From NCBI GenBank assembly GCA_016788185.1, contig JAEUTF010000054.1:1-47732 (forward strand): a stretch of 47,732 nt of DNA, written 5' to 3'. The translations under genes and the position numbers were made by a program. This stretch comes from Bacteroidia bacterium (GTDB taxonomy: Bacteria > Bacteroidota > Bacteroidia > AKYH767-A > OLB10). Shown here piece by piece: positions 1-47,732 of this stretch. The stretch's first letter is position 1, and each line of letters opens with the position of its first letter. The notes below the pieces were generated by a model. It had not been told where the DNA came from. It saw nothing but the letters and a program-made list of their open reading frames with translations, and did no database searches.

Positions 1-378
1 CATGGAAGGGGTCCAGTCGTTGTGAAAATTCAGGTTGTGTACGATATCAAACTCCAGCTTCCTGCTTTTAACAAATCCCGGCAGGAAAAACTGCCAGAGA
101 TAATAATACAGTAAAGCGCCGCGACCGCCTTTCTTCCAGAAACGTGCCCAGTAGGGCAGGTCATAATAGACAAAGCGGATGTTGGCATATACATCGGAGG
201 GATGTTCGGCCATGTAACGCTCGATGTCCTTCCTTGTATTTTCGCGCGTCACGGCTATGACCCCGTTGAAACGGGCTATCTGCATGATAAAATTCCAGCC
301 CATGCCATCTTCCGATCCGTGATAGGGATTCACCGCATAGGCACTGACCAATACTGTTTTCTGCTTTTTCGTTTCCAT
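1..378 (-). CDS. Glycosyltransferase family 4, N-terminal part (cut by window edge)
   Basis: The first 126 codons of a gene that runs off the left edge. The protein begins METKKQKTVLVSAYAVNPY, followed by the GSEDGMGWN motif (about residues 21-29). This opening is common in GT4-like (GT-B fold) glycosyltransferases of Bacteroidota, where the glycine-rich loop lies near the acceptor and nucleotide site. A later segment reads FDIVHNLNFHNDW, another familiar feature of this group. Only the acceptor-binding half is present, so the donor-binding EX7E motif cannot be checked. It lies 14 bp downstream of the acyltransferase gene on the same strand and is probably the last gene visible in the polysaccharide operon. 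It presumably transfers a sugar to a lipid-linked glycan on the inner face of the inner membrane. The sugar is not predictable. Confidence 0.85.
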   Translation of the reverse strand, partial: METKKQKTVLVSAYAVNPYHGSEDGMGWNFIMQIARFNGVIAVTRENTRKDIERYMAEHPSDVYANIRFVYYDLPYWARFWKKGGRGALLYYYLWQFFLPGFVKSRKLEFDIVHNLNFHNDWTPSM

Positions 379-392
379 GTTCTGGTTCTCCG

Positions 393-1121
393 TCAGGCCG
401 ATTGGCTGGTCCACCGGTCCTGCTTTTGTTCTTCACTTCTGATTTTAATAACCCTGGCGGGAACACCGCCGATCACCGCGTTGGCAGGCATGTCCTTGTT
501 CACCACCGCTCCGGCCGCTATGACGCAGTTGTCGCCGATGCTGACCCCGTCGAGAATGGTGACTTTGGCGCCGATCCAGCAGTTGCGGCCGATGTGGATT
601 CCCCTGCGTTCCGTACCCTGAAGGCGGATGAGTGCATCCATGTCGGGGAAACGGTGATTTTCGGGATGACAACTCAGGTAAGGACCGATGATGCAATCGT
701 CGCCGATACTCAGGCCACCGGCACCGCCGAGGTGTGCAAATTCTCCGATGCCCACATGGCGGCCAATGCGGATGAAACGGCCCGGGTCGTTGAAAGAAAA
801 CGATACTTTCAGGCAGGAATGACCGCCAATCCACGAATAATCGCCGATGAACAATCCTTCCTTACCCCAGGCGGTGATGCTGACATAGTCGCCTAACTGT
901 ACGGCCTTGCCGAAATGAGCACGACTCTGTCCCCGCAGGCGCAGACCTTTGCCGCAGAAGAGGAGCAGCGAACGCCGGGTGCGGAACAGTTTCAGGGCGC
1001 GCAGCCAGGCCAGTGCTTTGTCGTACACGAAAGCCAGCAGCACTCCGCTGCTCACCGCAGGATCGAGGCTGAAAGCGGGATTCTTCCTCCTGCCGGCCAT
1101 AAGGATAAGGCTTCTCAGCAT
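393..1121 (-). CDS. Left-handed beta-helix (hexapeptide) O-acyltransferase
   Basis: A 242-residue protein of the hexapeptide acyltransferase family (WbbJ/Maa/Vat-like), which usually moves an acetyl group from acetyl-CoA to a sugar hydroxyl. Isoleucine-patch hexads run from about residue 75 to the C-terminus (for example IGRNCWIGAKVTILDG and VSIGDNCVIAAGAVV). The segment CHPENHRF carries the family's likely catalytic histidine, and the end GGVPARVI is typical. I chose the ATG at 1121 because it follows the stop of the methyltransferase gene by one base. An upstream in-frame ATG at 1154 would overlap that gene by 32 bp. The context suggests O-acetylation of the capsule or exopolysaccharide repeat unit. 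The acceptor is not known. Confidence 0.88.
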   Translation of the reverse strand: MLRSLILMAGRRKNPAFSLDPAVSSGVLLAFVYDKALAWLRALKLFRTRRSLLLFCGKGLRLRGQSRAHFGKAVQLGDYVSITAWGKEGLFIGDYSWIGGHSCLKVSFSFNDPGRFIRIGRHVGIGEFAHLGGAGGLSIGDDCIIGPYLSCHPENHRFPDMDALIRLQGTERRGIHIGRNCWIGAKVTILDGVSIGDNCVIAAGAVVNKDMPANAVIGGVPARVIKIRSEEQKQDRWTSQSA

Positions 1122-1122
1122 A

Positions 1123-1878
1123 TTACATTTTCCAGAAGGTGGTCTGACAGACAAAAAGGCCCATGGGCGCGAAGCCGCTGAAGCGGCGCATCTCTTTATC
1201 CTTTAGGAGTTCTGCTCCCACCCAGTTCACGGGATTGTCGCTGTTGTCCAGCACCAGCCATCCGCCTTTCCTGATTTTATTCATCATCACACGAATGCAA
1301 TCGTTGCGCCGTGTATAGTCGTTCATGCAGTCAATCAGCACCAGATCGAGGCTTTGGTCCGGGATCAGGGCCATGTCGCCGGTTGTCGCCGCTCCCTCCA
1401 TCACCTTCATGCGGATGTTTTTCTCGTGAAAACGCAGGGGACTTTTCCGGATGGTCTCCTGGATGAAACCGGCCCAGGATGCGCTGTGCTCATAGGTGGT
1501 CACCTCCGCCCCTTTTTCCAGGAACCAGAGGGTGGAATTTCCACCGCCGGCCTCTACCACCTTCATGCCCGGCTGCACGATACCTTCCAGAAATCGGATG
1601 GCATCCATCACCAGGAATGGAACCGGTTCGGGAAGAATCGGCGATTTGCGCGACTGCATCCAGGTTTTAAATACATAGGGCAACTGCATCACGCTGTACA
1701 TCGACGGGCGGTGTCCTTCATAATCGGTAAAACGAAGCGAGGCCTTCAGCGAGGCCTCCCGGCCATCGTCACAGGTCCACTCCAGGGTGGTCCTTCCCAG
1801 CAATTGGTCAATCACAGGGGTGGTGTAACGTGCCGTTACATTGTGCTGGTTGGGCGGAGTCAGTTGATTTCTTTTCAT
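1123..1878 (-). CDS. Class I SAM-dependent methyltransferase
   Basis: 251 residues with a Rossmann-type methyltransferase core. SAM motif I is VVEAGGGNSTLWFL (residues 107-120), the acidic end of strand 2 is Glu130, strand 4 is LDLVLIDC (177-184), and a later strand reads GGWLVLDNSD (205-214). The aspartate pair and the hydrophobic strand before it resemble O-methyltransferases and FkbM-like enzymes acting on glycans or small molecules, but the substrate cannot be read from the sequence. It is translationally close to the acyltransferase (one base apart) and lies 24 bp downstream of the kinase fusion gene, so it belongs to the same polysaccharide operon. A role in methylating a sugar, perhaps as chain-terminating decoration, is inference from context. 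Confidence 0.82.
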   Translation of the reverse strand: MKRNQLTPPNQHNVTARYTTPVIDQLLGRTTLEWTCDDGREASLKASLRFTDYEGHRPSMYSVMQLPYVFKTWMQSRKSPILPEPVPFLVMDAIRFLEGIVQPGMKVVEAGGGNSTLWFLEKGAEVTTYEHSASWAGFIQETIRKSPLRFHEKNIRMKVMEGAATTGDMALIPDQSLDLVLIDCMNDYTRRNDCIRVMMNKIRKGGWLVLDNSDNPVNWVGAELLKDKEMRRFSGFAPMGLFVCQTTFWKM

Positions 1879-1902
1879 GATGATAAGTTAAGGTTGGGGT
1901 GC

Positions 1903-3207
1903 TTATGCGGCAGCTGAAATGTATTCCTTCATTACAAGCTGTACGGTTTCCTGAAGATTGGTATTGTTGATGACCAGGTAATGCTGTTTTTTCGCCGAAC
2001 GACCCAGCTCCTCAAACAAGGCTTTGTATTCGCTGGTCAGCTGATTGATATCCGACTCCGACATTTCCTGCTTCCTCCGGTAAATCACTTCGGCAGGGGC
2101 AAATAAAAACACGTTTACCTGCGGCTTAAAGACGAAATGATAACACCAACGCAGAAATTTCCTTGGCAGCACGATGTTGGACCTTCGTGCATCAATGATG
2201 AAATCGAAATAATAACGGTCATACAAAACGGTATATCCGCGCAGGGTGTACCGGAAGTAGATGTAATACTGTCCCACCAGGTAATCCAGGTAGTAATAGA
2301 GGAAACGGAAAAAAGAAGATATTACATTGCGGTTGGAACCCTGCCGCGGCAGTCGCTCGCGGGTTTTCTGCTCGGCTTCCTTCCTGCCATGCAGGTATGT
2401 GCTCAGGATGGGAAGCAGGGAAGGACGGTGGCGCAAAACCACTGTTTTCTGCCGGTACTTCCGCTCCAGCATCCCCTTTACCTCGTCAATGATGGTGGAT
2501 TTTCCCGCACCATCCACTCCGCTGAAGGTAACGGTAAGGCCATGGTGACAAACCGAATCGCGGAGGACATCCCCCACGTAACGTACACGGTGAAAGATGC
2601 GACGAAATCCCCGGTTCACGGAAAGGCTGCTCACATGGGTCCGGATCTTTTTAGCAAACCTGGTTTTGTACTCGTACAATTCATCCAGCACATTGATGTT
2701 TACTTTGTAGCGGCCCGTGAGGTGAGTGAAAATTACGGCTCTCTCCTCGGCGCCGAACGCGCTGAAATAATCCCGGTACTTCTGCGGCACCGACGATTCG
2801 TTGAGAAGGTAAAACAACATGATGTACTCGAAATTGTGGTGGTGGGAAGCCAGCTTCAGCCCTTCCCGGCTCAGGATATGTCCGTCCAGCACTTCATCCG
2901 GATCGAGATACAGGATACCCTTGCGGTCGAAGCGGTGCAGCAGATCCAGCTCGAGGTAGGAGCCGTCACGGAAATAGAGACTGATGAAGGTGGCAAACGA
3001 CTTTTTGTTAAAATGCATTTTCTCAATGCCGGATCCCTCCCGAATAATCTCCAGGAATCGACCCTTCTCCTCGTGTCCGATGACCATATCGATGTCAGAG
3101 GACTCGGGCAGGGCGGCCATGCCGGGATGAATGAACTTCAGCAACGCATAGCGCAGGGAGCTGATCTCCCTGAAAAAATACGCTATAAACGATGCGCGCT
3201 GGTTCAT
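1903..3207 (-). CDS. Nucleotidyltransferase-like domain fused to thymidylate-kinase-like P-loop kinase
   Basis: 434 residues with two domains. Residues about 15-125 resemble a minimal nucleotidyltransferase fold: LPESSDIDMVI (33-43) supplies the paired aspartates, and YLELDLL (84-90) supplies the third acidic strand. From about residue 222 there is a P-loop kinase of the thymidylate kinase type. It has Walker A FSGVDGAGKST (228-238), a DRYYFDFIID segment matching the DR(Y/H) motif, and an arginine-rich lid (YRRKQEMSES). It is about twice the length of dTMP kinase (roughly 210 residues), so it is unlikely to be the housekeeping Tmk. Such thymidylate-kinase-like proteins occur in polysaccharide clusters. 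The gene lies two bases downstream of the phosphotransferase gene, so the two are probably co-translated. The substrate is unknown; a glycan or a lipid-linked intermediate is a guess. Confidence 0.78.
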   Translation of the reverse strand: MNQRASFIAYFFREISSLRYALLKFIHPGMAALPESSDIDMVIGHEEKGRFLEIIREGSGIEKMHFNKKSFATFISLYFRDGSYLELDLLHRFDRKGILYLDPDEVLDGHILSREGLKLASHHHNFEYIMLFYLLNESSVPQKYRDYFSAFGAEERAVIFTHLTGRYKVNINVLDELYEYKTRFAKKIRTHVSSLSVNRGFRRIFHRVRYVGDVLRDSVCHHGLTVTFSGVDGAGKSTIIDEVKGMLERKYRQKTVVLRHRPSLLPILSTYLHGRKEAEQKTRERLPRQGSNRNVISSFFRFLYYYLDYLVGQYYIYFRYTLRGYTVLYDRYYFDFIIDARRSNIVLPRKFLRWCYHFVFKPQVNVFLFAPAEVIYRRKQEMSESDINQLTSEYKALFEELGRSAKKQHYLVINNTNLQETVQLVMKEYISAAA

Positions 3208-3209
3208 CT

Positions 3210-4562
3210 TTATTTGATGCTTTTCTTCATCATGGACAGGCTATCTTCAATGGCTGCTGTCCAGGCGGTGATCATCCACTGACTCTGCATGAGCAATTCC
3301 TTTTCGCCGAGGTACTGCCGCACATAATGGCTCACGTTGAAGAGAAGGTAAAGCGCATGGTGCAGTTGCACCTTGATGCCGTATTTCTGTATCATGTGCA
3401 TAACCAGGGGCTGGCGGCTCCAGGAGTGGATGGCGTCCCTGACTTCAGGATAATTTTTCCGCTGCTGTAAAATGACGCTCTGGTAGCTGAAGTGAAAGAG
3501 GTCAAAGAGCATGGGGATGCCGTTTCTGGCCATCTCCCAGTCGTACACATATAGGCGTTGTTCGTCGCAATACATGTTCCAGGGTGTGAAGTCGCCGTGT
3601 GAAACGGATACCGGCACCGTTAGGCCCTGGGGCAATTCGAGGTAGAGTTGACGGAGCAGTTCCACGAGACGGAGGGTAGCCGTCTGGTCGATCGTGTTGA
3701 TGAAGACCAGTTCGCGGTTCAGGAAATCCATGTTCGAACAGAGCGTACTCCAGGCTTCTGTTTCGGAAAGCGCCTTGCGCTCGTGGCTGAGGGCGTATAA
3801 TTCGGCCAGCGCGGCGATATGAATGGCCGTGATGCGCTCGGCGGAAATACAGATCCTTGGCTTGACATCCGACAAACGGGCATGCCCGTTGACCCGCTTC
3901 GAAATGCTGGGCAGACTCAATGTACTGAAGTCGTAATTACTGAGCGTTTTTACCATGTTGTATTCGTTTTCAACCAGCTTTTCAGCCTCTTTCGTTAACG
4001 GAATTTTTATGAATGCGCTCTCCCGTTTTCCGGTCTGTACATGCAGCACGATCTTCCGGGTGGCGCCCCGCGTACCGGTGAAGAAGCTGCAGGATTCGGC
4101 ATCGTCCATTCCGTAACGCTCTTGTACTGTTTCAAACAGCTTTTGTTGCACCAGGAAACTACCTGAAAAGAGAAAACTCCCTTGTCCCAGTTTCCAGGCA
4201 AGCCGGGTCAGCGTTTTGTATAAACCCGATTTAAGCGAAGCGGCATTGTAGAGGGAGAGATGTCCGGCTTCACGGCTATGATTCGGGAAAAACCAACGGA
4301 TGCTGCCATCGGGATTATTGATAAAGGCCATTTCCATCCAGGGACCTTCGTCGCTGTTGGATAGGTACAATCTCATGCTGGAGGACTGCAAATCCGCCAC
4401 CAGCAGCGGAGCCGCTTCCGGATCACCCGTGGCACCTGAACATGGACCTTTCTGCTCTCCCATTAGTTTTTTGGAGGGATCCAACACGTAAAGGTCACTG
4501 CCGGGAGCAAACAAATCACGTAAAAGAAGCAGATCGGTAAGGTAAATTGCCTGGGTTTTCAT
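3210..4562 (-). CDS. APH/choline-kinase family phosphotransferase
   Basis: 450 residues. The C-terminal half carries the kinase signature of the aminoglycoside phosphotransferase/choline kinase superfamily: HGDFTPWN (322-329), with catalytic Asp324 and metal-binding Asn329, and DWE (341-343), equivalent to the DFG metal site. A glycine-rich strand FTGTRGATRK (161-170), AFIKIPL with Lys186 and ENEYNMVKTL with Glu200 form a plausible ATP-binding N-lobe. The first 150 residues match nothing I recognise. The start overlaps the end of the O-antigen ligase gene by 47 bp, and the gene ends two bases before the kinase fusion. Within a polysaccharide locus this suggests phosphorylation of a glycan or its precursor rather than antibiotic resistance. 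That is inference. Confidence 0.8.
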   Translation of the reverse strand: MKTQAIYLTDLLLLRDLFAPGSDLYVLDPSKKLMGEQKGPCSGATGDPEAAPLLVADLQSSSMRLYLSNSDEGPWMEMAFINNPDGSIRWFFPNHSREAGHLSLYNAASLKSGLYKTLTRLAWKLGQGSFLFSGSFLVQQKLFETVQERYGMDDAESCSFFTGTRGATRKIVLHVQTGKRESAFIKIPLTKEAEKLVENEYNMVKTLSNYDFSTLSLPSISKRVNGHARLSDVKPRICISAERITAIHIAALAELYALSHERKALSETEAWSTLCSNMDFLNRELVFINTIDQTATLRLVELLRQLYLELPQGLTVPVSVSHGDFTPWNMYCDEQRLYVYDWEMARNGIPMLFDLFHFSYQSVILQQRKNYPEVRDAIHSWSRQPLVMHMIQKYGIKVQLHHALYLLFNVSHYVRQYLGEKELLMQSQWMITAWTAAIEDSLSMMKKSIK

Positions 4563-5820
4563 GGCCGGTATGGCCCTTTATACGCCGACGCTCGCCGAGA
4601 GGTTCCGCGGCAAGCGAGAAAACGAGGAATAAATAGAAGAGGATACCGTAATTGGTTTCACCGAAAATCCCGAACTCGGTCATGGAATTGATCAGCAGCG
4701 GTATCATCAGCAGTCCGCTCATGAACCTGGAACTACGGTCGGCGACACGGCGCAGGGTCCAGAAAAACACAGCGAGTTGTACGAGTACAATCGAAAATCC
4801 TACCAGTCCGAGGCCGAGCAAGACCTGGAGGAAGGTATTGTGCGTCATGGCTCCGGCATAGGCATTGAGCGACTCGAACTTATCAGCATAATCGATGCGC
4901 ATGTAGCCGTATCCCAACCAGGGTTCACGGGGGAAATTGTAGGTGAGCAGATCGTGCCAGAAGGGAAGACGGCCGGTGAGGGTAATCAATTCCGACAGCT
5001 GATCCTGTTTTACGAAAAAAGACCATCCGGCAAAGGGAATCAGCGCCAGAGCAACGGCGAAGAAGAGTACCCGGTGAAGCCGTTTGCCATTGGCAAAAGC
5101 ATACATCAGCAATACCAGCATGAGGGCGATGAAAGAGGAGCGCGAACCGGTAAGCAGGAGCAGCTGCACCAGCATGCCCATCGCCAGGAGGATGCTGATC
5201 CTCCATTTCTTATCCTGCTGCACCCGGGGCAGAAGGCAGGTGATGCCGATCACGAAGAGCATACCCAGTTCATTGGGATTGATGATATAGCCGCCCAGGC
5301 GACTCACGGATCCGCCGTGGGTAAGGCGATAGAAATGATCGGGATCGAGGAGGAGTCCGGCCGCAAAGCAGAAGCCGGTCAGCACCACGGCCGGAGCAAT
5401 CAGCCGTTGCAGGCTGAAGGCGTCGCCGGGATGCTGCTGCCGCCACATCAGCAGGAGACGGATGTAGAGGAAGGCGAAGAGAAATCCTTCCGCATCCATC
5501 AGCCATTGCAGCAGGCTGGCGCTGAAAGAACTGCTCCATAACAGCGAGGCAGCCCCGAAGAGGAGATACAATCCGTACAGCCATATGGGCAGCGGATTGG
5601 CAAGGGTTGCTGATCCTGCAGCCACTTTTCTCTGCTGAAAAAAAACGCTGATAAACAGCAGGAACGTGAGGGCGATGCGAAGCCCGGCTTTCAGCGTCTG
5701 TACCAGCACGAGGTTGTCGGAGAGCATGAAATAGGAGGCTATGCGCAGCGTGAGTACCAGGATCAGGAAATTCCGGCCTGCCGCAGGTGCAGCGCTCCAC
5801 AAAGAAGGTTTATTCTTCAT
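4516..5820 (-). CDS. O-antigen ligase / Wzy-type polymerase family membrane protein
   Basis: 434 residues with about ten to twelve hydrophobic membrane segments. It carries the features of the Wzy_C/O-antigen ligase superfamily: RLGGYIINPNELG (174-186), TGSRSSF (224-230), TGRLPFW (282-288), WLGYGYM (301-307) and HNTFLQ (327-332), the periplasmic-loop histidine motif. Proteins of this family either polymerise undecaprenyl-linked repeat units or ligate finished glycan to an acceptor. With a flippase, a chain-length protein and an OPX exporter upstream, a Wzy-type polymerase role is the simpler reading. The start codon overlaps the stop of the upstream glycosyltransferase by four bases (ATGA), indicating translational coupling. 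The last 47 bp overlap the phosphotransferase gene. Confidence 0.85.
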   Translation of the reverse strand: MKNKPSLWSAAPAAGRNFLILVLTLRIASYFMLSDNLVLVQTLKAGLRIALTFLLFISVFFQQRKVAAGSATLANPLPIWLYGLYLLFGAASLLWSSSFSASLLQWLMDAEGFLFAFLYIRLLLMWRQQHPGDAFSLQRLIAPAVVLTGFCFAAGLLLDPDHFYRLTHGGSVSRLGGYIINPNELGMLFVIGITCLLPRVQQDKKWRISILLAMGMLVQLLLLTGSRSSFIALMLVLLMYAFANGKRLHRVLFFAVALALIPFAGWSFFVKQDQLSELITLTGRLPFWHDLLTYNFPREPWLGYGYMRIDYADKFESLNAYAGAMTHNTFLQVLLGLGLVGFSIVLVQLAVFFWTLRRVADRSSRFMSGLLMIPLLINSMTEFGIFGETNYGILFYLFLVFSLAAEPLGERRRIKGHTGHENPGNLPYRSASFT

Positions 5821-6950
5821 CGCAGCACCGCGTTTTTAACCTGATACACATCGAGTAGCCTGCGGGCCACAGCCAGCCAGTTGAACTCCCGGCTCACCAT
5901 TTCCCTGGCCCGTTCTCCCATTTCGGTATGCAGGCCCTGGCGGTAATACTTTTCAAAATCAAAGAGTGCTTTTTCTATGCTGGCGGCATTGCTCTGACGC
6001 AGGTGCAGGCCGCAGCGGTATTGCTCCACCTGCTGCCCTACATTGGTGGCTGTGCTCACCATGAGTGTCCTTCCCAAGGCACCGGCTTCCAACACGGCGG
6101 TGGGTGACCCTTCTGAGCGGGAGGGATGGCAAAAGAGGTCCATGTTGGCGATCCGGTTCAGCTTGTCTTTGCCGTAGCGGGCACCCATAAACTGCACCCG
6201 TTCGCTGATGCGGAGCTGCCTGCACAGGGCTTCCAGTTTCGGCCGGTCAGGACCATCGCCAATGAGCCAGAGCTCGCCGTCTCCTTCTTTCCGGCAATAA
6301 GCCGCGAAGCCTTCCAGCAGGGTATCGAGTCCTTTGTAATAGATATCGAGGCGGCCGCAGAATCCGAAAACCGGATTGCGGCGCCGTTGCATGTTGCTGA
6401 AATCAAAATGAAGTTCACTGAAGTCCTGGCCATTCGGTATCACCACTTTATTCTGCAGCCGCACCACGCTGGCGATGTGATCAAATTCGCTTTGCCCCAG
6501 GAACTGCACCTTGAGGGCATCGCGGAGAATAGCCTTTTCAAACTGACTGATGTAGACTTTCTTCACCCACTTGTTCTTTTCGAGGGCGATGCGGTTGAAG
6601 GCGCCGTGGGGAGTATAAACATAGGCCAGTTTCATGTCTTTCAGCAACCTGGTCACTTTGTAAAAATCGGTGATGAAAGCGCCGTGAATGTGAAAAACAG
6701 TGTCCTTCTCTTGCTGTGATATGGCATACATGAGTTTCGGATCCAGGTCGCGGTAAATGGGCTGGGCCCGGAAGAGGTAAGTGGGGAAAGGACGCGGGTA
6801 CACGGCCTGGTCGGGCGTCCGGGTGATGCCCCAGATTTCGACGGGGATCTGCAACTCGTAAAAACTCATAGCGAGATGATGCGCCACCTTGTTCACGCCG
6901 TTCATGCGCTCGGGGTTCGCCTTTCCCAACACCAGGTGGATGACCTTCAT
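5817..6950 (-). CDS. Glycosyltransferase family 4
   Basis: 377 residues with a GT-B fold. The N-terminal acceptor domain starts MKVIHLVLGKANPERMNGV, with the usual N-K-V-A-H-H-L helix. The C-terminal donor domain has GFCGRLDIYYKGLD (G-R-D...KG phosphate-binding loop) and FCHPSRSEGSPTAVLEA, which contains the EX7E nucleotide-sugar motif. This is a retaining sugar transferase at the cytoplasmic face of the inner membrane, acting on a lipid-linked repeat unit. It is the first gene after the 1.7-kb repeat tract, so it must either be read through from the flippase gene or have its own promoter in that tract. I do not see a convincing -7 box in the 100 bp upstream. The donor sugar is not predictable. 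Confidence 0.9.
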   Translation of the reverse strand: MKVIHLVLGKANPERMNGVNKVAHHLAMSFYELQIPVEIWGITRTPDQAVYPRPFPTYLFRAQPIYRDLDPKLMYAISQQEKDTVFHIHGAFITDFYKVTRLLKDMKLAYVYTPHGAFNRIALEKNKWVKKVYISQFEKAILRDALKVQFLGQSEFDHIASVVRLQNKVVIPNGQDFSELHFDFSNMQRRRNPVFGFCGRLDIYYKGLDTLLEGFAAYCRKEGDGELWLIGDGPDRPKLEALCRQLRISERVQFMGARYGKDKLNRIANMDLFCHPSRSEGSPTAVLEAGALGRTLMVSTATNVGQQVEQYRCGLHLRQSNAASIEKALFDFEKYYRQGLHTEMGERAREMVSREFNWLAVARRLLDVYQVKNAVLR

Positions 6951-7080
6951 AACAACTTCTCATACGTGTAAGGCGGATGTAAGGTTTCGGAAGAAAATGT
7001 GAAATTTTGATGTCGCCGGGAGGCGGATGAGGGGCATGGAAGGAGGGCACAATGTTCCTGTTGTTCAGGAAGATCCATGT

Positions 7081-7440
7081 CCGGTTTCACATAATTCTGT
7101 GCTTTCCCCCCAATGATCATCCCTGCACCGAATTTCACCCTTCTTTACGGAAAAGGTGCGGGAAGGGAGAACATTTTCAAGCCGAAGCTTAAAAAAATAC
7201 GCCAGAGCAAATCATAATGTATCATAAGCCATCATGAAAATCAGCGACCCGTTTCACATTATATTCTGCTCAGATCGTTATAGTCTTTGCTGCACCGAAT
7301 TACACCTTCCTTTACCGAGAAGGGAAGGGAAAACATTTTCAAGTTGAAGCTTTATAACTACCCCAAAACAAATCATATTGAATCATAAGCCATCATGAAA
7401 ATCAGCGGCCAGTTTCACCTAATACATTACGAGATGCCTA
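7081..7440. repeat. Degenerate 161-167 bp tandem direct repeat (2.2 copies)
   Basis: Copy 1 is 7081-7247, copy 2 is 7248-7408, and a partial third copy starts at 7409. Each starts with CCNGTTTCAC and ends with ATCATGAAAATCAGCG. Shared internal blocks include CTGCACCGAATT, GGGAGAACATTTTCAAG or its variant, and AATCATAAGCCATCATGAA. Between these blocks the copies have diverged by substitutions and small indels, so the duplication is not recent. It carries no convincing coding potential. It differs from the hairpin repeat to its right and has no GGGGAC hairpin. Confidence 0.85.
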
Positions 7441-7599
7441 TGATAGGCCGGGATTCTTTCAAGACTTTTCATGGCAATTCTAAAAATAAAATGCAGATAT
7501 ACCTCCTACTACCCCGAAAACATAAGTATTCATCCGAAAGAAAAGAATAGTTCACCAGGGAACAACAATATCCTCGCGCAAATGGATTAGTATAAAAAA

Positions 7600-8490
7600 A
7601 TAAAAGAATTAAGCTACACAAGAAAAGGGGGATGCTATCCCCGCCCCTGCACAAATTTATGAGTTGGCAAATTATTAGTCGTATATTAAATACTTGTATC
7701 CGTTTACATACGGCTTTATCTTCGGGGGACTCCGTCCCCGCCCCGAAGTAAATTTAGAGAACAGAAAACGGATAGTCGTATATTAAATAATTGTATCCGT
7801 TTAAAATGGAACGACACTAAACCAGAAACTTTTCTTAAACCGTCTTATAAAAAAGGGGGACTCCGTCCCCGCCACGAAGTAAATTTAGGGAACAGAAAAC
7901 GGGTAGTCGTATATTAAATGATTGTATCCGTTTAAACGGTTTAATTTCCGGGGGACTCCGTCCCCGCCCTGGAGTAAAATTAGGGAACAGAAAATGGGTA
8001 GTCGTATATTAAATGATTGTATCCGTTTAAAATGGAACAACACTAAACCAGGAGATTCTCTTAAACCGTTTCATAAAAAAGGGGGACGCTATCCCCACCC
8101 CGGAGTAAAATTACAGAGTAAAAAATTGATAGTCGTGGAATAAATATTTGTATCCGGTTAAAACGGCATTGCACAGGTATAGAATAATTTCTTAAGCCGG
8201 CCTTAAAAAATGGGGGACTCCGTCCCCGCCCCGGAGTAAATTTAGGGAACAGAAAATGGATAGTCGTATAATAAATACTTGTACCCGTTTATAAACGATT
8301 TATTTCCGGGGGACTCCGTCCCCGCCCCGGAGTAAATTTAGGGAACAGAAAATGGATAGTCGCTTAATAATTACTTATACCCGTTTATAAACGGTTTAAT
8401 TTCCGGGGAGCTCCGTCCCCGCCCCGGAGTAACATTACAAAGTAAAAATGGGTAGTCGTACAATAAATGCTTGTCTCCGTTTAAAAAGAA
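7600..8490. repeat. Eight-copy modular array of GGGGAC...GTCCCC hairpin repeats
   Basis: Hairpin cores (GGGGGACTCCGTCCCC type) start at 7627, 7724, 7855, 7950, 8081, 8212, 8308 and 8405. The spacings are 97, 131, 95, 131, 131, 96 and 97 bp, so only two unit lengths exist. Each unit has the hairpin, a tail close to GCCCCGGAGTAAATTTAGGG, a conserved block ATAGTCGTATATTAAAT, then TTGTATCCGTTTA. The linker comes next. Short units close it with a palindrome (CCGTTTAAACGG at 7928-7939, CCGTTTATAAACGG at 8381-8394). Long units carry about 35 extra bases at the centre of that palindrome and end in an A-rich run. The conserved, non-unique intervals rule out a CRISPR array. No reading frame is maintained. 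Function is unknown. Confidence 0.9.
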
Positions 8491-8654
8491 CGATCAACTG
8501 CTACACAGAACTAAACGCGCTCTCCATCAACATATTTTTCAACTCCAAAATAATTACGCCTTACCGATGCATGGACTCCGAACGATGAATTCAATAATTG
8601 ACCCACCACCTTCCGGTCAGCTATCTATTCAAACACCCGGACCAAAAGCAGCGT

Positions 8655-9917
8655 TCACAAACGCTTCAGCTCCCGGCGTAAACTGTACAGGTAAATGCCA
8701 AGCGTGATGAGCTGGGTGAGCATCAGGCCCATGATCACACCGTTCAAGCCGAACATCGTAATGACCGGATACGCCGTGAGGACACTGAAAATGCTGCTGG
8801 CAATAAAGGAGATGAAGATCAGTCGGGTGTTTTGCAGGGTACGGATGGCATAACGCAGGGGATAGCCGAGGAAGATGATGACATAGAGGGCGCAGAAGCC
8901 GATGAGGAGGTGCTGGTAGGCCACGTACTCGCTTCCGTAAAAGAGCAGGATGAGTTGCTTGCTGAAGATAGCGAGCGCGGCGAGCAGGGTGAGCGTGAGC
9001 AGGCCCATCTGCAGCGTGAATTTCCAGAGGTACCGGAACATCTGATCGTTGCCGCCGCTACGCTGCTGGTGCGCCGCCCGTACCGGAATGATGTTTTCCA
9101 TGGCCAGGAACAGCACATGGGTGATGCCGACAATGTTCTGGGCCATGCGGGTGGCTCCCACCGCGCGTGGTCCCATGATGGCCCCGGCGGCGATGATGAA
9201 GAGGTTGCCGCTGAACCACTGGAGCAGGGCCGTGGCCGTGAGCCATTTGCTGAAATCCCAGTGTTCAAGGATGGCGGCCCTGATGAGCTTCGGACTGAAG
9301 TGCAGCTGATCCATCGACCACAAACCGATGAGCGAAGCATACAGAAAGAAAACCGCGGTGAGCAGGAGAACGAACTGAGCATCCATGTCGCGGACGAAGT
9401 GAATGGCGAATGCGCTGATCAGGACACCGCCGTAAGCCACGGCATCAATGAGCAGGGATTTGAATGGTTTTCCGATGACGAAGAAATACCGGCGGAAGAA
9501 ATCCTGGAGGAGAAAGGAAAATACGGCGAGTGGAAAAGCGAGTACGATACTTTGCACTTTCCATTGCTTGAGCAGGTAACTCATCACAATCACGGCCAGG
9601 AAAGCGAGAAAGCCCATGATTGCGGCAAAGAATAGCTGTTTGAAAACCAGCGACTGTAGATAGTACTTTTGTTCCCCGGCCTCTTTCTTTCCGGTCAGCG
9701 TCTGCATCGGCGAAATGATAAAAGGCTGGTTGATGCTGCTCGCGATGAGCACCCCGAGCCAGGCAATACTGTAGATACCGAAGCCATCGAGACCCAGGTA
9801 ACGTGCCAGCACCACACTGGACAGAAAATTAAGGCCGCTGACCAACGCCTGATCGGCGTAGATGATGGCGGTCCCGCTTTTAAAAAGTTGTTTTGGCTGG
9901 CTTAAACTGAGTTGCAT
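8655..9917 (-). CDS. Polysaccharide flippase, Wzx-like (MOP/MATE superfamily)
   Basis: 420 residues and about twelve predicted membrane helices, with the typical opening of lipopolysaccharide/polysaccharide flippases (IYADQALVSGLNFLSSVVLA, then RYLGLDGFGIYSIAW). The motif R-x-LG-x-x-x-F-G in the first loop is shared by Wzx/RfbX proteins. It should move undecaprenyl-pyrophosphate-linked repeat units from the cytoplasmic to the periplasmic face of the inner membrane. It lies nine bases downstream of the Wzc-like gene, so the two are co-transcribed with the exporter. The repeat tract follows its stop codon and separates it from the glycosyltransferase genes. Confidence 0.87.
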   Translation of the reverse strand: MQLSLSQPKQLFKSGTAIIYADQALVSGLNFLSSVVLARYLGLDGFGIYSIAWLGVLIASSINQPFIISPMQTLTGKKEAGEQKYYLQSLVFKQLFFAAIMGFLAFLAVIVMSYLLKQWKVQSIVLAFPLAVFSFLLQDFFRRYFFVIGKPFKSLLIDAVAYGGVLISAFAIHFVRDMDAQFVLLLTAVFFLYASLIGLWSMDQLHFSPKLIRAAILEHWDFSKWLTATALLQWFSGNLFIIAAGAIMGPRAVGATRMAQNIVGITHVLFLAMENIIPVRAAHQQRSGGNDQMFRYLWKFTLQMGLLTLTLLAALAIFSKQLILLFYGSEYVAYQHLLIGFCALYVIIFLGYPLRYAIRTLQNTRLIFISFIASSIFSVLTAYPVITMFGLNGVIMGLMLTQLITLGIYLYSLRRELKRL

Positions 9918-9926
9918 AGGTCATGC

Positions 9927-12230
9927 TCACCACATGAAGAGGTTGGTTAGGCGTGGGGTGTTTTTCTTGTTGCTTAGTTTTTTGTTCCTGGCCGGAGCGA
10001 TGTAGCCGGTGTGATTGCGGCGCTCTTTCATGCCGTTGAGTACATAATACACTTCCTGCAGCCTGTATTCTTCCTTCACCATCTCCGCATTGGCTACCAG
10101 CTCATCGCGCCCGCTTTCGGCCCTCACCACGTACAGGTTCAGATCGCTCCATTTCATGTACGGAATGGCTTCAATGTGCTCCCCTACCTCCGGGGTGTCA
10201 ATGATCACGGCGTCGTACTGGCCGCGCAGCTCTTCAATGATTTCTCGGGTGCGGTGGGTGGCCACCAGGTGTCCCACGGGCTGTTCCGCCTCACCGGCGG
10301 TGATGACATCCAGGTTGGGGATGGAGGTGAGTTGAATGGCATCCTGCAACGAACACTGGTGTGTATACACCTCTTTGATGCCGTTGCCGGTACGGGCGTC
10401 GAACCATTCGCCCAAACGCGGACTGTAGGTATTCAGATCGAGCAGGATGACTTTCTTGTCCTGGGCGGCCAGGGTCCTGGCCAGCTGCGCGGATACAAAA
10501 GATTTTCCTTCGCCTTTGCGTGTACTCGTTACCGTTATCACCATCGACCGTTGATCGGGATTGTTCATGAAAATACGGGTGCTGAGGGCGGTAAAGGCCT
10601 TGTAGGCGGTTTCGTTTTTGCGGAACTGCTGCACCTGTCCGATGACCGGTATGCCGGAGGTTTCCGTATTCAGGTCTTCCGGCGTACTCACGGAAGGCTT
10701 GCTGAAATGACGGAAGTAAGCCAGCATCACGCCACTGATGAGTCCAAGCAAAAGGGCAACGCCCCAGATCACGTCGCGGCGCGGCGCCACCGGCTCGGTA
10801 GGCACCGTGGCCGATTCCAGCACCCTGTTGAAGGACACGTTGACCTGACGGGTGATGATGGCTTCCGTTCTTTTCTCAATCAGGAAATTGTATACTTTCT
10901 CAAAGAGGAAATAATTGCGGTTCAGTTCCTGCAGGGTACTTTCCTTTTCGGGTAATCCTTTGAAGGAAGCCTTCTGCTCGTCGATGGCCAGGTACAGTTC
11001 ATCCTGCTTGAACAGCAGCTTCCGGCGGGTATTGTTGATACTCTCTACCAGATAGGCCTTTTGTTGTGCGATCTCGGCATCCACATTTTTCACGCGGTCG
11101 TTCTCGGCGGTGAACTTGCGGAGCAGGTCGTCGCGTTCACGCATTTTGGCGTTCAGCCTGCTGACGCTTTCTGAAAAGAGCTGGTCGATGACCGTGCCGT
11201 ACTCCGGACCTGAAAACTTAATTTCCTTGTTCCGGCGCAGGTAATCGCTCATGTTTTCGAGCACGCTGAGCTGCATGTTGAGGTCCACGCGCTGGATTTC
11301 CAGTTCACCCAGGGTTTTATATGTGGCCTCGGTTTCCTGGGGGATGTTTACGATTTCATTTTTGATACGGTAAGACTTGATGGCATCACGGGCCGCTTCC
11401 AGCTCACGGCCCACGATGGCAATCTGCTGGTTGATGAAATCCACGGTGCTGCCCGCCAGGGTTTTCTTGTCTTCTATCCCCTGGTTGATATAGGCTTCCG
11501 CAATAGCATTAACCAGCAGGGAGGCCTTTTCAGGTACGGGATGGGTGTAATACAACTTGACGATGTTTACATCCTTGTCCACGGCCTTCACCAGGTACTG
11601 CGTGTTCATCAGTTTGGCGGTAAGGGCTTCACGTGAGTACAAGGTAAATGTCCAGGGCTCGCCCATGCGGCCGGCGTGGTACTTCATGATTTCCTCGTCC
11701 CTGCGGATGGTGATGCATACGCCGCGGTCGCAGAGCGGTTTACCGAACTCCCCTTCCTTCTGCACCAGGGTGCCGGCGGCATCGTAGGTAAGGCTGTATT
11801 TGTTACCCGAGGTATGCCGGAAGTCGCAGGTCAGGGTGCGGAACTTGCTGTCCGTTATCGTGAAATCCACCTTGACCGGCGCTTCATGATACACCTCTTC
11901 TTTCTTCAGCTCTCCGGGGCGATAGTACTCCACGTAAAAGTCCAGCTGGTCGAGCGCCTTCTCAAAAAGTGAGCGGGATTTAAGCACCTCCACTTCGGTC
12001 TGGATCTTGGCATTGGCCTTGAACACGTCGAAGTCGCGGTACAGGTTGCTGCCGGCCATCCCGTCCTGGGCATCCTCGATGCGGAGGGTGGCGGTGGCCT
12101 GGTAATGCGGGGTGGCCATATAAAGGTAGCGGGTAGCCGCAATGCCCGCCAGCAGCACACAGATGACAATGATATACCATCGCTTGCGGATGGGATACAA
12201 CATGGATTCCAGGGACCCGGGTGTTCGCAT
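9927..12230 (-). CDS. Wzc/GumC-like polysaccharide co-polymerase with atypical BY-kinase domain
   Basis: 767 residues. Membrane helices lie at about 17-37 and 487-506, flanking a periplasmic Wzz-type domain with a long coiled coil (about 265-430). A cytoplasmic P-loop domain follows: Walker A TSTRKGEGKS (568-577) and Walker B AVIIDTP (674-680). It normally controls chain length and export together with Wza. Two features differ from active bacterial tyrosine kinases. Walker A' reads VILLDLNTYSPR (594-605) instead of a DxDxR pattern, so the second aspartate is Asn. The C-terminal tail has a single tyrosine (Tyr743) rather than a tyrosine cluster. ATP binding is plausible; tyrosine autophosphorylation is doubtful. 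The gene starts two bases after the OPX gene ends. Confidence 0.9.
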   Translation of the reverse strand: MRTPGSLESMLYPIRKRWYIIVICVLLAGIAATRYLYMATPHYQATATLRIEDAQDGMAGSNLYRDFDVFKANAKIQTEVEVLKSRSLFEKALDQLDFYVEYYRPGELKKEEVYHEAPVKVDFTITDSKFRTLTCDFRHTSGNKYSLTYDAAGTLVQKEGEFGKPLCDRGVCITIRRDEEIMKYHAGRMGEPWTFTLYSREALTAKLMNTQYLVKAVDKDVNIVKLYYTHPVPEKASLLVNAIAEAYINQGIEDKKTLAGSTVDFINQQIAIVGRELEAARDAIKSYRIKNEIVNIPQETEATYKTLGELEIQRVDLNMQLSVLENMSDYLRRNKEIKFSGPEYGTVIDQLFSESVSRLNAKMRERDDLLRKFTAENDRVKNVDAEIAQQKAYLVESINNTRRKLLFKQDELYLAIDEQKASFKGLPEKESTLQELNRNYFLFEKVYNFLIEKRTEAIITRQVNVSFNRVLESATVPTEPVAPRRDVIWGVALLLGLISGVMLAYFRHFSKPSVSTPEDLNTETSGIPVIGQVQQFRKNETAYKAFTALSTRIFMNNPDQRSMVITVTSTRKGEGKSFVSAQLARTLAAQDKKVILLDLNTYSPRLGEWFDARTGNGIKEVYTHQCSLQDAIQLTSIPNLDVITAGEAEQPVGHLVATHRTREIIEELRGQYDAVIIDTPEVGEHIEAIPYMKWSDLNLYVVRAESGRDELVANAEMVKEEYRLQEVYYVLNGMKERRNHTGYIAPARNKKLSNKKNTPRLTNLFMW

Positions 12231-12232
12231 AA

Positions 12233-12973
12233 TCAGTTGTTTACGGATACATTGTATACCAAGGCCAGCGCGGTAAGCAGGCTGGCGAGAGGAATCAGTT
12301 TTGAAGCCACGCGGTCGAAGGACTTGCTGCGTCCCGGTCCTACATAAATCACATCGCGGGCGATCACCATCGTTTCGTTGGCCGAGGCATCGGTGAGGTC
12401 CACTTTGATGATTTCAGTACCGCGAATAATCTTTATCTCTGTGGTTTTGGCATAGTCGGTGAGGCCGCTGGCCCTTCCGATCATGTCTACGAGGCGGGCC
12501 TGGTCGGTATGGAAAACATAATTGCCCGGACGCTGCACCTCGCCCAATACGGTGACCTGGCTGTTCAGCAAGCGAAGGTTGAGGATGGGCTTCTGGATGA
12601 ACTGACTGTACACACCTACCAGTTTTTCTTCGGCTTTCGCGGGTGTGAGACCTTCCAGCTTCACCTTACCCACCTGCGGCAGGTTTACTTCTCCGCGGTC
12701 GTCGATCATCAGCCATTTTCCGGATTCCTCCGGCGTGCTGTATACGGTGTGGATGGAACCCACACTCAGATCGTCGTGCCCCCAGATGCTGACCGCAATC
12801 TTGTCGCCCGGCGCCAGCGTCTTTTCGCCCAGTGCGGACGTATCTGCAGCGTCATGGCCGGAACGCGTCTGATACAAGGCGTATTTGTTACAGGAACTGA
12901 CCAGGAGCAGCAGGAAAATTCCTGCGAACCAGGGGTAGGCCGTTTTCAGGTAAAAATGACTGTTTACTTTCAT
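12233..12973 (-). CDS. Wza-like outer-membrane polysaccharide export lipoprotein (OPX family)
   Basis: 246 residues from the chosen ATG at 12973. That start puts a lipoprotein signal directly at the N-terminus, with lipobox LVSSC and Cys28 as the lipidated residue. An in-frame ATG at 13021 would add 16 residues before it and is less likely. A polysaccharide export domain follows (LAPGDKIAVSIWGHDDLS onward), then one SLBB-like segment (VTVLGEVQRPGNYVF). The C-terminus ends in a hydrophobic helix (IPLASLLTALALVYNV), typical of short OPX proteins in Bacteroidota, which are smaller than enterobacterial Wza (about 380 residues). It forms the exit conduit for the polysaccharide and works with the adjacent Wzc-like protein. 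It is the promoter-proximal gene of the locus. Confidence 0.9.
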   Translation of the reverse strand: MKVNSHFYLKTAYPWFAGIFLLLLVSSCNKYALYQTRSGHDAADTSALGEKTLAPGDKIAVSIWGHDDLSVGSIHTVYSTPEESGKWLMIDDRGEVNLPQVGKVKLEGLTPAKAEEKLVGVYSQFIQKPILNLRLLNSQVTVLGEVQRPGNYVFHTDQARLVDMIGRASGLTDYAKTTEIKIIRGTEIIKVDLTDASANETMVIARDVIYVGPGRSKSFDRVASKLIPLASLLTALALVYNVSVNN

Positions 12974-13385
12974 GGTGGTTTTAGAATTGATTCCGCTCAA
13001 AGGCTCCTGCACGTAATGCAATTAAACTGCAAAGGGTCGCAGAGGGTTACAAAAATGAGTCGCAATACTACACCGGGTAAAAACTTAATCCTGCACCGGG
13101 CTTCCTGTATATCATTGAATAACAGAGCGATTGTTTGAAAATACCGTTCCGGACAGGCACTATAAAATACGAAACTTTTGGCCGAAAGTTAGGCCCGAAC
13201 CCATGCGAAAGCAGTTCAACTCTTACATTTCCGGTCGGTTTGGATGGGGAAGGCCGGCCGGAGGAATGGAACACAGTCGAAATCAGATGGCCGGGACGGG
13301 ATCTTTTTTAACAGGCATAGGCGGAAAAGCCCAAGCTTTGGTATCATTCGCTAGGGCGAAAAGCCTTAATTTCGTTGCCCGAACC
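12974..13385. promoter_or_regulatory. Divergent intergenic region between the polysaccharide locus and dut
   Basis: 412 bp without a gene. A -7-like box TAATTTCG (13367-13374) lies 11 bases before the dut ATG. An inverted repeat AACTTT-TGGCCG-AAAGTT (13173-13190) sits in the middle and could be an operator or a short hairpin. For the polysaccharide direction I find only weak -7 candidates, so its promoter is not placed. An ATG-initiated extension of dut reaching back to 13131 is not credible, because the extra residues lie outside the conserved dUTPase fold. Confidence 0.4.
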
Positions 13386-13817
13386 ATGGAAGTAAAAATC
13401 ATCAACCATTCCCGTCATGCGCTGCCCTCTTATGAAACGGCGGCTTCTGCCGGAATGGATCTGCGTGCCCACCTGGAGACCTCTGTTATGATTCATCCCG
13501 GGCAGAGAATACTGGTGCCCACCGGACTCTTCATCGAATTGCCGGCAGGCTACGAAGCGCAGGTGCGTCCGCGCAGCGGGCTGGCCCTGAAACACGGCAT
13601 CACCGTCCTGAACAGCCCCGGCACCATCGACGCCGATTACAGGGGAGAAATAAAAGTAATACTGGTCAATCTCGGACAGGAGATCTTTGAAGTCAAAGAC
13701 GGAGAACGCGTGGCGCAGCTGATCATGGCCCGGCACGAGAGGGTGGAATGGCAACTCAGCCACTCGCTCGAAGAAAGCGCACGCGGCAGCGGTGGCTTTG
13801 GCTCCACCGGAAAATAA
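13386..13817 (+). CDS. dut: Deoxyuridine 5'-triphosphate nucleotidohydrolase (dUTPase)
   Basis: 143 residues, the normal size of a trimeric dUTPase, which hydrolyses dUTP to dUMP and pyrophosphate. This keeps uracil out of DNA and supplies the dTMP precursor. All five family motifs are present: AGMDLRA (22-28), PRSGLA (62-67), [11 protein letters not shown] (79-89, with the catalytic aspartate), ERVAQLI (107-113) and [10 protein letters not shown] (133-142, the flexible P-loop-like tail). The ATG at 13386 gives the canonical N-terminus [20 protein letters not shown]. It heads a plus-strand group with a nucleotidyltransferase, a TPR lipoprotein, a DUF4292 protein and a LytM protein. This neighbourhood recurs in Bacteroidota as far as I know. 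Confidence 0.96.
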
Positions 13818-13904
13818 AATACAAGGCGAGCGCCGCGTCAAACAATATAGCGCCGCCTCCCCTACCCATAAACTGTTACACTAAATCATCCATTCATTTT
13901 TTTT

Positions 13905-14906
13905 ATGAGAATCATCGTTCCAATGGCCGGCATGGGCAAACGCATGCGTCCACACACACTCACCACTCCGAAACCGCTGGTACCGGTGGCCGGGAAACCC
14001 ATTGTGCAGCACCTGGTGGAAGATATCATCCGCATGTGCAACCAGAAAGTGGAAGAGATCGCCTACGTGGTGGGTCGCTTTGGTGAAGAGGCCGAGAAAA
14101 ACCTGGTGAAGATTGCCGAAGACCTGGGCGCCAAAGGCAGCATTCATTACCAGGACACGCCCCTCGGCACCGCGCATGCCATCCTCTGTGCGGAGAGCGC
14201 CCTGCGTGGTCCGGTGGTGGTGGCATTCGCCGATACGCTCTTCAGCGCCGACTTCCACATGGATGCCGATTGCGACGGTGTGATCTGGGTGAAACAGATC
14301 GAAGACCCGCGCCAGTTCGGGGTGGTGAAAACCGGAGCCGATGGAGTCATCACCGATTTTGTTGAAAAGCCACTGGAATTTGTGTCCGACCTGGCCATCA
14401 TCGGGATCTATTATGTGAAAGACGGGGAGAATCTGCGCAGCGAACTGCAGTACCTCATCGACAACAACATCAGGGACAAGGGCGAGTACCAGCTCACCAA
14501 CGCCCTCGAAAACATGAAAGCCAAAGGCAAGCGCCTGAAAGCCGGCAAGGTGGACGAGTGGCTCGATTGCGGCAACAAGGACGCCACCGTATACACCAAC
14601 CTGCGCGTACTCGAAATCAAATACCCGAACAACCACATATCGGCCAATGCCAAAGTGCTCAACAGCGTCATCATCCCACCCTGCTACATCGGCGACGGTG
14701 CGGTGATCGAAGCCTCGGTGGTGGGCCCCCACGTCAGCATCGGCCCGCACAGCAAAGTACAGAACAGCCTCCTCAAAAACAGCATCGTCAGGGACCATGC
14801 CGTGATTAAAGAAGCCGCCATCGGCAATTCGCTGGTGGGAAGTTACGTTCACTACAAAGGCGGACTCAGGGATCTCAGCCTGGGCGATTACTCGACCGGA
14901 TCATAA
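13905..14906 (+). CDS. Sugar-phosphate nucleotidyltransferase (NDP-sugar pyrophosphorylase family)
   Basis: 333 residues. The N-terminal part is a nucleotidyltransferase with the signature GMGKRMRPHT and PKPLVPVAGKP (within residues 9-32), which binds NTP and sugar-1-phosphate. The C-terminal 90 residues are a left-handed beta-helix (for example CYIGDGAVIEASVVGPHVSI). This resembles RmlA/GlmU-like enzymes that make NDP-sugars, but the specific sugar and nucleotide are not clear. It lies 87 bp downstream of dut and two bases upstream of the TPR gene, in the same direction. An activated sugar from this enzyme could feed the polysaccharide locus or another envelope glycan. That link is inference from proximity. 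Confidence 0.88.
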   Translation: MRIIVPMAGMGKRMRPHTLTTPKPLVPVAGKPIVQHLVEDIIRMCNQKVEEIAYVVGRFGEEAEKNLVKIAEDLGAKGSIHYQDTPLGTAHAILCAESALRGPVVVAFADTLFSADFHMDADCDGVIWVKQIEDPRQFGVVKTGADGVITDFVEKPLEFVSDLAIIGIYYVKDGENLRSELQYLIDNNIRDKGEYQLTNALENMKAKGKRLKAGKVDEWLDCGNKDATVYTNLRVLEIKYPNNHISANAKVLNSVIIPPCYIGDGAVIEASVVGPHVSIGPHSKVQNSLLKNSIVRDHAVIKEAAIGNSLVGSYVHYKGGLRDLSLGDYSTGS

Positions 14907-14908
14907 CG

Positions 14909-16678
14909 ATGAAGAACATACGAAAATTTTGTTTTCTGGCACTGCCGCTGCTCCTTCTCCTGGGAGGATGCGGGAGCGCAAAGAAAACGGCGGAAGGAAC
15001 TGCGGCGGCACCGAAAAGCAGCGGCGGCGGAAACGGAGGCGGAAAACTCAGCGAACAGGAGCACATCAATGTGGTGTATGCCTTTTTCGATGCACAGAAG
15101 GAAAAAGCGGGAGGCAACGAGCAGCGGGCCGCCGAGCTCTTCGCACAATGCCTGCGCATCGATCCGAAAAACCATGCGGCGATGTACGAGCTCAGCTCCA
15201 TCTACAACCAGAAGGGCAAGATCAACGACGCCCTCTTTTTCATCAAAAGCGCCGTCGCCCTCGACCCGGAAAATGAATGGTACCTTCTGCTCCTCGCCAA
15301 CACCTATGAGAAAAGCGGGAAGTTCAGCGAAGCCATCGGCATTTACCAGCAGCTGCACCGCAAATACCCGGAACGCATCGAATACCTTTTTAATGAATCG
15401 GATGCCCTCCTCATGCAGGGAAAGCTGCAGGAAGCCATCAAAGTGTACGACCGCATCGAAGCGGAAATCGGGGTGAACCGCGAGATGACGATGCAGAAGC
15501 AACGCCTCTTCCTCAAAATGGGAAAGGTGAACGAAGCCGCTGCCGAACTGGAGAAACTGATCAAAACGGATCCGGAAAACCTCGACAACTATTCGCTGTT
15601 GGTGGAACTCTGGCAGGTGAACAACCAGCCCGACAAGGCGATGGAGACCATCCGTCGCATGCAGGCCATCGATCCCGAAAACCCCGGCATCGCCCTCGCC
15701 CTCGCCGAACAATACCGTAGTGAAGGCAAACGCGCCGAATCCTTCGAGCAGCTGAAAAAAGCTTTTTCATCCCCGCAGCTGGCCAGCGAAATAAAAATCC
15801 GCATCCTCACCAGTTATCTCCCGCTGGTGGAATCGAGTCCTGAAATGATGGACCAGGCCCTCGAGCTGAGCAAGCGGCTGAGCCAGACACATCCCGGCGA
15901 AGCCAATCCCCAAACGGTGTACGCGGATTTTCTCTCCGTCAACAAACAGTTTCAGGAGGCACGAAACCAGTACCGTGCCGGACTGGCCATCGACAAGAAA
16001 AACCTGCAGGCCTGGCAACAACTGCTCATCGTGGAATCGGAACTGCGCGATTATGCGGCGATGGAAGCTGAGGCCGAAGAAGCCCAGGGACTCTTTCCCG
16101 ACCAGAGCATCCTCTATCTTTTCAACGGCATCGCCAAAATCCAGAATAAGAAATACGAAGAAGCCGCCCGGACCCTGCTCAGCGGCAGCAAGCTGGTGGT
16201 CGACAATGACCAGCAGCAGATGGAATTTTACTCCAACCTCGGCGATGTATACGACAAGCTGAAGAAGTACAGCGACTCCGACAAGTACTACGAAAAAGCA
16301 CTCAGGATCGACGGCAGCAACGTATACGTCCTCAACAACTGGGCCTATTACCTCAGCCTGCGCAACGAGCAGCTCGACAAAGCCGCCGAAATGTCGAAGC
16401 GCTCCAATGAAATCAGCACCAACAACCCCTCCTTCCTCGATACCTATGCCTGGATCCTGTACAGGCAGGGGAAATATACGGAGGCCCTCAGCTGGCTCGA
16501 CAAGGCGCGGCTCAGCGGCGGGGAGGAAAACGGCACCATCCTCGAACATTACGGCGATACCCTCTTCCGCCTGGGCAGGGAAAGTGAAGCCCTCGAATAC
16601 TGGCAGAAGGCCAGGAAGACCGGCGATCACAGCGAGCTGCTCGACAAAAAACTGAACGACAAAAAACTCTATGAGTAA
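14909..16678 (+). CDS. Tetratricopeptide-repeat lipoprotein
   Basis: 589 residues. The N-terminus is a lipoprotein signal (ALPLLLLLGGCGSAKK, lipobox LGGC, Cys21), followed by a Gly/Ser/Lys-rich linker. From about residue 50 to the end there are many TPR-like helix pairs, such as NHAAMYELSSIYNQKGKIND, where the A-x-Y and G-x-x-x-x-A spacings are clear. TPR solenoids bind other proteins, so this is probably an outer-membrane-anchored scaffold facing the periplasm. It overlaps the DUF4292 lipoprotein gene by eight bases, so the two are coupled. A role in envelope assembly with its neighbours is likely, but the partner is not identifiable. Confidence 0.88.
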   Translation: MKNIRKFCFLALPLLLLLGGCGSAKKTAEGTAAAPKSSGGGNGGGKLSEQEHINVVYAFFDAQKEKAGGNEQRAAELFAQCLRIDPKNHAAMYELSSIYNQKGKINDALFFIKSAVALDPENEWYLLLLANTYEKSGKFSEAIGIYQQLHRKYPERIEYLFNESDALLMQGKLQEAIKVYDRIEAEIGVNREMTMQKQRLFLKMGKVNEAAAELEKLIKTDPENLDNYSLLVELWQVNNQPDKAMETIRRMQAIDPENPGIALALAEQYRSEGKRAESFEQLKKAFSSPQLASEIKIRILTSYLPLVESSPEMMDQALELSKRLSQTHPGEANPQTVYADFLSVNKQFQEARNQYRAGLAIDKKNLQAWQQLLIVESELRDYAAMEAEAEEAQGLFPDQSILYLFNGIAKIQNKKYEEAARTLLSGSKLVVDNDQQQMEFYSNLGDVYDKLKKYSDSDKYYEKALRIDGSNVYVLNNWAYYLSLRNEQLDKAAEMSKRSNEISTNNPSFLDTYAWILYRQGKYTEALSWLDKARLSGGEENGTILEHYGDTLFRLGRESEALEYWQKARKTGDHSELLDKKLNDKKLYE

Positions 16679-17510
16679 ATACCTACTGCTGCGTATAGCC
16701 GCAGGTGTTGTATTGTTGTGCGGACTGGGCGCGTGCAAAACACGTCAGAAAGCCAGCCCGGTGCCTCCCGCGGACGGGAAGCCCGTACAGGAGGCTTCGG
16801 TCCAGGAGCTGCTGTCGAGACTCGACTCCAGCGCCTTTCATGCCGGATGGATCAATGCCAAAGCCAGCGTGACCACCATCCAGGAAGGCAATGAAACCTC
16901 TTTTAACATCACGATGCGGGCCCGGAAAGACAGCATCATCTGGATTTCCATCTCTCCCCTGCTGGGCATTGAAGTGGCCCGAGTACTCATTACCCCCGAT
17001 TCGGTGAAGTTCCTCGATCGCCTGCACAACAAATACCAGGTGAACACCTTTGAAACCATTAACAAGCTGCTGCAGCTGAAAGTGAACTTTGAAATCGTGC
17101 AGTCGCTCATGTTCGGAAATTTTTTCGCCTACAAGAAAAATGAAAACCGCTTCAACTCCGTTTACCTGGAAGACAAGTATTACATCCTGAGTTCGCTGAA
17201 CAAAAAGAAACTCAAACGGGCCCTGGAGGAGAAAGACCCCAACAAGCCCGTCATCCAGGACGTGTTCATCAACAACACCTATTTCAGGATATTCAGAATG
17301 TCGGTGGACGACCAGAAAATCGGAAAATCGCTGGTGACCGAATACGAGGACTTCCGGCAGACCGATTACGGCCAGTTCCCCTTCAAATCAAATACCCGGA
17401 TCACTGCCGACAAGGATTTCGAGATCAAGATCGAATTCGGCAAACTGGTGACCGGCGAAGAACAGGAATTCCCTTTCAACATCCCTTCCAGCTATGAGCG
17501 CGTACGTTAA
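16671..17510 (+). CDS. DUF4292 lipoprotein, LolA/LolB-like fold
   Basis: 279 residues with a lipoprotein signal (LLCGLGAC, lipidated Cys22). The body has the alternating beta pattern of DUF4292: TSFNITMRARKDSIIWISIS, then GIEVARVLITPDSVKFLDR. This resembles the curved-sheet fold of LolA/LolB lipoprotein carriers, where 'MRARKDSIIW' would be an early strand. I recall DUF4292 being grouped with LolA/LolB-like families, but I cannot verify it here. If correct, it could accept lipoproteins or another lipid at the outer membrane. The gene starts inside the end of the TPR gene and overlaps the LytM gene by 17 bp, so all three are probably translated as one unit. Confidence 0.82.
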   Translation: MSKYLLLRIAAGVVLLCGLGACKTRQKASPVPPADGKPVQEASVQELLSRLDSSAFHAGWINAKASVTTIQEGNETSFNITMRARKDSIIWISISPLLGIEVARVLITPDSVKFLDRLHNKYQVNTFETINKLLQLKVNFEIVQSLMFGNFFAYKKNENRFNSVYLEDKYYILSSLNKKKLKRALEEKDPNKPVIQDVFINNTYFRIFRMSVDDQKIGKSLVTEYEDFRQTDYGQFPFKSNTRITADKDFEIKIEFGKLVTGEEQEFPFNIPSSYERVR

Positions 17511-18738
17511 TTCCTGCAGCCGGAAGCTTGTACTGCTCCTGCTTTTTATGATGGCCCTCTTTCAGGCTCCGGCGCAGAATAAAAAGGAGCTGGAACAGAA
17601 GAAGCTGAAACTCCAGAAGGAAATCGACTTCACCAACAAGCAGCTGAAGATCGTGGAGAAGAATAAAAATGCCACGGCGGAACAACTGAGCGCGCTCCGC
17701 CGGAAAATCACCCTCCGCGAGGCGCTGATCGGTACCATCAACTCGGAGATTTCCACACTTGGGGGAGAAATTGCCTCCACCACCAGGGAAATCGGCTCCC
17801 TGGAAGAACAATTGCAGAAGTTAAGGAGCGAGTACGCGGCCATGGTCCGCAATGCGTACCGCACCCGGAACGACTACCAGCAGATGATGTTTGTTTTCGC
17901 CGCCAGCGACTTCAACCAGGCTTATAAACGGATGAAGTACCTGCAGCAATACGGCAGCTACCGCCGTCAGCAGGCCGGGCAGATCATCGACACCCAGGCG
18001 AAACTCAGCGGTAAAAAGCAGGAGCTGGAAACGCGCAAGAATGAAAAAACGAGTCTTCGCAACACCGAACAGAAGCAGAAGTCCACGCTCGAAAAAGAAA
18101 AGCAGGAACAGGATAAGCTGCTGCGGAACCTGACCGACCGCGAGAAACGCCTGCGCAAGGAGCTGGCCGACAAACAGGCCGCCAAGCAGAAACTCGACCG
18201 TGCCATTGAAAACATCATCCGCAAGGAAATAGAAGCCGCCCGGAAAAAAGCAACTGCGGCGGGAAAGAAGAACGTTACCAACAGCAACGTATTTACGCTG
18301 ACACCCGAAGCCGCCAAACTCTCCAACAGTTTTTCAGGAAACAAAGGCCTGCTGCCCTGGCCGGTGGAACAAGGTACCATCACCGGAACCTTCGGCGAAC
18401 ACCCGCACAAGGAACTTAAAAATATCATCGTTAAAAACAACGGCATCGATATTCAGTCGGCCAAAGGCGCCGCGGCACGCGCCATTTTCGAAGGCACGGT
18501 GAGCGGGGTGATCACCATACCGGGTGCCGGCAAAGCCGTCATCATCCGTCACGGAGAATACCTCAGCGTGTATTCCAACCTCGAAAGCGTGACCGTAGGC
18601 ACCGGTGACAAAGTAACGACCAAGCAGCGCATCGGTTCGCTGGGTACGGCCTCGGAAAATAACCGCGGTGAAATACACCTTGAAATCTGGAAGAATACCG
18701 CGAAGCTGGATCCGAAAGGATGGCTGGCCAGGCGCTGA
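17494..18738 (+). CDS. EnvC-like coiled-coil protein with degenerate LytM/M23 domain
   Basis: 414 residues: a signal peptide (LVLLLLFMMALFQAPAQ), a long coiled coil (about 29-250), and a C-terminal LytM (M23) domain (about 285-414). The zinc ligands of active M23 endopeptidases are not preserved. The HxGxD motif reads NNGID (Asn315), the later HxH motif reads HLE (395-397), and the tyrosine loop reads HGEYLSVYSNL. It therefore looks like EnvC or NlpD: a non-catalytic activator of N-acetylmuramoyl-L-alanine amidases at the division site, rather than a peptidase. The start overlaps DUF4292 by 17 bp, and the resulting signal peptide supports it. The stop codon is six bases from the stop of the convergent response-regulator gene. 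Confidence 0.88.
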   Translation: MSAYVNSCSRKLVLLLLFMMALFQAPAQNKKELEQKKLKLQKEIDFTNKQLKIVEKNKNATAEQLSALRRKITLREALIGTINSEISTLGGEIASTTREIGSLEEQLQKLRSEYAAMVRNAYRTRNDYQQMMFVFAASDFNQAYKRMKYLQQYGSYRRQQAGQIIDTQAKLSGKKQELETRKNEKTSLRNTEQKQKSTLEKEKQEQDKLLRNLTDREKRLRKELADKQAAKQKLDRAIENIIRKEIEAARKKATAAGKKNVTNSNVFTLTPEAAKLSNSFSGNKGLLPWPVEQGTITGTFGEHPHKELKNIIVKNNGIDIQSAKGAAARAIFEGTVSGVITIPGAGKAVIIRHGEYLSVYSNLESVTVGTGDKVTTKQRIGSLGTASENNRGEIHLEIWKNTAKLDPKGWLARR

Positions 18739-18744
18739 AAAAAA

Positions 18745-19389
18745 TCAGACCAGGCCCTGGTTGATCGCCTTCGCCACAGCTTCCGTCATGCTGGCCACAT
18801 GCAGCTTTTCGTAAATATTCTTCATGTGCGAGCGTACGGTTTCATAGGAAATGTGACAGGTGTCGGCAATCATTTTATAACTCATTCCTTTGACAAGACA
18901 ACTCAGCACTTCTTTCTCGCGGTTGGAAAGCTTGTAATCGTTCACCACCTTGCTGGCCGCGGGCACCGGCTGCTGCAGGAAGCCCAGCACTTTACGGGCC
19001 ACGGAAGGACTCATGGGGGAGCCCCCCTGGTACACTTCCACAATGGATTCAAGGATACGGGCAGGAAGGGTATTTTTTAATATATACCCCGAGGCGCCTG
19101 CGCAAATGGCATTGAACACCTTGTCATCATCTTCAAAAGAAGTCTGCATGAGTACATTCAGCCTGGGAAACAATTTCTTGATCTGCCTGACCCCTTCGAT
19201 GCCGTTGACCCCCGGCATCTCTATGTCCATCATCACCACATCCGGCTGGCTGTCGCCGATTTTTGTATCCAGCTGATCGCAACCGGTGAAGGCTCCGGCC
19301 AGCGTAAAGCCGGGCGCGTCTTCAATCAGCAGCGACATGGAATCCAGGAAGAGGGCATTATCATCAAATACAGCAACGCGGATAGACAT
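18745..19389 (-). CDS. NarL/LuxR-family response regulator
   Basis: 214 residues. The receiver domain (1-120) has the acidic pair in VFDDN (Asp9, Asp10) and the phosphoacceptor in VVMMDIEMPG (Asp55), with a QTSFEDDD segment for the Thr/Ser switch region and a conserved lysine after it. The C-terminal helix-turn-helix (about 150-205) matches LuxR/NarL: LSNREKEVLSCLVKGMSYK and YETVRSHMKNIYEKLHV. It is the natural partner of the histidine kinase encoded 112 bp upstream on the same strand, which belongs to the HisKA_3 class that pairs with NarL-type regulators. A clear -7 box precedes the gene, so it may also be transcribed on its own. Target genes are not known; see the element near 21459 and 22653. 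Confidence 0.93.
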   Translation of the reverse strand: MSIRVAVFDDNALFLDSMSLLIEDAPGFTLAGAFTGCDQLDTKIGDSQPDVVMMDIEMPGVNGIEGVRQIKKLFPRLNVLMQTSFEDDDKVFNAICAGASGYILKNTLPARILESIVEVYQGGSPMSPSVARKVLGFLQQPVPAASKVVNDYKLSNREKEVLSCLVKGMSYKMIADTCHISYETVRSHMKNIYEKLHVASMTEAVAKAINQGLV

Positions 19390-19461
19390 AATTAATTCGG
19401 TGTTAAATCAAGGATGTTCAGGATCAGCAAACAGTTCCCGCCGGAGTCGCAGCCTGAACGA

Positions 19462-19469
19462 CAAAAGTA
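19462..19469 (-). promoter_or_regulatory. Putative -7 box of the response-regulator gene
   Basis: Read on the minus strand the sequence is TACTTTTG, an exact match to the Bacteroidota sigma-ABfr -7 consensus TAnnTTTG. It lies 72 bases before the ATG, in the 112-bp gap between the kinase and regulator genes. No clear TTG -33 element is found at the usual spacing. Confidence 0.5.
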
Positions 19470-19501
19470 AAAGACAAATAAAAAAGATCCTGACATGGGT
19501 C

Positions 19502-21430
19502 TCAATCCCCTCTTCTGGGGATATTCAGTACGACACTGGTTCCTCCGGTGCCCGACTTTATTTCCACCTGGCCTCCCGCTTCACTTGCACGGTATTGCAT
19601 GTTTCTGAGTCCGTTCCCCGCATTTTCCATCACCCTGCTGTCAAATCCGATGCCGTCATCATCAATTCTGAGTGTCCAGCCGGCATCGTTCTCCTCAAAC
19701 CAGACCTCCACGCGGCCCGCTTCCGCATACTTTACAATGTTATTGATGGCCTCCTTAAAAAGCAAAAAGATATTTTTCCGGACATTCAGCGGCATCTCTT
19801 TCCGGTCGCGGTTGCGCTGCAGGTTCAGCTTCAGCTGTATGTCTCTCGACTGTAAAAGACCCAGTGCATAGGATTCCATTTTATCGGCCAGGTGCAGGTG
19901 ATCATCGTTGAGCGGGTTGATGGCCCACACAATATCACTCATGTTGCTCATCGTTTCACGGGCATTGACGCCGATCTGCTCCAGCAAGGTAAGCGCCTTG
20001 GCATGATCACCCTTGCGGATCTTGTTCTTTGCCGCATCGCTGTAGATGCCGATACTGCTCAGCGTGGCGCCGATGTCATCGTGCAGGTCGGAGGCAATGC
20101 GGTTGCGTTCTTCAAAATATTCCTTTTCCAGCTTTCTTTTCTCTTCGGTTTCCTGCACCAGCCTTCGTTGCACCGACAACTGCTCCATCTCCATCTGCCT
20201 CGATTTAAAAACCAGACCTGCACTGAAAATCACGGTTTCGATGACCACACCGGCCATGGTGATGGTGAGGGGCTGCACGTCGGTCAGATCCCATAAAAAA
20301 GGCACATAGGCCAGCAGGTTAGCGAAGATGCTGCTCACCAGCGCAAAGACCGAACCAGCCACCAGAATACGCGCGATCACGTTGTTGAGTTTAAAAACAC
20401 GGTACAGAAAATACACCGACATCAGCAGGAACACGATGATGCCGCCGAACATCAGGGGAAACTTGATGCTCCGGCTCAGATCCAAAAGATCGGAAAGTAA
20501 TACCAGGCTGCAATACATCAGAATAAAGCGCTCCGCGTATTGAATCTGTTGCGCCAGCCGGAAGTTGTACCGCTTTACCTCGCAGAAATCACGGGCGAAA
20601 CGGTAATAAAAAAAGAAGGGCAGGTAGAGCAGCAGGTTGTTCAGGTTCTCTGCCAGGTAGGGAAAGCGGGTGAAGAAGAGATCCCAGTTCAACTCTACTT
20701 CGAACCGGGCCAGGTAATACAAGCCAATCAGAAAAATATAACAGATATAATAAATGTAATAGCTGCGGCGCATCAGGATGCCCTGAAAACTGACAAACAG
20801 GAGTTGGAACAAAAGAATGCTGATGAAGATGATGACCTTGTTCAGCTCCCAGCGGTTGTAGTAATACAGATAGCCGGAATATTCCACAAAATCATCTTCT
20901 TCAAAAGCCTCGACCCGCATCTGATTCATGACGTGCATGAAGCGTACCGGAACCATGCGGATGATCACCTTGCAGGTGTCATGAGCCGGAACATACAGGG
21001 TGGCCGTCCTTCTTTGCTCGTTGATCCGGTGGGCCGGATTGTAAACATACTCGCCGGAAATCTTCAGACTGTCGCTCTCCCTGTAGTGCAGGTAAAAAAA
21101 GAGTGAATCGATTCTCCGGACCGCGAGCAGTACTTTTTTTGTTTCGGGATTTCTGTTGATCAGCTCCAGTTCAATCCAGAGTGTTCTTCTCTGAATGCCT
21201 TTGCTACTGTACACCTCCTCCAGATCAGTCGGGGGGATCGAGGTATAATTTCCGGGTGTATGGTTGTTCAGCGAATCAATACGGTAGAAGGCCTTCCTCA
21301 TTTCCAGTCCGGGGACATAGGATTTGAGAAATTTTTCCCGGGCCAGCGCATGCATCGGTAAGAGAAAAAGGGCCATGATGCTGACCTGCACGCACCAACA
21401 TCTGAATAAGGATCCGCCCGACCGCTGCAT
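19502..21430 (-). CDS. Sensor histidine kinase, 7TMR-DISM-like with HisKA_3/HATPase core
   Basis: 642 residues. After a signal peptide (about 1-30) comes a periplasmic beta-rich domain (about 35-190), resembling the 7TMR-DISM extracellular domain that may bind carbohydrates or other ligands. Seven hydrophobic helices follow (about 197-410), then a short coiled coil. The dimerisation/phosphotransfer box is RNRIASDLHDDIG (443-454, phospho-accepting His450). The ATPase domain has N box FKEAINNIVKYA (558-569), G1 DDDGIGF (590-596) and G2 GNGLRNM (605-611). The kinase should autophosphorylate and pass phosphate to the adjacent NarL-type regulator. A possible -7 box TATCTTAG lies at 21445-21438, seven bases before the start. 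Confidence 0.92.
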   Translation of the reverse strand: MQRSGGSLFRCWCVQVSIMALFLLPMHALAREKFLKSYVPGLEMRKAFYRIDSLNNHTPGNYTSIPPTDLEEVYSSKGIQRRTLWIELELINRNPETKKVLLAVRRIDSLFFYLHYRESDSLKISGEYVYNPAHRINEQRRTATLYVPAHDTCKVIIRMVPVRFMHVMNQMRVEAFEEDDFVEYSGYLYYYNRWELNKVIIFISILLFQLLFVSFQGILMRRSYYIYYICYIFLIGLYYLARFEVELNWDLFFTRFPYLAENLNNLLLYLPFFFYYRFARDFCEVKRYNFRLAQQIQYAERFILMYCSLVLLSDLLDLSRSIKFPLMFGGIIVFLLMSVYFLYRVFKLNNVIARILVAGSVFALVSSIFANLLAYVPFLWDLTDVQPLTITMAGVVIETVIFSAGLVFKSRQMEMEQLSVQRRLVQETEEKRKLEKEYFEERNRIASDLHDDIGATLSSIGIYSDAAKNKIRKGDHAKALTLLEQIGVNARETMSNMSDIVWAINPLNDDHLHLADKMESYALGLLQSRDIQLKLNLQRNRDRKEMPLNVRKNIFLLFKEAINNIVKYAEAGRVEVWFEENDAGWTLRIDDDGIGFDSRVMENAGNGLRNMQYRASEAGGQVEIKSGTGGTSVVLNIPRRGD

Positions 21431-21458
21431 ATTTCCACTAAGATAGAGAATAATGGAA

Positions 21459-21507
21459 AATCCCCTTTATCGGGGATTGAGTCGGAGCATTGCCTGCTGC
21501 AATTTTG
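21459..21507 (+). promoter_or_regulatory. Putative promoter/operator of the secreted-protein gene at 21544
   Basis: The inverted repeat ATCCCC-TTTATC-GGGGAT (21459-21476) runs into a TTG (21477-21479). Twenty bases later comes CAATTTTG (21500-21507), one base from the TAnnTTTG -7 consensus. The TTG-N20-box spacing suits a Bacteroidota promoter. The GGGGATTG block recurs with identical spacing upstream of the next gene but one promoter away (22653-22700). The site lies between the divergent sensor kinase gene and this gene. Confidence 0.5.
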
Positions 21508-21543
21508 ATCGGGTTGGAAAATCACCAAGACCCGGAAAAGAAT

Positions 21544-22644
21544 ATGCGCCACCTGAAAATACTGCTGCTGCTTGGCAGTGCCCTGCTCCTCCACCTCGCT
21601 GCTTCTGCCCAAAACGCCGTGAGGGAAGAGGTGAAAGCCACTGAATTTTCGGTACCGGTGTCACCGGCCTTTGCCCTGCTGGGCGCCGATCCCGCGCTGG
21701 TGTCGATGCCCGGTGTGATCCGTGATTTTAAAGTAGACTGGTCCTTCCGTTCCTACCGGCTCAGTCCGAACATCTCCATCGAAGCACAACCCATCTGGCT
21801 GTTGGCGTATGAACGCGATGACCTGAGCAAATACCGCAGGGCCGGCGCCTTCATGCGCAAGCTCTCCACGCTGAGCGTATCCTTTGGCACCATTCAGCTG
21901 GATACGGCGCGGGTGATGGCCTGGGCGGCAAAAATCAATCTCTTCCGCAGCAGGGATCCGCTGCGCGATTCGGTGTACATCAGCGAAGGCATGGCCGAGG
22001 TGGTGAACCAGGAAACGGCCCTGAAGCAGCAGATTGCCGATCTGAAAAGCGGACTCGACACCATCGGCAGTACCTACCAGCGCCTGCAAACCGAAACACA
22101 GATTGTGAACATGGAAGCGCAGCTGATCGCCCTGAGGGCCTCTTCAAAAACCAGGATCAAAGAACTCCGTGAAATGTATCTGAAAAGCTACTGGAACACT
22201 TCCTGCATCGACCTGGCTTTCGGACAGTCGTTCAGTTATATCAACGAAAGCCTCGACAGCCTTAAAATGGCCAAACGCGGATACGGAGCCTGGCTCACCG
22301 GAGGCCTCGGCGTCGGGCGAAGCATGTTCATCAGCGGCCTGGTGCGTTACCTCCGGATCAGCGAATTTGAAGAAGGACAACAGGTTGGCATCAATTTCCG
22401 CTATGGCAGCAACCGCTTTCGCTTCTTCACCGAAGCCATGTATGAAAAAACGGAAACCAGTACAGTAAACGAAGCGCAGGAAAAGATCAAACTGCTCAAC
22501 GAAGGGTTCATCTTCGCCTACGGGGGCGACTTAAAACTCAACAACAACATCGTGCTGGGCTTCTCACTGCGCACGGTATACGATGAACATGTAAAATTTG
22601 TGAACCTCATTCCGGTAGCCAACCTCGCCTGCCTCATGCGCTGA
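21544..22644 (+). CDS. Secreted protein of unknown function, probable outer-membrane association
   Basis: 366 residues from the ATG at 21544, chosen because it starts the signal peptide (ILLLLGSALLLHLAASAQ); an ATG at 21490 would add 18 residues in front of it. I do not recognise the family. After the signal there is a region with FSVPVSPAFALLGADPALVS, then a coiled-coil stretch around residues 150-205 (ALKQQIADLKSGLDTIG). The C-terminal half has alternating hydrophobic strands rich in Tyr, Phe and Gly (for example YGAWLTGGLGVGRSMFISGL). These could form a small outer-membrane beta-barrel. The gene is divergent from the sensor kinase and may be a target of that two-component system (inference). 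Confidence 0.75.
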   Translation: MRHLKILLLLGSALLLHLAASAQNAVREEVKATEFSVPVSPAFALLGADPALVSMPGVIRDFKVDWSFRSYRLSPNISIEAQPIWLLAYERDDLSKYRRAGAFMRKLSTLSVSFGTIQLDTARVMAWAAKINLFRSRDPLRDSVYISEGMAEVVNQETALKQQIADLKSGLDTIGSTYQRLQTETQIVNMEAQLIALRASSKTRIKELREMYLKSYWNTSCIDLAFGQSFSYINESLDSLKMAKRGYGAWLTGGLGVGRSMFISGLVRYLRISEFEEGQQVGINFRYGSNRFRFFTEAMYEKTETSTVNEAQEKIKLLNEGFIFAYGGDLKLNNNIVLGFSLRTVYDEHVKFVNLIPVANLACLMR

Positions 22645-22652
22645 GAAATCAT

Positions 22653-22700
22653 TTCACCCTTATTGGGGATTGTTCTCCGGACCGGTCCGTTCTACTTTTA
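22653..22700 (+). promoter_or_regulatory. Putative promoter/operator of the secreted-protein gene at 22743
   Basis: TTATTGGGGATTG (22660-22672) supplies the -33-like TTG at 22670-22672. Exactly 20 bases later comes TACTTTTA (22693-22700), one mismatch from TAnnTTTG. The 20-mer from 22653 to 22672 matches the one at 21460-21479 closely (16 of 20 positions by eye when aligned on GGGGATTG), and the whole arrangement repeats that seen upstream of 21544. The inverted-repeat half on the left is weaker here. Confidence 0.5.
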
Positions 22701-22742
22701 CCCTCATCAGAAACAGATCAGAAAGCAATTAAAAAACACCTT

Positions 22743-23327
22743 ATGAAAAAGATCCTCCTCTCCCTCCTGCTCTTCAGCGCGGGAACGTTCATTGCCGCTG
22801 CCCAGACCAAAACTGCGGCCAACGTGGTTTCCGAATTGTGTAATGCTACTAATTTTCCCGGTGGCAACAGTCAATTCACTTCCGCCGATGTGGTGGTTAT
22901 CCTCGGCGGACACGGCGCCCCCACCATGAGTTTCGGGCACGGTACCGGCAACGGAACCGTAAGCAATATTAAAACCGTTACGCCGAATCCGAACCTTCCC
23001 GGACTGAATTACAAATCCTACCAGTTTTTTCTTGCCACCACTATTCCCACGTACACCTATGTCAACCGCGGCGGGGCGAAATTCAACGGGTCAAAATTCA
23101 AACTCACCCTGACCAATGGTCCGCTTTCCACCAACCAGACATCGGTCGGAACACTGCAAATCCTTTACGGTGACGGCACTACGAAATCTGTAGTGCTTCC
23201 CACAGGCATGACGGTTACCGGAACGTCACTGAGCACCGGTTATACCCTCTCGGGTAAGGTGGCCGGTGAATTCGGCGATGAAGAAATCACCATCATTTTG
23301 AAGACCAGACTCATCTCCTTCGGCTGA
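22743..23327 (+). CDS. Small secreted protein of unknown function
   Basis: 194 residues with a clear signal peptide (ILLSLLLFSAGTFIAAAQ, cleavage after AAAQ). The mature part is rich in Gly, Thr, Asn and Ser and looks all-beta, with segments such as FTSADVVVILGGHGAPTMSF and FKLTLTNGPLSTNQTSVGTL. It has one cysteine in the mature region and no type IX sorting domain. I do not recognise a family. It has its own promoter-like sequence and a strong terminator, so it is probably transcribed as a single-gene unit, and it shares an upstream element with the preceding secreted-protein gene. A surface, matrix or periplasmic role is possible. Nothing supports a specific function. Confidence 0.75.
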   Translation: MKKILLSLLLFSAGTFIAAAQTKTAANVVSELCNATNFPGGNSQFTSADVVVILGGHGAPTMSFGHGTGNGTVSNIKTVTPNPNLPGLNYKSYQFFLATTIPTYTYVNRGGAKFNGSKFKLTLTNGPLSTNQTSVGTLQILYGDGTTKSVVLPTGMTVTGTSLSTGYTLSGKVAGEFGDEEITIILKTRLISFG

Positions 23328-23355
23328 TTTGTTTTTGAAAAATCGGAACCTTTCG

Positions 23356-23391
23356 CACCGGCCGTTCAGCTTTGATGGCCGGTGTTTTATT
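23356..23391 (+). terminator. Intrinsic terminator after the small secreted-protein gene
   Basis: CACCGGCC (23356-23363) pairs perfectly with GGCCGGTG (23377-23384) over a 13-base loop, and is followed by TTTTATTT. It lies 29 bases after the stop codon of the 22743-23327 gene. Confidence 0.8.
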
Positions 23392-23517
23392 TCAGGGGTG
23401 ATGTAGAAACGGAAAAGACCTGCTGAGGCAAGAATGATTTCGCTTCATAATTCTGATTTTCAGGCACATAAGCAATGGTACGGAAAAACCTTCATGGAAT
23501 TGGCTTAAAAAAATGAC

Positions 23518-23525
23518 TACCTTTG
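23518..23525 (+). promoter_or_regulatory. Putative -7 box of tatA
   Basis: TACCTTTG exactly fits the Bacteroidota -7 consensus TAnnTTTG and lies 18 bases before the tatA ATG. No good -33 TTG is present at the expected distance. Confidence 0.6.
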
Positions 23526-23543
23526 CCGGGTAAATTACATCCG

Positions 23544-23753
23544 ATGAATCTCTCTATTCTTATTGGTTTCCTGGGCGGCATGGGCGGCACCGAAATCTTC
23601 CTCATCATTCTGGTTCTGCTACTCTTCTTCGGAGGGAAACGCATTCCGGAACTGGCCAAAGGCCTGGGTAGAGGCATCAAGGAATTCAAGGATGCTTCCA
23701 AAGGCGTAGCCGGCGGAGAGGAGGAAGCCAAGAAAATCGAAGACAAAAAATAA
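23544..23753 (+). CDS. tatA: Sec-independent (Tat) translocase subunit TatA
   Basis: 69 residues, normal for TatA/TatE. A single N-terminal membrane helix ([16 protein letters not shown]) is followed by the hinge [20 protein letters not shown], with the invariant F-G and the amphipathic helix, and then a charged tail ([12 protein letters not shown]). TatA oligomers form the passage for folded proteins across the inner membrane with TatC, which is not in this window. I chose the ATG at 23544 ([12 protein letters not shown]); an in-frame ATG at 23523 overlaps the -7 box and is unlikely. The gene appears monocistronic, between its own -7 box and a bidirectional terminator. Confidence 0.95.
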
Positions 23754-23770
23754 GCTTGTTCAGGAATAAA

Positions 23771-23799
23771 AAAAGGAGGCCGAAAGCCTCCTTTTAAAT
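23771..23799. terminator. Bidirectional intrinsic terminator between tatA and the SRPBCC gene
   Basis: A perfect 10-bp stem, AAAAGGAGGC (23771-23780) with GCCTCCTTTT (23786-23795), closes a CGAAA loop. The A-run on the left and T-run on the right give U-tracts in both directions, which fits its position between two convergent genes. Confidence 0.88.
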
Positions 23800-23812
23800 T
23801 TTACGTCCCTCT

Positions 23813-24817
23813 TTATTTTACAGGGTAACAAATTTCGGTCAGCCATTTGGCCGTATCCTTCTCCATCATCGGATCCGTGACGTAGCGCTCCCAGGGCGGA
23901 CCGATGCTTTGCAGTTTGTTTTTCTCTATATAATCCGCCGCCGCCGCGTGTCCGGCCGGTGTTCCTTCGTAGGCACCGGAATAGGAAACAACGAGCATGT
24001 TTCCGCCGGCATATTTGCCCGCTTTCACCTGCCCGGAGGCCTTGCCGGCTTTGTTCACCGGAAGACAGACGTCCATCTCCCAATTGGTTTCCGATTCGGT
24101 ATAATAAATGGCAAAAGGAGGGCCGGCAAATTCAAGCCCCTGCTTTTTGATTTCTTCACTGATGATGCCGTAATTCATGCCGAGTTTCTGACCGATGGTG
24201 GCCACACTGGCCGAATCGTGTATGTACAGATAATCCATGGCGGGCATGGCTTTCACTTCAACAGGCCAGGAAGGAGCCGCCGCGGCCACCGGCATTTTTT
24301 CGGCCATCTCGCTGATGCCCAGTAAACCTTTGTCAAAAGCGTCCACCATCATGCTTTTCCCCAGCTGCCAGAACAAGCGCATGTAGGGATTGTTCCCCAG
24401 GTCGCTGTCGAAAAACCAGGTCACCTTGGTACTTCCCTCTTCCGGTTCAAAGCGAAAACCGCTGGTGGATTTGCCCTGATCCTTGAATTCGAGTTCTATC
24501 AGAATGAGTTTCTCCGGGTTGGCCTCGATGATGGTCAGTTTCCCTTCGCCCGACTCGGGTCCGATCCAGCTGTAGCTGGCACCCGGCCCGGAAGCGATGT
24601 CGTTGTAGGTCACTTTCATCTCCGGATCCATCTTCTTCCAGGGACTCCATCCTTCCCAGTTTTTCATGGTATTGACCTGATCATAAATGGCCGGAAGCGG
24701 CGCTTTCATGTTCAGGCTGCGTTCCAGATGCAGACTGGAGGGAAGCATCCAGCCGATGACAGCGGCAATGGCTGCAACGATCAGGAGTACAATAAAGATC
24801 TTTTTAAGCAGGTTCAT
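23813..24817 (-). CDS. Membrane-anchored SRPBCC domain plus GyrI-like effector-binding domain
   Basis: 334 residues. One N-terminal membrane helix (IFIVLLIVAAIAAVIGWML) is followed by an SRPBCC/polyketide-cyclase-type domain (about 30-175; IYDQVNTMKNWEGWSPW is the usual start). A GyrI-like/AraC effector-binding small-molecule domain comes last (about 180-334; the end is GPPWERYVTDPMMEKDTAKW). Both folds bind hydrophobic or amphipathic ligands, so this is a membrane-tethered two-module ligand binder without a DNA-binding domain. Similar proteins are widespread in Bacteroidota, but none has a function known to me. It is transcribed alone, convergent with tatA. TACTTTCA (24852-24845, minus strand) is a weak -7 candidate 27 bases upstream. 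Confidence 0.8.
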   Translation of the reverse strand: MNLLKKIFIVLLIVAAIAAVIGWMLPSSLHLERSLNMKAPLPAIYDQVNTMKNWEGWSPWKKMDPEMKVTYNDIASGPGASYSWIGPESGEGKLTIIEANPEKLILIELEFKDQGKSTSGFRFEPEEGSTKVTWFFDSDLGNNPYMRLFWQLGKSMMVDAFDKGLLGISEMAEKMPVAAAAPSWPVEVKAMPAMDYLYIHDSASVATIGQKLGMNYGIISEEIKKQGLEFAGPPFAIYYTESETNWEMDVCLPVNKAGKASGQVKAGKYAGGNMLVVSYSGAYEGTPAGHAAAADYIEKNKLQSIGPPWERYVTDPMMEKDTAKWLTEICYPVK

Positions 24818-24976
24818 GGCTAAAGGTTTTTAAAATTACAAGGGTGAAAGTAGAAAAAATCAGGCATTGCCTTTGATTCCATGTAAAGTGCTTTTTAGCT
24901 GATTATACGTCGCTTAGTATACAGGCCAGACCTGCTTTGGACGATTCCGGCGCATCCTGCATCCGCTTGCTTTTGC

Positions 24977-24984
24977 TAAATTCG
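24977..24984 (+). promoter_or_regulatory. Putative -7 box of gpsA, implying a leaderless transcript
   Basis: TAAATTCG (form TAnnTTCG) ends five bases before the gpsA ATG. If transcription starts about six bases after the box, as in other Bacteroidota promoters, it would begin at or near the A of the start codon. Confidence 0.45.
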
Positions 24985-24989
24985 CCGGC

Positions 24990-25979
24990 ATGCAGTCGGT
25001 TACGGTTTTGGGTGGTGGCAGCTGGGCGACAGCCCTGGTGAAGATCCTGAGCAACAATGCCCCTCACATCCAATGGTGGATGCGCAACCAGGAGGCGGTT
25101 GATTTCATCCACCAGTACCGCCACAATCCCGGCTACCTGAGCGATGTGGAAATAGACCTGCAAAAGGTCCGTCCCGGCTCCGGGCTGGAAGAGGCGCTGG
25201 CCGCTTCCGACCTCATCGTGCTGGCCGTACCCGCCGCCTTTCTGAATACCACGTTGAAAGGTCTGACGCCCGCCTCTTTCGAAGGAAAGACGGTGTTTTC
25301 CGCCATCAAAGGCATTGTTCCCGAACACAACCTGATTGTAGGTGATTTCATGCACCGGATTTTCGGGGTTCCCTATGAAAAGGTAGGAGTCATCACCGGT
25401 CCCTGCCATGCTGAAGAAGTGGCCCTGGAAAAACTCAGCTACCTGACCGTGGCCTGTCCCGATGCCGACACGAGCGCCGGCATGGCCGAATTACTAACGT
25501 GCAGGTACATACGAACGGTTGTTTCCGATGACATCTTCGGTACCGAGTACGCCGCGGTGCTGAAAAACATCATGGCCATTGCCAGCGGCATCTGTCACGG
25601 CGCCGGTTACGGCGACAATTTCCAGGCAGTACTGATTTCCAATGCTATACGTGAAATAAAGCGTTTTGTAGATGCCGTGTACCCCATGAACCGCGACATC
25701 AACGACAGCGCTTACCTGGGCGATCTGCTGGTCACCGCTTATTCGCAGTTCAGCCGCAACCGCACCTTCGGGTCCATGATCGGCAAAGGCTACTCGGTAA
25801 AAAGCGCTCAGATGGAAATGAACATGATCGCCGAAGGGTATTATGCCGTGGCCTGCGTTCATGAAATCAATAAAAAACTCGGGCTGCATCTACCCATCTG
25901 CCAGGCGGTGTACCACATCCTCTATGAAAAAATTTCGGCCCGTCTGGAGATGAAACTGCTTACCGAACAACTCAGCTGA
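24990..25979 (+). CDS. gpsA: NAD(P)-dependent glycerol-3-phosphate dehydrogenase
   Basis: 329 residues, the normal length for GpsA, which reduces dihydroxyacetone phosphate to sn-glycerol 3-phosphate for phospholipid synthesis in the cytoplasm. The N-terminal dinucleotide-binding motif is VLGGGSWATAL (6-16), and the catalytic lysine is Lys192 in GTEYAAVLKNIMAIASG. Other family segments include FSAIKGI, ITGPCHAEEV and SRNRTFG. The start gives the canonical short N-terminus MQSVTVLGGG, and a -7-like box lies only five bases upstream. It is probably monocistronic: convergent or unrelated genes lie on both sides, and the next plus-strand gene starts 347 bp later. Confidence 0.96.
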   Translation: MQSVTVLGGGSWATALVKILSNNAPHIQWWMRNQEAVDFIHQYRHNPGYLSDVEIDLQKVRPGSGLEEALAASDLIVLAVPAAFLNTTLKGLTPASFEGKTVFSAIKGIVPEHNLIVGDFMHRIFGVPYEKVGVITGPCHAEEVALEKLSYLTVACPDADTSAGMAELLTCRYIRTVVSDDIFGTEYAAVLKNIMAIASGICHGAGYGDNFQAVLISNAIREIKRFVDAVYPMNRDINDSAYLGDLLVTAYSQFSRNRTFGSMIGKGYSVKSAQMEMNMIAEGYYAVACVHEINKKLGLHLPICQAVYHILYEKISARLEMKLLTEQLS

Positions 25980-26326
25980 GTCTGTTTTTCCCCGGTTTCC
26001 CTTCAAACGGTCCCTGCCGGCGGACGATCTGACCAAAAATAGGTAAGCAAGCGATGTTATCACCGATGAAAAACCAGTTCTTGTATTGAACCCTGCCCCT
26101 GCTTTACACCACGGCTGTCCGGTTTAAGAAATACGATCAAAAACGACCACCCTGCGTTTTTAACCGTTCACCCTGAAAAAAATCGCCCTCACGGGTCCGG
26201 GGTATGTGTGGAAAAGCATATATTTACAATGCCGCTCCTGCGGCCACCCTCCAAAACCACCACACCGCCTCCGGAACCCACCGGAGCTGCCCCATTTCCA
26301 TTACGAACACCGAACATCTAACGTCC
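25980..26326 (+). other. 347-bp leader region of the giant adhesin gene
   Basis: No gene is visible. The adhesin frame stays open back to an ATG at 26204, but the extra 41 residues precede a perfect signal peptide and are unlikely to be translated. A TATATTTA sequence around 26217-26224 is a weak -7 candidate. No strong hairpin terminator follows gpsA. Confidence 0.4.
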
Positions 26327-29300
26327 ATGATGCTGAGAAAAGTACTTTTCAGGATACTTACGCTCCTGCTTTTAACGGCGGGACCGCTGCAGGCTCAGGT
26401 CTATACCATGGGCAACGGCACCGTCAACACCTGCTCCGGCTTTTTCTATGACAGCGGTGGCAGCGGCGGTGATTACTTCAACAACGAGAATTATACCCTG
26501 TCCATTTGTGCCTCCACACCGGGTACCTGCGTACGCCTCAATTTCACCAGTTTCGACCTGGAGCCCACTTTTGATGAAATGATGATTTACAACGGGCCCA
26601 GCACAGCCGCTCCGCTGATCGGAACCTTTACCGGCAATGTGAGTCCGGGCCTGATCACGGGAAGTTCCGGTTGCCTTACCATCGTATTTACTTCCGATGC
26701 CATTGTCCGGTATACCGGCTGGTCGGCGGAAATCTCCTGTGTGAACTGCAGCAATGGCTCCTGCCTCAGCAATTGCAACGGCGGTGCGGCGCCCGCCAAC
26801 GATGCCTGTACCGGGGCACAAAATCTGGGAAGCATTCCGGCACCCGCTCCCTGTCCGGGCGGGATCGGCGGACTCAGCACCACCAACACCAGCAACCTCT
26901 GCGCCACCGCGGAATTTCCCTATTCCTCACTCTTAGGCTGCCAGCCATCCGGCAACATGGCCACTCCGGCGGCCGACGTGTGGTACCGCTTCAACATTAC
27001 CGGACCCAGCCTGAATGTAAACATCTCAGGCGGCCTCGCCAATCCGAATGTGGGGCTCTATGAAGGCAGTTCCTGTGCCAGCCTCATTCCGAGAGGATGC
27101 GCCATTGGCAACAACGGCAACCTGAATGCCACCTTTTCCGGACTGGCGGCCGGCACCTATTACCTCCAGGTGAGCGGAGGGTCGGTGACCGACCAGTGTG
27201 ATTTCACGCTCACCCTGCAGAACAATTACGATTGCGCCGGCTGCGTGATTCAAAGTAATTTCACGGCTGTTCCGCCTCCTGTAAACGGATTTTATCCTGC
27301 GGGGCAAACCGTTACCTTCTGCTACACCATTACGGATTACAACCAGACCTCGGCCAACTGGCTGCACGGCATCGTTCCGGATTTCGGACCGGGCTGGGAC
27401 ATGAGCACCTTTGTGGCAGGATCGACCACCAACTGTAGCGGGCAGGGAACCTGGAACTGGTACAACAGCAACGTAACCAGTTCGGCCACCGGCAATGTCA
27501 GCGGGCCCGGATTTTACTATGAGTCGCCGCTCGGCAATCCCTCCGGACTTTCGGATGGCAACCCTGGCAATAATTTCGGCGACAACAACGGTACCAATAC
27601 CTGCGACTGGACCTTTTGCTGGACCATCCAGACGCTGCCCGCGAGTGCCTGCATCCAGGGTGCCAGCCTCAACATATCGGTAGATACCTATGGCGACGGA
27701 GAGAGTGGATCATGGGGTTCCGTAGCCTGTACGCAGGATCCGGTGACCAGTTTTTACGCGGCGCTGTCCTGCTGCGAAGCCCCGGTCATCAATGTCACCA
27801 ACCCACAGTGTCCGGGCCAGAATACCGGCAGCGCCACGGCGCAGGGAGCCGGCAACGGTCCCTGGGATTACGTCTGGCAAAACGCGGTCGGGGGCACCAT
27901 GCTTTCACAGAGTAACATTGCGGGGTCCAGCACCATCAACAACCTGCCTCCCGGCAATTACACCATCCGCGTTACCGACAACACCGGCTGTACGGCCAAT
28001 GCGGCCTTCACCGTGACGGCAGCACCAGCCTTTACCGCCAGCATCAACACCACCAACCTGACCTGCAACGGCAGCAATAACGGCAGCGCCAGTGTGATTG
28101 TGAACGGAGGAAGCCCCGGCTACAGCTACAGCTGGCTGCCCAGTGGCAGCGGCAGCAATCCCACCTCGCTGCCCGCGGGGAACTATACCGTTACCGTCAC
28201 CGATGCGAACGGCTGCACCACCACGGCTTCCGGCAGCATCACACAACCCAACCAGCTGCTGGTCAGCATCGGCACCCAGAACAACATCACCTGCAACGGC
28301 GGACAGGATGGCAGCATCACCGTATCGGCCAGCGGGGGCACCCCCGGCTATGCTTACACGTGGTCGAACGGGACGGCCGGCACCTCGGTATCCGGCCTCA
28401 GCGCCGGCGCCTACACGGTCACGGTAACCGATAGCCGCGGCTGCACCGGATTTATGACTGTGGTTTTATCACAGCCTGCCGCACTGGCCCTGAATCTCTC
28501 TTCCACCACGGCCAGTTGTGGCAACGCCAACGGAACGGCCACCGTGATTGCGGCGGGCGGTGTTCCGGCTTATACCTATGCCTGGTCGCCTTCCGGCGGC
28601 AGCGGCAACATCGCATCCGGACTTACGGCAGGCGGATACAATGTAACGGTGACCGATAGCCGCGGTTGCACCGCCATCGGCAATGTGGTGGTCAGCAACA
28701 GCAGCGGCCCCACCGCCGGCATCCTCTCCAGTAACAATGTAAGCTGCTTTGGCGGCACTGACGGCAGCGCCACGGTGAGTGTAACCGGCAGCAGCGGCGC
28801 CGTGACCTACAGCTGGGCCCCCTCCGGAGGGAATGCCGCCACCGCCTCCGGACTGGCAGCGGGTAATTACACCGTTACGGTGAATGACGCTTCCGGCTGC
28901 AGCAGTTCCGCCTCCGTGGTGATCACATCACCACCTCAGCTAACGGCCACCATCACCGCCAGTATTCCCGTCTCCTGCAGCAATGAAAATGACGGATCCC
29001 TTACCGTACAGGCCAACGGCGGTACGCCGGGATACAGTTACCAGTGGAGCGGTGGTTCCGTTAATCCGACCGACAACCTGCTCAGCGCCGGCAGCTACAC
29101 GGTAACCATCACCGATGCATCCGGATGTACCGCTACGGCCACCGGAACCGTCAACGCGCCGCCGGCCCTGCAATTAAATGTTACCGCGAACAATCCTGCC
29201 TCCTGCGCAGGAGGTAATGACGGAAGCGCAACGGTGGCTGCCGCCGGAGGTACACCGGCCTACAGCTACCAATGGTCGAACGGAAATACCTCCGCCGGTT

Positions 29301-32300
29301 TGTCCGCCCTGGCGGCCGGCACCTATACCGCCACGGTGACCGATGCGAACGGTTGCACTTCGACCGCTCAGGTGAACATCGGACAAGCCGGAGCGCTGGT
29401 GCTGAACCTCTCCTCCACCAGTACTTCTTGCGGAAACAATAACGGCAGCGCCACCGTACTGGTCAACGGCGGTACGCCGGCTTATTCTTACACCTGGAAC
29501 CCCACCGGCGGCACGGCAAATACAGCTTCCGGACTTGGTTCCGGTAACTATACCGTGATCGTAACGGATGCAAACGGTTGCACGACGGCGGGAAACATCA
29601 ATGTTCCCAGCGCCAACGGTCCCGGCATCGTACTGAACAGCAGTACCGACATCAGTTGCCCGGGCGGAAGCGACGGAAGCATTGATGTGAGCGTGAACGG
29701 TGGCGTGACGCCTTACAACTACACCTGGTCGAACGGCGCGGCCGGTAATATCCTCAACAACCTGGCGGCCGGCACCTACATCCTGACCATTACCGACGAC
29801 AACAATTGCACCGCCTCTTTGTCGGTAAGCCTTACAGCGCCGCAGGCCTTTGCCTTTGTTACCACTCCTGTTACCGCGCACTGCGGGCAGGCCGACGGCA
29901 GCCTGGGCATGAACGTGAGCGGCGGCACGGCTCCCTATACCTACCTGTGGTCGAACGGCGCCGGCGGCAGCCTGCTGACGAACATCGGCGCCGGCACCTA
30001 TACCCTCACCGTGAGCGACGCCAACGGCTGTAGCGCTCAGGCGCAGGGAACGGTACCGGACGAACCCGCTCCCGTGCTCAGCATCAACAACATTCTGGAT
30101 GCCACCTGCGCCGGCGCTTCGGATGGCCGTATCCGCGTGAACGTAGCCGGCGGCATTCCCCCGTATACCTATGCCTGGTCGAACGGAACCATCGGACAAC
30201 TCAATGCCAATATTCCGGCCGGCACCTATACCGTCACGGTGATGGATGATTTCGGATGTACATCGACGTTACAAGCTTCGGTGAATGAGCCACCGGCCCT
30301 CGTGCTGGTCACCGGCAGCACTTCCGCCACCTGCGGCGCCTCCAACGGCAGCGCCAATGTGCTGGCCGCGGGTGGAACGGCTCCCTACCAGTACAACTGG
30401 GTACCGGCGGGCGGCAGCGGCGCCAGCGCCCTGAACCTCGGAGCGGGCGCCTACACCGTGGTGGTGACCGATGACAACGGATGCACGGAACAGGCCAGCG
30501 TGACGGTACCCAGCTCCAACGGCCCTTCCGCCGCCGTGCTGCTCTCCACCGACGTAAGCTGTTCCGGCGGAAACGACGGCAGCCTCACCATAGCCGTTAA
30601 CGGCGGTGTGGCTCCGTACAATTACCAGTGGTCATCGGGTGGCAGCGGCGTTTCCGGCAACAACCTCACGGCAGGCACCTACACCATTACCGTGAGTGAT
30701 GCCAACAACTGCAGCGCCACCGTGGCCGGTGTCATCAACGAACCTCCGGCCATCAACATGGTCCTTGCTTCGTTCACGGCACATTGCGGTCAGGCGGACG
30801 GCAGCGCCGATGCGCAGGTGAACGGCGGCGTACCCCCCTATTCCTACACCTGGTCCACCGGGACCTCCGTCAACAATATTCTTCCTTCCGTAGCGGCAGG
30901 AACCTATACCGTTACCGTCACCGATGCCAATGGCTGTACCGGACAAAGCTCCGTCCTCGTCAGCGATAAACCGGGTCCGGCCGTCAATGTAGCCGGCATC
31001 AACAATGCCACCTGCAACGGCGGAAGCAACGGAAGCATTGCCGTGGGTCTGAGCGGCGGCAGCGCGCCTTTCGCCTATACCTGGTCGAACGGCACATCCG
31101 GTGCGGTGAATTCAAACCTCGCTGCCGGCACCTATACCGTCACTGTCAGCGATGCTTTCGGATGTACGGGAACGGTATCCGGCACCGTGAACGACCCCCC
31201 TGCCATACAACTGAACTTTAACAATACCACCTCCACCTGCGGATTTTCGAATGGCTCTGCCAGCGTGACGCCGGCCGGAGGAAGCGCCCCCTACACCTAC
31301 CTCTGGAACAACGGGGCCGTGGTATCCGGTCCATCGGCGCTGGCGGCGGGGATTTATACCGTGACCGTAACCGATGCGCAGGGCTGTTCCGTAAGCGGTA
31401 GCACGATTGTGAACAGCGCCGGCGGACCGACCCTGGCGGCCGGCCCGCTGACCGATGTGAGTTGTGCCGGCGGCGCGGACGGTACTGCCACCGTACTCGT
31501 CATTGCCGGGAATGGCCCCTACACCTTCGACTGGCTGCCCTATGGCGGCATCACGGCATCCGCTAACGGCTTGTCGGCAGGAAATTACAAAGTAACCGTG
31601 ACCGATGTGAACGGTTGCAGCACCGCCCTGAATTTTGATATCCTGGAACCCACGCCGCTGGTGGTGAACAACCTTTGTACCCCGGTGAGTTGCAATGCCG
31701 GCGCCGACGGTACCGCCACCATCGACGCGCAGGGCGGCACCGCACCCTATACCTATGACTGGAATCCGGGAGGCCTCGCGCCCGCCAACAGGATCAATCT
31801 GTCCGCAGGAACGTATACGGTTACCGTTAGTGACAGCAAGGGCTGTACCATGCAGACACAGGCCATCGTCAGTGAACCCACGGCCATCACAGGCGTACTC
31901 AGCGTGGCGGATGCCACCTGCAACGGCGGCAGCGACGGCAGCGTATCCATTGTGGCGGCAGGAGGCCTGACGCCCTACACCTTCCTCTGGAGCGACGGAT
32001 CCACCGGAACACAGATCAGCAACCTCGCAGCGGGTGCCTACAGCATCACTATCTATGATAACAACGGATGCAGCCATGCGGAAAACGCCCTCGTCGCTGA
32101 ACCGGCCGCCATCAGCCTGAACATCACCGTGAACGATGCCAGTTGTGGCAATGCCAACGGCAATGCCCAGGTAAGCGGAAGCGGCGGCACAGGGAATCTC
32201 AGCTACCAATGGTCCAACGGATCCGGCAGCAATTCTATTTCCGCACTCACGGCTGGCAATTATACCGTTATTGCCACTGATGACAACGGATGTACCGTGA

Positions 32301-35300
32301 GCGGCAACGCCCTCGTCAGCGATCTCGGCGGACCTTCCCTGAGCCTGTTCAGCGCCAACGATGTATCCTGTAACGGCGGATCGGATGGCACGGCGGAGGT
32401 GAGCGTGAATGCCGGAAACGGTCCTTTTGCCTTCCAGTGGCTCCCTGCCGGCGGCAGCAACGTGCTGGCCACCGGACTGAGTGCCGGCGCCTATACGGTG
32501 AATGTCACGGATGCCAACGGCTGTGTCAGCAGCATCAATGTTAACATCATCGAACCGGCAGCACTCAGCCTTCAGACCAATTCCACACAGGCCACCTGCG
32601 GCAATGCCAACGGCAGCGCCGCGGTGCTGGCGAATGGCGGCACCGCCCCCTATACCTATGCCTGGTCGAACGGAGACAATACGGCTACAGCGTCGCTGCT
32701 TGCCGCCGGCACCTACAATGTAACCGTGACCGATGCCAAGGGCTGCAGTTCGGCCGCTTCGGCGACGGTACAGCAACCCTCCGGCCTCAGCCTTCAGACT
32801 TCCGCAACAGCCGCAACCTGCAACGGAGGAAATGACGGCAGCGCCCTGGTGAATGTAAACGGTGGCACCGCGCCTTACAGTTACCTCTGGAGCAACGGCG
32901 CTGTCACCGCACAACTGAACAACCTTAACGCCGGCTCGTATACCGTCACCGTTACCGATGACAACGGCTGCTCCTATACCGACAACATCGCAGTAAGTGA
33001 AGCCGGAGCCATTGTCCTGCAGGTACTGGTCAACGATGCCACCTGCGGAGCGGCCAACGGCAGCGCCGTCGTGACCGGAAACGGAGGAACCGGTTCGCTG
33101 GCCTGGACCTGGTCGGGCGGACAAAGCAGCAACAGCATTAACAACCTCGCTGCGGGGAGCTATACCGTTACCGCCACCGATGCCAACGGCTGCAGCAGCA
33201 GTACCGTGGCTGCAGTAGGGAACCTCGGCGGACCGCAGGCCGCCATCCAGACGGTAAGCGATGTGCGCTGTAACGGCGGAAGCGACGGCGCAGCCACGGC
33301 GGTAGTCAACGCAGGAAACGGGCCGTACAGCTATCAATGGATACCTTCCGGCGGCAATGCGCTTTCGGCGTCCGGTCTCAGTGCCGGCAATTACACGCTC
33401 GCCGTTACGGATGCCAACGGCTGCATCAGCAATCTCGCCGTCAGCATCAACGAACCTGCTGTCCTCAGCATACAACCGGGCACCCTCCAGGCCACTTGCG
33501 GAAACACCAACGGCAGCATCAGCACGCAGGTAAGCGGCGGCACAGGAACCTTCACCTACCTATGGTCCGACGGAAGTAACGGCAACGGATTATCGCAAAT
33601 AGCGGCCGGCTCGTACACCGTTACGGTCACGGATGCCAACAACTGCAGCGCCAGCGCCACCGCCGTGGTAGCCAATGCCGGAGGTCCGGTGCTGGCCGTC
33701 AGCAATGTAAGCGCTGCCAGCTGTTATGGTTCATCCGACGGATCCGCCGGCATTCTCATCAGCAGCGGGAATGCTCCTTTTAATTACAACTGGTCACCCT
33801 CGGGCGGTACCGCGGCGAACGCCAACGGCCTCGCGGCGGGAACCTACACGGTGGCGGTGACCGATATCAACGGGTGTGTGAGCCAGCAGGCCATCGTGAT
33901 CCAGGAGCCCACGGCGCTCAGCATTCAAAGCAGCACCAACCCCACCCAATGCAATGCCTCGAACGGAACGGCCTCCGTGCAGGTCAGCGGCGGAACGGGC
34001 AACTACAGTTATACCTGGAGCACCGGCGCCACCGGTGCACAACTCAACGGGCTGAACAGCGGAAACTATACCGTATTGGTGACCGATGCCAATGCCTGCA
34101 CCGCCAGCGAAGTACTCGTGGTCGGCGGATTGCCCGGTCCCGGCATCAGTGCGGTGACCACTACCGACGCAACCTGCTTCGGAGATGCTAACGGCAGCGC
34201 ACAAGTGCAATTCAGCAGCGGTACTGCGCCCTTCAGCTATGCATGGTCCAACGGCAGCGCCGGCGCCGGCGTTAACGGGCTCCCCGCAGGGAACTATACG
34301 GTGACCGTTACCGATGTCTTCGGCTGCTCCGATGCCCGTGTCTTCAGCATCCAGCAACCGGCCATACTGAGCGCACAGGCACAGCCCCTCACCATGGTCA
34401 GCTGCTTCGGCGGCAGCGACGGCACGGCCGGGGTACAGGCCAGCGGTGGCACGGCACCTTACAGCTACCAATGGTCGTCAGGCACGCAAAGTCAGACAGC
34501 CACCGGATTAAGTGCAGGCACATACACCGTGCTTATCAGTGATCAGCACGGATGCAGCGACAGCCGTAATGTGACCATCCTGCAACCAGCGCTGCTCACA
34601 CTCACACAACAGTCCATTTCTTCTGTCAGTTGTTATGGAGGAAGCAATGGCTCCGCCGGTTTCCAGGCCGGAGGAGGCACAGCGCCTTATCAGTATACCT
34701 GGTCGAACGGAAGCAGCAGCGCCGCGGCGAATAACCTGGCGGCCGGAAGTTATACGCTCACCCTGAGCGATGCCAGGGGCTGCAGCACCATGGCAACCCT
34801 GCTCATCACGCAGCCGGCTGAACTGAAATTTAACACCGCAACGGTTACAGGGGTATCCTGCTACAACGGTAACAACGGACAGATCAGCGTCAGCAATTAC
34901 GGCGGCGTTGCACCCTACGCTTACCAATGGTCAAACGGAAGTTCAGGGGCGGTCAATAACAACCTGCCGGCCGGCACCTTTACCGTCACGGTTACCGATG
35001 CCAACGGCTGTACGGAATTACAGAGTGCCACCGTGGCCCAGCCCCCGGCACTGGCCATACAATCCACCCTGAATCCGATTCCCTGCTACGGCATGGCTAA
35101 TGCCTCTGTGGTGGTGAATGCCTCGGGCGGTGTAGCGCCTTATGCCTATGCCTGGAACAACGGGTCCGTATCCAATTCCATCACCTCCTTGCCACCGGGA
35201 GTATATACGGTGCTCATTACCGATGCCAACAACTGTCTTTTCGATACCAGCTTCAGCATCACGCAGCCACCGCTGTTACAGGCACTGGTGAATCAACCCG

Positions 35301-36523
35301 ATACTCTCTGCATCGGACAGGTAGCAGTACTGAATGCCCTGACCAGCGGCGGCACGGCTCCCTATACCTATCAATGGAACAACAATGCCGGCGGCAGTTC
35401 CCTGCCGGTGAGCCCAGCCATCAGCACTTCGTATACGCTCCTGGTGAGTGATGCCAATGGCTGTACGTACCAGGCTCCTGCAGTTTACATTCCTGTTTTC
35501 CCCGCCCTCTCGCTCAGCATGAGTGTCAGCGACGATACGCTGTGTGAAGGCGAAAGTACCAGCCTTGTTGCCCTGGCCGGCGGAGGTAACGGCGGCCCCT
35601 ATACCTATACCTGGAATGCCATTGGTAACAATGTAGCCGGCTTCAGCAGCAGCCCAGACAGCAGCTACCTCTATACGGTGAGCATCAGCGATGGCTGCAC
35701 CGTACTTGAACCCCTGGCCCAGCAACTGGTGGTGGTGAATCCGCTTCCGCAGGTCAGCTTTACCCCGCTGTACACGGAGGGCTGCAATCCGGTCACCGTA
35801 CAGTTCAGTTCCACCAGTCAGACCACCGCCGGTTCGGTTTATACCTGGGATTTCGGCGATGGCAACGACGGCAGCGGCAGCCCTGCAAGCCATACGTACC
35901 ACCAGGATGGCATGTACGATGTGAACCTACAGGTGACTGATGCGAACGGCTGCAGCAGCAGACTGACTCAAAACAATGTTGTGAATGTATTTCCGCTACC
36001 GGTAGCATTTTATACCAGCGATCCGCAGGAGGTGAGCGTGCTGCACCCTGTTGTGCAGTTCATCAACGGCAGCAGCGGTGCCTTTGCCGCTCACTGGGAT
36101 TTCGGCGATGGAAGTCCGGGTCTGACCGAATGGTCGCCCGAACATACTTTCGGAGACACCGGCCGTTATAAAGTGGAACTCATTGTGATCAGCAACGAAG
36201 GCTGTGTGGACACGTTCTACAATGAAATCATCGTGAAAGGTGAAACCACCTTCTATGTGCCCAACGCCTTTACGCCCAACAACGACGGCGACAACGAAAC
36301 ATTTACCGGCTACGGCATTGGCATACAAAGCGCCGACTTTTTCATTTTTGACCGCTGGGGAAAAATGATTTATCAGTCGAACAGCCTGGACAAAGGCTGG
36401 AACGGCACCTATCAGAACAACGGCGACCCCTGTCCCGAAGGCACCTATGTGTATCTTTTCAAAGTCTTCAACGGACAAGCCGTACCGCTGGAGTTCAGCG
36501 GCAGGGTGACCCTGGTACGTTGA
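26327..36523 (+). CDS. Giant SprB-repeat adhesin with CUB, PKD and T9SS type-B sorting domains
   Basis: 3398 residues from the ATG at 26327, which starts the signal peptide (LFRILTLLLLTAGPLQAQ). In order: a CUB-like domain (about 25-140; NYTLSICAS..DEMMIYNGP), a Cys-rich beta domain (about 150-300), and a further beta domain (about 305-480). About 33 SprB-type repeats follow (about 484-2984), then two less regular Ig-like domains, two PKD domains (about 3140-3305; WDFGDGND and WDFGDGSP), and a gliding-motility-associated C-terminal domain. That last domain starts FYVPNAFTPNNDGDNE and contains FDRWGKMIYQ. This type-B sorting signal sends proteins through the type IX system to the cell surface. 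SprB of Flavobacterium johnsoniae is the mobile adhesin of gliding. Here adhesion to surfaces or polysaccharides is likely; gliding itself cannot be judged. Confidence 0.95.
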   Translation: MMLRKVLFRILTLLLLTAGPLQAQVYTMGNGTVNTCSGFFYDSGGSGGDYFNNENYTLSICASTPGTCVRLNFTSFDLEPTFDEMMIYNGPSTAAPLIGTFTGNVSPGLITGSSGCLTIVFTSDAIVRYTGWSAEISCVNCSNGSCLSNCNGGAAPANDACTGAQNLGSIPAPAPCPGGIGGLSTTNTSNLCATAEFPYSSLLGCQPSGNMATPAADVWYRFNITGPSLNVNISGGLANPNVGLYEGSSCASLIPRGCAIGNNGNLNATFSGLAAGTYYLQVSGGSVTDQCDFTLTLQNNYDCAGCVIQSNFTAVPPPVNGFYPAGQTVTFCYTITDYNQTSANWLHGIVPDFGPGWDMSTFVAGSTTNCSGQGTWNWYNSNVTSSATGNVSGPGFYYESPLGNPSGLSDGNPGNNFGDNNGTNTCDWTFCWTIQTLPASACIQGASLNISVDTYGDGESGSWGSVACTQDPVTSFYAALSCCEAPVINVTNPQCPGQNTGSATAQGAGNGPWDYVWQNAVGGTMLSQSNIAGSSTINNLPPGNYTIRVTDNTGCTANAAFTVTAAPAFTASINTTNLTCNGSNNGSASVIVNGGSPGYSYSWLPSGSGSNPTSLPAGNYTVTVTDANGCTTTASGSITQPNQLLVSIGTQNNITCNGGQDGSITVSASGGTPGYAYTWSNGTAGTSVSGLSAGAYTVTVTDSRGCTGFMTVVLSQPAALALNLSSTTASCGNANGTATVIAAGGVPAYTYAWSPSGGSGNIASGLTAGGYNVTVTDSRGCTAIGNVVVSNSSGPTAGILSSNNVSCFGGTDGSATVSVTGSSGAVTYSWAPSGGNAATASGLAAGNYTVTVNDASGCSSSASVVITSPPQLTATITASIPVSCSNENDGSLTVQANGGTPGYSYQWSGGSVNPTDNLLSAGSYTVTITDASGCTATATGTVNAPPALQLNVTANNPASCAGGNDGSATVAAAGGTPAYSYQWSNGNTSAGLSALAAGTYTATVTDANGCTSTAQVNIGQAGALVLNLSSTSTSCGNNNGSATVLVNGGTPAYSYTWNPTGGTANTASGLGSGNYTVIVTDANGCTTAGNINVPSANGPGIVLNSSTDISCPGGSDGSIDVSVNGGVTPYNYTWSNGAAGNILNNLAAGTYILTITDDNNCTASLSVSLTAPQAFAFVTTPVTAHCGQADGSLGMNVSGGTAPYTYLWSNGAGGSLLTNIGAGTYTLTVSDANGCSAQAQGTVPDEPAPVLSINNILDATCAGASDGRIRVNVAGGIPPYTYAWSNGTIGQLNANIPAGTYTVTVMDDFGCTSTLQASVNEPPALVLVTGSTSATCGASNGSANVLAAGGTAPYQYNWVPAGGSGASALNLGAGAYTVVVTDDNGCTEQASVTVPSSNGPSAAVLLSTDVSCSGGNDGSLTIAVNGGVAPYNYQWSSGGSGVSGNNLTAGTYTITVSDANNCSATVAGVINEPPAINMVLASFTAHCGQADGSADAQVNGGVPPYSYTWSTGTSVNNILPSVAAGTYTVTVTDANGCTGQSSVLVSDKPGPAVNVAGINNATCNGGSNGSIAVGLSGGSAPFAYTWSNGTSGAVNSNLAAGTYTVTVSDAFGCTGTVSGTVNDPPAIQLNFNNTTSTCGFSNGSASVTPAGGSAPYTYLWNNGAVVSGPSALAAGIYTVTVTDAQGCSVSGSTIVNSAGGPTLAAGPLTDVSCAGGADGTATVLVIAGNGPYTFDWLPYGGITASANGLSAGNYKVTVTDVNGCSTALNFDILEPTPLVVNNLCTPVSCNAGADGTATIDAQGGTAPYTYDWNPGGLAPANRINLSAGTYTVTVSDSKGCTMQTQAIVSEPTAITGVLSVADATCNGGSDGSVSIVAAGGLTPYTFLWSDGSTGTQISNLAAGAYSITIYDNNGCSHAENALVAEPAAISLNITVNDASCGNANGNAQVSGSGGTGNLSYQWSNGSGSNSISALTAGNYTVIATDDNGCTVSGNALVSDLGGPSLSLFSANDVSCNGGSDGTAEVSVNAGNGPFAFQWLPAGGSNVLATGLSAGAYTVNVTDANGCVSSINVNIIEPAALSLQTNSTQATCGNANGSAAVLANGGTAPYTYAWSNGDNTATASLLAAGTYNVTVTDAKGCSSAASATVQQPSGLSLQTSATAATCNGGNDGSALVNVNGGTAPYSYLWSNGAVTAQLNNLNAGSYTVTVTDDNGCSYTDNIAVSEAGAIVLQVLVNDATCGAANGSAVVTGNGGTGSLAWTWSGGQSSNSINNLAAGSYTVTATDANGCSSSTVAAVGNLGGPQAAIQTVSDVRCNGGSDGAATAVVNAGNGPYSYQWIPSGGNALSASGLSAGNYTLAVTDANGCISNLAVSINEPAVLSIQPGTLQATCGNTNGSISTQVSGGTGTFTYLWSDGSNGNGLSQIAAGSYTVTVTDANNCSASATAVVANAGGPVLAVSNVSAASCYGSSDGSAGILISSGNAPFNYNWSPSGGTAANANGLAAGTYTVAVTDINGCVSQQAIVIQEPTALSIQSSTNPTQCNASNGTASVQVSGGTGNYSYTWSTGATGAQLNGLNSGNYTVLVTDANACTASEVLVVGGLPGPGISAVTTTDATCFGDANGSAQVQFSSGTAPFSYAWSNGSAGAGVNGLPAGNYTVTVTDVFGCSDARVFSIQQPAILSAQAQPLTMVSCFGGSDGTAGVQASGGTAPYSYQWSSGTQSQTATGLSAGTYTVLISDQHGCSDSRNVTILQPALLTLTQQSISSVSCYGGSNGSAGFQAGGGTAPYQYTWSNGSSSAAANNLAAGSYTLTLSDARGCSTMATLLITQPAELKFNTATVTGVSCYNGNNGQISVSNYGGVAPYAYQWSNGSSGAVNNNLPAGTFTVTVTDANGCTELQSATVAQPPALAIQSTLNPIPCYGMANASVVVNASGGVAPYAYAWNNGSVSNSITSLPPGVYTVLITDANNCLFDTSFSITQPPLLQALVNQPDTLCIGQVAVLNALTSGGTAPYTYQWNNNAGGSSLPVSPAISTSYTLLVSDANGCTYQAPAVYIPVFPALSLSMSVSDDTLCEGESTSLVALAGGGNGGPYTYTWNAIGNNVAGFSSSPDSSYLYTVSISDGCTVLEPLAQQLVVVNPLPQVSFTPLYTEGCNPVTVQFSSTSQTTAGSVYTWDFGDGNDGSGSPASHTYHQDGMYDVNLQVTDANGCSSRLTQNNVVNVFPLPVAFYTSDPQEVSVLHPVVQFINGSSGAFAAHWDFGDGSPGLTEWSPEHTFGDTGRYKVELIVISNEGCVDTFYNEIIVKGETTFYVPNAFTPNNDGDNETFTGYGIGIQSADFFIFDRWGKMIYQSNSLDKGWNGTYQNNGDPCPEGTYVYLFKVFNGQAVPLEFSGRVTLVR
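27776..35278 (+). repeat. About 33 coding SprB-type repeats of roughly 76 codons
   Basis: Each unit contains a Cys near its start followed by a Gly/Asn/Asp-rich turn, a GGTAPYSYxWSNG-like core, and ends with AGTYTVTVTDANGC plus a linker. Two classes exist. Class A has C-x-GGSDGS and a linker ending in EPPAL or QPxxL. Class B has CGNANGS and usually a linker ending in xGGP. The classes alternate A-B over long stretches, so the real duplication unit is often about 150 residues. Copies are diverged in DNA, so recent expansion is limited. Confidence 0.9.
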
Positions 36524-36536
36524 GTACTGCCCCTCG

Positions 36537-36566
36537 ATCCTGCGCCACGCGGCAGGATAGATTCTT
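36537..36566 (+). terminator. Possible terminator after the adhesin gene
   Basis: ATCCTGC (36537-36543) pairs with GCAGGAT (36552-36558) over an eight-base loop, 13 bases after the stop codon. The following AGATTCTTT is only moderately T-rich, so termination efficiency is uncertain. Confidence 0.5.
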
Positions 36567-36743
36567 TGGCGAAGCGGCATGCAACATTCATCGCTCTTAG
36601 AAGCTTCCAAGCAAAAGGTATTAAGCCGTTGATCTGCTCTGGCAGTGAAATGAAAAAATACCCACGGGCCGGAGATCGCTTTGAAAAGCCGGATTGATTT
36701 TTAACCCTCATGTCCCCGCATCCGTAAGGAAGGGATGGAGTGC

Positions 36744-36935
36744 TTACAATTTTATAAACCTGTAAATACTCCGGGCTATCACCAGCACGATCGCCACGCT
36801 TAAAAAAATCTGCATGTTGAAGTTGGAAGAAGGCTGCATCCAGATTTTTACCCCGGCTGCAAGTGCCAGCAACGCGAGCAGGAGATGGAAATAACGGTTA
36901 GAGAGGAAGTTCAAGGCCGGCTTATTATTTCCCAA
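36744..36935 (-). CDS. Small two-helix membrane protein of unknown function
   Basis: 63 residues. The sequence is almost entirely two hydrophobic helices (FHLLLALLALAAGVKIW and MQIFLSVAIVLVIARSIY) separated by a short polar loop (MQPSSNFN), with a basic C-terminus (RFIKL). The start overlaps the end of the TonB-receptor gene by 11 bp, which argues that it is a real, translationally coupled gene under the same B12 riboswitch. I do not recognise a family. It could be an inner-membrane helper of cobalamin uptake, but nothing in the sequence shows that. Convergent to the adhesin gene. Confidence 0.65.
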   Translation of the reverse strand: MGNNKPALNFLSNRYFHLLLALLALAAGVKIWMQPSSNFNMQIFLSVAIVLVIARSIYRFIKL

Positions 36936-38805
36936 AAGTATACATTAATCCGCCAAGAAAAGATCGGCCGGGCATGGCGCGCCAGGCGATGACCTGGTAG
37001 TCTGTATTGTAGAGGTTGCGGATGCTGAAAGTGGCCGTGAGCCTGCTGTGCTGCAAGCTGCCGCTCCATGAAAAAACCAGTTCGGCCAGATCAAATGGCT
37101 CCAGGAAATAGGCGTGGTCCATGGTGGTATACCGGTAGCCGGTATACTGATGGTAATAGCGCAGCGAAAAAATTTTGTATGCGATGCTGCAGTGTCCTTT
37201 GTAGAGAATACGTGGCGTGTAGATCATCTGTTTGCCGATGGCACTTTCGAAGGATGGATCCGAGGCCAGGATGACCGATTGCTGCACTGCGGGGATAAAA
37301 GATATACTCCAGCGCCAGAGGCCGCTACCGTAAGAAACTTCCACCGATCCTTCTATGCCACGGCTTTCCGTTTCGTGAATGTTGGCTGCTGTATACACAC
37401 CATTGGAACCCGGTAACCACACCATGGCTTTCTTCAGTCTGGAATAAAATAGGCCGGCCTGTGAACTGAGGAGCCATTCCTTACCTTCCTGCTTCCAGCC
37501 AAGACCCGCCGATGCGGTATAGCCCTGTTCCGGTTTTAAATCCGGATTACCGCCCGGTATCCAGTAACGGTCGTTGAGCGTGGGCAGGCGGTACACGCTC
37601 GAACCATCGGCGCGCAGTGACAGCGCCGGCAGGATCTGATAGCGCATGCTAAAGGCAGGAAGGAATTGTATGAGCCGGCCATCGAAAAGTCCCTGGCGGA
37701 CACTGAGACTCATGTAAAGCCGCTCTGACTCATACAATCCTTTCCCTCCCAGCGACAGCTGTTGCTGCCTGCGTGTTTGGCTGTATGCATCCGTCACCGC
37801 CGTGGCTTCAAGCCAGGCCAGCTGCGCTATCATCCTGAAACGATGATGGAACACATAACCCAGTTCGGCATCCGCCTGCAGGCTGAGCGCCCTGCTCTTC
37901 TCATCGAGCTGTGCGGCCGGATCTTTATAGCGGATGTATTCATCGTTGAGGCCGCCTCTCAGATTCCAGAAGAAGCGTTGCTGCATCACCGACCAGCTGG
38001 CGGAAAGGCGAAAGGACCGGTCCTCCTGCTCCTGCTCACTGAGCAGGGAAAGCATGTGCGGAGGGATTTCCCGGTCGTTCTGCAGGTACCAGGCATGCAG
38101 ATCGAAGCGGCCGGCAGCGTGGCCGATGCTGAGATCCTGGCTGATGCCATGCTGACGGAAACGGGCGTGTTGCTGGCGACGGGCCAGGCCTTCCGGGCTG
38201 CGGAAGCTGAAATCATTGTCGGACAGTTGCCGGTATATCTTTGTTCTCGTTACGACCTTCCCGTTAGACCTTGTAAACCCCAGCCCTTCCTGATGCTGGC
38301 CAAAGCTGCCCAGGCTCGTGAGGGCTTCTGCGGTCCAGCCTTTGCTGAACCCGGGACGGCTGTCGAGGAAGATGGCACCTCCGACGGCGGCGTTGCCCAC
38401 CAGCGGACCGTTGCCGCCGTACTGAACGGAAACATCCCCCAGGAGAAAGACGGGGAGCAGTGAAAAATCACAGAGACCGTTCATGCCTGAATTCAGGGAG
38501 ATGCCGTTCCAGAGCAGGGCGGTATGGGCGGCACCGCTGCCGCGCAGGGAGAGGGTGGCGAGACTCCCGGGACCATAGGACTTCACAAATAGCGACGACT
38601 CACGGTTAAGCCTGTCCGCCAGGGTAAATCCACTCAGGCGCGCCGCCGCAGTGGTATCCTGCTTTTCCACCCGCATGGCCGGTCCGGCAAAATCAAAACG
38701 CCGGGCTCTGATGTCGACCGCCTTCATCCAGCGCAGGCTGTCGTTTTGTCCCCTGACGGCCAGGCCGGCTAAAAGAAGAAGGGTGATGAGTATTGCGCGG
38801 ATCAT
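36925..38805 (-). CDS. btuB: TonB-dependent receptor, BtuB-like (cobalamin uptake)
   Basis: 626 residues from the ATG at 38805, which starts the signal peptide (AILITLLLLAGLAVRG). A plug domain follows (about 30-150; GSLATLSLRGSGAAHTALLW, with the usual N-G-I-x-L-N pattern), and then a 22-strand-type beta-barrel with many aromatic strand ends. The final strand is FLGGLMYTFGK. It lacks the carboxypeptidase-like N-terminal extension of SusC proteins, so it is a simple transporter of about BtuB size. A cobalamin riboswitch lies in its leader, so the substrate is very probably vitamin B12 or another corrinoid, taken up across the outer membrane with TonB energy. An in-frame ATG at 38889 would begin close to the riboswitch and is not supported. 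Confidence 0.9.
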   Translation of the reverse strand: MIRAILITLLLLAGLAVRGQNDSLRWMKAVDIRARRFDFAGPAMRVEKQDTTAAARLSGFTLADRLNRESSLFVKSYGPGSLATLSLRGSGAAHTALLWNGISLNSGMNGLCDFSLLPVFLLGDVSVQYGGNGPLVGNAAVGGAIFLDSRPGFSKGWTAEALTSLGSFGQHQEGLGFTRSNGKVVTRTKIYRQLSDNDFSFRSPEGLARRQQHARFRQHGISQDLSIGHAAGRFDLHAWYLQNDREIPPHMLSLLSEQEQEDRSFRLSASWSVMQQRFFWNLRGGLNDEYIRYKDPAAQLDEKSRALSLQADAELGYVFHHRFRMIAQLAWLEATAVTDAYSQTRRQQQLSLGGKGLYESERLYMSLSVRQGLFDGRLIQFLPAFSMRYQILPALSLRADGSSVYRLPTLNDRYWIPGGNPDLKPEQGYTASAGLGWKQEGKEWLLSSQAGLFYSRLKKAMVWLPGSNGVYTAANIHETESRGIEGSVEVSYGSGLWRWSISFIPAVQQSVILASDPSFESAIGKQMIYTPRILYKGHCSIAYKIFSLRYYHQYTGYRYTTMDHAYFLEPFDLAELVFSWSGSLQHSRLTATFSIRNLYNTDYQVIAWRAMPGRSFLGGLMYTFGK

Positions 38806-38900
38806 GATAACCTGTGCGTGAAAGAAAAGACAACAGGCCTGCGGGTGTAGCCGCTCCGGCATGTTCTCTGGTCTTTTCGCCGAAGACATTGAACGATATT

Positions 38901-39070
38901 CACCGGGCAGGTCTTCTGACTCACGATTTCGGCGTTGCCTTCCCGCCGGCCTTTGGCCGGTAGTGGTCTGACGCTATTCGGTAATTCCGATATCGTTTAC
39001 AGCAGCGGGAACTGTTGCCGGATTGCACGGCATTCCCTTTTCATCCTCCCGTGGAAGGAACCTGGTGAGT
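38901..39070 (-). promoter_or_regulatory. Cobalamin (B12) riboswitch
   Basis: On the minus strand the leader contains the conserved core of the B12 element: AAGGGAATGCCGTGCAATCC, then GGCAACAGTTCCCGCTGCTG and TAA. Near its 3' end comes GAGTCAGAAGACCTGCC (about 38922-38906), the B12-box-like segment. A GC-rich stem-loop (CCGGCCAAAGGCCGG, about 38948-38962) lies between them. The 3' end is about 95 bases before the receptor start, leaving room for an expression platform. I do not see a clear Rho-independent terminator there, so control by blocking translation initiation is more likely. Confidence 0.93.
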
Positions 39071-39073
39071 CGG

Positions 39074-39081
39074 CAAAGATA
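39074..39081 (-). promoter_or_regulatory. Putative -7 box driving the riboswitch-receptor transcript
   Basis: Minus strand TATCTTTG, an exact TAnnTTTG match, immediately upstream of the riboswitch 5' end (GCCGACTCACCAGGTTCC). The position places the transcription start right at the first riboswitch helix. Confidence 0.65.
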
Positions 39082-39252
39082 AAGAAATTCACCTACTGCG
39101 TGGTTCCCTCCTGGTGACCAGGCCAGGGTAAGAACTGCTGACTAACAAAGATTTAGACTCGAACAGCCTCCGGCTCCCGGCCCCCGGGAGTGGTCTTACG
39201 CCTGGGGCCATGCGCGGCCGGACAAGGAAAGCCCTTACTCAGGATTCCTTTC

Positions 39253-39260
39253 TATTTTCG
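39253..39260 (+). promoter_or_regulatory. Putative -7 box of meaB
   Basis: TATTTTCG (TAnnTTCG form) ends four bases before the chosen ATG at 39265, again suggesting a leaderless or near-leaderless message like gpsA. Confidence 0.45.
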
Positions 39261-39264
39261 CAGG

Positions 39265-40182
39265 ATGGATCTCTCCACGTTGCTACAGGGCATTCAATCG
39301 GGCGACCGCCGCCTGATTGCGCGTGCCATCACGATCGTGGAAAACGGCTTACCGGACAGCCATGCATTGCTGAGCGGCCTGAGCATCCGCCGCGAAGTAC
39401 CGGTGACCGGCATCACGGGCCCTCCGGGAGCGGGAAAAAGTACGCTCATCAATGCCCTGATCAGGGAAATATGCAGCCGCACTAACGCCAAAGGATTACC
39501 GAATCAGGTAGGAATACTTGCCGTTGATCCCAGCTCCCCTTTCACGCACGGTTCGCTGCTCGGCGACCGGCTGCGCATGCAGGAACATTTCAACAACCCG
39601 CAGGTTTTCATCCGTTCGCTGGCCACACGCGGCGCGCTGGGTGGCCTCTCCGCCAAAACCGTGGAAATCTGCGATGTGCTCCGGAGCGCGCCTTTCGACT
39701 ATATTTTTATTGAAACGGTGGGGGTTGGTCAGAGCGAGGTGGAGATCATCTCCCTTGCGGACACGGTAGCCGTTACCCTGGTACCGGAAGCCGGCGACGA
39801 AATTCAGGCGCTCAAATCGGGGATCATGGAGATCGGTGATATTTTCGTGGTCAACAAATCAGACCGTGAGGGCGCCGACCGTTTTGCGGCTGGTCTGATC
39901 CGGACCCTGCACGAGCGGCCGGCAGCAGGGACCTGGAACATCCCCGTGATCAAAACCATTGCCAGCCGGAACGAAGGCAGCGCGGAACTGCTCGAAGCCA
40001 TCGACGCGCATGCCCGCCATCCATCACCCGGAAAAAAACTCAGCCTGATGGCGGAAAGGGCCTACCGGCTGATTCAGCATCAGCGCATGAAGGATCTTAA
40101 AGTGGAGCAACTGGAACATGCGCTCCGGGAAGAATACGACAAGCCCGGCTTTAACCTGTACCGTTTCGTCACACGCTTCTGA
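39265..40182 (+). CDS. meaB: Methylmalonyl-CoA mutase-associated GTPase MeaB
   Basis: 305 residues. G-domain motifs: Walker A GPPGAGKST (52-60), the switch II-type segment ETVGVGQSEVEI and the base-recognition motif NKSD. The opening LLQGIQSGDRRLIARAITIV and the RSLATRGALGGLS segment are diagnostic of the MeaB/ArgK family. MeaB is a cytoplasmic GTPase that loads adenosylcobalamin onto methylmalonyl-CoA mutase and protects the enzyme. The mutase genes are not in this window. It is divergent from the B12-riboswitch-controlled receptor gene, so uptake and use of cobalamin lie side by side. The ATG at 39265 matches the family N-terminus; an ATG at 39190 would add 25 residues with no family character. 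Confidence 0.94.
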   Translation: MDLSTLLQGIQSGDRRLIARAITIVENGLPDSHALLSGLSIRREVPVTGITGPPGAGKSTLINALIREICSRTNAKGLPNQVGILAVDPSSPFTHGSLLGDRLRMQEHFNNPQVFIRSLATRGALGGLSAKTVEICDVLRSAPFDYIFIETVGVGQSEVEIISLADTVAVTLVPEAGDEIQALKSGIMEIGDIFVVNKSDREGADRFAAGLIRTLHERPAAGTWNIPVIKTIASRNEGSAELLEAIDAHARHPSPGKKLSLMAERAYRLIQHQRMKDLKVEQLEHALREEYDKPGFNLYRFVTRF

Positions 40183-40195
40183 ACGCTGAAGCCGC

Positions 40196-40594
40196 TCAGC
40201 GCTTCTCCAGCACCGCGTCGATATCCGGTGTAAAATACAGTTCACTCTTCATGATTTTGCCATCTTCCCGGTAGATGGGCTTTCCGTCCGCGTCGAGTTT
40301 ACTCATGTTGCTGCGGTGGATCTCCTCAAATACCTCCACGATCTTGTGCTGAAGTCCGTGGGCAATGATGGTACCGCAGAGAATGTACAACTTATCGCCC
40401 AGGGCATCCGCCACCTGGGTCAGATCATTGTTCTTCGCCGCCTCCAGGTATTCATCGTTTTCCTCGGCCATGAGGCGGTGACGCAGTTCGATGATGCGGT
40501 CGCCTACATCGGCACGCGGGTTTTCGTGAACACCGAGGCCAAAGGTTTCATGAAATTCTTTGACAGCATTGAGGTTGGCATGGAAGTCAGACAT
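40196..40594 (-). CDS. MazG-like all-alpha NTP pyrophosphohydrolase domain protein
   Basis: 132 residues. The helical core carries the metal-binding pattern of the all-alpha NTP pyrophosphatase superfamily: EENDE (44-48), then DALGD (63-67), followed by a hydrophobic helix. Proteins of this group hydrolyse (d)NTPs or phosphoribosyl-ATP-like nucleotides and often clear non-canonical nucleotides. The opening FHANLNAVKEFHETFGLGV and the tail GKPIYREDGKIMKSELYFTPD resemble a subfamily also found in phages. I start at 40594; an open frame back to 40891 has no plausible protein and runs through the promoter. It is convergent with meaB (13 bp between stops), where a small hairpin CGCTGA-AGCCGC-TCAGCG (40184-40201) spans the junction. 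Confidence 0.85.
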   Translation of the reverse strand: MSDFHANLNAVKEFHETFGLGVHENPRADVGDRIIELRHRLMAEENDEYLEAAKNNDLTQVADALGDKLYILCGTIIAHGLQHKIVEVFEEIHRSNMSKLDADGKPIYREDGKIMKSELYFTPDIDAVLEKR

Positions 40595-40614
40595 ACGGAA
40601 TGGATTTGACCTGA

Positions 40615-40622
40615 CGAAGGTA
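40615..40622 (-). promoter_or_regulatory. Putative -7 box of the MazG-like gene
   Basis: Minus strand TACCTTCG (TAnnTTCG form), 20 bases before the ATG at 40594. Confidence 0.45.
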
Positions 40623-40819
40623 AGGGCCGGCGTGTACCGATGAAAGCACTTATCAAACGCTGTTGAAAAAATTTGCCGAGGGTGTAATTCTGCTGCAAAC
40701 ATGACTCCGGAAAAGAAGCGAATCCCCCGAAATGAAAAAATGCTGATATTTGTGCGTCCGCCATTTGTATTGCGGCAATCAGTGGAATCACCGCAGGCAT
40801 TTTCTGTCAGAATCAAAGC

Positions 40820-41386
40820 ATGGGCATGACACTTTACGTTAAAAACATGGTATGCAACCGCTGTGTCCTCGCCATCCGGGATGTGCTGCATCAGCTGGGC
40901 ATTGCCTATTCATCCATCCAACTGGGCGAAATACAGATGGAACGGGCGCCGGAATCGCCACAGCTGCTGTCATTGAAAAATAAACTGGAAGACCTGGGCT
41001 TTGAATTGCTGGACGACCGGAAAAGCAAGCTGATTGAAAAAATAAAAACCCTGGTGCTGGAACTGGTACATTTCAGCCCGGACCAGCCAAGGGAGAATCT
41101 CTCGGATTACCTTGCGAAAAAACTAAACTATGATTACAATTACCTTAGCAATGTATTTTCTGAAACCGAAGGCATCACCATCGAAAAATATTACATCGCC
41201 CAACGCATTGAAAAAGTAAAGGAACTCCTGGTATACGGCGAACTGACCTTGAGTGAAATAGCCTGGCAACTGGGCTACAGCAGCGTCGCTTACCTCAGCA
41301 ACCAGTTCAAAAAGGTAACGGGCCTCAGCCCCAGTCATTTTAAAAAGCTGGGCATCGAAAAACGAAAGCCGCTCGATAATCTGTAA
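40820..41386 (+). CDS. AraC-family regulator with N-terminal heavy-metal-associated-like domain
   Basis: 188 residues. Residues 1-65 look like a small ferredoxin-like HMA domain with the metal-ligand pair in KNMVCNRC (Cys12 and Cys15), a variant of the GMTCxxC motif of copper chaperones. The C-terminal 100 residues are an AraC DNA-binding domain. The first helix-turn-helix is around LSDYLAKKLNYDYNYLSNVF; the second is LSEIAWQLGYSSVAYLSNQF, followed by KKVTGLSPSHFKK. It is encoded 87 bp upstream of copA and in the same direction, so it is probably the copper-responsive regulator of this cluster, with the metal bound directly in the same polypeptide. The start could also be the ATG at 40826. 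GATATTTG (40745-40752) is a possible -7 box. Confidence 0.88.
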   Translation: MGMTLYVKNMVCNRCVLAIRDVLHQLGIAYSSIQLGEIQMERAPESPQLLSLKNKLEDLGFELLDDRKSKLIEKIKTLVLELVHFSPDQPRENLSDYLAKKLNYDYNYLSNVFSETEGITIEKYYIAQRIEKVKELLVYGELTLSEIAWQLGYSSVAYLSNQFKKVTGLSPSHFKKLGIEKRKPLDNL

Positions 41387-41473
41387 ATTTTACAACTTTT
41401 GTCAGGAATCCGGTAACAGTTTCCGCTGCCGGCCATCTGACCTTTGTGCCATCATCTTTCATAAAAAAAGATC

Positions 41474-43888
41474 ATGGCTGATTCAAACAACACTTTTATC
41501 CTTCCACTTGAAAATGTGGAAAGCGAACATTGCGCTTTGCTGGTTGATAAAACACTGGGAAAGATTCCGGGCATTGACACACACAAAGTGGAACTCAACA
41601 ACCGCAGGGCGATCGTCAGCACCGGGCAACCCGACAAAGTTCTGAAGGATGCCGTTACGGCGATCCGCGACATCGGTTACAAGGTCAGTACCCTGAAGAT
41701 GAGTTTCCCTGTCTTACACATGACCTGCGCCTCCTGTGCGGTCAGTGTGGAGAGCATGCTGAAAAATCAGCCGGGGGTGGTGAATGCTTCCGTAAATTAT
41801 GCCAATGCCAGCGCCAGTGTGGAGTTTGTACCGGGTATAACAGAACCGGCCATCTTCCGGAAAGCGATTCAGGCCATCGGGTACGACCTCTTTCTGGAAG
41901 AAAAAAACAAAAATGCGAAAACACTGGAGGAAATTCATGAACGGAGCTTTCGCAAGCTCAGGGTTAAAACCCTGGGAGCCGTTTTGCTCTCGCTGCCCCT
42001 GATGATCATCGGTATGTTTTTTATGCACATGCCCTATGCCAATGAAATCATGTGGGTGCTCAGCACGCCGGTCGTGTTGTGGTTTGGCAAAGATTTTTTT
42101 ATCAACGCCTATAAACAATCCCGTCACGGCAGTGCCAACATGGATACGCTGGTGGCCCTGAGTACCGGCATCGCCTACAGCTTTAGTGTGTTCAACACCC
42201 TCTTGCCGCATTACTGGCACGAAAGAGGATTGCATGCTCATGTATATTTCGAAGCGGCCTCGGTGATCATCGCCTTCATCCTCCTCGGAAAACTGCTGGA
42301 AGAAAAAGCCAAAGGCAATACCTCTTCCGCGCTGAAAAAACTGATCGGACTGCAGGCGAAAACGGTGAACCTGATACAGCAGGATGGCAGTATCATCGAC
42401 AGGCCTTTGGAGGAAGTGCAAGAAGGCGATCTTCTGCTGGTGAAACCCGGCGAAAAAATTCCGGTAGACGGCATGGTTGTAAACGGCTCTTCGTTCGTGG
42501 ATGAAAGCATGATCAGCGGTGAGCCCATGGCCGTGCTGAAAGAGAAAGACGAAAAGGTATTTGCCGGCACCCTCAACCAGAAAGGAAGCTTCCGCTTTAC
42601 AGCCAGCAAAGTGGGGAATGAAACCATGCTGTCACAAATCATCCAAATGGTGCAGGAAGCGCAAGGCAGCAAATCACCGGTACAGAAAACGGTGGATAAA
42701 ATTGCCGGCATCTTTGTACCCGTCGTCATCGGCCTTTCCCTGCTGAGTCTGCTGGCCTGGTATCTGCTCGGTGGAGAAAACGGGATCACGCAGGGCATCC
42801 TGGCCATGATCACAGTGCTCATCATTGCCTGCCCCTGCGCCTTAGGTCTTGCCACACCCACGGCAGTGATGGTGGGTATCGGCAAAGCAGCAGCGGCGGG
42901 TATTCTCATCAAAGACGCACAGAGCCTGGAGGTAGCCGGGAAAACAGAGGCGGTGGTGCTGGATAAAACAGGAACCATTACAGAAGGTCGTCCGATGGTG
43001 ACCGATGTACAATGGAGCCCGGGCGAAGAAAAGCAGGCAGCTGTCCTTTTCAGCATGGAGAAAATGTCGGAACACCCGCTGGCGGAAGCCATCACCCGTC
43101 ACTACTCCGATGAGAAAAGTCTGGAGATTTCGGACTTCATCAGTATCACCGGAAAAGGCGTCAGCGCTTCGTTTGGCGGCCGCACCTTCCTGGCCGGTAC
43201 TAAAAAACTGATGGAAGAAAACAAGGTTTTCATTCCTCAGGATTTGCAGGAAGCCTTCCAGCGGTTTTCGCAGCAATCCAAAACTGTGCTCTGGTTTTCT
43301 GATACGGAAAAAGCGCTCGGCGTGGTGGCCATCGCCGACAGGATCAAGGAAAGTTCAAAGGAAGCCATAGCCGAATTGCGTAGCATGGGCATTGAAGTGT
43401 ACATGCTCACCGGCGACAATGAAAACACCGCGGCGCACATCGCCAGGGAAACCGGAATCAGCCGGTACAAATCCTCAGTACTTCCGAATGAAAAAGCGCT
43501 CTTCATCAAGGAACTGCAGGCAACGGGAAAGGTGGTGGCCATGGTTGGTGACGGCATCAACGACAGTACTGCACTGGCCCAGGCCGATGTCAGCATCGCC
43601 ATGGGCAAAGGCTCCGACATTGCGATGAACGTGGCCGGCATGACCATCATCTCCTCCGACCTCCGCAAAATTGCACAGGCCATACGCCTCTCACGTCAAA
43701 CGGTAAAGACTATACGACAAAACCTGTTCTGGGCCTTTATTTACAATGTGATCGGAATCCCGGTGGCGGCAGGGCTCCTCTACCCGGTCAACGGCTTCCT
43801 GCTGAACCCGATGATTGCAGGTGCCGCCATGGCTTTCAGCAGCATCAGCGTGGTCAGCAACAGCCTGATATTGAAATACAGAAAATAA
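41474..43888 (+). CDS. copA: Copper-exporting P1B-type ATPase CopA
   Basis: 804 residues. Two N-terminal ferredoxin-like metal-binding domains: the first (1-72) is degenerate, with a single cysteine in VESEHC (Cys20), and the second has intact MTCASC (83-88). Eight membrane helices are expected. The ion path carries CPC (453-455) in IIACPCALGLATP. The phosphorylation site is DKTGTITEG (Asp497), the ATP-binding SEHPLAEAI holds the HP dipeptide, and the hinge is GDGIND. The CPC motif and GMTC-type domain indicate Cu(I) export from the cytoplasm to the periplasm. It is preceded by the HMA-AraC regulator and followed by a CopZ-like protein, a DUF3347 protein and a multicopper oxidase. GACCTTTG (41439-41446) is a possible -7 box. 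Confidence 0.95.
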   Translation: MADSNNTFILPLENVESEHCALLVDKTLGKIPGIDTHKVELNNRRAIVSTGQPDKVLKDAVTAIRDIGYKVSTLKMSFPVLHMTCASCAVSVESMLKNQPGVVNASVNYANASASVEFVPGITEPAIFRKAIQAIGYDLFLEEKNKNAKTLEEIHERSFRKLRVKTLGAVLLSLPLMIIGMFFMHMPYANEIMWVLSTPVVLWFGKDFFINAYKQSRHGSANMDTLVALSTGIAYSFSVFNTLLPHYWHERGLHAHVYFEAASVIIAFILLGKLLEEKAKGNTSSALKKLIGLQAKTVNLIQQDGSIIDRPLEEVQEGDLLLVKPGEKIPVDGMVVNGSSFVDESMISGEPMAVLKEKDEKVFAGTLNQKGSFRFTASKVGNETMLSQIIQMVQEAQGSKSPVQKTVDKIAGIFVPVVIGLSLLSLLAWYLLGGENGITQGILAMITVLIIACPCALGLATPTAVMVGIGKAAAAGILIKDAQSLEVAGKTEAVVLDKTGTITEGRPMVTDVQWSPGEEKQAAVLFSMEKMSEHPLAEAITRHYSDEKSLEISDFISITGKGVSASFGGRTFLAGTKKLMEENKVFIPQDLQEAFQRFSQQSKTVLWFSDTEKALGVVAIADRIKESSKEAIAELRSMGIEVYMLTGDNENTAAHIARETGISRYKSSVLPNEKALFIKELQATGKVVAMVGDGINDSTALAQADVSIAMGKGSDIAMNVAGMTIISSDLRKIAQAIRLSRQTVKTIRQNLFWAFIYNVIGIPVAAGLLYPVNGFLLNPMIAGAAMAFSSISVVSNSLILKYRK

Positions 43889-43932
43889 GGTATAAAAATC
43901 ATTAACTCATCCGATTCTAAAAACAACACAAA

Positions 43933-44148
43933 ATGGAAAACACACTAAAATTCAAAACCAACATCAAATGCCAGGGTTGCATCGACCAGGTCAGTCCTTA
44001 CCTCGATGGTGCTGAAGGCCTCTGCCACTGGAGTGTGGACACCTCGAATCCTGACTTCATCCTGGAAGTGCATTCCACCGGAATCAGCGAAAAGGAAGTA
44101 AAGCAGGCTGTTGAAAAAGCCGGTTTCACCATCGAAAAAACAAACTGA
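43933..44148 (+). CDS. CopZ-like heavy-metal-associated copper chaperone
   Basis: 71 residues, a single HMA domain. The metal-binding site is IKCQGC (Cys13 and Cys16), replacing the usual MTCxxC. A charged second half follows (HSTGISEKEVKQAVEKAGF), with the beta-alpha-beta pattern of Atx1-like proteins. It probably carries Cu(I) in the cytoplasm and hands it to CopA or to the regulator. It lies 44 bp after copA and one base before the next gene's ATG. Confidence 0.9.
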   Translation: MENTLKFKTNIKCQGCIDQVSPYLDGAEGLCHWSVDTSNPDFILEVHSTGISEKEVKQAVEKAGFTIEKTN

Positions 44149-44149
44149 C

Positions 44150-44635
44150 ATGAAACGTCTTCTCCTGCTTCTCACCCTCTTCACCCTGCACACCGGAATC
44201 TTCCAGGCGGCGGTGAACAACCTGCAAGCCCTCGTCATCACGTACGGGGAGCTGACCGATGCCCTCGTGGACAGCAACAGTAAAATGGCTGCTGAAAAAG
44301 CCAGGAAGTTTGCATCCATCCTGGGCGCCATACCCCTTGCCGGACTGAGTAAGCCGGAAGGCCATGTTTTAAAAAAGAACAAGGAAAAAATGCTGGAGTT
44401 AGCCGGCAGCATTGCTAAATCAGCCGACGTTGAAGTACAAAGAAAATCGTACGCGCAACTTTCTGAAATCATGTGGACGCTGGTAAAGGCATCGGGAAGC
44501 ATTGCCGGACCCTTGTATTACCAGTACTGCCCCATGAAGAAATGGTACTGGATCAGTAATACAGCGGCCATCCGGAATCCCTTTTATGGCATCAAAATGT
44601 TAACCTGCGGAAGCACCAGTGATACCCTGAAATAA
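44150..44635 (+). CDS. DUF3347 periplasmic copper-cluster protein
   Basis: 161 residues with a signal peptide (LLLLLTLFTLHTGIFQA). The mature part has helices and then the DUF3347 hallmark near the end: YYQYCPMKKWYWISNT and RNPFYGIKMLTCG, with two cysteines and a methionine that could bind copper. Proteins of this family occur with copper efflux and CusB-like genes in Bacteroidota, and are thought to bind copper in the periplasm. The ATG at 44150 follows the CopZ stop by one base, and its own stop precedes the oxidase ATG by one base, so CopZ, this protein and the oxidase are translationally coupled. An upstream in-frame ATG at 44111 lies inside the CopZ gene and is not used. Confidence 0.88.
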   Translation: MKRLLLLLTLFTLHTGIFQAAVNNLQALVITYGELTDALVDSNSKMAAEKARKFASILGAIPLAGLSKPEGHVLKKNKEKMLELAGSIAKSADVEVQRKSYAQLSEIMWTLVKASGSIAGPLYYQYCPMKKWYWISNTAAIRNPFYGIKMLTCGSTSDTLK

Positions 44636-44636
44636 C

Positions 44637-46796
44637 ATGAAACGAAACCTGCTCTTCCTACTCACGCTCCTGGTATGGATCCGTTCCGATGCCCAGTCAT
44701 TGAAAAAATACCACCTGGTGATCAGCGATACCATGGTAAACTACAGCGGAAAGACCCGCATGGCCATGGCCATCAACGGAAAAATTCCAGGGCCCGAACT
44801 ACACTTTACCGAAGGGGATACCGCGGTGATCAGCATTGAAAACCGGATGCATCACGAAACCTCGATTCACTGGCACGGTCTGCTCCTGCCCAATGAACAG
44901 GACGGTGTACCCTATCTCACCACGGCTCCCGTCAAAGCCATGGGGAATCATGAATACAGGTTTGTCATCCGTCAGAGCGGTACCTATTGGTATCATTCGC
45001 ATACCATGCTTCAGGAACAATCGGGCATCTACGGCGCCTTCATCATCTCCAAAAGAGAAAAAGACAGCCTGCCTGAGCATACGGTATTGCTAAGCGACTG
45101 GAGCGATGAAGACCCGCATCAGATTGAGCGTTCCCTGCACGGCGCCACAGACTGGTATGCCATCAAAAAAGGGGCCGTACAGAGTTATACCGAAGCCGCC
45201 CGTAAAAAGCACCTCGGCACCAAATTCGTAAATGAATTCAAGCGCATGCACGCCATGGATGTAAGTGATGTGTACTACGAAAGTATGCTGGCCAACGGGA
45301 AGCTGAAAGACTCCGTGCCGCAATACAAAAAAGGAGACCGCATTCGCCTCAGGGTGATCAACGGCAGTTCCTCCACCTACTTCTGGCTGCATTATGCCGG
45401 CGGAAAAATAACGGTGGTGGCCAGCGATGGCGTCGATGTTGAACCCGTGGAGGTAGACCGCCTGATTGTAGGTGTATCGGAGACGTATGATGTGGTGGTC
45501 AGCATTCCTGAGGAGGGCAGCTATGAATTTGCCGCAACCGCGGAAGACCGTTCAAACGGTACCTCCCTGTGGCTGGGCAGCGGAGAAGCCCGTCCGGCAG
45601 AACAGCTGCCACGTCTGAAATACTTTGAAGGCATGAAAATGATGAACGACATGATGACGGTTGGCGGCAAAATGAAAGACATGGGCATGAACATGGGATT
45701 GCAGCAAATGGACATGAACATTGTGATGTATCCTGAAATCAGCGGATACGATGATCGGCCGGAAGGTACGGCACCGGCCCCCAGCGTACCCGTGACCCTG
45801 AATTACGCGATGCTGAAATCACCGGTCAGGACCACCCTACCGGCAGGGCCTGTCCGTGAACTGCACTTCGAACTGACGGGAAATATGAACCGCTATGTAT
45901 GGACGGTCAATAACAAAACCATATCCGAAAGTGATAAAATCCTGATTGAAGGCGGAGAAAACATACGCATTGTGGTAACCAACAATTCGATGATGCGGCA
46001 TCCTATGCACCTGCACGGACATTTTTTCCGTCTGCTGAACGGGCAGGGGGATTATTCGCCGCTGAAAAATGTGATGGACATCCTGCCCATGGAAACGGAC
46101 ACCATCGAATTCCATGCTTCGGAAGGATACGGCGACTGGTACTTCCATTGCCACATTCTCTACCACATGATGGCCGGCATGGGTCGCATCTTCACTTACA
46201 AGGATTCTCCTCCCAATCCGCAGATCGCAGATCCGGAGAAAGCATTGCGCATGGTGTATCACGACGACAGAAGATTCTACACCACAGCGGAGATCGCGCT
46301 GGAAAGCAACGGCAGCGACGGGGAAATCACACACGCCAACACGAGGTGGTTCCTGCAGGCCGAATGGCGACTGGGCATCAACAACAGAAAGGGCTTTGAA
46401 ACGGAAGCGCATGTCGGAAGGTTTCTGGGAGCCAACCAGTTTGCGATGGTGTATACCGGCTGGGATCTACGCTACCGCAAAGGCGGTCATGACGAAGAGA
46501 ATATTTTCGGATACAGCAACACGAAAGACCAGCGTTCTGTCCTTTGCCTTGGATTTCGCTACGTCCTGCCCTGGTTCATCACCACGGATGTCAGGCTCGA
46601 TTCGGATGGCGAGGTGCGCATGCAGCTGAAGCGTGAAGACATCCCGCTATCAAAAAGAGTACGCTTGTGGGGAATGATCAACAGTGATCTGGAGTACAGC
46701 GCCGGCGCTCGGTACATCTTTACAAAATACCTATCCCTCTCATCCCACTACGACAGCGATATGGGCCTCGGCGGTGGACTGACCATCACTTACTGA
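44637..46796 (+). CDS. Multicopper oxidase with C-terminal beta-barrel-like extension
   Basis: 719 residues. After a signal peptide (NLLFLLTLLVWIRSDAQ) come three cupredoxin domains with all four copper-ligand clusters: IHWHG (77-81), YWYHSH (117-122), HPMHLHGH (455-462) and FHCHILYHMMAGM (503-515). The last holds the type 1 copper Cys505 and its ligands. A methionine-rich stretch (around residues 335-365; MKDMGMNMG) is typical of copper-tolerance oxidases that oxidise Cu(I) to Cu(II) in the periplasm. Residues about 540-719 do not belong to the oxidase: they form about eight amphipathic strands ending in GGGLTITY and resemble the outer-membrane protein CopB. If that is right, this is a natural CopA-CopB oxidase fusion anchored in the outer membrane. 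Last gene of the copper cluster. Confidence 0.92.
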   Translation: MKRNLLFLLTLLVWIRSDAQSLKKYHLVISDTMVNYSGKTRMAMAINGKIPGPELHFTEGDTAVISIENRMHHETSIHWHGLLLPNEQDGVPYLTTAPVKAMGNHEYRFVIRQSGTYWYHSHTMLQEQSGIYGAFIISKREKDSLPEHTVLLSDWSDEDPHQIERSLHGATDWYAIKKGAVQSYTEAARKKHLGTKFVNEFKRMHAMDVSDVYYESMLANGKLKDSVPQYKKGDRIRLRVINGSSSTYFWLHYAGGKITVVASDGVDVEPVEVDRLIVGVSETYDVVVSIPEEGSYEFAATAEDRSNGTSLWLGSGEARPAEQLPRLKYFEGMKMMNDMMTVGGKMKDMGMNMGLQQMDMNIVMYPEISGYDDRPEGTAPAPSVPVTLNYAMLKSPVRTTLPAGPVRELHFELTGNMNRYVWTVNNKTISESDKILIEGGENIRIVVTNNSMMRHPMHLHGHFFRLLNGQGDYSPLKNVMDILPMETDTIEFHASEGYGDWYFHCHILYHMMAGMGRIFTYKDSPPNPQIADPEKALRMVYHDDRRFYTTAEIALESNGSDGEITHANTRWFLQAEWRLGINNRKGFETEAHVGRFLGANQFAMVYTGWDLRYRKGGHDEENIFGYSNTKDQRSVLCLGFRYVLPWFITTDVRLDSDGEVRMQLKREDIPLSKRVRLWGMINSDLEYSAGARYIFTKYLSLSSHYDSDMGLGGGLTITY

Positions 46797-46814
46797 AAAG
46801 AATCGCTGTGCTGA

Positions 46815-47303
46815 TCAAAGCAGACTGCTTTTTTGCTTCACCCTTTCGATAGCGGCGGTATAGCGGCGAATCGCTTCATCTGAAAGACTGTAAAGAATCG
46901 CCTTCGTATAATAATCCAGTGCGTCCTCCCATTTGGCCTGCCGCTCGTAAAGATTTCCGAAAAGATGGTAAATGCGGTCTTTCTCTATGCCGGGAACTTC
47001 AAGGGCTTTGTTGAGTACGGCCACCGTTTCGGTGCCTTTGTCGAGACGCAGGAGCAAATCGCCGTAATCGTAGTACAGGTCGGGATAGGCCGGCGCCTGC
47101 CGCATCGCCAGACGGAAAGCTTCTTCGGCGGCTAGATAATCCAGCAAATGCTCCATCAGGATCCTCCCGTATAAAGCCTGGGCCTTACCGTGATCGCTCT
47201 GCCGTGACAAGAGCACCCGCAGTTCAGCCAATGCTTCTCCCGTACGTCCTTCGCCGAGATGTTGCTGAATCAATAGAAACTGCTGTGCGTTCGTGTCTGC
47301 CAT
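46815..47303 (-). CDS. Small tetratricopeptide-repeat protein
   Basis: 162 residues from the ATG at 47303 (MADTNAQQFLLIQQHLGEGR); an ATG at 47327 is also possible and would add eight residues. The protein consists of four or five TPR-like helix pairs, for example QALYGRILMEHLLDYLAAEE and LYERQAKWEDALDYYTKAIL, without a signal peptide. It is probably a cytoplasmic scaffold or adaptor of unknown partner. It is convergent with the multicopper oxidase gene (18 bp between stops) and is not obviously part of the copper system. Confidence 0.82.
   Translation of the reverse strand: MADTNAQQFLLIQQHLGEGRTGEALAELRVLLSRQSDHGKAQALYGRILMEHLLDYLAAEEAFRLAMRQAPAYPDLYYDYGDLLLRLDKGTETVAVLNKALEVPGIEKDRIYHLFGNLYERQAKWEDALDYYTKAILYSLSDEAIRRYTAAIERVKQKSSLL
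46817..46834 (+). terminator. Possible terminator of the copper cluster inside the convergent TPR gene
   Basis: AAAGCA (46817-46822) pairs with TGCTTT (46826-46831) over a GAC loop and is followed by more T residues. It sits 21 bases after the oxidase stop but within the last codons of the minus-strand TPR gene. The stem is short, so this is tentative. Confidence 0.4.
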
Positions 47304-47732
47304 GCCCACGGGCCGGTATAGACCCATTTACTCAGGTGTAAAAATGGGGCTCCGGCCGGCTTTTCAGGGGACGAAGGTGGTGAATTTGGCCGATTTTCGG
47401 GTAAAACAGGGGACCTGCGGGGTCAAATGCATGGCAGACACTCCACACAGACGCACCCGGCGTGAACCCTGCTTAATTCCTTCCCGGCCCGGAAACAGCC
47501 GATCCGGCGGAAGATACAGGTCAGGTTTTGTGACGAACAGCCAGGTGTACTTGATCTTCAGAAAACACAGCGCACCATGGCGGTGACCGGACTTCAGCAT
47601 CTCGCCCCGCCTGATGCAATCTGCAACATACAAATCGTTCAGGTGCGTAAGGAGATCGGCAAAACAGGCTGGGTATTGATTGCAGTCCCTTGTTGAACAG
47701 GCCGAAAAACCGGGGACTACGTCCCCGCCCCG
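47304..47732. other. Gene-free right end of the window
   Basis: 429 bp in which I see no credible gene, RNA gene or strong terminator. Open frames on both strands are short and have no family resemblance. The only recognisable element is the single hairpin repeat at the very end (47710-47732). Confidence 0.6.
47710..47732 (+). repeat. Isolated copy of the GGGGAC...GTCCCC hairpin repeat
   Basis: CCGGGGACTACGTCCCCGCC followed by CCG. It has the same 6-bp stem as the array in 7600-8490 with loop TAC instead of TCC, and the same GCCCCG tail. It is cut by the window edge, so it may be the first unit of another array. Confidence 0.8.

Follow-up and report, generated by a model that had tools for sequence, protein, structure and literature searches.

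The window (the whole 47,732-nt stretch of DNA analysed here) carries an exopolysaccharide gene cluster at 1903-13021, with genes for an O-antigen ligase, a glycosyltransferase, a flippase, a Wzz/tyrosine kinase and an export protein, and inside this cluster lies an array of eight repeat units at 7627-8486 that sits on the minus strand and reads leftwards. Adjoining the array is a second tandem repeat (7060-7440; three units of about 161-167 bp) whose core of about 50 nt also occurs elsewhere in the genome, in short tandems on contigs C147 (period 136) and C252 and once on C195. Elsewhere, the window holds a cobalamin riboswitch (38889-39080, minus strand, 94 bits) and, at 26204-36523 on the plus strand, one ORF of 3439 codons. 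The features of the array and of the right end of the window are as follows.

7627..8486, minus strand: whole array of eight predicted promoter-hairpin units (from core positions, spacings, model matches and the T-run rule)
8440..8483, minus strand: unit 1 box, a putative promoter upstream element (model match 33 bits)
8405..8420, minus strand: unit 1 start-site hairpin without T-run, one stem disturbed
8332..8387, minus strand: unit 2 box, spacer and −7 element (51 bits)
8308..8323, minus strand: unit 2 hairpin without T-run
8236..8291, minus strand: unit 3 box, spacer and −7 element (63 bits)
8204..8227, minus strand: unit 3 hairpin with T-run (terminator-like), followed by long spacing
8105..8160, minus strand: unit 4 box, spacer and −7 element (47 bits)
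8073..8096, minus strand: unit 4 hairpin with T-run (terminator-like), followed by long spacing
7974..8029, minus strand: unit 5 box, spacer and −7 element (60 bits)
7950..7965, minus strand: unit 5 hairpin without T-run
7879..7934, minus strand: unit 6 box, spacer and −7 element (60 bits)
7847..7870, minus strand: unit 6 hairpin with T-run (terminator-like), followed by long spacing
7748..7803, minus strand: unit 7 box, spacer and −7 element (61 bits)
7724..7739, minus strand: unit 7 hairpin without T-run
7652..7706, minus strand: unit 8 box, spacer and −7 element (51 bits)
7619..7642, minus strand: unit 8 hairpin with T-rich tail, at the array end
47592..47732, minus strand: exact overlap of 141 nt with the beginning of contig C195

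An earlier, sequence-only reading of this DNA had described eight hairpin repeats of two unit lengths, and this array is real: the hairpin cores start at 7627, 7724, 7855, 7950, 8081, 8212, 8308 and 8405, reproducing exactly the spacings of 97, 131, 95, 131, 131, 96 and 97 bp given there, and the region is without a gene-sized ORF, bearing out that it encodes no protein and is not a coding repeat. That reading had set the array on the opposite strand. Its second palindrome exists in exact form (CCGTTTAAACGG) in a single unit (about 7929-7940) and elsewhere as variants, and the roughly 35 extra bases of the long units were correctly located at it, a place that on the minus strand falls directly after the T-run hairpin. 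The conserved block occurs 8 times at no more than 9 mismatches in 30, all on a single strand, with no occurrence in 20 whole-window shuffles, and a sequence model of this box plus the −7 element picked out these 8 positions (E 1e-18 to 3e-9), with no other match in the 47.7 kb. An assembly artefact was rejected, as one contig spans the array and the unit is also present in independent genomes of three genera.

Read on the minus strand, each unit runs from a 30-nt box (consensus AAACGGATACAAATGTTTATTATACGACTA) through 16-17 nt to a −7 element and, after a further 3-4 nt, into a G-rich hairpin (for example GGGGCGGGGACGGAGTCCCCC). The gap between box and −7 element is 16 nt in 46 of 60 sites and 17 nt in 12, and box, 16 or 17 nt and TAnnTTT appear together in 58 of the 60. 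The −7 element of the units, TAnnTTT(A/G), resembles TAnnTTTG, which together with TTTG at −33 characterizes Bacteroidota sigma-AB promoters (PMC7366714), and this sigma-AB type places the hairpin at the expected RNA start. As in sigma-AB promoters, a −7 element is found in every unit, and also in the gene promoters described below, but the units lack TTTG at −33 and have the 30-nt box in its place, which suggests that the array promoters would be activator-dependent. A plain sigma-70 promoter scan was uninformative on the array.

Conservation among the units of this genome follows this anatomy, with mean pairwise identity of 0.73 in the box, 0.80 in the −7 element and 0.74 in the hairpin, and lower values in the spacer (0.52), before the box (0.43) and after the hairpin (0.39/0.32). 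Stem pairs are kept at 94%, with A-U replaced by C-G and C-G by U-A, a level matched by 0 of 500 shuffles, and wobble pairs (22 versus 9) favour the minus strand as RNA. Because single predicted RNAs mostly do not exceed composition-matched shuffles in stability, it is this covariation, together with recurrence, that supports the structure. We also considered a stem within the box (AAACGGATA/TATCCGTTT), but sister species do not preserve it; the box is therefore no hairpin.

Evaluating the genome (a 3.2-Mb draft in 282 contigs), we found 63 model matches, mostly in arrays on C108, C195, C90, C74, C163, C160, C249, C213 and C6, with a few weaker single sites besides; in all there are some 60 units, distributed over several arrays. 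Matches to the hairpin pattern number 44, all on array contigs, versus 2 for a control pattern. C213 and C6 adjoin, and C74 and C90 have array sequence in common; some arrays are one locus split by assembly, so the true unit count is somewhat below 63. Since the right end of the window is the first 141 nt of C195, and this overlap ends in a hairpin (at 47712) of an array continuing past the window, a second array directly adjoins the window.

Throughout the arrays of this genome the two unit lengths obey a simple rule: T-run hairpins (about half of all hairpins) are followed by long spacing in 21 of 21 cases, those without a T-run by short spacing in 21 of 25 (Fisher p 1.9e-9 for the association). 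In other arrays, several sequences with no relation to each other make up the additional bases of long units. Acting as intrinsic terminators, the T-run hairpins would cut the row into small transcription blocks, in the window units 1-3, 4, 5-6 and 7-8, each ending in one of four terminator-like sites on the minus strand. The array points at a glycosyltransferase gene (minus strand, start 6950), and local control of this gene is not favoured given the distance of about 680 bp and the terminator-like hairpin at the array end.

Beyond its own genome, the model matched in G016 (the metagenome-assembled genome Bacteroidia bacterium Go_SlAct_bin_93), G017 and G018, in seven genomes from a second genus and, at a weak level, in a single genome from a third, all of them drafts. 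An exact-pattern scan of genome contigs returned the G016 assembly only, and 198 sampled genomes from the phylum, screened under strict filters, gave one weak match outside the own genome. Across species the box, the spacing and the −7 element persist while hairpins differ (GGGTTTAAACCC, GGGGCTGCTGTCCCC, GGGGCGGAGGAGTGGTGGCCCCC, GGGAGGGATGCATGGCATCCC). Beside one dehydrogenase-like gene, an orthologous unit occupies the same place in four species: two of them have GGGGCTGCTGTCCCC as the hairpin and a third has TCCCGAGATTTTCTCGGGA, and the fourth carries the two kinds one after the other. With the hairpin swapped there and the unit retained, it is the presence of a hairpin that is kept, not its sequence.

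Known repeat classes fitted poorly. The sequence-only reading had set aside CRISPR and integron attC arrays, and we agree: the inter-hairpin "spacers" are the conserved box and the two lengths are tied to T-runs, and the attC core boxes RYYYAAC and GTTRRRY are absent from both strands of 7600-8490. Its suggestion of REP-like sites is not supported. REP sequences and BIMEs associated with RAYT transposases (PMC3733652, PMC2817692) are likewise clustered short intergenic palindromes, but the array is head-to-tail only, lacks the GTAG and CGTC tags beside all eight hairpins and has no linked RAYT in the genome, and the conserved part of its unit is the promoter box rather than a palindrome. Its hairpins are confined to box arrays, and the only Y1 transposase (Y1_Tnp) of the genome is flanked by different palindromes. 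In G017, which carries units, no Y1 transposase turned up. The Y1 transposase gene itself (L031, 12300-13400) has its own palindromes, of CCCCGGAGGGGC and CCCGTGCTCCGCACGGGG types, and is likely a RAYT locus of another family. A plasmid or phage origin was also rejected, there being no match in the plasmid or phage collection.

Box sites without hairpins lie just before genes. In G016 these are ComEA, SSB, DUF2851, 23S-IVP, GxxExxY and one ORF of an unknown protein, and in G018 ComEA, DUF3127 and the start of a tyrosine recombinase. An independent gene look-up placed the box at the comEA promoter of the own genome (G000) and of G018, G005, G006 and G009, and 6 of 7 genomes have a model match in the comEC region, those of G000 and G016 being partial and facing a divergent rhomboid gene. 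The DUF2851 box was found by model in G016 and G018 and by eye in G003 and G005. The R1 model was partly trained on G016 gene promoters, so matches there are circular; the comEA sites of G000, G018, G005, G006 and G009 and the comEC sites lie outside its training set. Among the main competence genes, the comEA and comEC regions carry the box in most genomes and ssb in one, while it is at none of 9 dprA loci. Between comEC and the divergent rhomboid gene, two species carry a shorter, near-palindromic form of the motif, TAAACGGATACAAACGTTTA (L190, about 1970-2045; L189, about 1128-1234).

Array units have the same box and box-to-−7 spacing as the comEA and comEC promoters. The blocks between hairpins are conserved, as had been observed; what that reading missed is that, on the other strand, they appear to be the upstream part of a promoter common to competence genes. 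Full units also stand at these genes: two hairpin units precede the comEA promoter of G005, between pyrF and comEA, while in G006 and G009 that gap holds the gene promoter only, and three units in G009 and two in G006 precede a comEC promoter that stands alone in G005. At comEA and comEC in these sister genomes the last box is the gene's own promoter. From these hairpin units beside promoter-only relatives, units appear to arise at, or to be drawn to, com promoters. Judged on what can be read directly in the DNA (box, spacing, −7 element, compensatory pairing, T-run rule, boxes at competence genes, units before comEA and comEC), the array is very probably a noncoding row of natural-competence-type promoters.

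A row of this kind could also have grown for its own sake, as a selfish repeat family whose unit captured a competence promoter, spreading by duplication, transformation or a single-stranded-DNA transposase with any regulatory effect incidental. Clustered related units, copy numbers that are patchy among sister species, the hairpins, and tandem-duplication growth that includes spacer sequence in G009 all accord with such a family, as does one G016 array adjoining an IS200-like gene; BOX repeats of the pneumococcus have been judged parasitic (PMC3049150). Yet only in G016 does an array adjoin such a gene, most arrays have no linked transposase, G017 has units with no Y1 transposase match, positions are common to several species, the box and −7 element are more conserved than the rest of the unit, and we saw no evidence of empty sites or target duplications. 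We consider this origin unlikely.

The same hairpins might instead be the product, the units then being small-RNA genes through which competence would yield tiny hairpin RNAs in many copies, some 25-40 nt in size or longer by read-through, acting in trans, for example by binding protein or messenger RNA. The unit has the makings of a complete transcription unit (promoter, hairpin, often a T-run), and the compensatory stem changes, the wobble-pair bias towards the minus strand as RNA and the terminator-like sites on that strand agree with this. Against it, the genome's hairpins differ in sequence and loop (GGA, AGC, GAA and others), hairpins are unrelated between species even at one orthologous site, sequence 3' of the hairpin is hardly conserved and an Rfam search for known RNA families was negative. 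Such a role seems improbable to us. Far less probable still is an array acting as DNA hairpins (a terminator or insulator cluster, or sites of single-stranded-DNA recombination or binding) with the promoter-like part incidental: every unit has a GC-rich stem and the window has its four terminator-like sites, but the box is conserved across species where hairpin sequences are not, many hairpin-less boxes sit before genes, and attC core boxes are missing. The earlier interpretation as a repeated small RNA or a protein-binding array was partly supported, each option fitting part of the findings.

The consensus of 18 gene promoters, TAAACGAnTATAAATATTTATTAAACGAnTA, contains a direct repeat of AACGAnTA with a sharp offset maximum at 21 bp, so the putative activator site of each unit would consist of two half-sites about 21 bp apart, 5' of the sigma-AB type −7 element. 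LytTR regulators (ComE, AgrA) use two direct repeats two helical turns apart, and other regulator families also use direct repeats. Like LytTR operators, the AACGAnTA half-sites repeat at two helical turns just upstream of a promoter, but their orientation and sequence differ and no LytTR protein is linked to the box. We found no candidate activator for it.

Two further systems resemble the array in part. BOX elements of Streptococcus pneumoniae (PMC3049150), a naturally competent species, are modular intergenic repeats with strong secondary structure whose inner modules vary in number, and some of these elements are transcribed; here, however, the unit is a promoter of competence-regulon type with a −7 element, whole units stand in tandem, and the sequence is unrelated and belongs to another phylum. 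Decoy clusters that titrate a regulator (a general concept; PMC7505660, for example, treats decoy sites and autoregulation) likewise offer many extra sites for one regulator, whereas this array is natural and noncoding, each site is a full predicted promoter closed by a hairpin, and titration is putative.

Given competence-type promoters, it is plausible, if somewhat short of an even call, that the arrays serve as a sink, taking up the competence activator. Near-consensus sites number in the dozens and the genes a mere handful, so the arrays would bind the activator (and polymerase) and set the threshold at which comEA, comEC and the other genes are switched on; the hairpin at the start site would stop each site from making long RNA. 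What favours a sink is that the binding box stays the same between species and the hairpin sequence can vary freely; the swap at the orthologous site with its box unchanged agrees with a function of the box combined with a hairpin of any sequence. Two features speak against a sink, the conserved −7 element, superfluous in a pure sink, and the lack of a T-run in about half of the hairpins. The absence of the box at dprA, the partial comEC-region matches of G000 and G016 and the failure to find an activator also weigh against the overall explanation, and partly redundant array contigs make the site counts approximate. We infer promoter activity, activator binding to the box and a net titration effect from sequence patterns. 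The best explanation overall, for which the case is about evenly balanced, is that these are orphan competence-type promoters with start-site hairpins that act as a regulated sink.

Literature searches for a competence motif in Bacteroidota returned nothing relevant, and no published competence operator for the phylum was found in them; for one Bacteroidota family the box supplies a promoter motif of comEA, comEC and ssb that is open to testing. The findings suggest noncoding DNA wired into the control of natural transformation. More tentatively, a lineage of Bacteroidia may control natural transformation through chromosomal arrays of orphan competence promoters bearing start-site hairpins, noncoding activator sponges grown by com-promoter duplication whose copy number would tune the threshold. 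The arrays are a candidate natural example in which the copy number of regulatory sites may tune a regulon, and with the motif one can predict competence genes and look for the activator.
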